Shown: positions 1 to 64,000 of the stretch, piece by piece | Layout: the number at the start of each line of letters is the position of its first letter | Numbering within the stretch: the first letter of the stretch is position 1 | Assembly: GCA_028290665.1 (NCBI GenBank) | Contig: JAQGJK010000021.1 | Span: forward strand, 1-64,000 | Reading direction: 5' to 3' | Length of the DNA: 64,000 nucleotides | From: Devosia sp. | Lineage (GTDB): Bacteria; Pseudomonadota; Alphaproteobacteria; Rhizobiales; Devosiaceae | Program-made: the position numbers and the translations under genes | Notes under the pieces: model-generated | Databases searched by the model: none | Seen by the model: the letters and a program-made list of their open reading frames with translations, nothing else | Told to the model about the DNA's origin: nothing

Positions 1-324
1 CTGGCGAGAAGATAGTTGCGAATGGACGCCTGCTCGATTTGAGCCATGCTCCGCCTCCCTGATGGGGCAAGAGCACGAGCTGTCGCTGGCTATCTCTCAG
101 CCGCCTGCGCCCGGTGGATGCGTGCAAACGATGGAAACGTTCTGCGCTTGCTGACGGCCAAGGGCAAACGAATAGGTGCGGGCGTCGACAAGGGTATAAA
201 TTCGAACATTCAAGACGCAATCGACGGCCGAACGTTAGTTCATAAACATTTGTTAGTGTCAGCCTCAACGCTCTTGTCCACCGAGGACCGATCACGGAGG
301 ATTTCGGTGGGTGGCGGTCGGGCA

Positions 325-672
325 GTGGTACGGGTGCTGATCATAGAAGATGAGTGGCTGATTGCCGAGGACTTGAAGCTGACCCTTCAAGCGTTGGGTT
401 GCGAGGTCTTGGGACCGGCAGCGTCGTGCGAAAGGGCGCTGGACATTCTCAATCGCGAAAGGCCCGATGTCGCCTTCGTGGACCTTTATCTTGGCCCGGA
501 CACTTGCGAAGCGGTAATAAAGGAATGCGAGCGGCAAGGCATCTCAATAGTCGTTTGTACCGGCGAGACCAAAAAGTATCTGCCGGAATTTTGCGCCGAC
601 AAACCATTGCTCAGCAAGCCGTACACCCCTGATGACGTAGCGCGTACCTACGCCCAGCAGATGAACTCATAG
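325..672 (+). CDS. stand-alone response regulator receiver domain protein
   Basis: VLIIEDEWLIAEDL...VAFVDLYLG...LSKPY receiver signature; in-frame GTG at 325 fits the domain start better than the ORF start at 46. Confidence 0.75.
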   Translation: MVRVLIIEDEWLIAEDLKLTLQALGCEVLGPAASCERALDILNRERPDVAFVDLYLGPDTCEAVIKECERQGISIVVCTGETKKYLPEFCADKPLLSKPYTPDDVARTYAQQMNS

Positions 673-964
673 CAAATCGCTCGAGCTCCGGCCGACGTTC
701 GGATGTCAGTCGCTTGTTCCAACTCGATAGCTTGGTGCCTCTCCTTAGGATAAAGGTGGAACAGTCACCTTGCTCCGCGAAAGGCAGGTATCAGGTTATT
801 TCAAAAAGCCCCGTTGCGATGTGGGGAAGCCGCCTCATATTGTTCGCTTTGGTACAGAACTCTGCAACTTTCGCCGGACGACATAGTTGGTGTTCACCGG
901 TTCGCCACTATGGAACTCGCCGGCTGAGAGACACGAGTGCTCCCTTCAATAAAGGAGCTTCGCT

Positions 965-1201
965 TTGCCACTGTACTTTTTTCACATATTTGACGGCATC
1001 GAGTTGCGCGACCTTGAGGGGACCGAACTCACCGATTTGGCGGCTGCACGAAAACAGGCAGTTATTACAGCTGGCGCAATCATCGCAGATCTGGGCGCAT
1101 CATCCTGGCTGGGCGACATCTGGCAAATGACCATCACTGACGCTGATGCGATCGTGCTTTTCGAACTGCATTTCCTCGACACGTCTGCAAGTCTCTCGTG
1201 A
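965..1201 (+). CDS. DUF6894-like small protein
   Basis: MPLYFFHIFDGIELRDLEGTELTDLAAARKQA pattern; same layout as ORFs at 11559 and 13340. Confidence 0.7.
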   Translation: MPLYFFHIFDGIELRDLEGTELTDLAAARKQAVITAGAIIADLGASSWLGDIWQMTITDADAIVLFELHFLDTSASLS

Positions 1202-1406
1202 ACCCAGCTTCACAGGCAGGGCCGCCTCCGAGGCGATAGTTCTGGCAACAAGCCGGAGCGGTGCAGCTGCCATGCATGATCGCCACAGGTGCCGTTAGTC
1301 TGCTGCTAATCCTACAACGCCAGTTCGCCAGCTGCAGTCGATCGCCGTTCCTTGAAACCAATTCCGGTCACCGACGCTTTTCCTTGAACCTTGTAGGAGA
1401 TCGCCG

Positions 1407-1727
1407 ATGACTTTCCCCAATGACCCCCACGAACGCTTCCCGAAAGGTGACCACAACCGCCGCCTGGCGCTTGGTATGAACCTTGAGGATTTTGCTGCAC
1501 ATGCTGGCGTGTCCCCCGAGGAACTCCATAAATACGAATTCACGGAGCCCGATGGACCGTTCGATCTGGTCGTCGCTCAGCGCGTCGGCAACACCCTGGA
1601 AAGGCTGGAAGCATCCCACCGACCGCTGGTCGATGAGGGCCCGGTCCCCGCCGATCCAAATCTGGCAAAAGACGAGTCTCTAAGCGCCCCTATCATAACT
1701 GCGATATACAGGACGCCCGGAGTCTGA
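1407..1727 (+). CDS. hypothetical small protein with XRE/HTH-like segment
   Basis: ORF with HTH-like LEDFAAHAGVSPEELHKYE. Confidence 0.5.
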   Translation: MTFPNDPHERFPKGDHNRRLALGMNLEDFAAHAGVSPEELHKYEFTEPDGPFDLVVAQRVGNTLERLEASHRPLVDEGPVPADPNLAKDESLSAPIITAIYRTPGV

Positions 1728-1808
1728 TTACTGGCGGGTGGCGACTTACTAAGGGATGAGCGGCCCGGCCAAACATCGCCGCCGGGCCGCTGTAACCGTC
1801 GGCAGCTA

Positions 1809-2570
1809 ATGCGAATTTTGTTTTGCTTTTACCGTGCCGTCGGCAAGCTTCTGCTGGTGTCACTGTCCCTCGTCTCGGCACATGCGGCCGAACCAAATAA
1901 GCGGTTGTCGATTTGGGACATTGCTCCAGGGTCGAACGTGGCATCGCTGCCGCCGCGCGCTGGTTTTGGGCCGCTCGCCTGCGGAAACAACGGTGGCCCG
2001 CCGGGGATAGCACTTCGGGACTGGAGCAACTTTGCGGATTGTCGGCCCGAGGCCGACGGGCTGCACGAGATCTATTTTGAATATGATGACGAGGCCGAAT
2101 ACGTCGGACGGGCGCGTGGCGAGTTCGTCCCGTTTGAACTTCTCGGCACGGCCGAAGCGTATTTTCCGGTGATTGCTTCGATCCTGATCGACGATCAGGG
2201 CGTGGTGCGAGGCCTGCGTCTCGTTACCGATCCGCGTCCGGACCAGCGGACCGGGAGCGATCTCTTCGCGCTGCGACCGCGCATCGAGCACGCGCAATTC
2301 GCCGACTACATGATCCGACGTCTGGGAATAAGTCCCGATGAATGCCTGGATTTACCGCCGGCGCCTGGAGAAACCGCTGTCATCGGCATGCTGACCAAAA
2401 GGAACTGTGCGGCCAGTTCGGAGGACGGCCGCCTGAGCTATGTCATCGAGCAGCGTTTTCTTCGAAAGCCGGGGCAGTATGACGTCGATCCAGAGACCGG
2501 GCGCGCGAGCATGGATGCGTTCGAAAGCACAGCACGCCTTGAGATCCGTTGGCTTGGCGAACCGCGCTAG
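1809..2570 (+). CDS. hypothetical secreted protein
   Basis: 253 aa ORF with N-terminal hydrophobic signal-like segment. Confidence 0.6.
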   Translation: MRILFCFYRAVGKLLLVSLSLVSAHAAEPNKRLSIWDIAPGSNVASLPPRAGFGPLACGNNGGPPGIALRDWSNFADCRPEADGLHEIYFEYDDEAEYVGRARGEFVPFELLGTAEAYFPVIASILIDDQGVVRGLRLVTDPRPDQRTGSDLFALRPRIEHAQFADYMIRRLGISPDECLDLPPAPGETAVIGMLTKRNCAASSEDGRLSYVIEQRFLRKPGQYDVDPETGRASMDAFESTARLEIRWLGEPR

Positions 2571-2576
2571 CGGTCT

Positions 2577-3110
2577 CTAGCGCAGCGAATAGAGGTAAGT
2601 TGCGACGTCACGCGCCTCATCTCGCGAGATGCCGGTACGCGGCATGGCCGTCTGAGGGTCCATGCGTTGAGGGTCGACGATCCAGTCGAGCAGGTTGTCG
2701 ACGGTCGACGGAGCAATCCCGGCGACGTAGATTTCCCGTGCTACACCGTTTAGCGAGGGACCGGACTGCCCTACGGCCTCTGGAACACCGCGGATGCTGT
2801 GGCAGCCGGCACAGCCAAAGCGAACGATCAGCGCGGGGGCACGATCCGGGTTGCCACCGACGATCGCGATGGCCGATTGACGCTGTTCGGCGTCGAGGCG
2901 GATTTGATGGTAAGCATAGGTCGCGATGCCGCTGCCGGCCAGCAGAGCGGCGACGAGAGTCAGCTTCAGCCAGGCGGGCATGACTGAAGCCGGCAGCCGC
3001 GCAGGAATGACGACTTTGACCGGCAAGGCTGCGCTGGCCGGTGTTTGGCCCGCATGAACCTCGCGGCCAAGGGGAACATCCAGTCGAGGTGGCTTCGATT
3101 CATTCGGCAT
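2577..3110 (-). CDS. membrane-anchored cytochrome c
   Basis: CAGCH heme-binding motif, N-terminal TM; overlaps upstream CtaG-like gene. Confidence 0.85.
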   Translation of the reverse strand: MPNESKPPRLDVPLGREVHAGQTPASAALPVKVVIPARLPASVMPAWLKLTLVAALLAGSGIATYAYHQIRLDAEQRQSAIAIVGGNPDRAPALIVRFGCAGCHSIRGVPEAVGQSGPSLNGVAREIYVAGIAPSTVDNLLDWIVDPQRMDPQTAMPRTGISRDEARDVATYLYSLR

Positions 3111-3996
3111 GGGCAGCCTGCCGTGACATCTGGGGAAGCGATGAACGCCCTATCCAGAGCGCCGCAAGGGTAAGGGCCGCGCCAGCATAAACCATGCCGC
3201 CCGGCACCCACATGATGATCCCCGCCAGCTGCTGATCCATGAGCGGCGTGAGGTTCCAAGAACTGGCCGCGGTCGACTGGTAAGGATAAACTGGGCGCGG
3301 TGACAGCGCGATCAGGGCTCCGAGGACGGCAGTGTGCAAAGCGGTCACGAACAGCAGGCCGATCCCGCCGGCGCGGATCCTACCGCGCTCCACTCCCTCG
3401 AGCACCCCCCACCAGAACAGGAAGGCCGTGAAGACAAAGCTCAGGTGCTGCGCCCAGTGCACCCATTCGATCTGCAAGGCTGTCCCGAACAGGCTGGGCA
3501 CATGCCAGACCCAAATGGCGATGGCGTGCAGGACGGTGGCGACAAGCGGTGCCGTCAACACGTCCCAGAACAACAGAAATGCCAGGTTGCGTACGCCAAC
3601 TGCGACGCTGCGGCGCCAAGCGGTTGGAAAAGCCCACAGCATCGGGCCTAAGGGGCGCGACAGGATCAGCAGCGGCGCGGCGAGTGTCATAACCAGCTCG
3701 TGCTCTATCATGTGTGCAGTGAACAGCCTCCGGCTCCAATCGTGCAACGGGGTCAGGAGTGCTCCCGCGAGGACCAGCCAACCCGCGAGAAACAGGGCTA
3801 CCTGAATCGGGGTGGCGCCTCGCGCAACGCCCGCGGCCCGCCAGAGACGGATCACTCCGACCGCGTAGAGCACGAGCGAAATTCCAAGCGGCGCGGTAAT
3901 TGCCAGATCTGTGGTCCAGCCGGCGATCGTCACTCCGCTAAAGCAACTTGCCAGGCCGAACAGACGGTCCATTTCGGTGAAGCTCACGAGACGCAC
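3100..3996 (-). CDS. cytochrome c oxidase assembly protein, Caa3_CtaG family
   Basis: Polytopic protein with HDWSRRLFTAHMIEHELVM...WHVPSLF...HLSFVFTAFLFWWGVLE typical of caa3-type CtaG. Confidence 0.85.
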   Translation of the reverse strand: MRLVSFTEMDRLFGLASCFSGVTIAGWTTDLAITAPLGISLVLYAVGVIRLWRAAGVARGATPIQVALFLAGWLVLAGALLTPLHDWSRRLFTAHMIEHELVMTLAAPLLILSRPLGPMLWAFPTAWRRSVAVGVRNLAFLLFWDVLTAPLVATVLHAIAIWVWHVPSLFGTALQIEWVHWAQHLSFVFTAFLFWWGVLEGVERGRIRAGGIGLLFVTALHTAVLGALIALSPRPVYPYQSTAASSWNLTPLMDQQLAGIIMWVPGGMVYAGAALTLAALWIGRSSLPQMSRQAAHAE

Positions 3997-4337
3997 CCCT
4001 GAAAGAACAGCGCAGCCACGCCCTGGAGTGCAATTACGCTGCCAAACAGTGACCCCAGGGCGACACCGATGCCGGAAATGAGGAGGAGCGGCTGAAAACT
4101 GCGCGAGTGCTCGAGATCAAGCCCGGTCGCGTACTCTTTGAAATAACGCAGCGATTCAGCCCCGGCGTACAGGCTGATGGAAGCCAGAGCGGCCGTCGTG
4201 CCAGCGATGATCCATCTGGCAGCATCGCCGCACAGCGATGCGGCGATCACTGAATTGAGCAAGGTCGAAACCCCCCAAGCGAGCGGCCCCGCGAAGGCGG
4301 CCCAGCTGATGCGCGTCTGGCCCCCAACGTCGCGCAT
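3984..4337 (-). CDS. small polytopic membrane protein of the oxidase operon
   Basis: ATG at 4337 (MRDVGGQTRISWAAFAGPLAWG...), about 3 hydrophobic helices, overlaps both neighbours. Confidence 0.65.
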   Translation of the reverse strand: MRDVGGQTRISWAAFAGPLAWGVSTLLNSVIAASLCGDAARWIIAGTTAALASISLYAGAESLRYFKEYATGLDLEHSRSFQPLLLISGIGVALGSLFGSVIALQGVAALFFQGCVS

Positions 4338-4948
4338 CACGGGCTCCACACACGCGGAAACCAGTAGATGAGGCCGTAGACCGGTAGCCAGGCCGCGAGG
4401 ACGAAGTAAACGAATACCGCATCGTCCTCGACCGCGGAAAATCGTTTGCCGCTGGTATGTCCAGTCAAAAACAGGGCGGTGACGAAGAAGGTGTCGATCA
4501 GGTCGGCGACAATATGCGTGGTGTGAACCACGAGGATGAACCAGACCACCGAGCCATAGGCATTGGTATCCCAGCGCACATTCAGCGCGCCGAACTCGAA
4601 GCCGCGAATGACGCAGGCAATGGTACCCATGGTGCACAGGACTACCAGCAGGATCTGGACTTTCCTTTTGTCCTCGCGCTGCGCGTATTTCTTGGCCATC
4701 GTTGCGGGCACGAGGCTGGCGAACATCAGCACGGTCATCAGATTCCCCCACAACAGATCGGGGGGCGGGGCACTGAGCGGCCAGTCCGGGTTGAGCAAGG
4801 CGAGATAGAGATAGCTACCGCAGGCATAGGCGAGCGCTGCGGATTCCATGACGATGAGCAGGATGCTGCCCCACCAGGTGGTCATCCGACTGCCGAATGC
4901 ATACTTGGGCAGCGCGCTCATGTCGGCGGCGGGACCGGGCTCGCTCAT
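4337..4948 (-). CDS. cytochrome c oxidase subunit III-like protein
   Basis: MSEPGPAADMSALPKYAFGSRMTTWWGSILLIVMESAALAYACGSYLYL...; heme-copper oxidase subunit III pattern, between subunit I and CtaG. Confidence 0.8.
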   Translation of the reverse strand: MSEPGPAADMSALPKYAFGSRMTTWWGSILLIVMESAALAYACGSYLYLALLNPDWPLSAPPPDLLWGNLMTVLMFASLVPATMAKKYAQREDKRKVQILLVVLCTMGTIACVIRGFEFGALNVRWDTNAYGSVVWFILVVHTTHIVADLIDTFFVTALFLTGHTSGKRFSAVEDDAVFVYFVLAAWLPVYGLIYWFPRVWSP

Positions 4949-6855
4949 GTATCGTCCACTGCCTGTTTGGGCCAGAACCACGCGATCAGGACCGCCGTCA
5001 TCGGGACGGCGAACCAGACCACCGCCCACTGGGTGAAGATCGTCCCGATAAACAGCGCCGTCGTGGCGATGGCACTGATCAGCGGCCAGATGGTGCTCCG
5101 TGGCGACGTTTCGCGCAGGTCGGGCCGCGCTTCGGCAAGGCTGGTGACCAGCACTTCGCGCGTATCGACGCTAAGGCCGCTGACCGTCAGGAGGCCCCCG
5201 CGATCGCTCCAGAGCGGGTGGCGACTGGCCACCAAAGGGATACGGTCGAAGTTATGCGGGCGCGGCGGCGATGCAGCAGCCCATTCGAGACCGGGTGCGT
5301 CCCAGGGATTGTCCGGCGCATCGGGCTCCCGGCGTAGCGCCGCGATGACGTTCCAGCCAAAAAGCATGAAACTCACAAAGAACAGCAGCGCACCCCCGCT
5401 CACCAGAAGATTAATGTCACCCCACCCCGAATTGGCCGGGTAGGTGTAAACGCGCCGTGGCATGCCCCCGAGCCCCAGGAGATGCATCGGGAAGAAGGTG
5501 AGGTTGAAACCGATGAACGCCAGCGCAAAATGCCATTGTCCAAGCCGTTCGCTCAATAGGCGTCCGCTGAATTTGGGGAACCAGTAATAAGTCGCTCCGA
5601 GCAGCGGAAACACCGACCCGCCGATAAGCACGTAGTGGAAGTGGGCGACGACGAAGTATGTATCGTGGACCTGTGTGTTGATCGGTACCGACGCCAGCAT
5701 GACGCCACTCAGGCCTCCGAACACGAAGGTGACGATGAAGCCGATGGCAAACAGCATTGGCGTTGCGAAACGGGGGCGGCCGTCCCAGAGCGTTGCGACC
5801 CAGCAGAAAATCTGGATACCGTTCGGCACGGCGATGAGCGCGCTCGATGCCGTGAACAGGGCCGAGCCCAGTTGGGGCAGGCCGGTCGCGAACATGTGGT
5901 GGACCCAGAGCCCGAAGGACAGGAAGCCGACCGCAATTATGGATAGCACCAAGTACAGGTAGCCGAACGCAGGTCGCCGGCTGAACACCATGATGATTTC
6001 TGACACCATACCAGTCGCCGGCAGGAAGATAATGTAGACCTCGGGATGCCCGAAGAACCAGAACAGGTGCTGCCAAAGCAACGCATCGCCGCCCTCCGCG
6101 GGGTTGAAGAAATGCATGCCGAGCAGCCGGTCGAGGATCAGCATTGTCGATCCCGTCATCACCGCGGGCATCGCGAGCAGCACGGCAAAACTGGTAACCA
6201 GTTGCGCCCAGACGAATAGCGGAATGCGGTCGAGCGACATGCCGGGCGCTCGCTGCTTGAATACGGTGACGATCACCTCGACGGCGATCGCCAGGGCCGA
6301 CACCTCGGTGAAGGTGATCATCTGAGCCCAGAAGTCGACGCGTTTGCCCGGGGAGAACTCCGGCCCGGACAGCGGAACGTAGGCGAACCACCCCGTATCG
6401 GCGCCGATATTGAGGGCGAAGGCGACCCAGATCATCACGCCCCCGAACAGGTAGACCCAGTAGCTGAACGCATTGAGGCGCGGAAAGGCAATGTTGCGCG
6501 TACCTACCATCAATGGCACGAGATATACCGCGAAGGCCTCCATCACCGGCACGGCAAACAGGAACATCATTGTGGTCCCGTGCATGGTGAACAGCTGGTC
6601 GTAAAGATCGGGACTGATGAGGTTGGCTTCGGGCCGCGAAAGCTGCAGTCGCATTGCCATGGCGGCCAGGCCGCCGAGGCCGAGAAAAATGAACGCGGTG
6701 ACGATGTACCGTCGCCCGACGATCTTGTGGTCAACTGTCGTCAGCGCGCCCCAAATCCCGCCTGCAGTGCCCCAGGTGAGCGCGAGTCGGGCGCGCAATT
6801 CATCCGGTGCCAGCCCGGTGTCCAGTTGCCCTTCGATGTCCGGCATCTGCGTCAC
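4945..6855 (-). CDS. ctaD: cytochrome c oxidase subunit I
   Basis: MHGTTMMFLFAVPV, WFFGHPEVYIIFLPATG, VHHMF, HDTYFVVAHFHYVL heme/CuB ligand motifs. Confidence 0.95.
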   Translation of the reverse strand: MTQMPDIEGQLDTGLAPDELRARLALTWGTAGGIWGALTTVDHKIVGRRYIVTAFIFLGLGGLAAMAMRLQLSRPEANLISPDLYDQLFTMHGTTMMFLFAVPVMEAFAVYLVPLMVGTRNIAFPRLNAFSYWVYLFGGVMIWVAFALNIGADTGWFAYVPLSGPEFSPGKRVDFWAQMITFTEVSALAIAVEVIVTVFKQRAPGMSLDRIPLFVWAQLVTSFAVLLAMPAVMTGSTMLILDRLLGMHFFNPAEGGDALLWQHLFWFFGHPEVYIIFLPATGMVSEIIMVFSRRPAFGYLYLVLSIIAVGFLSFGLWVHHMFATGLPQLGSALFTASSALIAVPNGIQIFCWVATLWDGRPRFATPMLFAIGFIVTFVFGGLSGVMLASVPINTQVHDTYFVVAHFHYVLIGGSVFPLLGATYYWFPKFSGRLLSERLGQWHFALAFIGFNLTFFPMHLLGLGGMPRRVYTYPANSGWGDINLLVSGGALLFFVSFMLFGWNVIAALRREPDAPDNPWDAPGLEWAAASPPRPHNFDRIPLVASRHPLWSDRGGLLTVSGLSVDTREVLVTSLAEARPDLRETSPRSTIWPLISAIATTALFIGTIFTQWAVVWFAVPMTAVLIAWFWPKQAVDDT

Positions 6856-7859
6856 TCGAGGCTCTCCAGATAGTCGAGCAGTGGGTGCAGATCAGCCGGC
6901 CGGAGCATGACCAGCGGCATATGGACTCCGGGCTTCGTGCCTTGCGGGTCGGTGATCCAGGCGGCGAGCGCACCACGCGTCAGCGGCAGCGTTCCGGCGC
7001 CGAGCATGCTGCGGCTCGCGAGATGCGTGAGGTCCGGACCGGTGCGGCCACCTGCCGGGGTGCCGCGGATGGCATGGCAACTGACGCACGGGTTGCTTAG
7101 AAAGACCTCGAGACCGGCTTTCTCGCCGTCCGTATCAGGCGACGCCGCCGGGGCCGTCTGGGCGGTCCGCCAGTCCGAGAAATCCTCGGGCGTTTCCGCA
7201 CGGACGACGATCGCCATGTGAGCATGCTGCGCGCCGCAAAATTCGGCGCACTGTCCGCGATAGGTGCCTGGCTCTTCGATAGTAAACTGAACCTGGTTCT
7301 CGCGACCGGTAATGGCATCCATCTTACCCATCAGGCTGGGCACCCAGAAGCTGTGAATGACGTCGCTCGATGTCAACTTGAGGGTTATCGGAACGCCGAC
7401 CGGCAGGTGCAATTCATTGGCGGTCGTAAACGTTCGGGACGGATCGGCATCCTCATACTGGATTTCCCACCACCATTGGTGGCCGACGATCTTGAGCGTC
7501 AACCCGGCATCGCCAGGACTGAACAGGCGGGCCTGCGCATCGTAGCTTACGAGCGAAAGTCCGACTACAATCACGCCAGTGGCAAGCGCCAGCGCCGAAA
7601 CAATCCGCCCATAGCGCTGCTCGGCGACCGGCTGCAGGGCCAGAGGATCGTCGCCGATTGGCCGGCTTCTCATCAGGCCCACGGCGAGGACCAGCAGCAC
7701 GAGCACCCAGATGAGCATGAGAACGGCGAGAAAGCTCCAGAACAGGTTCGCCAGAGTGACGGCCTCGGGTCCCGCCGGGAGAATGACCGATTGATGCCGA
7801 TCGCAACCCGCCAGCAAAAGCGGCACCACGGCGATAATGGCCGCCCTCAGCGCTCTCAT
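6852..7859 (-). CDS. ctaC: cytochrome c oxidase subunit II with fused cytochrome c domain (caa3 type)
   Basis: CuA motif CAEFCGAQHAHM and C-terminal CVSCH heme motif; two N-terminal TMs. Confidence 0.93.
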   Translation of the reverse strand: MRALRAAIIAVVPLLLAGCDRHQSVILPAGPEAVTLANLFWSFLAVLMLIWVLVLLVLAVGLMRSRPIGDDPLALQPVAEQRYGRIVSALALATGVIVVGLSLVSYDAQARLFSPGDAGLTLKIVGHQWWWEIQYEDADPSRTFTTANELHLPVGVPITLKLTSSDVIHSFWVPSLMGKMDAITGRENQVQFTIEEPGTYRGQCAEFCGAQHAHMAIVVRAETPEDFSDWRTAQTAPAASPDTDGEKAGLEVFLSNPCVSCHAIRGTPAGGRTGPDLTHLASRSMLGAGTLPLTRGALAAWITDPQGTKPGVHMPLVMLRPADLHPLLDYLESLE

Positions 7860-8413
7860 TGCGGCATCTGTCCCGAGGGCGGCGCCGTGCCGCCATCGAT
7901 GGGAGGCTGCGATTCGAGCTGACCCTCGGGCGGGTGGGGATTGAGGTCGTCGTTACGGCCGGACGCGGCATCGCTGGGCACGTTGTTGCCGAGCGACCGT
8001 ACAAAAGCGGCGATCTGCCAAATCTGCTCGTCGGTAAGCTTGCCGCGGAACGACGGCATGCCATTGGGCCGCCCTTCGTAGATGGTGCTGACGATTTCCT
8101 CGAGGTCGCCGCCATAAATCCAGGTGTCGTCCATCAGCGGCGGGCCCGAATCGCCGCCGCCATTGGCATGGCAGCCATTGCAGTTGAACCAGGTGTAATA
8201 TTTCTTGCCCTGGGAAACGTGATAGGCGTTTCCCTCGTATTGACCGGCCAGGCCCGAGGGCGGCGGGGGGCTGCCACCCCCGGGTATGATGGAACTGAGG
8301 GTGACTTTGGGTTCCATGCCCGATACGGCCGGATCGGGACGCGTTTCGCGGTCCTCCCGCTCGCAGGCCGAAATACCGAGGGCCAGCACCATGACGATGG
8401 CAATCCGCTTCAT
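7856..8413 (-). CDS. lipoprotein cytochrome c (XoxG-like position)
   Basis: Lipobox-like LALGISAC, CNGCH heme motif, follows the XoxJ-like gene. Confidence 0.85.
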   Translation of the reverse strand: MKRIAIVMVLALGISACEREDRETRPDPAVSGMEPKVTLSSIIPGGGSPPPPSGLAGQYEGNAYHVSQGKKYYTWFNCNGCHANGGGDSGPPLMDDTWIYGGDLEEIVSTIYEGRPNGMPSFRGKLTDEQIWQIAAFVRSLGNNVPSDAASGRNDDLNPHPPEGQLESQPPIDGGTAPPSGQMPQ

Positions 8414-9192
8414 GGCGCAGCCGGGCGGTCGAGCCGCGGAATGTCGAACTCGGCGAGGATGGCGTCGACCTCTGCCCTGCGCCGCAAAAGCGCGTCTTCG
8501 ATTTCCATGCGCAGTTCGCCCTCATCGAGACGCACCGCAACGTGGACATCGAATACCTGCGCGATTCCCGACGAATCTTCGAGTTCGCGGAGCGGCGTGA
8601 CTGTCAGTGGCACTGGCGCACGGGCCGCAAAAAAACCGGCGACCGGACCCCAGATAATGGCGACATCGATTTCGCCCTTGGCAACCGCGTCGACCAGAGC
8701 CGACCGGTCGCCAGCGGGGCCGGATTCAACGAAGGCGCTGTAAAGGCGCACCGTAGTTCCGATACCTCGTGCCGCAAGCGCCGAGGCTGGAGGCGTTCCG
8801 AACCCCGTGCCAATCGCGAGCTCGCGCAAGACCGGATCGTCGTAGCTTCTCACAGGGCTCGCGTCGGCACGGGTAACGAAGGCAAAGGTGGAGCGATAGT
8901 ATGGCGGATAGGCATTGAGCACGGCTGTGCTGCGGAGCATGCTCATCACCAGGTCGCACCTACCCTCATCCAGCGCGTCAACAACCGAGCCTTGCGGTTC
9001 GGACCACCAGAGATAATCGACGGTGCGGCCAAGCTCGGCTCCGAGCAATTCGGCAAGGTGGTTTTCAAAACCATCGCCGGCACGGTTGGAGAACGGCAAA
9101 TTGTCCGGGTCGGCGCAGACTCTGAGATCTGCGGCAGCGGCACTGCCCAGCATCGCCAGCCCCATCGTGGCGCTAAGGAAGGCCGAACACAT
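8410..9192 (-). CDS. quinoprotein dehydrogenase-associated periplasmic substrate-binding-like protein (XoxJ/MoxJ-like)
   Basis: Signal peptide then ADLRVCADPDNLPFSNRAGDGFENHLAELLGAELGRTVDYLWW; start in the ORF at Met encoded at 9192; overlaps dehydrogenase. Confidence 0.85.
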   Translation of the reverse strand: MCSAFLSATMGLAMLGSAAAADLRVCADPDNLPFSNRAGDGFENHLAELLGAELGRTVDYLWWSEPQGSVVDALDEGRCDLVMSMLRSTAVLNAYPPYYRSTFAFVTRADASPVRSYDDPVLRELAIGTGFGTPPASALAARGIGTTVRLYSAFVESGPAGDRSALVDAVAKGEIDVAIIWGPVAGFFAARAPVPLTVTPLRELEDSSGIAQVFDVHVAVRLDEGELRMEIEDALLRRRAEVDAILAEFDIPRLDRPAAP

Positions 9193-10987
9193 AGAGCGTG
9201 CCTCCCTTGGTGGTGGCGCCCTTGAGGTCCTGCATCGCATTGACGAACCCCTTCGCTGCCGTGGCGTCGCGCGGATCGAGATCGTTCGAGACGATTGCAC
9301 CGGCCCAGCCGCCGACGCCCGCCAGCACTGCAATGTATTGTTTGCCGTCCGGTCCAAGAAAGGTCGTGGGTTGACCGATGATGCCGGAATCGACCTTGAA
9401 CTGCCAAAGCACGGCCCCGCTCTCCGCGTTCACCGCTTTGAACCAGCCATCCATGGTACCGTAAAAAACCAGACCGCCCGCTGTCGCCATGGCCGCGCTC
9501 CAAAGCGGAAAACGCTCATTTATCGTCCAGCGCTCTTTGCCGGCGATGATGTCCCAGGCCGAGAACTCACCACGATGCCCGCCAGGGCCCGCGAACATGC
9601 GCACTTCGGCGCCGACGAATGGTGTGCCGGCAATATAGCTCGTCGTCACGCTTTCCCAATCCATGCAGAGATTGTTGTGCGGAATGTAAAGCAGACCCGT
9701 AACGGGAGAAAAGGCAGACGGATTCCAGTCCTTGGCGCCCGGTGCGGTCGGACAGATATCCCGGATGACGCGGTTTTCGACCGGCATCTTCTCCGGCACC
9801 AGTTGCAGTTGCCCAGTGCTGAGATCGACGCCCGTTATCGCCGTAAGGACGTGAAAGGGCTCGGCCGACAGCACTTCGCCCGTCACACGGTCGATGACAT
9901 AGACAAGGCCGGTCCGCCCCGGTTGCACCAGCACCTTGCGCTGCTCTCCATGCCAATCAAGGTCGAGCAGCACCAATTCGTTGATCGCGTCCCAGTCATG
10001 CAGGTCATGCGGCGCGATCTGATAAAACCACCGCGCCGCTCCGGTGTCGGCGTCGCGCGCAAAGATGCCCGCCGTCCACTTATTATCGCCCGGGCGCTGG
10101 TTGGGATTCCAGGGACCAGGATTGCCGGTGCCATAGTAGATAAGATTGAGATCAGGGTCATAGGATAGCCACCCCCAGACCGTGCCGCCCCCCTGCTCCC
10201 AGCCGTTCGGAGGCCAGGTGCTAACCCCCAGATCCTTGCCCTTTTCCGTCGCGTAATATGGCTTGAAATCATCGCCGATCAGCACCTCGGCATCGGGACC
10301 GGTGCTGTAAGCTTTCCAGATGGTCTTGCCGCTATCGACGTCGAGTGCCTGAAGCCAGCCGCGCACGCCATATTCACCACCCGAGATGCCGACATAAACT
10401 TTGTCGCGCACCACGAGGGGCGCCATGGTCATGGTCTCGCCCTTCGCGATATCTCCCAGTTTTACCTTCCAGAGTTCGGCTCCGGTCTCGGCATCGACAG
10501 CAACGGTCTGGGCGTCGAGTGTCGTAAAAAAAATCTTGCCAGCAGAGAAGGTCGGCCCGCGATTGACAACATCACAGCAGGCGACACCCTGCGCCGATGC
10601 ATCGGGTTTCGGCTCGTATTGCCATCTCGTCGGCGCGCCAGGCTGTGTCAGGTCGAGTGCGTACAGTGTCTGGGGGTACGGCGCGAGAACATACATCGTG
10701 GTGCCGACAACAAGCGGCGAAGACTCCTGACCACGATTTACACCCGTCGAGAAGGTCCATGCAACTTTCAGGGCACCAACGGTATCAACATTGATCTCAG
10801 CAAGATCGCTGAAGCGCGTGTTGGCGTAGTTCTTTGCCGGCATGGTCCACTCGCCGTTTTCAGACGGCGCGGCCGAGGGCGGCGGTGCGGGCAATTGCTG
10901 GGCGACCGAACTGGTGACGGCACAGAGCAAGACACAGAGCAAGACACAGACGGCGTACACAAATTTTCGTGCACTCACGCTATCCAC
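9173..10987 (-). CDS. PQQ-dependent alcohol dehydrogenase, predicted lanthanide-type (XoxF/PedH-like)
   Basis: Beta-propeller quinoprotein repeats, ACCDVVNRG vicinal Cys pair, YYGTGNPGPWNP, catalytic region HDLHDWDAINE (D-x-D). Confidence 0.9.
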   Translation of the reverse strand: MDSVSARKFVYAVCVLLCVLLCAVTSSVAQQLPAPPPSAAPSENGEWTMPAKNYANTRFSDLAEINVDTVGALKVAWTFSTGVNRGQESSPLVVGTTMYVLAPYPQTLYALDLTQPGAPTRWQYEPKPDASAQGVACCDVVNRGPTFSAGKIFFTTLDAQTVAVDAETGAELWKVKLGDIAKGETMTMAPLVVRDKVYVGISGGEYGVRGWLQALDVDSGKTIWKAYSTGPDAEVLIGDDFKPYYATEKGKDLGVSTWPPNGWEQGGGTVWGWLSYDPDLNLIYYGTGNPGPWNPNQRPGDNKWTAGIFARDADTGAARWFYQIAPHDLHDWDAINELVLLDLDWHGEQRKVLVQPGRTGLVYVIDRVTGEVLSAEPFHVLTAITGVDLSTGQLQLVPEKMPVENRVIRDICPTAPGAKDWNPSAFSPVTGLLYIPHNNLCMDWESVTTSYIAGTPFVGAEVRMFAGPGGHRGEFSAWDIIAGKERWTINERFPLWSAAMATAGGLVFYGTMDGWFKAVNAESGAVLWQFKVDSGIIGQPTTFLGPDGKQYIAVLAGVGGWAGAIVSNDLDPRDATAAKGFVNAMQDLKGATTKGGTLYVFGLP

Positions 10988-11558
10988 CTGGTACGGGGCT
11001 GTTTATATTTGCACAGCAACTGAAGTAACCTTGGCTGCAAGAAAGCGCGAAAATAGCCGCGGCATCCAAAGCGCCATCGCTTCACCGAGCCACAAGCGCC
11101 AAGCATACGCTCGCACATTGGTACCGGCACTAACCAAGGTTAAGTAAGGAAGCCGGGCTACATGGGGAAAGGGTGTATGGCTCGGACTCTCCGGGGCCAA
11201 TACCGGCCCTGCTCGGTCAGTCCTGACACCTGGCGTCGCCACGCCGACACCCGCTGGAATACTCCACCGTTAGCGAATGGTTGCGTGTCGGATTCCGAGC
11301 ATCTCAGAGGATATATCGCCTCTGAGCTGGGTTATGGTTGGCAGTATTCAAGGCGCGCTCGGGGTCACCATCTGTTTTCCCGGCATCGATGCGGTAAATG
11401 CGCTTTCGTATCGATCGATCGGTGCGCAGTCGAAGCATGCATACAACTTCAGATCGTTCGACTGGTCCACAACTCGGCGGTGATAGTCGAACAGTCCGCA
11501 GCAAAATGGTGGCGCAAACCCTCGATCAGCTTGTCGACGACGGGCTTTATCCGGGTCC

Positions 11559-11813
11559 TTAAGTCCCTCTTAGGTACAGCCGCTCATCCGCTTCGAATTT
11601 GAGCGTCAGAATATGCACGCTGAGACCCTCCTCGTTTCGCACCCACATTTGTAGGTGTCGCAGCGGTCCATCGGCGGGAATTCGATCTTTCGCGAGTTCG
11701 ACGATTGCCGTAGACGCCTCCTTGTAAGCTGCTTGATCGTCGGGCAATTCCAGACCCTCATCGTCGACAATTCTGTCGTCACCGTCGTCGCTGTCGAAAA
11801 AATATCGAGGCAT
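11559..11813 (-). CDS. DUF6894-like small protein
   Basis: MPRYFFDSDDGDDRIVDDEGLELPDDQAAYKEA pattern. Confidence 0.7.
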   Translation of the reverse strand: MPRYFFDSDDGDDRIVDDEGLELPDDQAAYKEASTAIVELAKDRIPADGPLRHLQMWVRNEEGLSVHILTLKFEADERLYLRGT

Positions 11814-11866
11814 TTCGCTGCTCTATTGGCTCATCCAGCGGAATTGTGACATTGCGGCGCGATGCC

Positions 11867-12622
11867 TTACCGCGGTTCGTTTCGAAGGTGCAGATACGTG
11901 TCGTCGAACTCGGCAAACTGCGCGATGCGGTCCCAATCGGGGAAACGCAGCACCTCACCTTGCCACTCTATAAGGTCCTTTCGGCGCAACTCCTGCAGCG
12001 TCCGATTGACGTGAACCGGGGACAGGCCGAGCATGTCAGCCAAGTTGTCCTGGGTAACTGGAAAGCTGAACGCGAAATCACGCGCCAGGCCGACAGCCTG
12101 GAGCAGCATGTAGATTTCGCAGAACAAGTGTGCCGCGTGTGCTGGAGCCGGTAGACGCCCCATGCAGACGAGCCATTCTCGATGAATTGCCCCATCGATC
12201 AAGGCCATCAGGTTGAACATCCGCATCAGGTGAGACTGGGTCTCGCTGATTGACTTGAGCGTCGCGTGCGGGACCCGCGCCACGCGGCAGGGGGTGAGCG
12301 TCGCAACGCCATGGTCCATTTCTTTCATCAGGAAACTGTGAAAGTCGACGAAATCGCCAGGCACGTGGATAGCAGTGATCTGGCGCGCACCGGATTCCAC
12401 CATGCGATATCGGGCTGCGTATCCTTCTACCAACAAGGTGCTAGCGACCGGGCGGTCCCCTTCGCGAATAAAATCGACGCGAACGTCGATTACTGACTGC
12501 CCCTCGAGCATAGCCTCGACGATCCGTTCCTCGTCCACCGAAATTGTATCTCGACAACGGAGCTTTTTGAGCAGGCTCGCAGCCGGGTACCCGTTCGCCT
12601 CGAGATGTATCGGTAACTGCAT
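11867..12622 (-). CDS. Crp/Fnr family transcriptional regulator
   Basis: Cyclic-nucleotide-binding-like fold and C-terminal HTH (TQDNLADMLGLSPVHVNRTLQELRRKDLIEW). Confidence 0.88.
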   Translation of the reverse strand: MQLPIHLEANGYPAASLLKKLRCRDTISVDEERIVEAMLEGQSVIDVRVDFIREGDRPVASTLLVEGYAARYRMVESGARQITAIHVPGDFVDFHSFLMKEMDHGVATLTPCRVARVPHATLKSISETQSHLMRMFNLMALIDGAIHREWLVCMGRLPAPAHAAHLFCEIYMLLQAVGLARDFAFSFPVTQDNLADMLGLSPVHVNRTLQELRRKDLIEWQGEVLRFPDWDRIAQFAEFDDTYLHLRNEPR

Positions 12623-12900
12623 TGCGCATCCTTCAACAACGCGAAGGCCATACCAGACCGATTTCGAACCGTCAGGCTTGGTACGAAACGATACGATGCG
12701 GTCTTGCGGTTTTGCCCATCATGTCCGCCAGCGCAATATTTGACTCTGTCCACCTCTGCAACGCCGTCCGTAAGCGCAACCTGCGAGTTGCGACTTCGCG
12801 CCAGGGATTGTCCGAAAACATACAGAGACGGCCTGCCTAACATATGGTGGTGAGTCATCAGAGTCGCGGGTGCAGAGAGGCGTGCAAGGCGGTGGATGAC

Positions 12901-13251
12901 ATGAAGGCATTGGTTGTTGAAGACGAGTGGCTCATTGCCATCGAGACATGTTCGAGGCTGGACAGCCTTGGATGTGAAATTCTCGGACCTGCGAGCACGT
13001 GCGAGGAAGCGCTTGATCTCATAGACCAGGATCGACCAGATTTTGCGCTTCTCGACACGACGCTTGGGGAGGAAACGTCCCGGTCTGTGTTCTATCGATG
13101 TGTCGCGCTTGGCATCCCGACGATCATTGTCTCAGGGCACATGCGTCGCGATCTGCCGGACTTTTGTATCGGCGCACCCTACATTTCAAAACCAATCGAG
13201 CAAAACCGCTTCGATGGGGTCATCCGCGCTTATCTCGGTGAGATGGCATGA
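12901..13251 (+). CDS. stand-alone response regulator receiver domain protein
   Basis: MKALVVEDEWLIAIETCSRLDSLGCEILGPAS...FALLDTTLG...ISKPIE. Confidence 0.8.
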   Translation: MKALVVEDEWLIAIETCSRLDSLGCEILGPASTCEEALDLIDQDRPDFALLDTTLGEETSRSVFYRCVALGIPTIIVSGHMRRDLPDFCIGAPYISKPIEQNRFDGVIRAYLGEMA

Positions 13252-13339
13252 TCGATCTTGTCGATGCTCCCTGCCCGCGCGGCTGGCGTTCTTTGGGCAC
13301 GTCTACGGCGATGACTTCCCTACCTGAGCGCGTTGCATC

Positions 13340-13567
13340 ATGAAGCGCTACTTCTTCCACATCCGCGAACAGGAACTCTTGATTATCGACAACGAGGGGA
13401 CGGAGCTTCCGGATCTTGCCGCGGCTACTCATGAAGCCATCGCCAGTGCTCGAGAGCTGGTCGTATTCAGCGGCACCCTGCCAATCGGAGGCAGCATGGA
13501 AATCTGTGACGTAGACGGGAACCTGCTCAGGGCCATCTCCATCGCAGACGTCTTTCACATGCCTTGA
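13340..13567 (+). CDS. DUF6894-like small protein
   Basis: MKRYFFHIREQELLIIDNEGTELPDLAAATHEA. Confidence 0.75.
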   Translation: MKRYFFHIREQELLIIDNEGTELPDLAAATHEAIASARELVVFSGTLPIGGSMEICDVDGNLLRAISIADVFHMP

Positions 13568-13603
13568 CGGTGTTTATAGCGAAAGTTCTTTAGAAAGCGA
13601 AAG

Positions 13604-13816
13604 ATGCGGACGTATCGAATCCTTGAGATGAAGCTGGGCACCGATGAATCGCTTCGCGAAATTCGTGTAACCGGCACCACCCCGCAAGCTGCGGCGTCAG
13701 AGTCGCTCGGCGAGGAGCTTGGCCGCCAGGGTGCTGCCAGCTACCTTCGCGCCAAATGCTATTATGAAGCCTCGGACGGCACTATGACGATGGTCCGACT
13801 ATATCGGCACGTTTGA
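13604..13816 (+). CDS. hypothetical small protein
   Basis: 70 aa ORF in line with flanking small genes. Confidence 0.5.
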   Translation: MRTYRILEMKLGTDESLREIRVTGTTPQAAASESLGEELGRQGAASYLRAKCYYEASDGTMTMVRLYRHV

Positions 13817-13862
13817 ACCAAATGCCCACTGCTTGATTGGTCTTCAATACAAGGAGAAGCAG

Positions 13863-14063
13863 ATGGCAGACGATAAAAAGAACTTCGCCCAAGACCGTAA
13901 GCTGGTCGCCGAGACCGAACCTTACGAAGTTGAGTACTTTGCCAGGAAGCACGGCCTGACGGCGGGTGAGGCGCGTGAGGTGCTGGCGCAGACCAGCGGC
14001 AACTCGAGCCGCGAGCTCGCCGATGAGCTGGCGGCCGCTTACAAGCGCAAAGAGGGACGGTAG
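13863..14063 (+). CDS. DUF3606-like small protein
   Basis: MADDKKNFAQDRKLVAETEPYEVEYFARKHGLTAGEAREVLAQTSG; upstream aaggag RBS-like sequence. Confidence 0.7.
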   Translation: MADDKKNFAQDRKLVAETEPYEVEYFARKHGLTAGEAREVLAQTSGNSSRELADELAAAYKRKEGR

Positions 14064-14233
14064 TGGCGCCTCGGCCACCGCAGGAGGACAGCGGGATCCC
14101 GACGGATGGAGACGATGGCGTTGGTGGCGACGCGAACCCCTTGTCCGGACCTGTCATCGTCGTAGCCGTACTAGTCGCTGCCTTGATCGTCGCAGCGATC
14201 TTTATGGCATTCGTCGTGCACGGCGCAGCTTAG
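14063..14233 (+). CDS. 56-aa single-TM protein with GTG start, coupled to DUF3606-like gene
   Basis: Translated by eye: VAPRPPQEDSGIPTDGDDGVGGDANPLSGPVIVVAVLVAALIVAAIFMAFVVHGAA*; TAGTG overlap; not in the supplied ORF track. Confidence 0.5.
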   Translation: MAPRPPQEDSGIPTDGDDGVGGDANPLSGPVIVVAVLVAALIVAAIFMAFVVHGAA

Positions 14234-14422
14234 CATTTGCCTCGCACAAGCGCGCGCGCCGTGATTACTACTGTTCGGGCCCAGACATCTGCTAAGCTGA
14301 GCGGCAATTACGGCGACTGCAGGCGCAAATGCTCAGGGAGAGGTCCCCACCGGCGGCGAGACCCCGGCAGGCATAGAACAAGCTGGCGAAGGCGCGGTCA
14401 CTAAAACCAGCCAGGCATCGCT

Positions 14423-14449
14423 CTGCGCCGCTCAAACAGGGCGGCGCAG
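14423..14449 (+). terminator. possible hairpin, terminator-like
   Basis: ctgcgccgc / gcggcgcag perfect 9-bp stem with 9-nt loop, followed only by ttt. Confidence 0.3.
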
Positions 14450-14630
14450 TTTCACTACCGCCGGCTGAGGTTCTTGCGGCCAGTTAGAACGGCCTTGGTC
14501 GGTGCTCATCAAATTTGACATTGCCCTACTGGCAGTGCCGGGGCGCCAGCGGAAATTGCCTTAAGTGCTAACGTAGCGCAGGAACCAAGCAGATTGGCGT
14601 ACATTCGACCTAAGTCCTGCGGAGGTTGGT

Positions 14631-15788
14631 ATGCTAGCGATGAACTACAGAGGCCCGTACCGGGTACGAGCCGATCAAAAACCAATGCCGACAATTCAGC
14701 ACCCTGAAGATGCCATCGTGCGGGTGACGCGTTCCTGCATCTGCGGCTCAGACCTCCATCTTTATCATGGAATGGTGCCCGACACGCGGATCGGGATGAC
14801 GTTCGGGCATGAGTTTACCGGTATCGTTGAAGAAATCGGCTCTGAAGTCCGCAATCTGGCGGTCGGTGACCATGTCCTCGTACCGTTCAATATCGCCTGT
14901 GGCAGATGCCATTTTTGTCGGCAGGGGTTGTTTGGCAACTGCCATGAATCCAACACCGAAGCTACCGCCGTTGGTGGAATATTCGGGTATTCTCACACTG
15001 CCGGCGGTTATGACGGTGGCCAGGCCGAGTATGTCCGGGTCCCCTACGCGGACGTCGGTCCTTGCAAGATCCCGTCCGGAATGGACCTCGATGATGCAGT
15101 GATGCTCACCGATGTGGTGCCGACCGGCTACCAGGCGGCTGAAATGGGCGGCATCCAGCACGGCGATACGGTCGTCGTCTTTGGCGCGGGCCCCGTCGGC
15201 ATCATGGCTGCGCGTTGCGCATGGCTCTTTGGTGCCGGGCGGGTGATCGTGATCGACCATCTCGAATATCGGCTGGACTTCGCCCGCCAATACGGACCTG
15301 CGGAGGTCTACAACTTTCGTTCAATCGAAGATCCAGTGTACTTCATCAAGAAAATCACCGACTCGCTCGGCGCCGATGTGTGTATCGATGCGGTCGGCGG
15401 CGACGCTGCCGGCAGCGCCATGCACACGCTCCTCGGCACCAAGCTGAAGCTCGAAGGGGGCGCCGCAACTGCCCTGCATTGGGCGATCAATTCGGTGAAA
15501 AAAGGCGGGATCGTCTCGATCGTGGGCGTCTACGGCCCGACCGGAAGTGTCGTGCCGATCGGCAACGTCGTCAACAAAGGCATAACCATCAGGGCTAACC
15601 AAGCCTCGGTGAAACGTCTGCTACCGCGTCTCATCGAACATGTGCAGGCGGGCCGTATCAATCCAAAAGCTCTCATCACTCACAGAGTGCCGCTCGAAGA
15701 GGTTTCCGATGCCTACCACATCTTCTCCGCCAAACTCGATAATTGCATCAAGCCTGTCCTCGTCCCTTCCGCCGTCAATTTCGCCTGA
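14631..15788 (+). CDS. zinc-dependent alcohol dehydrogenase family protein
   Basis: CICGSDLHLYHG, GHEFTGIVEEIG, CGRCHFCRQGLFGNC, VVFGAGPVGIMA. Confidence 0.9.
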   Translation: MLAMNYRGPYRVRADQKPMPTIQHPEDAIVRVTRSCICGSDLHLYHGMVPDTRIGMTFGHEFTGIVEEIGSEVRNLAVGDHVLVPFNIACGRCHFCRQGLFGNCHESNTEATAVGGIFGYSHTAGGYDGGQAEYVRVPYADVGPCKIPSGMDLDDAVMLTDVVPTGYQAAEMGGIQHGDTVVVFGAGPVGIMAARCAWLFGAGRVIVIDHLEYRLDFARQYGPAEVYNFRSIEDPVYFIKKITDSLGADVCIDAVGGDAAGSAMHTLLGTKLKLEGGAATALHWAINSVKKGGIVSIVGVYGPTGSVVPIGNVVNKGITIRANQASVKRLLPRLIEHVQAGRINPKALITHRVPLEEVSDAYHIFSAKLDNCIKPVLVPSAVNFA

Positions 15789-16299
15789 GGCGCAAGCAGC
15801 TCAGCAGCGTATCGATCCAGCCCAGGTCGTGGGTTGGGGGGTGGATGCCGACCCGGCAAATAACCCTACCTATCCGATGCGCGACCTGTCTCAAGGCAAC
15901 GGCAAGAGCCTCGATTGGGAACGGCCAACCTTGCAGGCTGACAGTGTCGAAGTGCTAGGATCGACCGAACACAATCGGCGTACCGCTGTGTTCGGCACGT
16001 CTACGCCGCCCACTGGGATCAGTGGTTCGCTTCGACGCCAGGCATTCAAGCGCAGCGAAGCCAAGTGGGGCCGCTGGCTCATGTTGCTGGCAGCTGATCG
16101 CATTAACGTCGTCGAAGGTATCGGGGACGATTTGATGCATGGACGACTGCCAAACATTCCCGCTGAAATGGGCATCCGGTCGGAGATAGAGCATAATCTG
16201 CCGGGTTTGATCAGAAAGGTCGCAGTCACTGGAACAGTGCTGGCCGTAATATACGCACTCGTCCGAACAGCGCCACGGGGCCCGCGCGTTAGGGGCTAG
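15709..16299 (+). CDS. hypothetical protein
   Basis: In-frame ATG at 15709 overlapping the ADH 3' end; RIDPAQVVGWGVDADPANNPTYPMRD segment. Confidence 0.5.
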   Translation: MPTTSSPPNSIIASSLSSSLPPSISPEAQAAQQRIDPAQVVGWGVDADPANNPTYPMRDLSQGNGKSLDWERPTLQADSVEVLGSTEHNRRTAVFGTSTPPTGISGSLRRQAFKRSEAKWGRWLMLLAADRINVVEGIGDDLMHGRLPNIPAEMGIRSEIEHNLPGLIRKVAVTGTVLAVIYALVRTAPRGPRVRG

Positions 16300-16436
16300 G
16301 CTCGCAAGACGTCGCTGGTAATGACCTCGAATAGGTGATCTCCGACCTAGTCCCTGTCAGAAATGGCCTTCATAAGCATCTAGACCGCCTAATTGCCGCT
16401 CTCTATTGTCCTGACGCTTCAACGAATTCTGGAAAG

Positions 16437-17264
16437 TTATTCTGACTTACCGGGCTCCGGGCGGCGGGTATCGAGGTCGAACGATTGACCATCACTAAGC
16501 ACGTGTACCTTGAGATCATAGATCGAAGGTGCCGAAGTGGTCTCGGCTTCGGCGACATCGGAATACGTTACGCCGCTGGCGTCGACCAGATAGACGGCAC
16601 CGCTGCCCACTACCCGAAATTTATGCCCGGTAACGATGATACAGGTATCTTCGTCGATACCGATGCCGAGTTCGCGCGGGTTCTGCGACACTGCCCCGAG
16701 AAGCCGGCCAATGCGGCCTCGCTCGGCAAAGTGCTGGTCGATGATGACGTTAGGCAACAGGCCGAGCCCTGGCGCCATTCGTACATCGCCGCTTCTGAAG
16801 GAGGAGGCACTTGGCCCCTTGACCAGCATGGTTTCGCTCATCACCGAAGCACCGGCCGAGGTTCCGGCAATTATCCCGCCGGCGTCGAAAATCTGGCGAA
16901 TGCGGTCGTAAACCGGCGTCCCGCCGATCTGGCTGGTTATGCGAAGCTGATCGCCGCCTGAAAAGAACACTGCGTTGACGTCTTTCAGCCCCTCGAGCTT
17001 GTCCGCGTGAGCGGCCTCAGACCGGTCCTCGATGTAAAGCTCCCTGACGTCGGAAATGCCAAGTTCCGCAAATGTAGCCTGGTATTTCTCGAGGTAACCC
17101 TCGGGGCTATGCGAAGCGACAGTGGCTAGTACCAGCCGGCCATTGGCGACAAGGCTGGCAACCTCCTTAAGAATGATCCGTTCGCCGTCGTGATCCTCAT
17201 GCCCTCCAATGATGATCAAGGTCCCTTGCTTGTGGGCCGGGCTTTTCTCCTTCCGCTCACTCAT
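16437..17264 (-). CDS. cphB: cyanophycinase
   Basis: IIGGHEDHDGERIILKEV, FSGGDQLRITSQIGGTPVYDRIRQIF, GTSAGASVMSETML. Confidence 0.92.
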   Translation of the reverse strand: MSERKEKSPAHKQGTLIIIGGHEDHDGERIILKEVASLVANGRLVLATVASHSPEGYLEKYQATFAELGISDVRELYIEDRSEAAHADKLEGLKDVNAVFFSGGDQLRITSQIGGTPVYDRIRQIFDAGGIIAGTSAGASVMSETMLVKGPSASSFRSGDVRMAPGLGLLPNVIIDQHFAERGRIGRLLGAVSQNPRELGIGIDEDTCIIVTGHKFRVVGSGAVYLVDASGVTYSDVAEAETTSAPSIYDLKVHVLSDGQSFDLDTRRPEPGKSE

Positions 17265-18123
17265 GCGGTTCGTCTTTCTTGTTGGTATAGGCGACCGGCT
17301 GAGACATCTCGCTACTCTCCAGAGCGACCGCGAAATCCCGGCTGTTGTGGTGCCAGGCGAACCGGCCGTCAGGGGTCAGGAGGATCCCTCCAGCCTCCCC
17401 TTCGATTGCCTCCACTTGGTCTATGGCTTCGAGCAGCGCTTCATCGGGCGATGCACTGGCCAGCGCGTGCATGACGCGGGCGGCAAGCATTTTACGGGCA
17501 ATGTGTTCGCCGTCGCCAGAAAATGCCACTCCCCCGATCTGGTCGTCCACGTAGTATCCGCAACCTGGCACCGGCGAGTCTCCGATCCGTCCAGGCGCAC
17601 AACCATCCAGTCCTCCAGTCGAAGTCCCAGCGGCCATTCTCCCTCGCTGATCGAGGGCGACGCAGCCAACAGTGTCATGAGTTCCGTTTTTGCGAAGCCG
17701 CGCAGCTGGTGCGATGAGATCAGCCGGGTTGCAAAGTTCAAGGCGCTTTTCTGCAGCGAACCGCCGCGCGCCTTCTGCCGCCAGCAGGATCGGCTCCTCA
17801 TGCAGCATTGCACGCGCAACGCTGACCGGATGCCTGACCCCCTTGATCACGGCAACTGCGCCGACGTTGAATCCGGTGCCCTCCATGACCCCCGAACACA
17901 TCTCGACCTCTCCATCGGAGTTCAGGGCGGCGCCGTACCCGGCATTGAACGTCGGATCGGATTCGAGTTCTCGGATAGCCGCCTCGACAGCGTCAACCGC
18001 ACCTCCGCCGGCCGCGAGTATTGCCCGGCCTGCCTCGATGGCAGCAAGGCAACCGCTGCGGTGAGCATCGGCCTCATCGGGTTCAATTTCCTTTGCACCG
18101 CCGTGCAGGATAAGGGCCCACAT
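17257..18123 (-). CDS. isoaspartyl peptidase/L-asparaginase (Ntn hydrolase)
   Basis: LILHGGAKEI, NAGYGAALNSDGEVEM, HDTVGCVALD nucleophile motif, STGG; start at Met 18123. Confidence 0.9.
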   Translation of the reverse strand: MWALILHGGAKEIEPDEADAHRSGCLAAIEAGRAILAAGGGAVDAVEAAIRELESDPTFNAGYGAALNSDGEVEMCSGVMEGTGFNVGAVAVIKGVRHPVSVARAMLHEEPILLAAEGARRFAAEKRLELCNPADLIAPAARLRKNGTHDTVGCVALDQRGRMAAGTSTGGLDGCAPGRIGDSPVPGCGYYVDDQIGGVAFSGDGEHIARKMLAARVMHALASASPDEALLEAIDQVEAIEGEAGGILLTPDGRFAWHHNSRDFAVALESSEMSQPVAYTNKKDEPHE

Positions 18124-20963
18124 CACACCGCCTCGACGAGGTGCAAATCCAGATCTTTTGTCGGGCACACAACTGGCTTCGCCTTGTCGAAGGCAACGAC
18201 CTGTTTCCAGGCTGCTTCCACATGATCGACGGTGAGAAAGACCAGGTCGCCCTCCTGTGCCAGTCGCATGGCCACGTCGATCGCCTCGGTTTCGGGGAGT
18301 ACGACATGGATGCGGCTCGACGAGCACCCGGTAGACAGGGCGCCCTGCCGCAAGAGCGCCGCTAGCGTTTGAGGTTGGCGTCCCCGCAGTTCGTCGTCTT
18401 CCTTGAACACCACGACGTCGAAAATCCTTGCTGCCAATGCACCCATTTCAAGGATGTCGGAATCTCGGCGGTCACCGGCGATGCCGATAAGGCCAATCGT
18501 GCGCTGGTACTTGGGACGCATCTGATCGACCAGTTTGCCGATGGCTTGCAGCCCCGCCGGGTTGTGGCAGTAATCGACAATCGTTTTGAAGCCATGGCCA
18601 TCAAAGACATTCATTCTCCCGGGGGACTGCTCGAACGACGTCGTAAACGTCTGCAATCCCGACCGTATCGTCTTCAGCTGCACGCCGTGACAGTACGCCA
18701 TTGCAACGGCGGCAAGGGCGTTCGCAACGTTGAACTCTGCCCAGCCCTCGAAGGTGGCCGGGATTTCGGCCGCCTTCATCAGGTAAATCGACTCGTTGTT
18801 CTCATAGATGACAAGATCCCAGCCATCCTCCATCCGCTCGCGGCAGACAGCCCGCCCGCCTTCGGCGATATGCTGCCTCAAGAATTCCGGCCGCTCGCTT
18901 TCGTCCCTGAGCGAGAAATAGCAGATACTGCCGCCTGCGTGGCGCGCCATGTCGGCCGTGTATTCATTGTCCGCGTTGAGAATGCTCCAGCCGGAGCGTC
19001 GCACCGATTCCGTCACGACCGACTTTACCGCCGCAAGATCCTCGATCGTGTCGATACCGCGCAGCCCCAGATGGTCCTCGGTGACGTTGAGGACAGCGCC
19101 GATATCGCATTCGTCAAAGGCAAGGCCCTCGCGCAGCATGCCGCCGCGAGCGCATTCGAGAACGGCAACATCGACGCTCGGTTCTCGCAACACGATGCGC
19201 GCGCTTTGCGGGCCGGAACAGTCACCCGCCGCGATTTGTCGGCTATTCAGATAGATGCCAGTGGTTGAGGTCAAACCGACATTGACCCCGGTCTGTTCCA
19301 AAATATGCCCCAACATCCGGGCCGTCGTCGATTTTCCGTTGGTGCCGGTGATCGCAAAAATGGGAATGCGGCCATCGGTCCCTTTGGGGAACAGCAGTTC
19401 GAGTACCGGACGGGCCACGTTCCGAGGACGCCCCTGAAACGGCTCGAGATGCATGCGGAAACCCGGCCCCGCATTGACCTCGATGATCCCCCCGCCGGTC
19501 TCGAGGACTGACTTCCGGATATCCGGGCAGACAAAATCGATACCGGCGATATCAAGCCCGACAATCTGGGCGGCCCGTCGCGCGATCAAGGCGTTATCGG
19601 GGTGAATTTCATCGGTGCGGTCAATCGCCGTCCCCCCGGTCGAGAGGTTTGCGGTCGGGCGCAGCATCACGGTTTGCCCGGACGCCGGAACACTGGTGAG
19701 GTCCAGGTTCGCGCGACGTAGAAAATATTCGACGGACTCATCGGTCTCGATGCGCGTAAGCACCGACGAATGCCCCTGGCCGCGCCGCGGGTCGAGGTTC
19801 ACTTCGGCGATCAACTCGGCAATGGAGCTATGACCGTCCCCCACCACATGAGCCGGGATGCGCTCGGCGAGGGCGACTACCTCGCCACCGATGACCAGGA
19901 TGCGATGGTCGGCGCCGGCGAAGAATTGCTCGACGATGACCGTGCGGCCATGTTCGCGAGCCTGCTCGAAGCCCCAGCGAACCTGCTCCGCATTAGCGAG
20001 ATCGATGTTCACGCCGCGGCCGTGATTGCCGTCAAGCGGTTTCGTCACGACCGGATAACCAAGCCGGGCTGCGGCGGCACAGGCTTCATCGGCCGTGCGC
20101 ACGAGTTCGCCTTTCGGCACCGGCAATGCCGCTTGGCTAAGGAGCAGTTTGGTGAGATCTTTGTCGGCGGCAATGCCGGTGGCGACTTCGGACGTCAAAT
20201 CGCTGCAGCTTGCGCAGATCCGCTTTTGATGCCGGCCCTGGCCGAGCAGAACGAGGCTCGACTCATCTTGTCTGGTGAAGGGGATGCCCCGCCGCTCTGC
20301 TTCGTGGACAAGCGACGCGGTGGTGGGGCCAAAGGCTCTGCCGGCAGCAAGCGAGCGAAGGCGATCTAACCCCGCCGAAAAATCGAACGATTCTGCGGAT
20401 TTTTCAGCGTCCAAAATTGTTGCCGCCAGAATTTCATCGTCCGGGGCCGTTTCGACAATTCGGTCGGGGTCTCCGAGGCCTTGCAGATTTGCCGGAAGCA
20501 CGGAGTCGATCAGTTCAAGGGCAAGCCGCCCGGCTGCTAACCCCACCTGCTCGTCAATGAATGAATACATGACGTAATATCGCCCGGGTTGACCCTTGAC
20601 CGAGCGCGTCTTTCCCCGCGTCACCCGGTCGCCGACCATGCTTTGCAGTTCGAGGGCTACATGTTCGGCGACGTGGCCGAGCCAGGTCCCTTCACGCATC
20701 CGCCGAATAAAGCCCCCGGCTTCCCCATAGCTGCAACCATGCTCGTCCAAGCCAGGGAGAACGTGAGTCAGCGCTTCGGTAAAACCGGGCAGTTTGTCGG
20801 TTGGAAAGGCCTCCAAGGAACCGAGGTCGAGTTCTATCCGGATCATCGGCAGGTGACTGTAAAGATGAGGGCCACGAAAAACCCGTGCTTCGTTGACACG
20901 CATGGAAACGTGCTGCGCAATGGCAGCCTGAGCTTCGCTCATTTGAATATTCCTTTGAGCCAA
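18123..20963 (-). CDS. cphA: cyanophycin synthetase
   Basis: N-terminal domain, ATP-grasp (KPLDGNHGRGV...NAGPGFRMHLEP) and Mur-ligase domain (GTNGKSTTARMLGHIL), 946 aa. Confidence 0.95.
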   Translation of the reverse strand: MAQRNIQMSEAQAAIAQHVSMRVNEARVFRGPHLYSHLPMIRIELDLGSLEAFPTDKLPGFTEALTHVLPGLDEHGCSYGEAGGFIRRMREGTWLGHVAEHVALELQSMVGDRVTRGKTRSVKGQPGRYYVMYSFIDEQVGLAAGRLALELIDSVLPANLQGLGDPDRIVETAPDDEILAATILDAEKSAESFDFSAGLDRLRSLAAGRAFGPTTASLVHEAERRGIPFTRQDESSLVLLGQGRHQKRICASCSDLTSEVATGIAADKDLTKLLLSQAALPVPKGELVRTADEACAAAARLGYPVVTKPLDGNHGRGVNIDLANAEQVRWGFEQAREHGRTVIVEQFFAGADHRILVIGGEVVALAERIPAHVVGDGHSSIAELIAEVNLDPRRGQGHSSVLTRIETDESVEYFLRRANLDLTSVPASGQTVMLRPTANLSTGGTAIDRTDEIHPDNALIARRAAQIVGLDIAGIDFVCPDIRKSVLETGGGIIEVNAGPGFRMHLEPFQGRPRNVARPVLELLFPKGTDGRIPIFAITGTNGKSTTARMLGHILEQTGVNVGLTSTTGIYLNSRQIAAGDCSGPQSARIVLREPSVDVAVLECARGGMLREGLAFDECDIGAVLNVTEDHLGLRGIDTIEDLAAVKSVVTESVRRSGWSILNADNEYTADMARHAGGSICYFSLRDESERPEFLRQHIAEGGRAVCRERMEDGWDLVIYENNESIYLMKAAEIPATFEGWAEFNVANALAAVAMAYCHGVQLKTIRSGLQTFTTSFEQSPGRMNVFDGHGFKTIVDYCHNPAGLQAIGKLVDQMRPKYQRTIGLIGIAGDRRDSDILEMGALAARIFDVVVFKEDDELRGRQPQTLAALLRQGALSTGCSSSRIHVVLPETEAIDVAMRLAQEGDLVFLTVDHVEAAWKQVVAFDKAKPVVCPTKDLDLHLVEAV

Positions 20964-21395
20964 CGGCGGCGTATATTTGTCTGATCAACCAAGGGGCCGG
21001 CAGAGCGTTCCGGGCTTTCTGCGCCGAGGACTTACTAAGACCTCGATCCAAGGCAGGCGCTAACAAAAGTTAGGGGAACTGCGGATTGCTCATTTGGCAG
21101 CTGTTTCAAGTCACAAGTAGAGTTCGGAATCGTCATTCCGCAGGTTGAGGTGCGTCAGCGCGGGTCAGCGCTCTACCGCTTGCAGGTCAGCAATGTCTGG
21201 GTCGGGAGCGAGGACAACATGGCAATGCCAATGTATTGCGGCTATGGGATCAAGGGTGTCGATCCTCTGGAGCGTGTTCGGGGCGATTACTTCGCCGATG
21301 GCAACTATCTCGAGGTCCGGCGGGCCTCGGCGCAGGTACAAAAGGGCATGTGCAATCGCCTTGGCCCGATGACTCGACGGCTTCGCTCCCTTGCA

Positions 21396-22244
21396 TCAAG
21401 CGTTGCGGCGAGCGATGTTGTCTGGAACGGCAACCTCCCAAAAATTCTGGGCTAGCTGCATCAGCGCCTCACGCATCGAACTTCCAGCCATGGCTCGCCC
21501 GTGGCCGGTTATCAGCAATTCCGGCTGGAGCGCAGCGAGCGTCGCGACAGAGGCGGCCGCACTGTGCCAATCCGGCGTGAAATAGCGCGGCGGTCCGTGC
21601 ATTTCAGGCTCTTGCACCATGACCTCGTAGACCGACTCCTGGCCGGTCGTGACCACCGCGTCAGCCGCGATGAGGGTCCGGCCGAACTCATGCCAGAGCG
21701 CGATTTGCCCCGGGGCGTGTCCTGGAACATGGATCCAGGTCCAGCCGGGCATGTGGGGGACGCTGCCGTCGGCAGGGAGAATTTTTAGCCTCGCGCCGAC
21801 GTCGACGGGTTCGCGAGGAAAGAGTGGCGACAGGAGTGGCATCAGGCCCCCGCCAGCACCCGCATTGGGCGGCGGATATCGCAGGCTGCCGTCCAGATAA
21901 GGCTTCTCGGTCAAATGCGTGTAGACCGGAGCATCCCAGTGATCGGCAAGCTCCACAAGCGCTCCAACGTGATCGAAATGCCCGTGCGTTATTATGATCG
22001 CTGCCGGTCGACTGGTTTCGCCAAAGCGACTGGCCGCCGCGTCCTTGATAGCTTTGGCAGCGCCAGGGATGCCTGCGTCGATCAACACCCAGCCGCGGTC
22101 ACCAGCCGCTGGCAAGCCATGGAAGATAACATTAACCAACGTTGTGCGACGGTAGGCGAGGTCCGCTGCAATCTCGTGGAGATGCTCGGCAAGCTGGCGC
22201 TCTGGAGCTAGTGCGACCGGTTGCAGCGGTATTTGGCTTGCCAT
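21396..22244 (-). CDS. MBL-fold metallohydrolase
   Basis: THGHFDHVGALVELADHW metal motif, VPGHAPGQIALW. Confidence 0.9.
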   Translation of the reverse strand: MASQIPLQPVALAPERQLAEHLHEIAADLAYRRTTLVNVIFHGLPAAGDRGWVLIDAGIPGAAKAIKDAAASRFGETSRPAAIIITHGHFDHVGALVELADHWDAPVYTHLTEKPYLDGSLRYPPPNAGAGGGLMPLLSPLFPREPVDVGARLKILPADGSVPHMPGWTWIHVPGHAPGQIALWHEFGRTLIAADAVVTTGQESVYEVMVQEPEMHGPPRYFTPDWHSAAASVATLAALQPELLITGHGRAMAGSSMREALMQLAQNFWEVAVPDNIARRNA

Positions 22245-23130
22245 GTCGCACCCTGTATATTGAGCGGTCTCAACCTAATGAGCGTGTTACGGTTCCGAGA
22301 GGGCAACTTCGAACGATATGGGAAGGCCAGACGCTCGCAAATCCTGACAATTGGAGCATAGAGAACGCGAGGTGCCCCTATGCGCACGCTCCAAGTTTCA
22401 ACGAGGGATATTGTGCGGCCACGTTTCGGACGGCCCTAAAGTACCAGTCTTGCGCCGAAAAAAGGACGCGACAAGCAATTTGCAAAGCGCAGCTAACGCT
22501 TGGTTTTGACCCAACTGTCGATCTTGACCTGGATCATCAGGATGCATTCACCTCGGGAGGACGCCTGCACCCTTTCCTGCGTCTCTGGAAGGTCCAGCGT
22601 CACCGCCATCCAGACAATCCCCACGTCACCAATTCGGTAGCGAAACCTTCGGTAGTCGCAGGTTTCAAACGTCGACACTGCAGACTCCTGGAAGCGACCA
22701 ATCATAGGCAGAAAAACACCGCGTCGCAGAGGCAACAATAAACCTTGTTAAAGACACCGGCACCAATTTTTGCGGAGACTTTCTGCAACTCCAGCCGCCG
22801 GATGGCAGATAGCTCCGGCTACCCGATTTGCCTGTTGATTGACCGGCCCCTGCGGAGGCTGCGGCCTTCTCCCTCCCGCGCTGGCAACTCGATGAAAACA
22901 ACCGAAGCAAGTGCACTGCAGCGGCCGCTGCCTAACGGCGTGCTCAAGATCGTTGCCATGGGTGCGAAGGAGGATCCGCCGCCCGAGCGCTACCCTGCTT
23001 CTGCAGCCCAGCAGCGGCCTGTTCCGACAATCTCCCTCATAAGCGGTAGCTGCATTACCACGCGACCCACCGGCGATAGGGTGCCGAGGTCCTGGCGCAA
23101 CAGCGCAAGGCAACCGAGGAGGATATATCC

Positions 23131-23598
23131 ATGCGCTCGCTTGCAATTCTCACAGCCGGCTTACTCTGCGTATCGTCCAGTGCCGGGTTCGCCCAGGACG
23201 CACCGGTTCCCGGCGTTATCGCTTCGGGGCCACCAGTCGACATTTTCATGGAAGTGACAACCGGATCCAATGGTGAGCCAATCCTGTCGGCCAACGAGTT
23301 CGAGCTGGTCACCGGCGGCTACTATCGCTTCAATTTCGTCTGCCCAGATGCCAAGGACGATTCCACCGGGTTCCACCTCGAGGTCAACCGGGTGCTCGAG
23401 AACTCGCACCTGCGCGTCGTTAGCATCGGTGACATCGAAGTCTATCTGCAGGGCCTGAGCTTCCGAGCCTTGGAGTGCGACGAGGCGGGAGCCGCACGGT
23501 TCAGCTTCCATCCAATGCGGCCTGGCACCTACGAGATCTATGTCCGTGACCACTCCGAGCCGCCGCAGGAAGCCCTGGGGCAGTTCCTCGTGCAATAA
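23131..23598 (+). CDS. hypothetical exported protein, possibly cupredoxin-like
   Basis: Signal peptide ending in FAQD; beta-rich sequence; fold assignment is a guess. Confidence 0.55.
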   Translation: MRSLAILTAGLLCVSSSAGFAQDAPVPGVIASGPPVDIFMEVTTGSNGEPILSANEFELVTGGYYRFNFVCPDAKDDSTGFHLEVNRVLENSHLRVVSIGDIEVYLQGLSFRALECDEAGAARFSFHPMRPGTYEIYVRDHSEPPQEALGQFLVQ

Positions 23599-23610
23599 GA
23601 CCAAGTCGGG

Positions 23611-23628
23611 CTGCCGCTGGTGCGGCAG
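23611..23628 (+). terminator. possible hairpin after the 23131-23598 gene
   Basis: ctgccgc tggt gcggcag inverted repeat 13 nt after the stop; no strong T-run. Confidence 0.3.
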
Positions 23629-23690
23629 TCATTCACCACGAGCGTGACCCTACTTCCCATCCTGCGCTGCTGCCACTACGACGCCAGTCG

Positions 23691-23930
23691 CTAGCCATTC
23701 CACTTCATGCCCATATAGAGTTCTCCGGACTCCAGCTCCATAAGCATCTGGGCCAGATGTCGCTGCTTGGTGTCTTCTCGTTTCACTTTATTGATCCACA
23801 GAAGGTAGTCGTTGCGCTGATAAGAAGGGCGGGCCTCGTATCTTTCTCGTAATCCGCGGACCTCCAAAGCATCGCGGACGAACTCAGGCATAGTTTCGCG
23901 CTTGCGCAAGGGACGGAGGGCCGGGCTCAT
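23691..23930 (-). CDS. YdeI/OmpD-associated-like short protein (C-terminal-domain length)
   Basis: RPSYQRNDYLLWINKVKREDTKQRHLAQMLMELESGE pattern. Confidence 0.6.
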   Translation of the reverse strand: MSPALRPLRKRETMPEFVRDALEVRGLRERYEARPSYQRNDYLLWINKVKREDTKQRHLAQMLMELESGELYMGMKWNG

Positions 23931-24147
23931 TTCAACCGAGCCCGTGCTACAACCTCGGAGTTGAGATTGGTCCCGACTGAGCCCTTACGCACCGCTGCAA
24001 CTGTCATGACAGGCACTCCTCAAAGTCCGGCGACATCGTCATATCCTGCCGTGCTGACACGAGTTGTCAGGGTGAAAGGCGGTATTAGGATACGTGTCAG
24101 TACCGTTCGGGGTCTAGAGACGTGTGCCAGCCTTTGCGCCCCGGTTC

Positions 24148-25065
24148 TCACCCGATCGCCGGTAACGGCAATCGAGCATTCTCGACGATGCAGGAGATCG
24201 CAGCTGCAAGATCGCTAACATGGGACCGTCGCATCAGAGATCCGCCAAGGCGTGGATTAATCTCGAACACCTTGAGATGCCCATCGGCTGTAAACCTGTA
24301 GTCGATACTGACCGGTCCGCTGAAACTGAGTGGCTCAAGGAAGCGTGCGAATACGAGCAAAGTCTCCAGTGAGGCTTCCACCTTTGAAATCGAGAGCCGA
24401 GTGCCAGATCGCTGGATAGGGCCGCTCAGTTCGTACACATAGGAGCACTGCCATAGAATCTTTCCGTCGCGACAGACGGCGTGGGTGACATAGTCCCTTA
24501 CTCCAGGGATCAACTCTTGAAGAATGTACGGCCGATCGCGCCAAATCGACTGGGTCAGCAATTTGTGCAGGTGAACCTGACTGTTGACGACCTCGATCCC
24601 CGCACCGGCATTCAAGTCCACCCGCTTCAGGACACACGGGAATTGCAAGTCCGCTATCGAATAGGCAGTCGGGCAAAACTCGGCGAGACCGGTCGACTGA
24701 ACGTATGCTGCAAACTTGCTCTTGTCTGACAGAATGGCGAGGGCCGTGAGCTCAGGCGCAAGACTGGAAAAGGTTTTCGGACAAGAGCGGATATGGCGCT
24801 CCAGCAAAGGCACAACGACAGTTCGGCAGCCGGCATCGTCAACGGGGCTGGCGGATAGCTCTCCCTGCAAGACGACCGTCCCAGTCCCTCGGGTCAGTTC
24901 CCAGACCTTGGAATCGACCGCAATGGCTTTCATCCATGAGTCGCTATGCGTTCCATAGATAATCACGCGTGATTTCGTGTCGTGTTGGCTCATCGGCCCT
25001 GGCCCATGCGAATGGAGTGCACTGCGAAGCGCGACGATATGATTCGAAGGCGTCCGATCGATCAT
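24148..25065 (-). CDS. ATP-grasp domain protein
   Basis: FPCVLKRVDLNAGAGIEVV, SIDYRFTADGHLKVFEINPRLGGSLMRR. Confidence 0.75.
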   Translation of the reverse strand: MIDRTPSNHIVALRSALHSHGPGPMSQHDTKSRVIIYGTHSDSWMKAIAVDSKVWELTRGTGTVVLQGELSASPVDDAGCRTVVVPLLERHIRSCPKTFSSLAPELTALAILSDKSKFAAYVQSTGLAEFCPTAYSIADLQFPCVLKRVDLNAGAGIEVVNSQVHLHKLLTQSIWRDRPYILQELIPGVRDYVTHAVCRDGKILWQCSYVYELSGPIQRSGTRLSISKVEASLETLLVFARFLEPLSFSGPVSIDYRFTADGHLKVFEINPRLGGSLMRRSHVSDLAAAISCIVENARLPLPAIG

Positions 25066-25242
25066 CGTTATCGCAACTGTCGGCAGGACCTACCCCGATT
25101 TTCAATGGCTGACCGGCCAAGTAACTGAAATCTCGACTCCTGCAAGCAGGCTTTGCAGGATCGCTCTGCTCCCCCGACCTTCAAAGCCTTGCGCATTGTC
25201 GTCAAAACCGCTGGCCCGCGGGTGCTGCTGTACGCACGATTC

Positions 25243-25566
25243 TCAGGTCTGCAATGGGCCCCGATCAGTCCAGCTTCCGACCGGGCCAGTCGCGTCCTGA
25301 AGCGTGCCGACATAACCAAGCCCGTCGCCAGTGACGTCGTCAAACGACCCCTCGCCATAGGCGAGCATCCAGCGAATTTCGCCCGTGTCATGGCGCGTCA
25401 TCCAATAGTGAAAAACGAAGTTTTCGCGAAGAGACGGGTTTAGGGCCGGCCCGGCAGTGGCAGACGTGTTCGGTAAGTCATCGGAATGCGTAGCGGCCCG
25501 GACAAGGTCGATGGTCACCAGACCGAACTCCCAACTCATGCGCCCGAGATTTGGTTTTAATGCCAA
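25243..25566 (-). pseudogene. PAS-like domain fragment
   Basis: HYWMTRHDTGEIRWMLAYGEGSFDDVTGDGLGYVGTLQDAT resembles the C-terminal half of a PAS domain; no output domain. Confidence 0.4.
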
Positions 25567-25781
25567 GTCGGTTGGGGAACTGATGATAGCCCTAGTTCGC
25601 TCATCGATTGCGTTTTGACCACATCCTCAACAAACGCGGTCGGCCCCAGGCACATATCTGGGTTGTCTTCAGTCGAAACTGCTTACGCGCGGACAGCGCT
25701 TAGACGCCCTAGGCAAGCTGGCGACGACGCAGAATGGAGGAGCGAGGCCCTGTCACTTGAACCTGAGCATAGCGACTGTCT

Positions 25782-26975
25782 TCAGCTGAGCTTTTCTAGC
25801 GAGAGATTTCGCAGAATGCACCCCTCGTTGCCCTCGGCGCTAATCGAAAAGCCCTGCGGAGTAGGCGAAATCACGCAGGTCATTGGGAATTGAGCGGTAC
25901 CGACTGGCCCGGCAGCATCCGTAAGAGTCAGGTTGGCTCCCTCGATCTCGTAGCTGCCAGAGACCAAGTCTTGGGGCGCACTCGGCAGCACCCCTTGGCT
26001 CAGGGTGAAGGTGCCATCTGCCTCGAAATTTGCTGACAAAAGTCGACCATTTGACAACGCTGCGACGTATCGACCAGGCGCGAACCCTGCTTCCACAGTC
26101 GCTGCCATGCTCGTCGTCTCTTCTTGCGCTACCCCAATCTGCCGTTCGAGCTCAGCCAGATCCGTGCCACGCTCGGCAAGCGTATCGGTGAGCGCGATTA
26201 TCTGATCCTGCAGCAGAGCGCGCTGTTGGTCCGAACTCGCAACCTCTTCACTCAGGCTGGTCCGGCGTACCTCAAGTTCGGCGATTGCCGCTTCGAGCTT
26301 ACCTCGACTGTCGGCGAGTTCGGCTTCGGCTTGGCGCGCTTCAGCAATTTTCAGTTGCGCATCGGACTCCGCCTCGCGAGCCTCCTGCAATCGTCGCTCA
26401 AGGTCGGCCACTTGCTCTGCACTGGTGGATGTCTCTTCGTTAAGCTGAGCGAGTGTTTCACGTACGCCTGCCTCTTCAGAGCGAGCAGCCTCGAGGCGAC
26501 CACCCACGTCGGCCAGCTCAGCTGAACGCTGGGAAATTTCGCTCTCGACTGTGACTAGTTCAGCTCTCCGGCCTTCCAGATCCTGGCTGACAGTGCCTAG
26601 CTCCGTCTGAGCGCTTTCCAGTTCGCCACGCCGCGTTTCGAGTGCAGCAACCACTTCCGCGAGCTGGTTTTCAGCAACACTTCGATCGGCTGCCGCTGTA
26701 GTGCTGCCGGCCACCAGTTGCGCCCGTTGCGCCTCGAGAGTCGCAATCTCTTGAGTGAGCGCCTCGAGGCTCCCTGAGGCACTATCGCGCGCCTGCAGTT
26801 CCTGAGTGAGCTGGTTTTCCCGACCGACGAGTTCGCTTATGCGCGTCTCTGCCTGCCTCTGACTCCCGCTGGAGGAAATCCAGACGATCAAAAGCCCAAG
26901 CCACCCCAAAACCGCTAATCCCGCGAGGAGGAGAAACCAAGGGTCGCGCATGCGTATCGAAAGTGAGTTTGCCAT
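25782..26975 (-). CDS. single-TM coiled-coil protein with C-terminal beta-rich domain
   Basis: N-terminal TM, about 250 aa Ala/Glu/Leu heptad-like region, C-terminal GRYVAALSNGRLLSANFEADGTFTLSQG... segment. Confidence 0.7.
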   Translation of the reverse strand: MANSLSIRMRDPWFLLLAGLAVLGWLGLLIVWISSSGSQRQAETRISELVGRENQLTQELQARDSASGSLEALTQEIATLEAQRAQLVAGSTTAAADRSVAENQLAEVVAALETRRGELESAQTELGTVSQDLEGRRAELVTVESEISQRSAELADVGGRLEAARSEEAGVRETLAQLNEETSTSAEQVADLERRLQEAREAESDAQLKIAEARQAEAELADSRGKLEAAIAELEVRRTSLSEEVASSDQQRALLQDQIIALTDTLAERGTDLAELERQIGVAQEETTSMAATVEAGFAPGRYVAALSNGRLLSANFEADGTFTLSQGVLPSAPQDLVSGSYEIEGANLTLTDAAGPVGTAQFPMTCVISPTPQGFSISAEGNEGCILRNLSLEKLS

Positions 26976-27306
26976 AGCTCAAGCTAGCAACATCGTGCGC
27001 TAGCTGTCTATCCTCGTGCCTTGCTCTTGGTCAGGAATGGAGTACGGCGTTTAGCGAGGCTTCATCCATCCTCCGGCTAGGCCCCAGGCCGGCGGGCGAA
27101 GCTTGAAGGAGATCGTGCAGCCAATGCCGCAATCGATCATGTGCAACCTATAACTGGCTATGCTCGGTTGTTCAGAAAGGCCGCGGTGGAGTGCCTGTTG
27201 AGCCTGACCGGCCCGACGGCCTGCGACGGCCCTCAGCAATAAGCTGCCCTTGCCGACTATCTTCGTCTGTCGGGGCCTCGCGCGACGAACACAGCGCCAG
27301 CTGGCG

Positions 27307-28137
27307 TTAGAGCTCCTCGTGCGTGGCAGGATTGCCGTCGAACAGGCGGCCATTGGAGCGGGTCAGTTCTCCGATAAGGCGCATATCGCTGTCGTCGAGC
27401 GCAAAATCCTCAACCTGCAGATTTTCAACCCGCCGTGACGGCGTTGCAGATTTCGGAATCGGCAGCACATCGAGTTCAAGGTGCCAGCGTAGAACCACCT
27501 GGGCCGGGGTGCGGTCGTGCTTTTGCGCCACTTCGAGAATGTTGGCCTCCGTCAGCAGTGACATCCCCTTCCCGAGCGGCGTCCAGGCCTGCGAGAGGAT
27601 CCCCCTGGCTTCATTTGCTTCGCGCTGTTCTGCCTGGTTGAAATAGGGATGGAGCTCGATCTGATTGACGCTCGGCGCCACGCCGGTCTTTTCGATCAGT
27701 CGGTCAAGGTGCTCGGGCAGAAAGTTCGACACCCCGATTGACCGGAGCAGGCCGCGCTCGCGCGCTTCGATCATCGCCTCCCAAGCCTCGAGGAACAGGT
27801 CCTGGCTGGGGTTTGGCCAATGGATCAGATAGAGGTCCAGGTAGTCGAGCCCCGTTCGCAGCACCGACTCCTCGATGGCCGTGATCGCAGCCGCCTTACG
27901 ATGATGGCGTCCGGGGAGCTTGGAGGTAACGCGCACGTCCTCGCGCGGAACGCCTGACTGGCGCACGGCACGACCGACGGCACCCTCGTTTTCGTAATTG
28001 ACTGCCGAGTCCAACAGCCGGTAGCCCTCGTGAAGCGCCGCTGCCATGGCCTCTGCACCGGCAATTCCTCGCAAGGCATAAGTGCCGAGCCCCACTGCTG
28101 GAAGTGTCGTGCCGTCATTCAATGTATGTAGGTTCAT
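27307..28137 (-). CDS. aldo/keto reductase
   Basis: GLGTYALRG, LDSAVNYENEGAVGRAV, IHWPNPSQD, IGVSNFLPEHL. Confidence 0.92.
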   Translation of the reverse strand: MNLHTLNDGTTLPAVGLGTYALRGIAGAEAMAAALHEGYRLLDSAVNYENEGAVGRAVRQSGVPREDVRVTSKLPGRHHRKAAAITAIEESVLRTGLDYLDLYLIHWPNPSQDLFLEAWEAMIEARERGLLRSIGVSNFLPEHLDRLIEKTGVAPSVNQIELHPYFNQAEQREANEARGILSQAWTPLGKGMSLLTEANILEVAQKHDRTPAQVVLRWHLELDVLPIPKSATPSRRVENLQVEDFALDDSDMRLIGELTRSNGRLFDGNPATHEEL

Positions 28138-28404
28138 TGCCCAGCTTTCCGTGTGCGCACCCTGTGAAGCATCACAACGCGGGCCGGTAAATAGGATGAT
28201 GGGCTTAGCGGGGCCTCACGCTGTCAATGGCAACGTTGGGGCCGTAAGCGCAATAACGGCTTTTGGTGGCCGGGTGTCCATGGTGGACATTGGGCCTACG
28301 GTTGGGCTGATGACAGACACCGGACTGCCAGCCGACGCCCGTGAACGTTCAGGTGAATATCTGTAAGCCATTTCTTTGCCTTTCGGTGCAAAGCGCCGCG
28401 GAAA

Positions 28405-29733
28405 GTGAGTATGACTTTCCCGCACGGCCACGGGCTCCGGGAGACGCAGCTGACCAATCTCATTCCCGCCACGGTACTGCGCATGCTGCTGCTGCTGCGC
28501 GCACGCTCCGAAAGCACCGATTTCTCCCAGCGACTCACGGCTCCGGTCGACAATGCCCTGCCGCCGCGCATCCGGCCGCGGCAGCGGGCAAGTGCGGATT
28601 CGGCGCGCGGGCTGTGGGCGCAGTTGCGCGAGCATGGACATGCTTCGGCAATCGATGAGCAGGCTATTGCGGACCCGGCCAGTCTTGATCTGGCGGAAGC
28701 CTATGGCCGTAATATCGAGAGTTTCATCGGCACGGTGAAAGTGCCGCTGGGTGTGGTCGGGCCCCTGCGCATCAACGGCCTCAATGCGCATGGCGATTAT
28801 TACGTGCCGCTGGCGACCACCGAGGCAGCGCTCGTTGCCTCTTATGGGCGCGGCGCCGAGGTCGCGGCTCAGGCGGGCGGTATTACTTCGGCGATGATCG
28901 GTGAGGGCGTGTTGCGGACGCCGGCCTTCGTGTTTCGCGACATGCTCGAAGCCGGCATCTTCATCAACTGGGTCGCCCAAAATGTCGACGCGTTGAAGAC
29001 GGCTGCCGAGGCGACAACACACCACGGCAAGCTGATCACCATCGAGCCCTTCATGGACAGCGACATCGTGTTCCTCATCTGCCGCTATACGACCGGCGAT
29101 GCGGCGGGGCAGAACATGGTGACGGTAGCGACCGAGGCGCTGTGCGCCCATATCGTCGCGCATATGCCGGCCGCGCCTCGGCATTGGTTCATCGAAGGCA
29201 ATTTCTCCGGCGACAAGAAAGCCTCCTATCTGGGGCTGCATATGGGACGGGGCCGCAAGGTCACGGCGAGCGTTGAACTGGCCGACGCGCTGATCCGCAA
29301 ATGGCTGCATGTCGAGCCCGAGGCGATGCTGGCCTATGGTCGCGTCGCTGCCCTGGGGTCGACGCTGAGCGGACAGCTTGGTGCCCAGGCGCATTATGCC
29401 AATGGACTTGCCGCCTTCTATATCGCCACCGGCCAAGACGCCGCCTGCGTTGCCGAGTCCGCTGTCGGTTTCACCCGGGCCGAACGGCGCGACGGCGGCG
29501 TGTTCTTCTCGGTGACCATGCCCAATATCGTCGTTGGTTCGGTCGGCGGCGGCACCGGCTTGCCCAGTCAGGCCGCAGCGCTCGGCATTATGGGCCTTCG
29601 GGGCGAAGGCAAGGCGGCAGCCCTAGCTGAGGTAGTTGGCGCACTCTGCCTGTGCGGCGAAATCTCCATCATCGCCGCCATCGCGGCCGGGCATTTCACC
29701 CGCGCCCATGCCAAGCTGGCACGGCTGCGATGA
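28405..29733 (+). CDS. hydroxymethylglutaryl-CoA reductase family protein
   Basis: VKVPLGVVGPL, PLATTEAALVASYGRG, FSGDKKASYLGLHMGRGRKV, ATGQDAACVAES, AAGHFTRAHAKLAR: catalytic Glu, Lys, Asp and His motifs present. Confidence 0.9.
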   Translation: MSMTFPHGHGLRETQLTNLIPATVLRMLLLLRARSESTDFSQRLTAPVDNALPPRIRPRQRASADSARGLWAQLREHGHASAIDEQAIADPASLDLAEAYGRNIESFIGTVKVPLGVVGPLRINGLNAHGDYYVPLATTEAALVASYGRGAEVAAQAGGITSAMIGEGVLRTPAFVFRDMLEAGIFINWVAQNVDALKTAAEATTHHGKLITIEPFMDSDIVFLICRYTTGDAAGQNMVTVATEALCAHIVAHMPAAPRHWFIEGNFSGDKKASYLGLHMGRGRKVTASVELADALIRKWLHVEPEAMLAYGRVAALGSTLSGQLGAQAHYANGLAAFYIATGQDAACVAESAVGFTRAERRDGGVFFSVTMPNIVVGSVGGGTGLPSQAAALGIMGLRGEGKAAALAEVVGALCLCGEISIIAAIAAGHFTRAHAKLARLR

Positions 29734-30680
29734 CACTGGCAGCGTCGCATCCCGAGGCCGGCGGGAGCCTTTGGCGCCGACTCTGGCTCTATCAGGCGGA
29801 ACGCTTTCCGCTGGGAAAGACGGCAGTGTTGCTGGCGGCCTTCTCTGCCTCGAGCATCAGCCTCTCTGCGCACCTGGCCGGCCGGCCGCTACCGGATTGG
29901 GGTGTGTTCGTCGCCGCCTGGCTGGTCGCCATCATTTTCCTCTTTCAGCTCCGCGCCTGCGATGAGTTCAAGGACCTGGAGGATGACCGGCTGTATCGAC
30001 CCGAGCGGCCCATCCCCTCCGGTCTCGTCAGCCTGCGCCTGATCCTGTCGCTGGCCGCTCTGGCGGCCCTCCTCGCCATCGGCCTCACCCTCGCCATCAC
30101 GCCGATGCTGTTGTTGCCGCTGGCGCTGATCTGGGTCTGGCTGGGCCTGATGACGGCGGAGTTCTTCGTCCCCGCCTGGCTCAAGGCGCGGCCATTTTTC
30201 TACCTCGTCTCGCATATGGCCATCATGGCCTTTATCGATCTCTACCTCACCGGTGCCGAGTGGGTCCCGCATGGATGGCTGCCGCCTGCCGGCATGTGGG
30301 CCTTTCTGGCGCTGAGCCTCGTCAATGGCTGCGTGCTGGAAATCGGCCGCAAGACCTGGGCGCCAGCCAGCGAAAAGGCTGGCGTCGAAACCTATTCGTC
30401 CCTCCTTGGCCCGACCCGTTCGGCCCAGCTGTGGCTTGTCGTAGGGGCGCTTGCGTGGCTGCTGCTGCTGTCCATCGGCTTCCTCGTCGGTGCGCCGCTA
30501 ACGATTGGCGGCGTCAGTGCTGTCCTGCTTGCTGTCATGGCTGCCACGGTGTGGCGCTTCATCGGCGACCCGACTGCAGACGGTCAGCGCCGCATCGATG
30601 GTTTTGCCGGTATCTGGGTACTCGCCTGCTATCTACTCGCCGGCGCTGTGCCGTTGCTGCCCGCTGGACTGACGCCGTGA
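29730..30680 (+). CDS. UbiA family prenyltransferase
   Basis: Polytopic; LRACDEFKDLEDDRLYRPERPIPSG; ATGA overlap with HMGR stop. Confidence 0.8.
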   Translation: MTLAASHPEAGGSLWRRLWLYQAERFPLGKTAVLLAAFSASSISLSAHLAGRPLPDWGVFVAAWLVAIIFLFQLRACDEFKDLEDDRLYRPERPIPSGLVSLRLILSLAALAALLAIGLTLAITPMLLLPLALIWVWLGLMTAEFFVPAWLKARPFFYLVSHMAIMAFIDLYLTGAEWVPHGWLPPAGMWAFLALSLVNGCVLEIGRKTWAPASEKAGVETYSSLLGPTRSAQLWLVVGALAWLLLLSIGFLVGAPLTIGGVSAVLLAVMAATVWRFIGDPTADGQRRIDGFAGIWVLACYLLAGAVPLLPAGLTP

Positions 30681-33133
30681 CCGGTGCGCTCTTTGCCATG
30701 GATTCTGGGCAGGGTGCCGACAGCGTCGGCGGCAAGGCGGCCGTGCTGATGCAACTGGTCGCCAAGGGCTTCGATATCCCCGCCTTCCTGTCGTTGACGC
30801 CGGATGCTTTCGTTGACGGCATCCTCGCGGCGGATCACGTTTCAGCTCTCATACAGCAACTGCCGCTCCTTGGCCCTGGCCCCTACGCAGTTCGCTCCTC
30901 GGGGCGCGATGAAGACGGTCAAAGTAATTCTCACGCCGGGCAATTCCTTTCGGTGCTGGACGTCGCCGCCGGTGACGTCCCGGTCGCTGCCGCACGTGTG
31001 TGGCGCAGCGGCCTTGCCGACAATGTCGCGGAGTATCGCAACGTGCAGGGGCTGGCAGGGGATGGCGGGGCGCCGGCTGTGCTGATCCAGCAAATGGTCG
31101 ATGCCCGCTGTGCCGGCGTGGCCTTCACCGCCGACCCGGTCAGCGGTCGCACCGACCGTATCGTCGTCTCGGCCATTGCCGGCCTAGCCGATCGTCTGGT
31201 CGGCGGCGAGGAGGATGGCGAGACCTACAGCATCGACAAGGCCACTGGCGCCACGCTGGAACAGCCCGAGGCGCCGATCCTGGTGCCTGCCGATCTCGTC
31301 GCGTTGCATCGATTGGGCCGGCAGCTTGAAGCCGCGCTGGGCGGACCACAGGATTTTGAATGGGCCATCGAGGGTTCGCGGCTGCGCCTGCTGCAGGCCC
31401 GTCCGATCACTACGGCCCTGCTCGCGCCAGCCATTGTCGACGAGCATCTGCTGGTGTTCGACAATTCCAACATCGTCGAAAGCTATCCCGGCCTTGTCTC
31501 GCCGCTGACCTATAGCTTCGCGCAATACGCCTATTCACGGGTCTACCGCGCCTTTGTTCGCGTCGTGGGGGTTGGCGAAGACACGGTTCGCGACAATGCC
31601 GCCGTGTTCGACAACATGCTCTCGCGGATTGATGGAAGGGTCTATTACAACCTCGGCAACTGGTATCGGGCGCTGGCCCTGCTCCCAGGATTTTCCATCA
31701 ATCGTGGCTTCATGGAAACCATGATGGGCGTCAACGAGAAGCTGCCGCCCGATTTCGTGACCGCCATGGCGCCGTCGCCCGCCGGGTCGATGGCCAAGGC
31801 GCGCGAGTGGCTGCGCCTCGGGGGCGTGGCCGTGCGGCTGCTGTGGGCGGCGCTCCGGCTCGATGGCACGATCAAGGACTTCTACCGCCGCCTCAATGCC
31901 GCGCTGGCCGAGCCGGCTGCCAGTTACGACCGACTGCCCACCTCGGCCCTTGCAATGCGCTATCGTCGCATCGAGGCCGATCTGCTCGATCGTTGGGACG
32001 CGCCGCTGATTAACGACTTCCTTTGCATGATTGCCTTCGGCGCCTCCCGCAACCTGCTGGAGCGCTGGGGTGGTCCCGCCGGCCTCGAACTGCATAACGA
32101 GGCCATGATCGGGCAAGGGGATATGATTTCAGCCGAACCGGCCCGCCGCATCCAGGCCATGGGACGCCTTGCCACACGAGATGCGGCGCTGATCGAGGCG
32201 CTTGCCGAGGGCAAGGGCCATCTATTGGCGACCAGCCCAACGCTCCAGCAGTCCGTGGTCGACTATCTCGACAAATTTGCCGAGCGCTGCACCGAGGAAC
32301 TCAAGCTCGAAAGCGTGACGTTGGACCGCGATCCATCCCCGCTGTATCGGGCCATCGCCGCCGCGGCCACAGCGCCCGCGGTGCGGTCCGAACCGGCACC
32401 GGCGGCGATCACGCTCGGGACGCTCCTCGCCGGCAAGCCAGTGCGGCGGAGGCTGGCTGGCTTCGCACTGGGCTGGGCCAAGCGCCGCGTGCGCGACCGC
32501 GAGAACCTGCGCTTCGAGCGCACCCGCATCTTTGGTCGCGCCCGTAGTCTGCTCCGTGCCGTCGGCCGCCAATTCCACGCCCAAGGGCTGATCGAGGCCG
32601 GTGACGACGTGTTCTTCCTCACCATCGGCGAGGTGTTGGGCGCAATCGAGGGCTTCGCGGTGGATTCCGACCTTGCCGCCATTGTCCGTCTGCGCAAAGC
32701 CGAGACGGAAGCGGCTGCCGCGCGTCCCGAGCCCGGCGAGCGCCTTTTGGTGCGCGGCGGCGCCGTCGCCGGCCTGCGATCGCGTCCTGCCGCTGCCGTT
32801 CGCCCCATCGATACCGCGACCACTCGAAGCGGCACCGGCTGCAGCGCTGGCAAGATCACCGCCGTGGCGCGCGTGGTGCGCGACCCACGGGCGCAGGGCC
32901 TGCAGCGCGGCGAGATTCTCGTGGCGCGCCACACCGATCCGGGCTGGATCGCCATTTTCAGCAATGCCGCAGCGATCGTCGTCGAGCGGGGCAGTCTCCT
33001 GTCGCATTCGGCAATCGTGGCGCGCGAACTGGGCATTCCCTGCGTAGTGGGCCTCAAAGGCGCCATGGACTGGATCGAGGACGGCCAGACCATCGAGGTC
33101 GACGGCGCCACAGGCCAGGTGAGGAAACTCTGA
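30677..33133 (+). CDS. PEP-synthase/Rph-like phosphotransferase (PEP/pyruvate-binding ATP-grasp plus phosphohistidine swivel domain)
   Basis: SVGGKAAVLMQLVAKGFDIPAF, AVRSSGRDEDG, DFEWAIEGSRLRLLQARPI, LLSHSAIVARELGIPCVVG; GTG start overlapping UbiA stop. Confidence 0.85.
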   Translation: MTGALFAMDSGQGADSVGGKAAVLMQLVAKGFDIPAFLSLTPDAFVDGILAADHVSALIQQLPLLGPGPYAVRSSGRDEDGQSNSHAGQFLSVLDVAAGDVPVAAARVWRSGLADNVAEYRNVQGLAGDGGAPAVLIQQMVDARCAGVAFTADPVSGRTDRIVVSAIAGLADRLVGGEEDGETYSIDKATGATLEQPEAPILVPADLVALHRLGRQLEAALGGPQDFEWAIEGSRLRLLQARPITTALLAPAIVDEHLLVFDNSNIVESYPGLVSPLTYSFAQYAYSRVYRAFVRVVGVGEDTVRDNAAVFDNMLSRIDGRVYYNLGNWYRALALLPGFSINRGFMETMMGVNEKLPPDFVTAMAPSPAGSMAKAREWLRLGGVAVRLLWAALRLDGTIKDFYRRLNAALAEPAASYDRLPTSALAMRYRRIEADLLDRWDAPLINDFLCMIAFGASRNLLERWGGPAGLELHNEAMIGQGDMISAEPARRIQAMGRLATRDAALIEALAEGKGHLLATSPTLQQSVVDYLDKFAERCTEELKLESVTLDRDPSPLYRAIAAAATAPAVRSEPAPAAITLGTLLAGKPVRRRLAGFALGWAKRRVRDRENLRFERTRIFGRARSLLRAVGRQFHAQGLIEAGDDVFFLTIGEVLGAIEGFAVDSDLAAIVRLRKAETEAAAARPEPGERLLVRGGAVAGLRSRPAAAVRPIDTATTRSGTGCSAGKITAVARVVRDPRAQGLQRGEILVARHTDPGWIAIFSNAAAIVVERGSLLSHSAIVARELGIPCVVGLKGAMDWIEDGQTIEVDGATGQVRKL

Positions 33134-34230
33134 TGGCGGAAGCCGATATCGCCGGTCGCGCGCGCTTCGACGCCATCCGCTACGCCCAGCTTTGGGAGGA
33201 TGCCGATGTGTTGGTCGATGCCCTCGCAACGCCACCCGGCGCGACATTGGTCTCCATCGCCTCGGCTGGCGACAATGCGCTGGCCATGCTGCTGCTCGAC
33301 CCGGCCCGCGTCGTCACCATCGACCTGTCGCTGGCGCAGATCGCCTGCCTTGCCATTCGCATCGCTGCCTATCGCTGCCTCGATCATGCGGGTTTTCTCG
33401 AACTGATGGGCTCGCGCCCGTCATCGCGACGCGGCGAATTGCTCGACACGGTAGCCCGCGGGCTCGACGCGACCGACCAGGCATTCTGGGCGGAGCGGCG
33501 CGGTGGGGTCATCCGCTATGGTCTGGGGGGTGTCGGCAAGTTCGAGAACTATTTCCGCATCTTCCGCACCTATCTGCTGCCACTGGCGCAAAGCCGGTCC
33601 ACCATCGACGAAGTGTTCCGCACGAAGCCGAAGCCTGAGCGCGCAGCGTTCTTTGATCGTCGCTGGAACAACTGGCGCTGGCAACTGACGCTCAAGCTGT
33701 TCTTTTCCAATTTCGTCATGGGTCGGCTGGGGCGCGACCCGGCCTTCTTCGATCATGTCGAGGGCAGCCTTGCCGACCATGTCGCGCGGCAATTGCGCCA
33801 TGCCGGTGTCGATCTCGATCCGGCCGACAACCCATATCTGCACTGGATTCTCAAGGGGACACACGGCACGGCACTGCCCTTGGCCTGGCGGCCGGAGCAT
33901 TTCGCGACCATCCGTTCGCGCCTCGACCGGCTGGAACTGCGGTGCGGCGCGCTTGAGGCTTTCGTGGCCACCGGCGAGACAGCCGATGGCTTCAACCTCT
34001 CCGATATCTTCGAGTATATGCCAACCGACATTTTTACCTCGGTCTATGGCTCCATCCTTGGTGCGGCGAATCCCGGGGCCCGGTTGGTCTACTGGAACAT
34101 GATGGTGCCCCGCCGCGTGCCCCCGGCTTTTGCCGATCGCGTCGAGCGCCTCGTGGCCGTGGAGACTACGGGTCGGGCCGCGGACAAAGCATTCTTTTAT
34201 TCCGATTTCGTGGTGGAGCGGGTGCGGTGA
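33133..34230 (+). CDS. DUF3419 family protein (BtaA-like S-adenosylmethionine:3-amino-3-carboxypropyl transferase)
   Basis: RYAQLWEDADVLVDAL, SIASAGDNALAMLLLDPARVVTIDLSLAQIACLAIRIAAYR, FNLSDIFEYM. Confidence 0.8.
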   Translation: MAEADIAGRARFDAIRYAQLWEDADVLVDALATPPGATLVSIASAGDNALAMLLLDPARVVTIDLSLAQIACLAIRIAAYRCLDHAGFLELMGSRPSSRRGELLDTVARGLDATDQAFWAERRGGVIRYGLGGVGKFENYFRIFRTYLLPLAQSRSTIDEVFRTKPKPERAAFFDRRWNNWRWQLTLKLFFSNFVMGRLGRDPAFFDHVEGSLADHVARQLRHAGVDLDPADNPYLHWILKGTHGTALPLAWRPEHFATIRSRLDRLELRCGALEAFVATGETADGFNLSDIFEYMPTDIFTSVYGSILGAANPGARLVYWNMMVPRRVPPAFADRVERLVAVETTGRAADKAFFYSDFVVERVR

Positions 34231-35528
34231 GCCTGACGCCGGCCGACGGCATTGTCATCGCGGCGATCCTCCTGGCCATTCCGGCGCTGATGCTGCTGGT
34301 TCGTGTGTTCGGCCGACGCTTTGACTGGAATCCGGAGGTCAGCCGCAAGCTGGTGCATGTCGGGACCGGTAGCCTGGCACTGACTTTTCCGCTGCTGTTT
34401 TCCAATCCGCTGCCAGTCCTGGTCCTCCTCGCCATTGCCATACCGTTGATGTTCGCCATCCGCAGCGGGCTGCTGGGTGGCTTGGGCGCGGCCCTGCATG
34501 GCGTCGAGCGCCAGTCCTATGGCGAGATCTATCTCGGCTTGGCCATCGCCATCACCTTCCTGCGGGCCGACGAGCAGCCGGTGCTGTACGTGCTGCCCAT
34601 CCTTGTCATCACCCTTTCCGACACCGCCGCCGCCCTGGTCGGCACCGCCTATGCGCGGCAGCGCTTTGCGGTAGAGGGCGGCGCCAAGAGCATCGAAGGT
34701 GTGATCGTCTTCTTCGTCGTCACCTGGCTGGCCAGCCTTATCATGCTGGTGCTGATGACCGATGCGGCGCCGCTGAACCTGGTGCTGATCTCAATGCTGC
34801 TGGCGGCGTTCTGCGCGCTGGTCGAGGTCGATTCCTGGCGCGGGCTCGACAATCTCTTCGTACCCATCGGCGCCGTCCTGCTGCTCGCCCGGTATCTCGG
34901 CAGCAGTCCCGCCGAATTGGCCTCCAGCGCCGCCGTCTTCCTGCTTTTCCTCGGTTTAGTGCTGGCCATGGCCCCGATGCTGCGCCTGCCGCAGCAGGCC
35001 GCGCGCGCCCATGCCATCCTGCTGTTTCTCATTCTCTCCATCGTCTCGCTGCATAATGTCATCCTGCCAGCGCTGGCCATCATTGCTCATTTGGCTGCCC
35101 GCACCTTGCGCCCCTGCCATAGCGAACGTCCCGATTTCGACCTGTTGTATGTCGCGGCCATGGTGTCGTTGTTCTGGATGTTCGTGGGTGATGCGGTCGA
35201 TCGGTCGGTCATCAGCCTTTTCAACCTCACCTTTGCTGGCGCGGGCCTCGGTTTTCTCGTCCTGGTGCTGGTCGGCTTTTGGCGCCTGCTCCTGGTGCCG
35301 TCCATGATCGTGGCCGGGGCTATCCTGCTTTGGGTGACCGAGACCAATCTGCCCTATTCGCGCTGGTTCATGCCAAGCGCTCTCGAAGTCGCCGTCGCGC
35401 TGAGTGTCACGGTTGCGCTGCCGATATGGCGTCCGGGTTGGTTCGACAGCCAACGCAGCCTGCGCATCTTTGCCCTGGCCATGCTTGTACCGCTGGTCCT
35501 GTGCCTTCGTGGAGTGCTCATGCCATGA
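34227..35528 (+). CDS. dolichol/phytol kinase-like (CTP transferase superfamily) membrane protein
   Basis: EVSRKLVHVGTGSLALTFPLLF, LSDTAAALVGTAYARQRF, KSIEGVIVFFVVT; long polytopic C-terminus. Confidence 0.75.
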   Translation: MSLTPADGIVIAAILLAIPALMLLVRVFGRRFDWNPEVSRKLVHVGTGSLALTFPLLFSNPLPVLVLLAIAIPLMFAIRSGLLGGLGAALHGVERQSYGEIYLGLAIAITFLRADEQPVLYVLPILVITLSDTAAALVGTAYARQRFAVEGGAKSIEGVIVFFVVTWLASLIMLVLMTDAAPLNLVLISMLLAAFCALVEVDSWRGLDNLFVPIGAVLLLARYLGSSPAELASSAAVFLLFLGLVLAMAPMLRLPQQAARAHAILLFLILSIVSLHNVILPALAIIAHLAARTLRPCHSERPDFDLLYVAAMVSLFWMFVGDAVDRSVISLFNLTFAGAGLGFLVLVLVGFWRLLLVPSMIVAGAILLWVTETNLPYSRWFMPSALEVAVALSVTVALPIWRPGWFDSQRSLRIFALAMLVPLVLCLRGVLMP

Positions 35529-36364
35529 CCGAACCCCAGTCGATAAGCCGCCCCGGCGCCGCGCTTCGCCTTTATCGCGACGCCCCCGCCTGGGATGGCA
35601 TGCGCTGCGCCGCCATCGGTGGCCTGGTCTTCGAGGAACCCGGAGCGGCTGCCCAATTGCTCGTGGAGACTCTGGCTGTGCTCAAGGCCGAGGGTTTTGG
35701 CGGCGCGCTGGGGCCGATGGATGGCGATACCTGGCATAGCTACCGCACCGTCACCGAGTCTGACGGCTCTCCCGCCTTCGCGCTCGAACCGCGTAGCGGC
35801 GCGCTTGACTATGCGGCGCTGCTGGCCGCCGGCTTCCTGCCCGTTTCGAACTATGTCTCCTCGCGCGCCCGTCTCGCCGACACGTTGGGCGAGGAACTGG
35901 TGACCATGCCCGGCATCACCGTCACCGCCTGGGATGGCACTGGCGCCGAGAAACTGATCGCCAACGTCTTCGCCATGTCAGGCAGTGCCTTTGCCGGCAA
36001 TCATTTTTTCAAGCCTATCGGCCTTGATGCCTTCCTCGCGCTGTATCGCCCCATCCTGCCGATGCTCGATCCCCGTCACATCCTCTTTGCTCATACCGAA
36101 GCGGGCGATCTGCTCGGCTTTCTCTTCGGCTATCCCGATCGCCTGGCACCGGGCAATCCGGCGGCAGTGCTGAAGACCTATGCCAGCGGCCGGCGCGGCG
36201 TCGGCCATCTGCTGGCCGATCAGTATCATCGCCGGGCCATTGCCATGGGGCACGAGGAGGTCATCCACGCGCTGATGCATGAGACCAATGTGTCGAGGGC
36301 GCGCAGTGTCCGCCACAATGCCCAGGTCTTTCGCCGCTATGCGCTAATGGGTCGAAGGCTCTAG
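35525..36364 (+). CDS. GNAT-like acyltransferase domain protein
   Basis: ATGA overlap; GFLFGYPDRLAPG...GVGHLLADQYHRRAIAMGHEEVIHALMHETNVSR resembles a GNAT fold. Confidence 0.6.
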   Translation: MTEPQSISRPGAALRLYRDAPAWDGMRCAAIGGLVFEEPGAAAQLLVETLAVLKAEGFGGALGPMDGDTWHSYRTVTESDGSPAFALEPRSGALDYAALLAAGFLPVSNYVSSRARLADTLGEELVTMPGITVTAWDGTGAEKLIANVFAMSGSAFAGNHFFKPIGLDAFLALYRPILPMLDPRHILFAHTEAGDLLGFLFGYPDRLAPGNPAAVLKTYASGRRGVGHLLADQYHRRAIAMGHEEVIHALMHETNVSRARSVRHNAQVFRRYALMGRRL

Positions 36365-36366
36365 CT

Positions 36367-37791
36367 TTGAATCTCATCGCGGGCTTCCTCGAAACGGCCG
36401 AGCGGCACGGCAGTCGGACGGCCATAATTGCCGGCAATGGCGAGACAATCAGCTTTGCCGACCTCGCCCGCCGCTCCGGCGCTCTGGCGCAAGGCTGGCA
36501 TCGCGCGGGCTTGCGCCAAGGCGACCGTGTGCTCGTCGCCATGTCGGTGGGAATCGACCTTTACGCCTCCATCGCGGCGCTCTGGCGGGTCGGTGCCACC
36601 ATCGTCTTTCCTGAACCGGCCCTGGGCCTGGCCGGCCTGCGCCATGCCGTGCGCCTGACGCGGCCACGGGCGTTGCTGACCAGCGGCGCCTATGGGCTCA
36701 TCCGCCTCGTCTTGCCAGAACTCTGGGGTGTCGGGCTCCATCTTGGTCTCGATACCGGAAGTCCCGGCGATCTGCTGACGGCGTCGACGCCCGATCACCC
36801 GGCGCTGATCTCATTCACCAGCGGCTCGACCGGCAAGCCCAAGGCTATAGTGCGCAGCCACGGATTTCTCGCCGCGCAGGACGCCGCGCTCGATCCCCTT
36901 ATCGCTCCCGAACGCGAAGACGAGGTTGATCTCGTGGCATTCCCGGTCTTCGTACTCGCCAATCTCGCCCGCGGCACTACCTCGGCCTTGCCTAATTGGT
37001 CACTGCGCGATCCCGGCAGCGCCGATATCGGAAGCATCCTACGTCTGCTCGAAAAGCACCGGGTCACCCGCGCCTTGGTGCCGCCTTCGATCGGCGACGT
37101 CCTGGCCCGCGCTCCCGCCTTGCCGCTGCAGACCGTGCTGACGGGCGGCGGGCCGGTCTTCCCCGATCTGCTCCGCCGCCTGCAGCGTGTCATGCCGAAA
37201 TCAGGCGACACTATCTCGGTCTATGGCTCCACCGAGGCCGAGCCGATCGCCTGGCAGCGTGCCAGCGACATCTCGCCCAGCCAATGGCAGGCCATGGAGG
37301 CCGGTTCGGGACTGTTGGCCGGTCGACCGATCGGTGCCGTGAAGGTCCGGCTGATCAGCGACGAGATCGTGGTGACCGGCGACCACGTCAACAAAAGCTA
37401 CCTGGGCGGACAGGGCGACGCCGACAACAAGATTGCGCTTGAAGGCGCTATCTGGCATCGCACCGGCGACGCCGGCCGTTTGGACGGTGAGGGGCTATTG
37501 TGGCTCAAAGGGAGGCTCTCGGGCCTGTGCAGCGGGGTCTACCCCTTCGAAGTCGAAGTGCCCGCTCGATTGTGGCCTGGTGTGGATCGGACGGCACTGG
37601 TTTCGATTGACGGCAGGCCTGTGCTAGCGATCGAGGGCGATGAAGCCCAACTCGGCGCGTGGAAAGAAGCTGGGTCTGGCATTTGCGTGGATGCTGTGGT
37701 CCGGGTGGAGCACATGCCGATGGATCGGCGGCATCAGTCCAAAATTGACCACTCAACGCTCCGCAAGGTCATGCGGCGGACACTGCGCTGA
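36367..37791 (+). CDS. AMP-dependent synthetase/ligase (OleC-like)
   Basis: LISFTSGSTGKPKAIVRSHG, ISVYGSTEAEPIA, WHRTGDAGRLDGEGLLWLKGR; TTG start. Confidence 0.85.
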   Translation: MNLIAGFLETAERHGSRTAIIAGNGETISFADLARRSGALAQGWHRAGLRQGDRVLVAMSVGIDLYASIAALWRVGATIVFPEPALGLAGLRHAVRLTRPRALLTSGAYGLIRLVLPELWGVGLHLGLDTGSPGDLLTASTPDHPALISFTSGSTGKPKAIVRSHGFLAAQDAALDPLIAPEREDEVDLVAFPVFVLANLARGTTSALPNWSLRDPGSADIGSILRLLEKHRVTRALVPPSIGDVLARAPALPLQTVLTGGGPVFPDLLRRLQRVMPKSGDTISVYGSTEAEPIAWQRASDISPSQWQAMEAGSGLLAGRPIGAVKVRLISDEIVVTGDHVNKSYLGGQGDADNKIALEGAIWHRTGDAGRLDGEGLLWLKGRLSGLCSGVYPFEVEVPARLWPGVDRTALVSIDGRPVLAIEGDEAQLGAWKEAGSGICVDAVVRVEHMPMDRRHQSKIDHSTLRKVMRRTLR

Positions 37792-37893
37792 TCGAGTCAG
37801 AGATGCGTCATGGCGGTCTACTTCGTCGCTCATTTATGGTATTTGAAGTATTGGCGCCCACCAGCCCAAAGCGGCTACTGCAACAGCCGCTAA

Positions 37894-38652
37894 TGGAAAG
37901 CGTTTCTGGAGGCGCTGATCGCCGAGAAGATTTCGGTTACGCTGGTCGGCTCCACGCGGGCCGACGACATTGTACGCGATGCCGATATTCTTCATCTCTA
38001 CAAGCAAGCCGGTTTTGAACGCTTTCTTCTGGGCATGGAAAATACCGACGAATCGACGCTCAAGCTGATCCGCAAGGGTGGCACCACGACCGCGGATCGG
38101 GAGGCGGTCCGGCAGCTGCGCAAGCACAACATCTTGTCCATGGCGACATGGGTATCTGGCTTCGACGACCAAACGGACGCCGATCTACTCCGTGGTTTGC
38201 GCCAGCTGATTTCCTACGATCCCGATCAGATCCAGGCGCTGTATGTAACTCCGCATCGCTGGACCCCCTACTTTCGATTGGCTCAGGATCGCAAGGTCGT
38301 GCAGTTCGATCAGACCCGGTGGGACTACAAACATCAGGTGCTGGCCATGTCGCGCATACCACCCTGGCGGCTGTTTCTTTGGGTCAAGTTCATCGAAGCG
38401 TGCGCACAGTTGCGACCGCGCTCGCTGTTGCGGTTGGCCTGGAACCGCGACGCAAAAATCCGTCATGCCATCCGCTGGTACTATCGAATGGGGCGACGGG
38501 TGTGGTTCCACGAAATCTTCAGCTTTCTGTTCCGCGATCGCTATGGGGAAGACGGCAGAAGCGTGGGAGAGTTCTTGGGCGCTCCGCAAGATGATGAAGA
38601 GGAAGCATCTCGCACCGCTTTACGACCTGGCAAACAGATCCACAGTAGCTAG
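37894..38652 (+). pseudogene. bchE: truncated bchE-like (anaerobic Mg-protoporphyrin IX monomethyl ester cyclase) C-terminal fragment
   Basis: WKAFLEALIAEKISVTLVGSTRADDIVRDADILHLYKQAGFERFLLGMENTDESTLKLIRKGGTTTADREAVRQLRKHNILSMATWVSGF...DPDQIQALYVTPHRWTPYFR...RWDYKHQVLA; taa immediately upstream in frame; N-terminal radical-SAM Cys motif absent. Confidence 0.65.
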
Positions 38653-38842
38653 CCCATCACGGATAATTAAACGGCCAATTTTGGGGTGCACTTGCTGTTT
38701 CGGCACAGAGGAACTAGCGAATATCGGCAGTTCGAAATCAATCTCAGATGACGTATTTGAGGCCGGAAGAAGTTGCTTTCGCGCCTGCCAACTAAACGAA
38801 ACTGACCGTTGGAATGGAGAGGCGGAAAGCCCTCCGACGCAG

Positions 38843-39784
38843 TCAGGACCGTTCTGCACCCATTTGCAGCTCCGAAGCTAGGCCCAGGGCACCTTCCACT
38901 CCAGCGCCACTGATTAGCGTTCGCTCCTTGGCATTTGCGATCAACCGTCCCACCCAGTCAACGGTGCCGCCATCCGATAATTGCTGTCTTCTGCCTGCAA
39001 GCTCAGCCCAGATATGGAAGCAAAAGCCGGAGTAGTAAGCAACAACAGCCGGGCGGTCGATCTCCTCCCAAACATCCACGCTCAATTTCCTGCCGACATC
39101 GAAGACGGCTGCGGGGCGTGCATCATCGTCGCCACGAGAGGTGATCGTGTAACTCACGGAGAGCGGAACTTCAGCGCCGAGGAATGCGCGAAAAATCGAC
39201 AGATGTGTTTCGAGGTGCAAACCAATTGCCTGTGCTTCGGTTCTGCAGTTTCCAGTGTCCAGAGCTGTGCTGAGTAAGCCAAACATTGAGAAGTGGGCGA
39301 GCATTTTGGGATTCGCATAAGCCTGCGGACGCACTACACGGTGAGTGGTGGCAAGATTTACATCCGCCTGACCCTTCTTGCGCCGAATGGCAGCCTCTAG
39401 CGCCAGGATATTGGTAGGGTCGGATACCACCTCACCTGTGCGTACTGTGGGCACTGTCCAGCCTTGGCCAACCGGCGCGACCGCGGCGCAGCTTGCCAGT
39501 GGCGCCATTGGCGACAGGGTGAGCGTTTCAAACCGACCCTCAGTCGCCTTAAGAGCGGCCGTATCCCACTTCAGGAACATGGAACGAGAAAATGGCGACG
39601 CGCCAAAAAATCGGCTGCGCTCATAATCCGCCAGCACTGCTGCTGTGGTGCGACGTGCAGAACGCTTCTCTGCAACCGCAAGCAACAATGTCTGAAGGTC
39701 CGTAGGATTTAGGCGATCGGTCAACACTTCCAGCAGATCGGGTACACCCGATTGAGAGATGATCCGATCTAAGAAAGAACCCAT
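38843..39784 (-). CDS. hypothetical protein
   Basis: 313 aa ORF with good coding character; family not recognised. Confidence 0.6.
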   Translation of the reverse strand: MGSFLDRIISQSGVPDLLEVLTDRLNPTDLQTLLLAVAEKRSARRTTAAVLADYERSRFFGASPFSRSMFLKWDTAALKATEGRFETLTLSPMAPLASCAAVAPVGQGWTVPTVRTGEVVSDPTNILALEAAIRRKKGQADVNLATTHRVVRPQAYANPKMLAHFSMFGLLSTALDTGNCRTEAQAIGLHLETHLSIFRAFLGAEVPLSVSYTITSRGDDDARPAAVFDVGRKLSVDVWEEIDRPAVVAYYSGFCFHIWAELAGRRQQLSDGGTVDWVGRLIANAKERTLISGAGVEGALGLASELQMGAERS

Positions 39785-40101
39785 ATACCAAGCCTCCCTT
39801 GAAAGGGTGCTCGCGCCTTGGTCACGGAGTCAACAGACAGGCAAGTTCCTCGTCCGCTTACGTCCACTTCGCACCTAAAGCTGACCGGCGGCTTCCCAGC
39901 CCGAAACCGACCTTGACCGCTTTGGAATGACGCGAGAATTCGGCTCCGTGAGGTTATAGGGCGGCGCAAATGGCTCCAGCGTTGCCAGCGATGTCGTCGC
40001 GATGCGGCCAAGCTTCTTCATACTTGCCGCATCGTACCGGTGGCGCGGCGCAGCCCTAGCTGATGGCCGGTTCGAGCAGCCTTGCTGAGCTATCCGCGCG
40101 C

Positions 40102-41124
40102 CTACTGCTGCACTTGGCCGCCGGCAAAGCGGGCGATTATCAGCGACCCCAGGATGATGGCGCCGTAGATGGCCTGGATCCAGAACGAGGGGACCTGCGC
40201 CAGTGTCAACACGTTCTGGACGACGCCAAGCAGCAGTACGCCCGTGAGCGCGCCAAACATGGTGCCCTTGCCGCCATCGAGAGATATGCCGCCAATGACC
40301 GCCGCGGCGAACACCGTGAAGATCAGGCCGTTGCCCTGGTTTGCGCTGATGGCCCCGACATAGCCGGTAATGGCGAGGCCGCCGAGCGCGGCGAGGACAC
40401 CGGCCAGCACATAGACGCCCCAGATCACCCGCTCCACGCGGATGCCGGCGGCGCGCGCAGCTTCAGGGTTGCCGCCGATGGCATACAGGGCGCGTCCGAG
40501 CCGGTGGTACCGCAGCACCAGACCCGCGATCAAAAAGGCGACTGCTGCCAGCCACACTGCCAGCGGCAGGCCGAGGAAGGTGATGACCATGAGGCCATAG
40601 AATGCATCGGGAAGGTCAAAGAGCGTGCGGCCGCTGGTGGCGCCGACCAGCATGCCGCGCAGGACAATGAGCATGGCTAGGGTGACGATGAAGGCGTTGA
40701 GCCGCAACTGAACGACGAGGAAGCCATTGACGAAGCCGACGAGACCGCCCACCGCCAGGACCACCATGATACCGGCCCAGGTCGGCAATTCCATGCCGAA
40801 GCCGAACTGAGCGGCCGGTATCACGACCATCGCTCCAATGGCAGGCGCGAAACCGTAGATCGATTCCAGCGACAGATCGAACTTGCCGGTGATCATGATC
40901 AGCGACTCGGCGAGGACAATCAATGCCAGCGCCGCCGACGAGGTGAGAATCGTCGTGATGTTGTTGGGGTTGAGGAAGACCGGGCTGACGAGGCTACCAA
41001 CGATCACCAACGCCACCAGCGCCGGCAGCAGCGCCAGATCGCGCAACCGGGCGATGGCGACCCGTCCCATCGATAAGCTGGCGCCAGGGGTGGCGGAAGC
41101 GCCCAGGTTCTTGTCTACACTCAC
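40102..41124 (-). CDS. ribose-type sugar ABC transporter permease
   Basis: RbsC-like polytopic protein, FAAAVIGGISLDGGKGTMFGALTG. Confidence 0.92.
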   Translation of the reverse strand: MSVDKNLGASATPGASLSMGRVAIARLRDLALLPALVALVIVGSLVSPVFLNPNNITTILTSSAALALIVLAESLIMITGKFDLSLESIYGFAPAIGAMVVIPAAQFGFGMELPTWAGIMVVLAVGGLVGFVNGFLVVQLRLNAFIVTLAMLIVLRGMLVGATSGRTLFDLPDAFYGLMVITFLGLPLAVWLAAVAFLIAGLVLRYHRLGRALYAIGGNPEAARAAGIRVERVIWGVYVLAGVLAALGGLAITGYVGAISANQGNGLIFTVFAAAVIGGISLDGGKGTMFGALTGVLLLGVVQNVLTLAQVPSFWIQAIYGAIILGSLIIARFAGGQVQQ

Positions 41125-42662
41125 GCTGCAATTCCCTCAATCGATGCGACCAGAGCATTGTCGCTCCAACCCGCCTTGTGTTCGGCCACTACGCCACCGT
41201 GGCGCATCACCAGCACGCGGTCGCAGGTTCTCAGGTCTTCAAGTTCGCCGCTGACGACCAGAATGGCCTTGCCCTCGCGCCGGAGGTTTTCCACCACGGC
41301 CAACAGCGCCTCCTTGGACTTGACGTCGACGCCGGCGGTCGGGTCGATGAGCACCAGCACGGTTGGTTGGCTGGCGAGTGCCCGACCCAGCACAACCTTT
41401 TGCTGGTTCCCGCCCGACAAGCTGGAAACCGGCTGCTCCGGACCTTCGGTAACGATGCCGAGCCGTTGGATCAACGCCCTGGTAACGTCGCCGCGTCGCT
41501 TCGGTGAGATGAAGCCCAGCGGACCGAGCTTATTGGCAATGGTCATGGTTGTGTTGTCGGCGACGGACAGGCCGAGAACCAGCCCCTCGATATGCCGGCT
41601 TTTGGGTACACATCCGACGCCGTGCGCCAGCGCGGCGGGGACGCTGCCGGAAGGCAGGGGGCTGCCCTCGATGGTGATCGAACCCGACGTGAACTTGCCC
41701 AGCCCGGCAATAGCCTCGGCGACGCCAATGCGGCCGCTGCTGGTGGCACCGGAAATGCCAATAATCTCACCCCGCCGGATCGAAAAACTCACATTCTCGA
41801 AGTCCTCGCCGGCCAGTCCCTCGACCTTGAGCGCCACCGGCGCGTCCGCCGGCACGACCCGGCCCGCGGCGTCGGCGAAGCCGAAATGCACCTGTTCGCC
41901 AGTCATGGCTTCGATCAGCCGCTCTTTGGGAAGGTCGGCGACGGGCGCCGAGATGATGTGACGCGCGTCCCGCAACACGGTGACCTGCTGGCAGATCTCG
42001 TAAACCTCCTGCAGGTGGTGCGAGATGAAGAGGAACGTAACACCCTGCGATTGCAGCTCGCGAATGCGGACAAAGAGCCGCTTGATCTCGTCGCCGTCAA
42101 GTTGCGCGGTGGGCTCGTCGAGGATGATGAAGCGCGCGCCGTAAGACAGGGCCCGGGCAATTTCGACCAGCTGTCGCTGCTCGACCTTGAGGTCGCCGGC
42201 TCGCATGTCCTGTGGCACGTCGACGTTCCAGCGCGCCAGCACCTCGTCAGCTTGCCGGCGCAGCGACGACCAGTTGATCAGGCCGTTGCGCTCGGGCTGG
42301 TGGTTGATGAACAGATTTTCGCCGACCGTCAGGTCGGGGATGATCGTGGAATGCTGGTAGACGCAGGCCACCCGCTGCCGCCAAGCCTCGCGATCGGCCA
42401 CCGACGGCGCCGGCTCGCCGGCAAAGCGGACTTCGCCGGTATCGGGGGCCCTGAGGCCGGTCAGGATTCCGACCAGCGTAGACTTGCCGGCACCGTTGCG
42501 CCCCACCAATGCGTGGGACTCGCCGGGCATCACGCGGATCTGCGCGCTGTTGAGCGCTATTGTCGCGCCATAGCGCTTGGATATCCCGATGGCCTCGACG
42601 ATAGGGACGGCGATCGATGAGCGCGTTTGCACGCGCCCACCCAGGTCTTCACCTTGTGACAT
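41121..42662 (-). CDS. sugar ABC transporter ATP-binding protein (RbsA-like, duplicated NBD)
   Basis: GRNGAGKSTLVGILTG, LSYGARFIILDEPTAQLD, SLSGGNQQKVVLGRAL. Confidence 0.95.
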   Translation of the reverse strand: MSQGEDLGGRVQTRSSIAVPIVEAIGISKRYGATIALNSAQIRVMPGESHALVGRNGAGKSTLVGILTGLRAPDTGEVRFAGEPAPSVADREAWRQRVACVYQHSTIIPDLTVGENLFINHQPERNGLINWSSLRRQADEVLARWNVDVPQDMRAGDLKVEQRQLVEIARALSYGARFIILDEPTAQLDGDEIKRLFVRIRELQSQGVTFLFISHHLQEVYEICQQVTVLRDARHIISAPVADLPKERLIEAMTGEQVHFGFADAAGRVVPADAPVALKVEGLAGEDFENVSFSIRRGEIIGISGATSSGRIGVAEAIAGLGKFTSGSITIEGSPLPSGSVPAALAHGVGCVPKSRHIEGLVLGLSVADNTTMTIANKLGPLGFISPKRRGDVTRALIQRLGIVTEGPEQPVSSLSGGNQQKVVLGRALASQPTVLVLIDPTAGVDVKSKEALLAVVENLRREGKAILVVSGELEDLRTCDRVLVMRHGGVVAEHKAGWSDNALVASIEGIAA

Positions 42663-42677
42663 GGTGTTCTTATGGGC

Positions 42678-43691
42678 CTAGAGGTTGCCCCAGAGGGCTT
42701 TGTCGTCGACATTTTCCTTGGTCACCAGCGGGGCCGCCAACTGATCCTCGAGTACGCCCGGGGCGACCTCGACGATAGTGCTCCCATGATCCGTTGGGCC
42801 GGCGACGAAGGTTTTGCCCTCCATTGCCAGCTTGAGGTACATGAGGCCGTACTTGGCATAGAGATCGGCCGGCTGGGACACCGTAGCGTCAATTTCGCCC
42901 GAGCGGATGGCGGCGAATTCCTGAGGAATGCCGTCATTGGACACGATGACGATGTGGCCGTCCTCGCCTGCCGGGTGCAGCAGGCCGCGGCGCTTCAGTG
43001 TCTGCAAGGTCGGGGCAAGAAACACGCCACCGGCATGCATGTAGATGGCCTTGAGATCGGGCGTGGAGTTGAGCAGGGTTTCCAAGCCAGCGGCCGCATC
43101 TTCGCCCGACCATGCCTTGGTCGGGATTTCGAGGAGCTTCAGGGCCGGGAAGTTCTTGGTGATGCAGTCGCGGAAGCCATTGCCGCGATCACGCCCGTTG
43201 ATCGAGGCCTGGTCGCCCATGATCTGCACAATCGCACCTTCCTTGACGTGCTCACCGATGTACTGGCACGCCTTCTCGCCATAGGCGACGTTGTCAGCGC
43301 GCACGACGATGGCCACGGGACCGGTATCGGGAGCGACGTCTACCGCTACAACCTTCACGTTGCTGCCCGCCGCCGTCTCCAGCACCGTCTTGGCCGCCGA
43401 AGTGTCGAATGGCGAGAAGATCAGACCGTTGGCGCCTAGCGTCACGGCATTCTTGACGCCGGTGATCTGCTTGGCTGTATCGAACTCCGAGTTGAATGGC
43501 TGCAGCAGTTCAATGCCCTGTGCCTTGGCCTCCTCCTCGATATATTTGTTGTAGGCCGTCCAGAACGGCGAGGTGAGCGTTGTCAGGTCGACCGCCACTT
43601 TTGGGGCCGTCTGTGCCTGGACGGCGCCCGGCAATGCCGTTGCCACCATCACGGTCGCGATTGCGGCCGTAAGCTTCAATGAATTGAGCAT
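42678..43691 (-). CDS. sugar ABC transporter substrate-binding protein
   Basis: Signal peptide ATALPGAVQAQ; RbsB-like periplasmic fold; Met at 43691. Confidence 0.9.
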   Translation of the reverse strand: MLNSLKLTAAIATVMVATALPGAVQAQTAPKVAVDLTTLTSPFWTAYNKYIEEEAKAQGIELLQPFNSEFDTAKQITGVKNAVTLGANGLIFSPFDTSAAKTVLETAAGSNVKVVAVDVAPDTGPVAIVVRADNVAYGEKACQYIGEHVKEGAIVQIMGDQASINGRDRGNGFRDCITKNFPALKLLEIPTKAWSGEDAAAGLETLLNSTPDLKAIYMHAGGVFLAPTLQTLKRRGLLHPAGEDGHIVIVSNDGIPQEFAAIRSGEIDATVSQPADLYAKYGLMYLKLAMEGKTFVAGPTDHGSTIVEVAPGVLEDQLAAPLVTKENVDDKALWGNL

Positions 43692-43764
43692 TAATTCCTC
43701 CCTGTTGTTGAAACGATCAGACATCGGCCGCGGTTGTTTTGCGGCTCGAGCTGCAGGCACGTCT

Positions 43765-44445
43765 TCACCCTCGCGTCGGCATTTCCTCCGGCGGACGCGA
43801 CAGGAACTCTTGCAGGCTGGCATCGAGATGAAAGCGTAGTGCCTTCGAAGTGGCTCCGATATCCTGCTTTTGTAGGGCCTCGATGATGGCGAGGTGCTCG
43901 CCGCGCAAGCGCCGCGCGTCGTAACGGGCCAGCGAGTAATTGCGGATGGTCTGGGTCTGGCGGATCGAGATCCTGTGCCAGTTGCTGATCAGGTCATTCT
44001 CGGCCAGCGAAACAATCAACTCATGAAAGTCGCGGTCGAGCTGGATGGCGACGGCGAGCGCATGAGTGGTCTGTCTCGCGATCTCGGCCATATGGTCGTC
44101 ATAGATCGCCCGAAGTCGCTCAAGGAACCCGGGCGTGACCCTGCCACTACGGATACCGACGGAGGCCGCGTGGTCTTCCAGCATCAGGCGCGCCGAAAAG
44201 GTCTGGTCCATGTCAGCACGGGTAAAGCGCCGGACGATAGCACCGCGGCGAGCTTCCGCCTCGACCAGTCCTTCGCGCTCCAGTCGGTTCAGCGCTTCTT
44301 TTACCGGGGTCGGACTGATCTCGAGCTGCCCAGCCAGCTCCTCGGCAAGCAGGCGCTGGCCCGCGGGCAGATGTCCGGAGACGATCTGCTCACCCAGTTC
44401 CTCATAGGCCTGTTCGGCCAGCGTCGGGCGCCGAGACTTGATCAT
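43765..44445 (-). CDS. GntR family transcriptional regulator (FCD domain)
   Basis: wHTH AEELAGQLEISPTPVKEALNRLEREGLVE plus FCD-like C-terminus. Confidence 0.9.
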   Translation of the reverse strand: MIKSRRPTLAEQAYEELGEQIVSGHLPAGQRLLAEELAGQLEISPTPVKEALNRLEREGLVEAEARRGAIVRRFTRADMDQTFSARLMLEDHAASVGIRSGRVTPGFLERLRAIYDDHMAEIARQTTHALAVAIQLDRDFHELIVSLAENDLISNWHRISIRQTQTIRNYSLARYDARRLRGEHLAIIEALQKQDIGATSKALRFHLDASLQEFLSRPPEEMPTRG

Positions 44446-44484
44446 GGGCTGAGACTAACCGGGGCAGCTCAGCTCCAGCAAGTG

Positions 44485-44494
44485 GAAAATTTTC
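44485..44494. promoter_or_regulatory. 10-bp palindrome gaaaattttc in the gntR/uxaA intergenic region, possible operator
   Basis: Perfect palindrome between divergent genes. Confidence 0.2.
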
Positions 44495-44533
44495 TATCTG
44501 GACCAGCGCTTTTGCGTCTGCCATCCTTTGGAC

Positions 44534-44875
44534 ATGGCTCATATTGTCGTTCACGATGCAGGGTACGATCCGCGGCTCCTGCTGCTCGACGCGCGCGACA
44601 ATGTGCTGGTCGCAAAGGCGCGGTTGCTTGCCGGCGAAACCCTCGAAATCTCTGGCAGGCGGGTTGCGGTTTCTGTCGACATTCCGTTGGGCCACAAGCT
44701 CGCCCGCCACGATATTGCCGCCGGCACCAAGGTGCTCAAGTACGGCGCCCCGATCGGGTCGGCGACGGCAGCTATCGCAGCCGGCGAGCACGCGCATACG
44801 CACAACATCAAGAGCGACTACACACCGACCTACAGTCTCAGCGGCGAAGACGAGCGTTACCGGGAGGCGAATTGA
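44534..44875 (+). CDS. UxaA family hydrolase, N-terminal SAF-domain subunit
   Basis: DPRLLLLDARDNVLVAKARLLAGE...DIPLGHKLARHDIAAGTKVLKYGAPIGSAT...HTHN. Confidence 0.85.
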   Translation: MAHIVVHDAGYDPRLLLLDARDNVLVAKARLLAGETLEISGRRVAVSVDIPLGHKLARHDIAAGTKVLKYGAPIGSATAAIAAGEHAHTHNIKSDYTPTYSLSGEDERYREAN

Positions 44876-44877
44876 CC

Positions 44878-46068
44878 ATGCGGGGATATCTGCGGTCCGA
44901 CGGACGCAAGGGCATTCGCAATACCGTGGTCATCGGTTACCTTGTGGAATGCGCCCACCACGTGGCGCGCGAAGTGGCCATACCGTTCCGCGACCAGGAT
45001 GTGCATGTCATCGGGTTTCCGGGTTGCTACCCGAACAGTTACGCCGAGACCATGATGGAGCGGCTCTGCACGCATCCGAATGTGGGTGCGGTGTTGCTCG
45101 TCTCGCTGGGGTGCGAAAGCTTCAACAAGTACAAATTGGCGCACATCGTGCGTCAAAGCGGTCGGCCAGTGCACACCATCGTCATCCAGGCCGCCGGTGG
45201 GACGCGAAAGTCCATCGCTGAAGGCCAGGCCTTCATCGCTGAGCAGAAGGCGCTGCTGGAACTGGTCGACACCGTGCCGATGGACGCGAGCGAACTGATC
45301 ATCGGCACCGTTTGCGGCGGGTCGGACGGCACGTCGGGGATCACGGGCAATCCGGCGGCCGGACGTGCCTTCGACATGCTGGTGGAGGCGGGTGCTGCTT
45401 GCATCTTTGAGGAAACGGGCGAGCTCATCGGTTGCGAGCACATTATGGCCGAGCGGGCGATAACGCCGGAACTGGGCGTGGAACTCGAAGCCAGTGTGGC
45501 CAAGGCGGCGAAATATTACGCCACGCTCGGCTACGGCTCGTTCGCCGCCGGCAATGCGGAGGGTGGGCTGTCGACCATTGAGGAAAAATCGATGGGCGCC
45601 TACGCCAAATCCGGCGCCTCACCGATCTGCGGGTTGATCAAGCCGGGCGACATCCCGCCACGCGGCGGTCTGTATCTGCTGGACGTGGTGCCTGACGGCG
45701 AAGTGCGCTTCGGATTCCCCAACATCAACGACAACGCCGAGATTGCTGAACTTATCGCGTGCGGCAGCCACGTCGTGCTGTTCGTCACCGGGCGCGGCTC
45801 GGTGGTCGGCTCGGCCATCTCCCCGGTGGTAAAGATTTGCGCCAATCCTGAAACCTTTCGACGGATGGAAGACGACATGGACGTCAACGCCGGCCGCATC
45901 CTCGACGGCGGCGCTACCCTCGACGAAGTGGGCGAGGAAATCCGCGATATTGTCCTCGGGTTAGCGGCCGGTGGGCGAACCAAGTCAGAAGAACTCATGC
46001 ATCAAGAGTTCGTCCTCACCTACAAGAGCTTCACTCCGATCGGGCCGTCGTGCCTGCCGTCTGCGTGA
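44878..46068 (+). CDS. UxaA family hydrolase, large subunit (altronate dehydratase-like)
   Basis: GYLRSDGRKGIRNTVVIGYLVECAHHVA, GTVCGGSDGTSGITGNPAAG, EKSMGAYAKSG. Confidence 0.9.
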   Translation: MRGYLRSDGRKGIRNTVVIGYLVECAHHVAREVAIPFRDQDVHVIGFPGCYPNSYAETMMERLCTHPNVGAVLLVSLGCESFNKYKLAHIVRQSGRPVHTIVIQAAGGTRKSIAEGQAFIAEQKALLELVDTVPMDASELIIGTVCGGSDGTSGITGNPAAGRAFDMLVEAGAACIFEETGELIGCEHIMAERAITPELGVELEASVAKAAKYYATLGYGSFAAGNAEGGLSTIEEKSMGAYAKSGASPICGLIKPGDIPPRGGLYLLDVVPDGEVRFGFPNINDNAEIAELIACGSHVVLFVTGRGSVVGSAISPVVKICANPETFRRMEDDMDVNAGRILDGGATLDEVGEEIRDIVLGLAAGGRTKSEELMHQEFVLTYKSFTPIGPSCLPSA

Positions 46069-46073
46069 CCGCC

Positions 46074-46730
46074 ATGACCGACATGACCGACATCTCGGAT
46101 CGCCTCGCTGCCTGCTACACCGGCGTCGTCCACGACGTGATGCGGGCAATGGGGCACTCGAATTTCACCCTTCCGCCGGAGCTGCGGCCAATCTTGCCGG
46201 AGCAGGCAATGGCTGGGCCAGCCTTTACGATCGAAGGCCAGGTGGTTCCAGGCGCCGATGCTCATGAGACCCTGCTTGCCTGGACGGGGCTGCTGTCGAA
46301 GGCACCGACGGGCTCGATCTGGGTGTCGCAACCGAACGACCGAATCGTCGCCCATATGGGAGAGCTCTCGGCGGAAACCTTAAAGAACAAAGGGATCCGC
46401 GGCTGTGTTGCCGACGGCTTCATCCGCGACGTCAACTTCCTGCTCGCCATCGGCTTTCAGGCGTGGTGCCGAGGCTTCACCCCGCGCGACATCGTGGGCC
46501 ACTGGCTGCCCAAGGCCACCCAGGTCCCCATCGTCATAGGGGAGGTCACGATCGCCCCCGGCGACTATCTGCTAGGCGATCGCGACGGACTGCTGCGCGT
46601 GCCAAAGGCAGAAGTCATTGCCATCATCGAGCAGGCCGAAGCGGCGATCGCAACGGAGAGCCTGGTGCGCAAAGCGATCCTGGCCGGGACCGATCCAAAG
46701 GACGCCTACCTGAAATACGGTAAGTTCTAG
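46074..46730 (+). CDS. RraA family protein (4-hydroxy-4-methyl-2-oxoglutarate aldolase-like)
   Basis: GIRGCVADGFIRDVNFLLAIGFQAWCRGFTPRD; the ATG at 46074 is one of several in-frame candidate starts. Confidence 0.88.
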   Translation: MTDMTDISDRLAACYTGVVHDVMRAMGHSNFTLPPELRPILPEQAMAGPAFTIEGQVVPGADAHETLLAWTGLLSKAPTGSIWVSQPNDRIVAHMGELSAETLKNKGIRGCVADGFIRDVNFLLAIGFQAWCRGFTPRDIVGHWLPKATQVPIVIGEVTIAPGDYLLGDRDGLLRVPKAEVIAIIEQAEAAIATESLVRKAILAGTDPKDAYLKYGKF

Positions 46731-47326
46731 TGCCTTGGCTTAGGACCCACCAAGGGGATCCACCGTCAAGCGATCATCTGATTCACTGGCGCCAAGGATG
46801 CCGTGCCCAGCGCAACGTCATCGCCTAATGGCGATCGACGCGTCGATTGGCGACTTTCCGCCGGTTGTTTCGGACAATGCTGCGCCGATCGTCCGTAACC
46901 ACATGGGCGAGCATCAGCTCACCCCCACGAACCATCCGAGTCACTGCCCCTCAAAAGCCATCTGCGGTATCTTGTGGGACCGGTTGGACGAAGTCGTGCT
47001 TAAATCCAAACCGCAGCTGCAGCGCATGCTAAGCCTTGCCACCTGACGTCGGCTGCGCAGTTCTAGTCCGGCAGTTTTGGATGCCGTTACCGAACTATCG
47101 GGATCTAAGACTGGCCAAAGCTGGATGGCGGGACGACAACCTCACGAAAGCACGAGAGGTGAAACATGGCCCGCCCCACCTTGAGCTTCTTGAATCTTAC
47201 ATTTGGCATGGACTTGGGCCTCAAGTAAGCGCGTGGATCAAAAACCGGATTGATCAGATAATTTCTTAACATTGGCGTAGGGATAGTCGCCACCTTTGCT
47301 TCCAAATTGCTGGTCTTGCCCGCGGA

Positions 47327-47629
47327 TTGAAATCGGCCTATCATTTTCGTGTATCGGGCGAGGGCTTGAGAATGAAGCCGGAGGTGACAGAAGTCGATAA
47401 TCGTCTAACTGTTGGCGATTTGATTAAGCAACTGATGACGCTCGATCCGACCATTGTCGTTGTGGCTGGCTCACGCTTTGGCACGCTTTGTCCAGTTCAA
47501 GCTGTTTCGCTCGTCAATTTGACAGCGTCTACACGCAGCGGGTATCAGGTCAACGGCGGGCGGGATGCCACAATAAGCGACGCTGCGGTCCTTGCACTCT
47601 GGTTTGCTCCCACACATGGGGTCAGCTGA
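47327..47629 (+). CDS. hypothetical protein
   Basis: 100 aa ORF, ends at the start codon of the next ORF. Confidence 0.45.
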   Translation: MKSAYHFRVSGEGLRMKPEVTEVDNRLTVGDLIKQLMTLDPTIVVVAGSRFGTLCPVQAVSLVNLTASTRSGYQVNGGRDATISDAAVLALWFAPTHGVS

Positions 47630-48111
47630 TGCTCAATTTGCAGACATTAGTTATTGCCGCTTGCATTTCGTTTTTTGGCCCAACGTCTGCCTTTGCTGAG
47701 CCGCTCGACTCATTAATGACCGTTATGACGTGTCTGCATTCACCGCACCCGACCGGAGTCCTCGTCGAGTTGACAAATGCTGGCCTGCTTGGACCCCGCC
47801 AGCGAAATGGTATGGACGAGAGCTGCTGGGATTTTCAGCATGAAGTCGTGTGGAGCGGCATGATGTTTGTAGCGGTCTGCGCCATTAGCGACGAGGTCGC
47901 GGAGATCAAGAAGCATTCTGGGATTTATTGGTCTGGTGAAAGCCAGGCGCCATTCACTGAGGTATGGTTGGTCACCGCCGCGTCAGCAGACGAACTCGAA
48001 GCGTGGGCAAAGAGTACCCTGCCCGAGGCCAGCTTTTTCGAGATCGATAGACCGTCCCTACCCGGAGAGCTCAGCGCCTTATCTTGTAGCGAGTGGGCCT
48101 TCCGCTCGTGA
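47629..48111 (+). CDS. hypothetical exported protein
   Basis: Signal peptide MLNLQTLVIAACISFFGPTSAFAEP. Confidence 0.5.
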   Translation: MLNLQTLVIAACISFFGPTSAFAEPLDSLMTVMTCLHSPHPTGVLVELTNAGLLGPRQRNGMDESCWDFQHEVVWSGMMFVAVCAISDEVAEIKKHSGIYWSGESQAPFTEVWLVTAASADELEAWAKSTLPEASFFEIDRPSLPGELSALSCSEWAFRS

Positions 48112-48697
48112 CGAGGTCATTGCTCCCGGCGCCGCCGCTCCTGGTGTCTGCGCTGCGGGTCGAGTTGTTGCCTTAAAGCCGAGCTCTGGCTGCTTGCTTT
48201 TAGTGGCGTCCTCAACCTAGCTAAAGCGGTCAAGCGTAAGAGTGCTGTCACGTTCGAACCGCAGAGGGAAATTGTACTTCGGATGCGGTCAGTGCTCGGC
48301 GCGAACGCCCAGCGAATCCAGGTAAATGATGAATTTGCACTTCAAGTATAACAACGTCAAGATATGTTAACTTGACACCACCGGCGTTCGCCACCGCCTG
48401 ATGCACACGCTGGCAAGTTTGCTTGGTAGTCAGCAGCAGCCTGACATGGTTGCGTTGAATTCTGGTCAAGATAGTAACGGTTATTCGCAAGTCGAGGGCT
48501 ACGGTGAAGGCCGCAAGCGCGGCTAGGGCCAGTGCCCAACCGCCGACCGACGAGGTTTTAGAAGCCGTCTTTTCATCGGACTGTGGCAGCGACCGATGCA
48601 AAGGACGTTCGACCCGAGCCAATGGATTCTCGCAGGACCACGAATCCTTTTCCGTTTGCCAATCGTCTAGGAGGCATTGGACAAACGGAGAAGAGCC

Positions 48698-48997
48698 ATG
48701 AGATTGATCAAATACACCACCAAGCCGGGTCGGGCCACGGAGAACCGCGAATTGATCGCCAAGGTTTTTGCGGGCTTCGAGGAACTGCAACTGCCGGACC
48801 TGCAATATGCAGTCCTCGAGACTGCCGAGGGAGATTTCCTCCATTTGGTGGAAACGACGGCGGAAGGCAGCAAGGCGCTTCAGGCTTCCCCCGCCTTCCG
48901 TGCATTCACCGCCAATCTCGAGGATCGACAGACGGCGCCGCTGACAATCAGCGAGCTTAAGGTGGTGGGTAACTATGGCGGGTTGATCGACCAGTGA
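48698..48997 (+). CDS. small antibiotic-biosynthesis-monooxygenase-like protein
   Basis: MRLIKYTTKPGRATENRELIAKVFAGFEEL; coupled to sigma factor gene. Confidence 0.65.
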   Translation: MRLIKYTTKPGRATENRELIAKVFAGFEELQLPDLQYAVLETAEGDFLHLVETTAEGSKALQASPAFRAFTANLEDRQTAPLTISELKVVGNYGGLIDQ

Positions 48998-49860
48998 CTG
49001 CAATGCATGCACCGAACGATGAACTGGAACGGCTGCTCTACGGCATTCGGCCGCGCCTGCATCGGTTCTGCGCCCGCATGTTGGGCTCGGCTATCGACGG
49101 GGAAGATATCGCACACGATACGATGCTGAAGGCACTAGAAGCCTTCCCTCGCCAGTCCGGCATAGACAATCTCGAGGCCTGGGTGTTCCGCATTGCGCGA
49201 AACACCGCTCTCGATTTTCTGCGCCGACGCAATCGAGGACTCGTCGTTTCAGTCGGCGATGAGGCGGAGTTCGTTGATTATTACATGAACAGTGACCGTG
49301 GGTTGCAGGCAGCGGCGAGCCTGCGGCAGTTCATGCGCCTGCCGCCTGCACAGCGGGCGTCAGTTATCCTGATGGACGTCATCGGCTATTCGCTCGAAGA
49401 GGTCGCCGGCATTCTCGAAACAACCGTTCCGGGGGTCAAGGCATCTCTGCATCGCGGGCGCGAGCGGTTGCAGGTCCTTGCCAACGAACCCGCGGCAACG
49501 CCTTTAGTGGCGCTACCAGAACTTGAGCGAAAGCAGCTTCTCAATTACGTCGATCGGTTCAACGCACGCGATTTCGACGCGTTAAGAGTTCTCTTGGCCG
49601 AGGACGTGCGCCTCGACGTCAACCGCGACCGTCTATATGGTAAGGCCGTTCGGCAGTACTATAGCCGCTATGCCGAAGTTTTCGACCTTCGCCTTGCCCC
49701 TGCCGTGGCAGAGGGACAGGCAGTGGCACTCGCTTTTGTCAACGAGCGGCTCAGTTACTTCATCGCCTTCGATTGGGCTGATGGGAAGATCAATAAAATC
49801 CTCGATTTCCGGTATGCCGGCTATGTGCTTGATCTGGTCGATATTACGCCCATTGCCTGA
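48994..49860 (+). CDS. ECF sigma factor with C-terminal SnoaL-like domain
   Basis: Sigma2 (EDIAHDTMLKALEAF), Sigma4 (LEEVAGILETTVPGVKASLHRGRERL), then LNYVDRFNARDFDALRVLLAEDVRLDV. Confidence 0.88.
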   Translation: MTAMHAPNDELERLLYGIRPRLHRFCARMLGSAIDGEDIAHDTMLKALEAFPRQSGIDNLEAWVFRIARNTALDFLRRRNRGLVVSVGDEAEFVDYYMNSDRGLQAAASLRQFMRLPPAQRASVILMDVIGYSLEEVAGILETTVPGVKASLHRGRERLQVLANEPAATPLVALPELERKQLLNYVDRFNARDFDALRVLLAEDVRLDVNRDRLYGKAVRQYYSRYAEVFDLRLAPAVAEGQAVALAFVNERLSYFIAFDWADGKINKILDFRYAGYVLDLVDITPIA

Positions 49861-50190
49861 CTTACTCGATAGTGCGGCCTGCTTTGCGCCAAAAGCGGAT
49901 ATTGGCGGTTTCCTTGCGGCTGTTTAGCTCGCTCTACCTTCGCCGCACTTCACCAGTCGCGTCCGATAGAAAGTCTGTCACTCGCCGGACGCGAGCATTG
50001 CTGCGGACATCCCCGCTGATCTCCACAGACTGAGAATGCGCTCAGATTGATCGTGGTCCACCTGCTCGAGGTCCTCCGAGCGCCTGGCGATGACGAGTTG
50101 ACGGCCCGGCGAACACAAATTTCGGACCTGTCGGTCTGCTGCTAACCTGTCTCAGGAGAGCGAGTCTGCTGGGCTCGTTCGGGAGTGCAG

Positions 50191-50612
50191 ATGATGACGC
50201 CACTCTCGTTCAAAGGGCAGCGGTTCCCGCCTGACGTCATCCGCAACGCCGTTCGGCTCCATTTTCGTTTCACGCTTGGCCTGAGGGATATCGAGGAACT
50301 TCTGGCGCAGCGCGGGTCGACGCCAGTTACGAGACGATCCGATGCCGGACGACTACATTCGGCCCGCTGATCGCGCTTCGGCTAAGGCTGCGTCCCATTC
50401 CCTCGCCGTGTTGGCACCTCGATGAGACGGTCTGTTCGATCGGTCGTCAGCGCATGTACCTCTGGCGTCCCATCGATGACCAAGGCGAAGTCCTCGATGT
50501 CATCGTGCAGGCTCGGCGGGACAAAGACGCAGCCCTCAAGCCGCTAGAGCGCCTGTTGCGCAACCGGCGAGTCACGCCGGAAGCGATCGCTACCGATGGC
50601 TTGGCATCATAG
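50191..50612 (+). pseudogene. decayed IS6-family transposase remnant
   Basis: FKGQRFPPDVIRNAVRLHFRFTLGLRDIEELLAQRG then, in another frame, CWHLDETVCSIGRQRMYLWRPIDDQGEVLDVIVQARRDKDAALKPLERLLRNRRVTPEAIATDGLAS. Confidence 0.75.
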
Positions 50613-51642
50613 GGTGCAGCCCTTGGCTCGCTGAGCGGCGCGTCGACGAGCGTTCGACCAGAGGACCGGGGATGATGCAGAGAATGCCTTCGGTCAGGGT
50701 ATTAGCGGACATCATGTCGTTGAGGATCGACATTGCAGCATCGACCATGGCTTGGCCGTCCTGCACCACCGAGGTCAAATCATAGGCCGCCCAGGACGCC
50801 TCCGGCACGTCGTCGAAGCCAGCGACCAGGACGTCGTCCGGGATGCGCCGGCCCAGATTTTGCCGCAGCGCGTCGATGGCGCCGATGGCCATCAGGTCGT
50901 TGGCGCAAAAAATCGCCTCGGGCAACGGGCCATTGGCCGCGAGCTGCAGCATCGCGTCGTAGCCGCCCCGGTATTGGAAGTCGCCGGCAGTGACCCTGAT
51001 CCCGCGAAATCCATGGCGGCGCAGGCCGGCCCTGAAGCCGCGCAACCGCTCGGCGCTGGCGTAGCTGTCGGGAGAGCCCGCGACGAAGCCAAAGGTTTTC
51101 GCCCCGCGCGCGACGAACAGGTCGGCGACTGCCGTAGCGCCGCCGACATTGTCGGTGCAGACCGACGAAATCCAGGGGTTTTTTATGGCAGTGTTGAACG
51201 AGATGGTCGGGATCTTGATCCGGCCGAGCGCCATGGCGGCCTCGTTCGTCAGCACCGGCAGGGCGCTGACGATGGCATCGACGCGGTAACTCGCCAGCAT
51301 CGGCACTACGCCGTCGAGCGAATGGTCGGTATCGGCTTGTACCAGCAGCACCTGATGCCCGGTGGCCTGCAGCGCCTTGGTGAACTTCTCGATGGCGAGC
51401 GCGTAGAACGGGTTACCGGTGCCCCCGATCACCATGGCGACAAGGTTGGAGCGATGCTTGAGCAGGATCCGCGGGATGAAACTCGGGCTATAGCCGAGCG
51501 TCGCCGCCGCCTCGAACACCTTGCGACGGGTTTCCTCGGAGACGCTCTTGCCGGTGGAATAGGCCCGTGACACCGCCGATTGCGACACCCCCGCCAGGCG
51601 GGCAACTTCGGTCGAGGATGGATACCGGCGCTTGATCGTCAT
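50590..51642 (-). CDS. LacI family transcriptional regulator
   Basis: SSTEVARLAGVSQSAVSRAYSTGKSVSEETRRKVFEAAATLGYSPSFI. Confidence 0.92.
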   Translation of the reverse strand: MTIKRRYPSSTEVARLAGVSQSAVSRAYSTGKSVSEETRRKVFEAAATLGYSPSFIPRILLKHRSNLVAMVIGGTGNPFYALAIEKFTKALQATGHQVLLVQADTDHSLDGVVPMLASYRVDAIVSALPVLTNEAAMALGRIKIPTISFNTAIKNPWISSVCTDNVGGATAVADLFVARGAKTFGFVAGSPDSYASAERLRGFRAGLRRHGFRGIRVTAGDFQYRGGYDAMLQLAANGPLPEAIFCANDLMAIGAIDALRQNLGRRIPDDVLVAGFDDVPEASWAAYDLTSVVQDGQAMVDAAMSILNDMMSANTLTEGILCIIPGPLVERSSTRRSASQGLHPMMPSHR

Positions 51643-51695
51643 GCTCACCGCACTGAGGCCCGGCGTCTGGTCTCGACCGGCGCCGTTCGAGGGAG

Positions 51696-52487
51696 CTAAA
51701 TCGTCTTGAGCATGCCGCCGTCAACGAAATAGGTGGAACCGACCGAATAGCTAGACCGCGCCGAACACAGGAACACGACGAAATCGGCGATTTCCGCGGG
51801 CGTTGCGAAGCGACCAATCGGAGCATTGTCCTTGGCGAGGGTATCGATATAGCCCTGCCAATCGCCGCCCGTATCTGCGGTCAACTGCTTGGCGGTCTTG
51901 ATCCAGTCCGGCGTCAGGACAAAACCCGGGTTGATGGCATTGACGCGGATATTGTCCTTGATGAACTCCGTCGACATGGTCTTCGACAGCATCACCAATG
52001 CCGCCTTGGTGACATTGTAAATCGGTTCGTACCAGAGAGGTTGAGCCGCGCAAATCGACGCATTGTTGAGAATGACACCGCCGCCGCGTTTGGCCATCAG
52101 CGGCGTCAGCCCGCGCGCCAGCCGCACCGCCGCCATGACGTGCAGGTCCCAATAGTATTGCCACTTGGCGTCATCGGCCTCGGCGATGGTCTCGTTGCTG
52201 CCGGTGCCGGCGTTATTGAACAGGATATCGACGCCGCCAAAGGTTTGCTGCACTGCCGCGATAACCGCATCGCAGCCGGCAGCCGTGCCGACATCACTGA
52301 CAACCGCTGCTACCCTGCCGCCACCGACAGCGGCGATCTCGGCTTGCGCTGCGTCCAGCCGCGCCGTATCGCGAGCGACGATCAAGACGTCGACGCCCTC
52401 TGCGGCAAATCCCTTGGCCACGGCCAGACCGATGCCGACGCTGCCGCCGGTGACTACTGCGACCTTGCCGGCCAATCCCAGATCCAC
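51696..52487 (-). CDS. SDR family oxidoreductase
   Basis: VVTGGSVGIGLAVAKGF, NNAGTGSN, YNVTKAALVMLSKTM. Confidence 0.92.
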   Translation of the reverse strand: MDLGLAGKVAVVTGGSVGIGLAVAKGFAAEGVDVLIVARDTARLDAAQAEIAAVGGGRVAAVVSDVGTAAGCDAVIAAVQQTFGGVDILFNNAGTGSNETIAEADDAKWQYYWDLHVMAAVRLARGLTPLMAKRGGGVILNNASICAAQPLWYEPIYNVTKAALVMLSKTMSTEFIKDNIRVNAINPGFVLTPDWIKTAKQLTADTGGDWQGYIDTLAKDNAPIGRFATPAEIADFVVFLCSARSSYSVGSTYFVDGGMLKTI

Positions 52488-52499
52488 GATGCTATCCTA

Positions 52500-53459
52500 T
52501 TACTTGACGATCGGTATTTTGGACCGATCGATGGTGATGGCGACCGCGACGATCAGCACGGTGCCGAAAACGATGTTCTGGGCGAAGATATTGACGCCGA
52601 GAAAAGTCATGCCGATGCGCACGACCGAAATGATGAGCGAGCCGACCAGCGTCTGCCAGATGCTACCGACGCCACCGGTAATCGCAGTGCCGCCAACGAC
52701 GACGGCGGCGATCGAGGGCAGCAGCATTTCAGCCGCCAGCGTGGGCGAGCCGCTGGCGAGGCGCCCCGCCAGCACCACGCCGGCAAGCGCCGCGAGGGTC
52801 GATGACAGGATGAAGGCATAGACCTTATAGCGAGACACCCGAACGCCCGAGGCGTAGGCCGCAGGTTCGCCCGCGCCGATGGCGGCGATGTAGCGGCCGA
52901 ACGGCGTCCGGCTTTGCAACACGCTGGCCAGCACGAAGACGACGAAGCCGATGATGATGACGCCCGGGATCCCAAAGAAGCTGCCAGTGATCCAGGCCTG
53001 ATAGTTGCGGTCGGCCTCCCCGAGGGTGATCGAGCGCTCACCGGAGATGACCAGCGCCGTGCTGAACAGCACCCCGCTGATCGCCAGTGTCGTAATGAAC
53101 GAGGGCACTTTGAGCTTGACGTGCGCCAGCCCGGACAGCAGGCCGGCGACGGCGCCGATCCCGATGGCGAGCACGAACGACCCATAACCGAGCTGCGCAA
53201 CGGTCAACGCGACGACCACGCTCGCCAGCGACGCCATCGACTGCAGCGACAGATCGATACCGCCAAGCATGATGACGAAAGTGACGCCAGCCGCGAGGAT
53301 GAACAGCACGGCAGTGTCACTGGCGAGTTGCAGCAGGGTCGCGGGGTACAGGAAAGTCGGTTGCATGACACCGACTACGACCATCAGGATCACCAGCGTC
53401 GCAAGCGGCAACCAGCGGCGGGTGCGGTCGGCATTCGGGCCGGTGAAAGGAGTAGCCAT
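52500..53459 (-). CDS. ribose-type ABC transporter permease
   Basis: RbsC-like; MLLPSIAAVVVGGTAITGGVGSIWQTLVG. Confidence 0.9.
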   Translation of the reverse strand: MATPFTGPNADRTRRWLPLATLVILMVVVGVMQPTFLYPATLLQLASDTAVLFILAAGVTFVIMLGGIDLSLQSMASLASVVVALTVAQLGYGSFVLAIGIGAVAGLLSGLAHVKLKVPSFITTLAISGVLFSTALVISGERSITLGEADRNYQAWITGSFFGIPGVIIIGFVVFVLASVLQSRTPFGRYIAAIGAGEPAAYASGVRVSRYKVYAFILSSTLAALAGVVLAGRLASGSPTLAAEMLLPSIAAVVVGGTAITGGVGSIWQTLVGSLIISVVRIGMTFLGVNIFAQNIVFGTVLIVAVAITIDRSKIPIVK

Positions 53460-53462
53460 CGG

Positions 53463-54992
53463 TCAGACCATGTGTTGGATGAGATCGACCTGCCGCGGCT
53501 TGTGGCCGGGCTGGGCATCGGTCGAAAAGCGGACTTCGCCGTCGCGCATCACCAGCACCGTGTGGCTGAGCCCGATGGTCTCCTCGAGGGTGTCCGAGGT
53601 GACGATGATGGCGATACCCTCGGCGGTGATGGCGCGGACGATCTCGTAGACTTCCTCCTTGGCGCCGACGTCGAGGCCGCGCGTCGGATGATCGAGGATG
53701 AGGATCTGCGCCTTGGTATTGAGCCACTTGGCCAGCACCACTTTCTGCTGGTTGCCGCCGGAAAGATTGAGGCAGAGCGTATTGACGCTCGGCGTCTTGA
53801 TGTTGAGCCGCTCGATCCAGGTCTTTACCAGCCGCTTCTCCTCGGCGACCTTGATCAGCCCATAGCTGGTCAGCCGCTGCAGGTCGGCGAGCGTGACATT
53901 GGCGGCAACCGAGAGGAACAGGACCAGGCCTTCGAGACGCCGTTCGCGCGGGACGTAGGCCAGTCCGAGGTCGACCGCCACTGCCGGGTCGGTAATGTGG
54001 ACCTCACGGCCGCCGACGATCAGCTGGCCCCCGTCATGCGGCGCAAAGCCCGCGAGGGTGCGGGTCAGCTCCTCCCGGCCCGAACCGACGACCCCGGCAA
54101 TGCCGAGGATTTCACCGCGGTGGAGCATGAAATCTACCCCCGTGAAGCCGCCGGCAAGCGACAGGCCCTTGGCTTCGAGTACCACCTCGTCCCGATACGG
54201 ACGCTGCAGCGGCTCGCGATAATATTCGGCTTGCAGGCTGCGGCCGACCATCAACTGGTGCAGCGCCGGAATGTTGGCTTCGGCCGCCGGCAGATCGGCG
54301 ACTACCGCGCCATCCTTCATCACGTATATCCGGTCGGAAAGCTCCAGGACCTCGTCGAGGCGATGCGAGACGAAAACGAAGGAGGCGCGCGCCTTGAGTG
54401 CCCGGACCCGGGCGAACAGGATGTCGATCTCCGCCCGTTCCAACACCGAGGTCGGCTCGTCGAGCAGGATGACCAGGTGTCCACCGCCGACCTGGTCTTC
54501 GAGGGTCAGGGCCTTCGCCAGTTCGACCATCTGGCGGGTGGCGAAATCGAGATCTTCGGCAAGGCTGCGCGGGTCGATATCGACGTGGACCTTGGCGAGC
54601 TGACGCTTTGCCGCGGCATAGAGATCGCGCCAGTTGACGATGCCGAAGCGGGTGAACTGCGCCTCGTTGCCGAGGTAAATGTTCTCGCCGACCGTAAGAT
54701 TGAGCAGCAGCGACTGCTCCTGAAACACCATGCCGATGCCCTTGGTGTTGGCATCGTAGGCGCTGGCGAGCGAGACGGCCTTGCCACCGATCTCTATCTC
54801 GCCGCTGTCGGGCTGATAGACGCCGCTGAGGATTTTCATCACCGTGGACTTGCCGGCGCCGTTTTCGCCAACGAGGCCGACCACTTCGCCCGGGCGGATG
54901 TGGATAGTGACGTCTTTGAGCGCATGGACCCCGGGAAAGCGCTTGTTGACGTTGACCAGAGACAGCGCGTAGGGGGCCGCGGCGATGGTCAT
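53463..54992 (-). CDS. sugar ABC transporter ATP-binding protein (duplicated NBD)
   Basis: GENGAGKSTVMKILSGVYQPDSGEIEIGG, LSGGNQQKVVLAKWL; Met in ORF 53463-55430. Confidence 0.93.
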   Translation of the reverse strand: MTIAAAPYALSLVNVNKRFPGVHALKDVTIHIRPGEVVGLVGENGAGKSTVMKILSGVYQPDSGEIEIGGKAVSLASAYDANTKGIGMVFQEQSLLLNLTVGENIYLGNEAQFTRFGIVNWRDLYAAAKRQLAKVHVDIDPRSLAEDLDFATRQMVELAKALTLEDQVGGGHLVILLDEPTSVLERAEIDILFARVRALKARASFVFVSHRLDEVLELSDRIYVMKDGAVVADLPAAEANIPALHQLMVGRSLQAEYYREPLQRPYRDEVVLEAKGLSLAGGFTGVDFMLHRGEILGIAGVVGSGREELTRTLAGFAPHDGGQLIVGGREVHITDPAVAVDLGLAYVPRERRLEGLVLFLSVAANVTLADLQRLTSYGLIKVAEEKRLVKTWIERLNIKTPSVNTLCLNLSGGNQQKVVLAKWLNTKAQILILDHPTRGLDVGAKEEVYEIVRAITAEGIAIIVTSDTLEETIGLSHTVLVMRDGEVRFSTDAQPGHKPRQVDLIQHMV

Positions 54993-55987
54993 TTGACGAT
55001 CTTCATGAGCTTGCGGTTGATGGAGAGCGCGACGGCGGTGATGATCATCACGCCCTGCACGCCGATCTGGACGCTTGGCTCGACGCCCACCAGCACCATG
55101 CCGTTGGTCAGCACCACGACGATCAGCACGCCCACCACCGTTTGCAGGATGCCGCCGCGACCGCCGGACAGCGACGTGCCGCCGACCACCACCGCGGTGA
55201 TCGTCGTGAACAGCCGGCCGCTGCCGATCTGTGCATTGCCGAGCCCAAGCTGCGCCGACGCCAGAATGCCGCCCACCGCATAAAAGACGCCCGCCAGCGT
55301 GAACGCCGCGATGCGGACTTTCGCGACCGAAATCCCCGACAGGGCGGCGAGCTCTTCGCCACCACCCAGCGCATAGATGTGACGCCCGAGCCGGGTATAA
55401 TTCTGGATCGCCAGTGCAATGATCACGCACAGGACCGCCACCCAGACGCCCCAGGGGAAGCCGAGGAAACGGTCGATGGCAAGGCCGCGGATCAGTGGAT
55501 CATTGATGCGGATGGCCATGCCGCCGAGCAGCGCGTTGCCGACGCCGACGCCGATGAACCAGGTCCCGAGCGTCGCCATGAACGATGGCACTTTGAGATA
55601 GACGTTGATCATGCCGTTGATACAGCCGACTCCAGCGCCGACCGCCAGCACGATGACTACCGCAAAGAGCCCTAGCTCGTTGGCATTGGCGCCGTTCAGC
55701 ACCAGCATCGACAGCAGCACGGCGGCGAGCGTCAGCACCCCTTCGACCGAGAGGTCGACCGATCCCATCAGGATGATCAGCGTCGCGCCGATGCCGAGAA
55801 CCATCGGCACCATCGCCGATTGGCTGATGCGCACGACATTGCCGAAGCTCAGGAAATTCGGGTTGATCACGGCGATCAGGATGCAGAGCAGCACAAGCAC
55901 TGCCAGGGGCGCCCAACCGGCAAGCCGCTGCAGCCCAGCAAAGGGCCGAGGCTTTACCGTCACCGCCGCGGCAGTTGCGTTGCTCAA
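54989..55987 (-). CDS. second ribose-type ABC transporter permease
   Basis: RbsC-like; FTTITAVVVGGTSLSGGRGGILQTVVG; predicted TTG start. Confidence 0.9.
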   Translation of the reverse strand: MSNATAAAVTVKPRPFAGLQRLAGWAPLAVLVLLCILIAVINPNFLSFGNVVRISQSAMVPMVLGIGATLIILMGSVDLSVEGVLTLAAVLLSMLVLNGANANELGLFAVVIVLAVGAGVGCINGMINVYLKVPSFMATLGTWFIGVGVGNALLGGMAIRINDPLIRGLAIDRFLGFPWGVWVAVLCVIIALAIQNYTRLGRHIYALGGGEELAALSGISVAKVRIAAFTLAGVFYAVGGILASAQLGLGNAQIGSGRLFTTITAVVVGGTSLSGGRGGILQTVVGVLIVVVLTNGMVLVGVEPSVQIGVQGVMIITAVALSINRKLMKIVK

Positions 55988-56119
55988 GATCTGTCCTTTC
56001 GGGCACTTGGACCCGGCACGACCGACTCGCCTGTGAAGGCAATAGCGGCAAGACCGGCAAGACTGGGGAGGGACGCGGGCGCGCCAAAGCTGCGCCCGCG
56101 ATATTTATCGCGATGTTGC

Positions 56120-57217
56120 TTAGTACTGGATCTGTCCGCTGGCGCGGCCCCAGATGTCGGTCCAGTCGAGTTGCGGCTCGGATTTGACATTGGTGTCATA
56201 GAACGACTGTGCATTTTCAGCGGTGATCACCACGCCGGTGCCGTAGAACTCGCGGTGTTCCTTGCCTTCCTTGGCGGGATCGAACACGCCGGTCTTGGCG
56301 GCGTAGCCGATGGCGAGGCCCATGCCGCCCTGCCAGAACGGGTCCCAGGCGACGGTACCGGCCATTTCGCCCTTCAGTACCGACTCGACGGCGAGTTGGA
56401 TGCCGTCGACGCCGGTCACGGGCACCTTGCCGGCGCGGCCGTCTGCCCGCAATGCTTCCACTGCGGCGAGCGCCATGTCGTCATTGGCGGCCCAGATACC
56501 GCCAATCTGATCGCCGAACTGGGTAAGCCAAGCGTTGGTCTTTTCGAGGGCTTCGTTGGCCGACCAGTTGGCGACCTGGAAGTCGAGCAGCTTGACATCC
56601 GGGTTGGCATCCAGCGCTTGCTGCAGTCCGGCCCGGCGCTCGTAGGCCGGCACGTTGGATTCGATACCGCCGAGAGCGACGATGCCGCCCTTGCCGCCCA
56701 TCGCCTTGATCAGCGCCTCGCCCATGGCTTTGCCGTAGGGCACGCCGCTGAACGAGATGTGGGCGACATAGTTGGGATCGAAATCCCACGGGTGCAGGTC
56801 CGCCGGCTTGTTCCACTGGGTGACCACGTAGGCACCGGCCTGCTTGGCCGCTTCGACGATCGGGCGGGCGTCCGGGCTGTCGTTGGGGTCAACGTTGATC
56901 ACCGCATTGCCGCCGGTCTTGGCGAGAATGGCGCGGATGTCGGCGATGCCTTTTTCGCTGTTCCCTTCGGTGACCAGGGTCACGTATTCGGCCCCTACCG
57001 ACTGGGCGAAGGCGGCGCCGCCCTTGTTCCACGTGGCATGGTACGGATTGGACAGCGAGCGGATCGAATTGACCAGCGTCGGGGCCCCTTGCGCATAGGC
57101 CCGCCGGGTGATGATGGCGGGGAACGTCCCCAGGACGCCCAAGGCTGTAGCGCCCTTCAGAACACTGCGGCGGCTCACAAATCGAGACGAATTCGTCCCA
57201 TCAGATTGGTTTGACAC
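56120..57217 (-). CDS. sugar ABC transporter substrate-binding protein (Tat-like leader)
   Basis: SRRSVLKGATALGVLG leader, periplasmic binding protein fold. Confidence 0.9.
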   Translation of the reverse strand: MSNQSDGTNSSRFVSRRSVLKGATALGVLGTFPAIITRRAYAQGAPTLVNSIRSLSNPYHATWNKGGAAFAQSVGAEYVTLVTEGNSEKGIADIRAILAKTGGNAVINVDPNDSPDARPIVEAAKQAGAYVVTQWNKPADLHPWDFDPNYVAHISFSGVPYGKAMGEALIKAMGGKGGIVALGGIESNVPAYERRAGLQQALDANPDVKLLDFQVANWSANEALEKTNAWLTQFGDQIGGIWAANDDMALAAVEALRADGRAGKVPVTGVDGIQLAVESVLKGEMAGTVAWDPFWQGGMGLAIGYAAKTGVFDPAKEGKEHREFYGTGVVITAENAQSFYDTNVKSEPQLDWTDIWGRASGQIQY

Positions 57218-57395
57218 TTTATCCTCCTCCTCAGGAATGCGGGCCTGCTGGCGCGCGCATTTTCGCTATCGCGAAGTCACTCTCCCATGCGTGGCTGCGT
57301 GCGGTTGACGAGCGTCTACTGCGCCCGTTCGTTTGCCCAAATGACAGCCCCGCCCGGCAACTCACCGTCGAAATGCGGTGTAGCTGCCTCAACGC

Positions 57396-57407
57396 GCATA
57401 GCTATGC
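57396..57407. promoter_or_regulatory. 12-bp perfect palindrome gcatagctatgc, possible operator
   Basis: Palindrome in the intergenic region between divergent SBP gene and aroE-like gene. Confidence 0.3.
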
Positions 57408-57461
57408 ATTGACGCTGGGCAGTGTCAACGCTCATTGTCGGGACATCCTGGGGAGGGATCG

Positions 57462-58313
57462 ATGGATCACAATTTTCTCGACGAGATTACCGGGTCGTTC
57501 GCCATGCCGGCGGCCGACAATCCGACGGTTGCCATGGTCGAGGCGGTGTACCGCCACCACCAACTGCCGTGGCGCTACATCAACTGCGAGGTGACGCCGG
57601 CAAATCTCGCCAACGCCGTCAAAGGCGCGCGGGGCATGAACTGGGCCGGGTTCAATTGCTCGATCCCGCACAAGGTGGCGGTGATCGAGCATCTCGATGG
57701 CCTTGGCGCATCTGCCGAGATCATGGGCGCGGTTAACTGCGTGGTGCGGCGAAACGGCGCCTACATCGGCGAGAACACCGACGGCAAGGGCTTCCTCCTG
57801 TCGCTCCGCCAACTCACCGATCCGGCCGGCAAATCCGTCGTCATCCTTGGCGCCGGCGGCGCGGCGCGGGCCATCAGCGTCGAACTGGCGCTGGCGGGCG
57901 CGAGCGACATCACCATCGTCAACCGCGACGCGACGCGCGGTCAGACAGTGGTCGACCTCTTGAACGCCCGCACGAAAACCATCGCGACGTTCGTGCAGTG
58001 GTCCGAACGTTTCGCTATTCCAGCGGCGGCTCAGATCGTCATCAATGCCACCTCGGTAGGCCTGTTTCCCAATGTCGATGCCGAACTCAACCTCGACCCG
58101 GAAACGCTGCAGCTGGGCATGATCATCGCCGATGTGATCCCCAATCCACCCCGCACCCGCCTGATCCGCGACGCCGAGGCACGCGGTTGCCTCGCCCTCG
58201 ACGGTCTCGGCATGGTGGTCAACCAGGGTGTCATTGGGATCAAATATTGGACTGGCATCGACGTGGATGCGGGCGTGATGCGGAACAAGCTCGCGGAACT
58301 GTTCGGCGTGTAG
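57462..58313 (+). CDS. shikimate dehydrogenase-like oxidoreductase
   Basis: NCSIPHKVAV, GAVNCVV, GENTDGKGF, VVILGAGGAARAISVELALAGA; N-terminal SxS motif not canonical. Confidence 0.88.
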   Translation: MDHNFLDEITGSFAMPAADNPTVAMVEAVYRHHQLPWRYINCEVTPANLANAVKGARGMNWAGFNCSIPHKVAVIEHLDGLGASAEIMGAVNCVVRRNGAYIGENTDGKGFLLSLRQLTDPAGKSVVILGAGGAARAISVELALAGASDITIVNRDATRGQTVVDLLNARTKTIATFVQWSERFAIPAAAQIVINATSVGLFPNVDAELNLDPETLQLGMIIADVIPNPPRTRLIRDAEARGCLALDGLGMVVNQGVIGIKYWTGIDVDAGVMRNKLAELFGV

Positions 58314-58349
58314 AGGCCCAATCATTGCGGGATCCGGTAGGACGGTTAT

Positions 58350-58597
58350 CCTGTCCGAGTTGACATTTGGCCTAGGATTATTTTGGCAGCTAGATGACAG
58401 TTGCGGCGATCACAAGGACGGACATCAGGTGTGGCGCGTCGGTCGTAACGAGTGTGGATTCGCCGCCAGTCTGTGAGCCGAGCGACCATATTCTCGATCT
58501 CGTGGCGCTGGCGGCCCGTGCAGGCCGTGCTGGCGACCCTTGTTCCTCTCGCCATTAGCCTTATTGAACTCGCCTGGTGATATCGTCGTCGCCGCAT
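58350..58597 (-). pseudogene. IS5-like transposase C-terminal remnant
   Basis: RQRHEIENMVARLTDWRRIHTRYDRRA pattern, no complete ORF. Confidence 0.55.
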
Positions 58598-58840
58598 GCC
58601 CTATGCCTTCAGCAGATCGCGCTGGCCGCAAACTTTGACCTGCAACACGCAAAACCCGCTGTCCTCGTTGTGGAACATCCTGTTCGACGAGGCCGGATAT
58701 AGGCTCAGTGCTGAAGGACTGGTGGCCAGGCGGGGTCGCGGTCGGCACAACTCCCGGTCAGGCTCCGCGCGGGGCCCATGGCCCGCTTGGTGACGGAACG
58801 GCCGTCGCGGAGTCGTTCATCGAACTAACTCGGTTTTGCT

Positions 58841-59734
58841 ATGTTGGGGAGAACCATGGCCGAACCACCCCTCACGATCGACGAGCGCCGCGCGAAAAAG
58901 GCCGAAAAGCGCATCAAGCAGCGTGAGATTACCGTGTTGAGAGCCAGCAAGATGCACAAGGCGCGGTTACAGGCCGAACAGGTCGGGAGCATTTCGCAGG
59001 CCGTGCTACCCCCAGCGCTGAACATCGGATGCTCGGGTTGGTTCTACTGGCACTTAAAAGGCAGCTTTTACCCGACCCAGATGCCAACAAAAGAGTGGTT
59101 CTCACACTACGCAGACCATTTTGCCACGGTTGAGCTGAACGCACCGTTCTACTCTTGGCCGACATTGGCGACGGTAGAGTCGTGGCGCAAACAGGCCGAA
59201 GGCCGCAATATGGTGTACACAGTCAAAGCGTCTGAATTGATTACGCATATTCGGAAGTTCGAGGACACGCGTACTCTAGTGCGCGATTTCGGCTACATAG
59301 CCGACCTCCTTGGGCCAATGATGGGCTGTTTCCTGTTTCAGCTGCCCCCCAGTTACCACTTTGCCCCCGAGCGGCTGCAGAACATCCTTGAACAATTGGA
59401 TCCGTCCCGGCGCAATGTGATCGAGTTTCGGCACAAGAGTTGGTGGACTGACGAGGTCTACGCTGCGTTCGAGAAAGCCGGAGCCATTTTTTGCACCTGC
59501 AGCGGTCCGCGCCTGCCCGATGACTTGGTCAAGACCGCTGAGGACATCTACATCCGCTTTCACGGTGTCGACGCTTGGTACCGCCATGATTACAGCCACG
59601 ACGAGTTGGTCGTTTGGGCAGACCGAATTCGCCAGGCACGTGCTGAGCGAGTCTGGATTTACTTCAACAATGATTTCAATGGCTACGCGATAAAGAACGC
59701 CACAATGCTGGCCGGGATCCTTAAGGGGAGTTGA
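58841..59734 (+). CDS. DUF72 domain protein
   Basis: LNIGCSGWFYWHLKGSFYPTQMPTKEWFSHYADHFATVELNAPFYSWP. Confidence 0.9.
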   Translation: MLGRTMAEPPLTIDERRAKKAEKRIKQREITVLRASKMHKARLQAEQVGSISQAVLPPALNIGCSGWFYWHLKGSFYPTQMPTKEWFSHYADHFATVELNAPFYSWPTLATVESWRKQAEGRNMVYTVKASELITHIRKFEDTRTLVRDFGYIADLLGPMMGCFLFQLPPSYHFAPERLQNILEQLDPSRRNVIEFRHKSWWTDEVYAAFEKAGAIFCTCSGPRLPDDLVKTAEDIYIRFHGVDAWYRHDYSHDELVVWADRIRQARAERVWIYFNNDFNGYAIKNATMLAGILKGS

Positions 59735-59833
59735 CGGGTCAGCTGCGAGGCACTGTCGGGAATAGTGGCGATGCGGACCATGCGACAACTGGAATTGGCG
59801 CACCCGCTTCGAGCCATAATGCGCCGTTTCAGT

Positions 59834-60940
59834 TCATCCGCTGGACGCAACACTACGTTCCAGCAACTCCCACTTGAACGAGACCCCGGTCCCCGGCGTG
59901 TCTGGCGCGATTGCCTTACCTTCGCGCATGACCAACGGCCGCTCAGTGTACCGATCGATTGGAAAACTGTGCACCTCCACCCATCCCGTATTGGGCTGTG
60001 CCGCTACGAGACTCACATGCAATTCCTGCATCCCGTGGCTGCAGACGGGGATTCCACTACCATCGAAAACCCGCGCCGCCCGTAGCCACCCGGTTATGCC
60101 GCCACAATTGGAGGCGTCGGGCTGGATGAAGGACAGCTTGGAAAAACGATGGGCATATTCAAACTCATGAATCGTATGTAGGTTTTCCCCCATCGCGAGG
60201 GGCATTCCGGTGGCCTCGGCAATGCGTCCATAGCCCGCATAATCGTCTGGAATGGTCGGTTCTTCGAACCAAAGCAGATCGAACGGTTTGAACGCCTCTG
60301 CCGCCCGGATGGAGGTTTCGACGTCGAAGCCGTAATTGGCATCTACCATGAACACGGTGTCCGGGCCGATCCGGTCGCGCACCGCCGCCATCCGGCGCAG
60401 ATCTTCGCCGAGGTCAGCCTTGCCTACCTTGATTTTGACAGCCGTAAAGCCAGTGTCCAGATAGCCACCGACACTCGCCACAAGTTTTTCTAGTGAAAAG
60501 TTGAGGTCGACGCCGCCGCGGTAGGCCTTAGCAATTTTGCCCGTGCCCCCTGCCATTTGCCACAAGGGCAGATTTTCGCGTTTTCCCTTCAAATCCCAAA
60601 GCGCAATATCGACCGCGGAAATTGCGAATGAGGCAATACCCCCGCGACCCACATAGTGAATATGCCAGCCCATTCCATCGTAGATTGCATCGATTTCGCG
60701 CGCGTCCCGTCCCAGCAGAAACGGTGCCAGATCGTTCTCGATCATCGCAAGGATCGCCCGGCCGCCGCGCCCGCCGGTGTAGGTATAGCCGGTGCCCTCG
60801 CTCCCATCGGCCAGACGAAGTGTGGCAGTGACGAGTTCAAAGTGCGTGTGTTCGCCATGCTTGGCATCGCCCATCGGCTCGTCGAGCGGTATTTTGAACA
60901 GTCGTACAGTGACGTCGATGATGGTCGTCCCGGAATTCAC
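59834..60940 (-). CDS. mandelate racemase/muconate lactonizing enzyme family protein (enolase superfamily)
   Basis: [70 protein letters not shown]. Confidence 0.93.
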
Positions 60941-60970
60941 TCTCGTTCCTCTCTCGATCAGTCGCCAGCT

Positions 60971-62449
60971 TCAGGCCCAATTCACGTAAGTGGTCTTCTT
61001 GCGGAAATAGCCATCCAGCCCATATTTGCCGTCTTCTCCTCCGAGCCCCGACTGCCCCCAGCCAGTGTGGAACCCCTGAACCAGTTCGCCGCAGGTGCGG
61101 TTGAAATACACCTCGCCGAAGTTCAGCCCGTCGGTCAGGCGCATCAGGCGTTTGAAGCTCTGCGTATAGACATAGGCGGAAAGCCCATAACTCGACTCGT
61201 TGGCGAGGCTCAGCGCTTCCTCGAAATCATCAAATGGCATCACCGGCACGACGGGCCCAAAAATCTCCTGCTGCATGGCGTGAACCCGATTGTGTGGTGC
61301 CACCAGGATAGTCGGGGCATACCAGTGTCCCTTCGCAAAATCGCCCTCATGCAACGCTCCGCCTCGCAGCAGGACTTCAGCGCCCTCGGCGATGCTGCGG
61401 TCGACGATCTGGTCGATCTTGTCCACTTCAGGCGCACTGATCTTGGGTCCGAGGTCGGGACTGGTCAGTGGATCGCCGATCCGGAGTGCCTTGGTCTTGG
61501 CGACGAATTTCTCGAGAAATTCGTCGGCTATGGAGCGATGGAGATACATGCGTTCGTTGCACGTGCAAATCTGGCCGCAATTGGTAAAGCGGGCGATCAT
61601 GGCACTTTCGACTGCCGCGTCGAGATCAGCGTCATCCATGACAATAAAGGGCGCCTTGCCCCCGAGTTCGAGGCGGACAACCTTGAGCAGCGGGGCGCCG
61701 GCCGCATAGATTTCGCGACCGGCGCGCGTGCTGCCGGTCATCGTGATCAGGCTCGAATGAGGGCTGGTGACCAAGCTCTGCCCGACTGTGCGTCCGCCGC
61801 CAGTTACCACATTGATGACCCCAGCCGGAAAGCCGACGCGCTCGGACAGCGCCGCTAGGGCGAGACCGGAGAGTGGGGTAAGTTCATGACCCTTGAGCAC
61901 GAAACTGTTGCCTGCAACTAGTGCTGGTCCGAGTTTGCGGGCCGCCAGTGCAGCTGGATAATTCCATGCAGTCAGACCAACCACCACGCCGAACGGTACT
62001 CGACGAATCCAGATTTCCTCATTGACGAAATCGGAAGGCATGATGTCGCCCTCGATCCGGCGGGCGCTTTCAGCGGCGAAACGGAGAAACATTTCCGTAG
62101 CGCCGATTTCGCCCCGCGCCTGGTCGATTGGTTTCCCTTGTTCGGCGACGACGATCCGGGCCAGCATTTCGGCATTGTCGCGCACGAGATCGGCCAAGGC
62201 GCCAACCATCCGCCCGCGCTCTATGGGAGGCAGTGCCGCCCACGCCGGCTGTGCGCGCCGGGCCGCATCCAGCGCGGCCTCTGCGTCATCAACAGTACCC
62301 TCGGCAACTTCAGCGATAATCTGTTCGTTCGCCGGGTTTTCGACGGTCACCAACGATTGGCTGCTTCCTCTCGTCCATCTTCCATTGATAAACATCTCGC
62401 AACGCGGCACCGAGCCAGCGGCCCACGCAGACAAAAGGTTTTCGAGCAC
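60971..62449 (-). CDS. aldehyde dehydrogenase family protein
   Basis: TAWNYPAALAARKLGPALVAGN, LELGGKAPFIVMDDADLD, NCGQICTCNERMY. Confidence 0.95.
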   Translation of the reverse strand: MLENLLSAWAAGSVPRCEMFINGRWTRGSSQSLVTVENPANEQIIAEVAEGTVDDAEAALDAARRAQPAWAALPPIERGRMVGALADLVRDNAEMLARIVVAEQGKPIDQARGEIGATEMFLRFAAESARRIEGDIMPSDFVNEEIWIRRVPFGVVVGLTAWNYPAALAARKLGPALVAGNSFVLKGHELTPLSGLALAALSERVGFPAGVINVVTGGGRTVGQSLVTSPHSSLITMTGSTRAGREIYAAGAPLLKVVRLELGGKAPFIVMDDADLDAAVESAMIARFTNCGQICTCNERMYLHRSIADEFLEKFVAKTKALRIGDPLTSPDLGPKISAPEVDKIDQIVDRSIAEGAEVLLRGGALHEGDFAKGHWYAPTILVAPHNRVHAMQQEIFGPVVPVMPFDDFEEALSLANESSYGLSAYVYTQSFKRLMRLTDGLNFGEVYFNRTCGELVQGFHTGWGQSGLGGEDGKYGLDGYFRKKTTYVNWA

Positions 62450-62655
62450 GGTTTAACTCGCTTAGTTTGGTATGACCAAAGTTAGATGAGGAGACGCAAT
62501 CTGACAGAGCAAGTCAACAGTTTTGCCGCCGTTTCGGCAAGATATGGCAGAGAATGAACATCGGCGAATAATTTTGGCCAACCAAAGCGCAAGGCTCTTG
62601 CCCTTTTGGGAATTCTGCTGAATGTAAGCTGCAGCAATCTTGAATCGGGTCTTCC

Positions 62656-63408
62656 ATGACGCGGCACAGCAACGGAGCAGTGAAACAGTCAGGCCCGGCC
62701 CAAGTCGAGGTAGTGCCGGTGCGACCGTCTTCAGAGAGCCTTGCTCGCATGTTGGAGGCACGCATCGTGTCCGGCGAATTGGCGGATGGCGGCTGGTTGC
62801 CGCCCGAACGAAATATGGTCGCGGAATTTGGCGTCAGCCGCACTGTGGCGCGCGAGGCTGTCGCAACTCTGGTCAGCCGCGGCCTGATTGAAAACCGGCC
62901 CCGGTTCCGCCGTGTCGTTCGAAAGCCCGGCTATGATGCTGCGCTTTTTGCTATGAGCGGGGTAGCCGGTCATTTGTTGGCACAGCAGGGCGGGGTAAAG
63001 AACCTTTACGACACGCGCATTTTTCTGGAAGCGGCGCTGGTCCGCAATGCCGCGCTCAACGCAAGAAAGCATGATCTTGCAGCGCTTCGGGAAGCGCTCG
63101 AACTCAATCGCGGGGCCATCCCCGACTCCGACCAGTTTTATGTGACTGACATTGCCTTTCATGCGGTGTTTTACCAGGTTTCCGGCAATCCCGTTTTCCC
63201 GGCGGTCCATGCAGCCTTTGTCACCTGGCTGTCGGGGCACTGGCGACAAATGCTGCGTTCGCCCGAGCGCAACCAGGTCAATTATTTCTCGCATCGCGAA
63301 ATCTACAACGCCGTGCTGGATCGGGATCCCGATGCTGCGGAAAAGGCGCTCACCGGACATCTGACCTCGGCCTGGCAATATGTCCGCAGCACCTTCGAGG
63401 TCGCGTGA
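62656..63408 (+). CDS. GntR/FadR family transcriptional regulator
   Basis: LADGGWLPPERNMVAEFGVSRTVAREAVATLVSRGLIENRPRFRRVV. Confidence 0.92.
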   Translation: MTRHSNGAVKQSGPAQVEVVPVRPSSESLARMLEARIVSGELADGGWLPPERNMVAEFGVSRTVAREAVATLVSRGLIENRPRFRRVVRKPGYDAALFAMSGVAGHLLAQQGGVKNLYDTRIFLEAALVRNAALNARKHDLAALREALELNRGAIPDSDQFYVTDIAFHAVFYQVSGNPVFPAVHAAFVTWLSGHWRQMLRSPERNQVNYFSHREIYNAVLDRDPDAAEKALTGHLTSAWQYVRSTFEVA

Positions 63409-63411
63409 GAG

Positions 63412-64000
63412 ATGGACGAGACCTTTGATCATATCGTGATTGGAGGCGGGGCCGCTGGCTGCGTCGCTGCTGCTCGCCTCGTTGAAGCCGGGCGTCGGGT
63501 GCTGTTGCTAGAGGCCGGACACTCGCATCGCCATCCACTGCTCGACATGCCTCCTGGCATCTTCAAGATGATCAATGGCAGCAAGTTCATGCGCTATCAT
63601 CGGACGACTCCGCAGGAGCATCTCGGCGGACGCGTGCACGAGATTTCACAGGGCAACGTGCTGGGCGGCGGCACGTCGGTCAATGCGCAGGTCTATATGC
63701 GTGGCCGCCCGTCGGACTATGAAGAATGGGACGAATTGCTCCGCGGCAACAATGCCGGGGTGCGCTGGGATTGGCAGCATGTCCTGCCCTACTTCAAAGG
63801 CATGGAAGGCAACAACCGCCTCCGCAACGATCGCCACGGCAGCGAGGGGCCGTTGCTGGTCTCGGACCCCGGTCACATCGATGATGTCTCTCGTTGGTTT
63901 GTGCAGGCGGTGCAGTCGCTGGGAGTGCCCTACACGCATGATTTCAACGGGCCGACGCAGACCGGGGTTGGTTTTTACCAATTCATGAATCGCAGGGGTA
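63412..64000 (+). CDS. GMC family oxidoreductase (choline dehydrogenase-like), truncated by window end
   Basis: MDETFDHIVIGGGAAGCVAAARLVEAGRRVLLLEAGHS FAD-binding start; open to window end. Confidence 0.88.
   Translation, partial: MDETFDHIVIGGGAAGCVAAARLVEAGRRVLLLEAGHSHRHPLLDMPPGIFKMINGSKFMRYHRTTPQEHLGGRVHEISQGNVLGGGTSVNAQVYMRGRPSDYEEWDELLRGNNAGVRWDWQHVLPYFKGMEGNNRLRNDRHGSEGPLLVSDPGHIDDVSRWFVQAVQSLGVPYTHDFNGPTQTGVGFYQFMNRRG

Follow-up and report, generated by a model that had tools for sequence, protein, structure and literature searches.

What do a few scattered bacteria make with seven consecutive genes in which an apparent HMG-CoA reductase (HMGR) stands beside a UbiA transferase, an ATP dikinase and a DUF3419 protein? 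The question is raised by a window of 64,000 nucleotides from Devosia sp. (contig JAQGJK010000021.1), for which a preliminary description had noticed these genes, matched their combination to no named pathway, and supposed that they would build a prenyl or lipid product modified with an amino acid. No named pathway was found here either, nor was any paper on the operon; DUF3419 is treated in few papers and the gene combination in none. A lipid with an amino-acid group appears to be the most economical reading, and the product is probably an undescribed amino-acid-tagged lipid. That the operon is, more precisely, a lipid-biosynthesis unit whose product would be an amino lipid of homoserine type, bearing an alkyl chain and possibly also a prenyl one, is a proposal on which our belief and our doubt are evenly balanced.

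The seven plus-strand open reading frames run free of stops from 28411 to 37791, in the order first described, and their overlaps are mostly 1–4 bp (Table 1). Pfam families scoring above cut-off are HMG-CoA_red, UbiA, PPDK_N with PEP-utilizers, DUF3419 and AMP-binding; neither Pfam nor NCBIfam gives a significant match for genes 5 and 6. Promoter and terminator signals inside the operon do not exceed shuffled expectation. The overlapping junctions, together with a gene order that recurs elsewhere, support the single operon originally suggested, presumably read as one transcript.

Table 1. Genes of the Devosia operon and the junction of each with the next.
Gene	Product	Coordinates	Strand	Length and start	Basis	Junction with next gene
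1	FcrA-type (HMGR-I homologue) NADPH-dependent acyl-CoA reductase, putative	28411..29733	+	440 aa; ATG 28411, GTG 28405 alternative	PF00368	ATGA overlap, 29730-29733
2	UbiA-superfamily membrane transferase	29730..30680	+	316 aa	PF01040	GTGA overlap, 30677-30680
3	PEP-synthase/rifampin-phosphotransferase/PigC-type ATP dikinase	30677..33133	+	818 aa; GTG	PF01326 + PF00391	TGATG, 1 bp shared, 33133
4	DUF3419/BtaA-like SAM 3-amino-3-carboxypropyl transferase candidate	33133..34230	+	365 aa	PF11899	GTGA overlap, 34227-34230
5	Polytopic membrane protein	34227..35528	+	433 aa	Phytol/dolichol-kinase-like by motif only	ATGA overlap, 35525-35528
6	Tandem-GNAT-fold N-acyltransferase	35525..36364	+	279 aa	Predicted structure	Gap of 2 bp
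7	ANL-superfamily AMP-forming acyl ligase	36367..37791	+	474 aa; TTG 36367	PF00501

Nine further genomes or plasmids, belonging to the Hyphomicrobiales, Sphingomonadales and Rhodobacterales (L004, L005, L006, L008, L009, L010, L011, L013 and Roseinatronobacter sp. S2), carry the same seven genes in the same order and on one strand, which brings the full unit to ten with the Devosia window. Such co-occurrence in fixed order and strand is far beyond chance. Junctions are short or overlapping in these copies too, and the flanks are unshared, flanking genes being conserved between nearest relatives only (L012/L013 and L010/L011). Rare as it is (about one match per 400 genomes sampled), the operon is carried by a few scattered alphaproteobacteria and inherited as a unit; it appears to be a self-contained lipid-biosynthesis operon moving between them. 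The comparison of gene neighbourhoods originally proposed for this locus thus yielded no named cluster, and a set of genes kept together outside this strain. An apparent fusion of the dikinase to the DUF3419 protein in L008 was ruled out as a functional linkage: the frame changes across a run of N, and the dikinase has its own stop in another frame than that of the apparent fusion. Adjoining the Devosia operon, at 38035-38652, lies a truncated C-terminal remnant of BchE that is found with no other copy.

Is gene 1 an HMGR at all? It matches PF00368 (1.2e-104) and retains E138, K269, D343 and H433, which are invariant in the cluster and equivalent to HMGR Glu559, Lys691, Asp767 and His866; the equivalents of R590 and K692 are also kept. 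At the positions of human S684, K735 and L862, however, it carries E262, A313 and F429, and E/A/F recurs in every cluster copy whose sequence covers the three sites. Ser684 and Lys735 make contacts to the HMG carboxylate (PMC9500038), and class-I HMGR identity is disfavoured because these contacts are lost. Replacement of Ser684 by Glu, of the HMG salt-bridge Lys by a small residue and of Leu862 by a bulky one marks FcrA, an HMGR homologue shown biochemically to reduce long-chain fatty acyl-CoA and not HMG-CoA (PMC11948995). Genuine HMGRs, among them the one in a Streptomyces mevalonate operon, show none of the three substitutions, and a tree, taken without a proven FcrA sequence and with some long branches meeting, splits the cluster proteins from archaeal, human and mevalonate-operon HMGRs with 98/97 support. 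HMG-CoA synthase is absent from all 11 host genomes searched (controls worked), and no mevalonate-diphosphate decarboxylase lies above cut-off in the host genomes searched. Since the FcrA residues are present and the synthase is missing from every host, the acyl-CoA branch is favoured: gene 1 is strongly predicted to be an FcrA-type fatty acyl-CoA reductase, and that it would not make mevalonate is well supported by its residues. Of the two activities first offered for this gene, acyl-CoA reduction is thus preferred and mevalonate production is not supported. More generally, “HMGR” annotations mislead in bacteria without a mevalonate pathway.

Mevalonate might still be formed by a true HMGR and then either be activated by gene 7 and transferred by the GNAT, or be phosphorylated on an unusual isoprenoid route. 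Mevalonyl steps of SidI/SidF type are known from fungal siderophores. The retained catalytic residues and R590/K692 equivalents speak for such an enzyme, as does HMG-CoA lyase, above cut-off in 6 of the 11 hosts, so that leucine breakdown may give HMG-CoA; the loss of both carboxylate contacts in every cluster copy checked, and the missing synthase and decarboxylase, make it very unlikely. Siderophore-type mevalonyl transfer by HMGR, ligase and GNAT was dropped, the HMG-binding residues being lost. Storage wax esters, for which the reductase would provide the fatty alcohol, are a role demonstrated for FcrA with WS/DGAT (PMC11948995), but WS/DGAT occurs in only 3 of 12 genomes searched (completeness of the Devosia genome itself being no more than 61%) and wax-ester synthesis would have no use for five of the operon's seven genes, so we hold this to be highly improbable.

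The ligase encoded by gene 7 (PF00501, 4.5e-40) retains the A3 motif SFTSGSTGKPK, the A5 motif YGSTEAEP, HRTGD and the lysine of the C-terminal DRRHxxKxD. An OleC-like label did not survive (gene 7 scores 134.9 bits where the OleC model requires 900, and the operon is without OleA, OleB or OleD); the best NCBIfam model, under its own cut-off, is the generic fatty acid CoA ligase NF006754. Kinship to an Alteromonas thermostable-hemolysin/AMP-ligase cluster beside an FcrA-like gene was also rejected, the ligase similarity being weak and the GNAT similarity unconvincing. Streptomyces sp. NBC_01435 offers what by analogy would be an independent parallel: there an FcrA-marked protein carries a fused APH kinase domain and has a GH3 adenylating ligase on one side and a thymidylate-kinase-like protein on the other, again a set of ligase, reductase and kinase. 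As for gene 6, its GNAT label is borne out by an AlphaFold2 model (pLDDT 83.8) and by Foldseek matches to GNATs with E as low as 1e-10; mycothiol synthase and glucosamine N-acetyltransferase are among these matches.

Genes 2 and 5 encode membrane proteins. Gene 2 is a UbiA protein, as first labelled (PF01040, 3.9e-11, 43.2 bits against 34.2), with a near-invariant first Asp-rich motif DExKDxxDDR, but its donor is uncertain because the second motif is altered to a form that is not Asp-rich, E-x-x-R-K...E...V-x-x-YS. The closest solved structure is DGGGP synthase (6m31, E 5.3e-6). Gene 5 has invariant RKxxHxxxG-, TLSDxxAAL-, KSxEG- and DNLFVP-type motifs, and its proposed membership of the phytol/dolichol kinases comes down to motif resemblance: Pfam, NCBIfam, PDB sequence and fold searches detected no match to that family. 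A PhyK fold was rejected, the helical model being confident (pLDDT 82.8) yet without a PDB match or a significant viral-library match. A PhyK homologue in G151 is a solitary 221-aa protein outside any cluster. Could these two proteins serve phytol or chlorophyll salvage in phototrophs? The phytol-kinase-like motifs, a weak similarity of gene 2 to chlorophyll synthase and the neighbouring BchE remnant would fit; photosynthetic reaction centre genes, however, are confined to 4 of 11 hosts and the remnant is truncated and missing from all other copies, which leaves the idea a bare outside chance.

Gene 3 contains PF01326 and PF00391 with an invariant phosphohistidine motif, LLSH(777)SAIVARE, and its closest solved structure is of rifampin phosphotransferase type (5fbs, 3.5e-83); the dikinase domains behind its “PEP-synthase/Rph-like” label are present, but for PEP synthase itself (TIGR01418) it scores 156 bits against a curated 740. 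Gene 4 is clearly a DUF3419 protein (PF11899, 3.7e-56, 191 bits against 28), as described, and its SAM-binding stretch LVSI-SAGDNALAML is invariant in 8 sequences. BtaA, of this family, transfers 3-amino-3-carboxypropyl from SAM onto a hydroxyl in making betaine lipids. In a related cluster, that of L032, a dikinase (E 2.3e-213), DUF3419 (9.8e-128), UbiA (1.2e-23, keeping E-x-x-R-K...E) and GNAT (5.6e-14) are joined by a homologue of phosphatidylserine decarboxylase, which replaces the reductase, the ligase and the kinase-like gene; this variant is a single example, its UbiA 29% identical. As L032 holds the core without those genes, the operon resembles an amino-lipid core with a fatty-alcohol branch.

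A secreted or signalling small molecule is the most serious rival, though still an unlikely one. A dikinase like PigC or RedH, which gene 3 resembles, would condense two building blocks into a prenylated, N-acylated product that is no structural lipid. The patchy distribution is that of specialised-metabolite clusters, and on Streptomyces plasmids the dikinase, with a UbiA-like protein, adjoins AfsA and a methyltransferase; the S. clavuligerus case, with UbiA and dikinase beside them, looks more like a small-molecule context than a membrane-lipid one and counts against the lipid reading. Against the small molecule, the conserved unit has no regulator, exporter, NRPS or PKS, DUF3419 and FcrA suggest lipids, and L032 gains a phospholipid-type decarboxylase.

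How, then, might the amino lipid be made? Gene 7 would activate a long-chain or branched carboxylic acid to acyl-AMP or acyl-CoA, and gene 1, with two NADPH, would reduce acyl-CoA to fatty alcohol, a step well supported by residues and phylogeny. CTP-dependent lipid kinases phosphorylate lipids and offer a model for gene 5, which might, on weaker grounds, phosphorylate the alcohol or a derived lipid. In the core, the dikinase would activate or phosphorylate an acceptor, UbiA would attach a lipid or prenyl chain to this acceptor, and gene 4 would transfer the 3-amino-3-carboxypropyl group of SAM onto a hydroxyl; the GNAT may then acylate the amino group so introduced. The product would probably stay in the membrane, since the conserved unit has no exporter. 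Whether all this amounts to a new class of bacterial membrane lipid, fatty-alcohol-derived (ether) and/or prenylated, with an N-acylated 3-amino-3-carboxypropyl head that is decarboxylated in L032 and a dikinase–UbiA pair as its core, is a tentative suggestion that we doubt more than we believe; we know of no lipid pathway containing that pair. The proposal gathers into one testable pathway the DUF3419 candidate for aminocarboxypropyl transfer, the dikinase and the UbiA protein, on an expressible unit of 9.4 kb.

Several known systems resemble the operon in part. Gene 3 shares with PigC/RedH and rifampin phosphotransferase the same two end domains and the catalytic histidine, but falls far under the curated cut-offs of those families and has another gene context. 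Like the BtaA/BtaB betaine-lipid pathway, the operon has a BtaA-type SAM-binding protein; unlike it, the conserved seven-gene unit contains no BtaB-type N-methyltransferase, and the GNAT suggests N-acylation instead. The archaeal ether-lipid UbiA 6m31 has the first Asp-rich motif in common with gene 2, which differs in its second motif, the similarity being weak (E 5e-6). Bacterial alkyl ether-lipid pathways (ElbD/FarA, or AGPS with FcrA) likewise run from fatty acid through acyl-CoA and fatty alcohol to lipid, but the operon has no AGPS- or PlsC-like gene, and UbiA, dikinase and DUF3419 are foreign to them. With FcrA itself (PMC11948995), gene 1 shares the HMGR catalytic tetrad, the three substitutions and hosts without HMG-CoA synthase, while lying with UbiA, dikinase, DUF3419 and GNAT in a seven-gene operon and not beside a wax synthase or AGPS; FcrA, met so far in wax-ester and probable ether-lipid contexts, gains here a conserved operon with a predicted amino-lipid product.

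On the plus strand of the window, whose genome is 61% complete and in 28 contigs, seven stop-free open reading frames follow one another as the single compact block that the preliminary description had proposed, and the operon structure can be read from the sequence. The first five junctions overlap by 1-4 bp, and a 2-bp gap precedes gene 7. Pfam matches are HMG-CoA_red, UbiA, PPDK_N plus PEP-utilizers, DUF3419 and AMP-binding, while genes 5 and 6 gave no significant match in the profile search. At 64-67% GC, the block lies slightly above most of the window. A BchE-type remnant is the sole bacteriochlorophyll gene trace seen nearby.

Coordinates of the operon, of related loci and of neighbouring features
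Sequence	Position	Strand	Feature
Window	28411-37791	+	Seven-gene operon
Window	38035-38652	+	BchE-type radical-SAM C-terminal remnant (TIGR02026, 9.4e-44); N-terminal half absent, broken by a stop upstream
Window	18123-20963	-	Cyanophycin-synthetase-like protein with ATP-grasp and Mur ligase domains, located upstream and fairly close to the operon
L004, Devosia sp. A8/3-2	12263-17931		Operon copy with several apparent frameshifts
L032, genome G224	6810-13658		Dikinase, DUF3419, UbiA, GNAT and phosphatidylserine-decarboxylase homologue (PF02666, 1.7e-47), in this order
L045, Streptomyces sp. NBC_01435 plasmid	7772-12684	-	In-frame fusion of an FcrA-marked HMGR homologue with an APH kinase domain; a GH3 acyl-adenylating enzyme on one side, a thymidylate-kinase-like protein on the other
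L020, Alteromonas plasmid	8280-15041		Thermostable hemolysin (T_hemolysin), AMP ligase, haem-oxygenase-like diiron protein and SDR; FcrA-like gene a few genes after these
L023, Sinorhizobium plasmids	8414-13123		HMGR homologue without HMG-binding residues, within an acyl-CoA carboxylase operon
L025, Rhizobium plasmid	3817-10155		One operon: DUF3419 gene, ketoacyl synthase III, oxidoreductase, MBL hydrolase, CoF synthetase
L035, Streptomyces plasmid	5559-10936		AfsA, isoprenylcysteine-methyltransferase-like protein and dikinase grouped
L037, Streptomyces plasmid	4669-13909		Same grouping as L035

Among 40 relatives, 24 of them from the same family, gene 1 was found in only one further genome, G011, on a small contig with gene 2. 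Used alone as the query against 85,462 species genomes, it returned ten close homologues (59-89% identity), and eight of these loci hold the complete seven-gene set with order and orientation unchanged: Devosia (L004, L005), Rhizobium populisoli (L006), a Devosia MAG (L008), Hyphomicrobiales/Rhizobiaceae MAGs (L009, L010, L011) and Erythrobacter ramosus (L013). The other two (L007, L012) are cut at contig edges. In Rhodobacterales, a Roseinatronobacter sp. S2 plasmid also carries all seven genes, spanning the record origin, so the set is conserved outside this strain, a point the preliminary description had left to be checked. Where measurable, junctions are mostly 4-bp overlaps, and flanking genes differ between loci, nearest relatives excepted. 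Among 386 genomes sampled from the class and 399 from the phylum, operon genes were not found otherwise, save for L032-type clusters and lone matches. The set is a rare unit and not a core function; its co-inheritance is apparent from the sequences, and its distribution pattern suggests horizontal transfer. The frameshifts of L004 are probably sequencing errors or recent decay.

The HMGR label first given to gene 1 holds only in part. In an alignment with HMGR from human (1dq8) and from an archaeon (6hr7), the protein keeps the equivalents of catalytic Glu559, Lys691, Asp767 and His866, and of Arg590, Asp690, Lys692, His752 and Asn755, whereas the HMG-binding residues are replaced. Ser684 is changed to Glu, Lys735 to Ala and Leu862 to Phe in all cluster copies with sequence at these positions (only 684 is readable in the Roseinatronobacter record, split at its origin). 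In HMGR, the HMG carboxylate is bound through a salt bridge from Lys735, and Ser684 belongs to the conserved polar contacts (PMC9500038). Genuine HMGRs, among them the enzyme of a complete mevalonate operon in Streptomyces (L043), retain all three residues. A tree splits them from the cluster gene 1 group with 98/97 support, placing orphan Vibrio, Photobacterium, Alteromonas and Sinorhizobium sequences and one from Streptomyces on the gene 1 side; the inner branching order is unsure because some long branches meet. FcrA, which differs from HMGR at these same positions, carries out NADPH-dependent reduction of fatty acyl-CoA (C14 and longer) to alcohol and does not reduce HMG-CoA (PMC11948995). 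That paper numbers the lysine Lys795, which is taken to be the same residue as Lys735 of PMC9500038. Since fcrA is often present without wax synthase, other FcrA pathways are expected (PMC11948995). No HMG-CoA synthase was found in 11 host genomes, and WS/DGAT occurs in only 3 of 12 genomes searched, both in agreement with an FcrA-type gene 1. Judged by its residues, gene 1 is no ordinary HMGR and carries those of FcrA. Position 684 is Asp, 735 is Thr or Asn and 862 is Phe in orphan HMGR homologues of Vibrio and Photobacterium (L018, L019, L022), which for this reason look like FcrA and not HMGR. The L020 gene group is perhaps a biosynthetic cluster.

What might the seven genes make together? 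Gene 7, which has every core motif of the ANL adenylating enzymes and is closest in sequence to generic acyl-CoA ligases, would convert an acid to the acyl-CoA that gene 1 would reduce to a fatty alcohol. Gene 5 yields a confident multi-helix membrane model for which fold searches returned no match; the earlier phytol-kinase-like label found neither profile nor fold to sustain it, and by motif resemblance only it is a putative kinase, which might conceivably phosphorylate the alcohol or a lipid. Gene 3, an ATP dikinase, has the catalytic histidine; its closest PDB structures are of the rifampin phosphotransferase type, although the PDB title reads phosphoenolpyruvate synthase. With gene 2, a UbiA protein whose second motif is altered, it may perform a joining step. 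Gene 4, a predicted SAM-binding DUF3419 protein, would transfer an aminocarboxypropyl group, and gene 6, a tandem GNAT fold in its predicted structure, would N-acylate. The product would be an amino-acid-headed lipid. L025 is a further undescribed DUF3419 context.

Every enzyme type here is already known, the true class of gene 1 having been published in 2025 (PMC11948995). The preliminary description recognised no named pathway, and a literature search of open-access papers (subscription papers being outside its scope) likewise found neither operon nor gene combination described. The set ranks as a variant among bacterial lipid operons, and there is a moderate chance that its product is a new lipid class.

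Because L032 has homologues of genes 2, 3, 4 and 6 and, on its 14.9-kb contig, no convincing homologue of gene 1, 5 or 7, the operon can be read as a core with an added branch. The former four suggest a head-group core, to which gene 7 would add activation of an acid, gene 1 the reduction to an alcohol and gene 5 perhaps a phosphorylation. Beside the L032 genes lie a FUSC/HlyD efflux pair and a fusion of a dicarboxylate symporter with a binding protein. The dikinase-UbiA pair recurs in S. clavuligerus together with AfsA and a methyltransferase, the UbiA-like protein there joining the set grouped in L035 and L037. L045 looks like a compact acid-to-alcohol-phosphate module, an unrelated solution of the branch proposed for genes 7, 1 and 5. 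As for the head group, gene 4 has the DUF3419/BtaA SAM-binding motif in common with BtaA, the enzyme that in betaine-lipid synthesis transfers a 3-amino-3-carboxypropyl group from SAM (PMC10491745).
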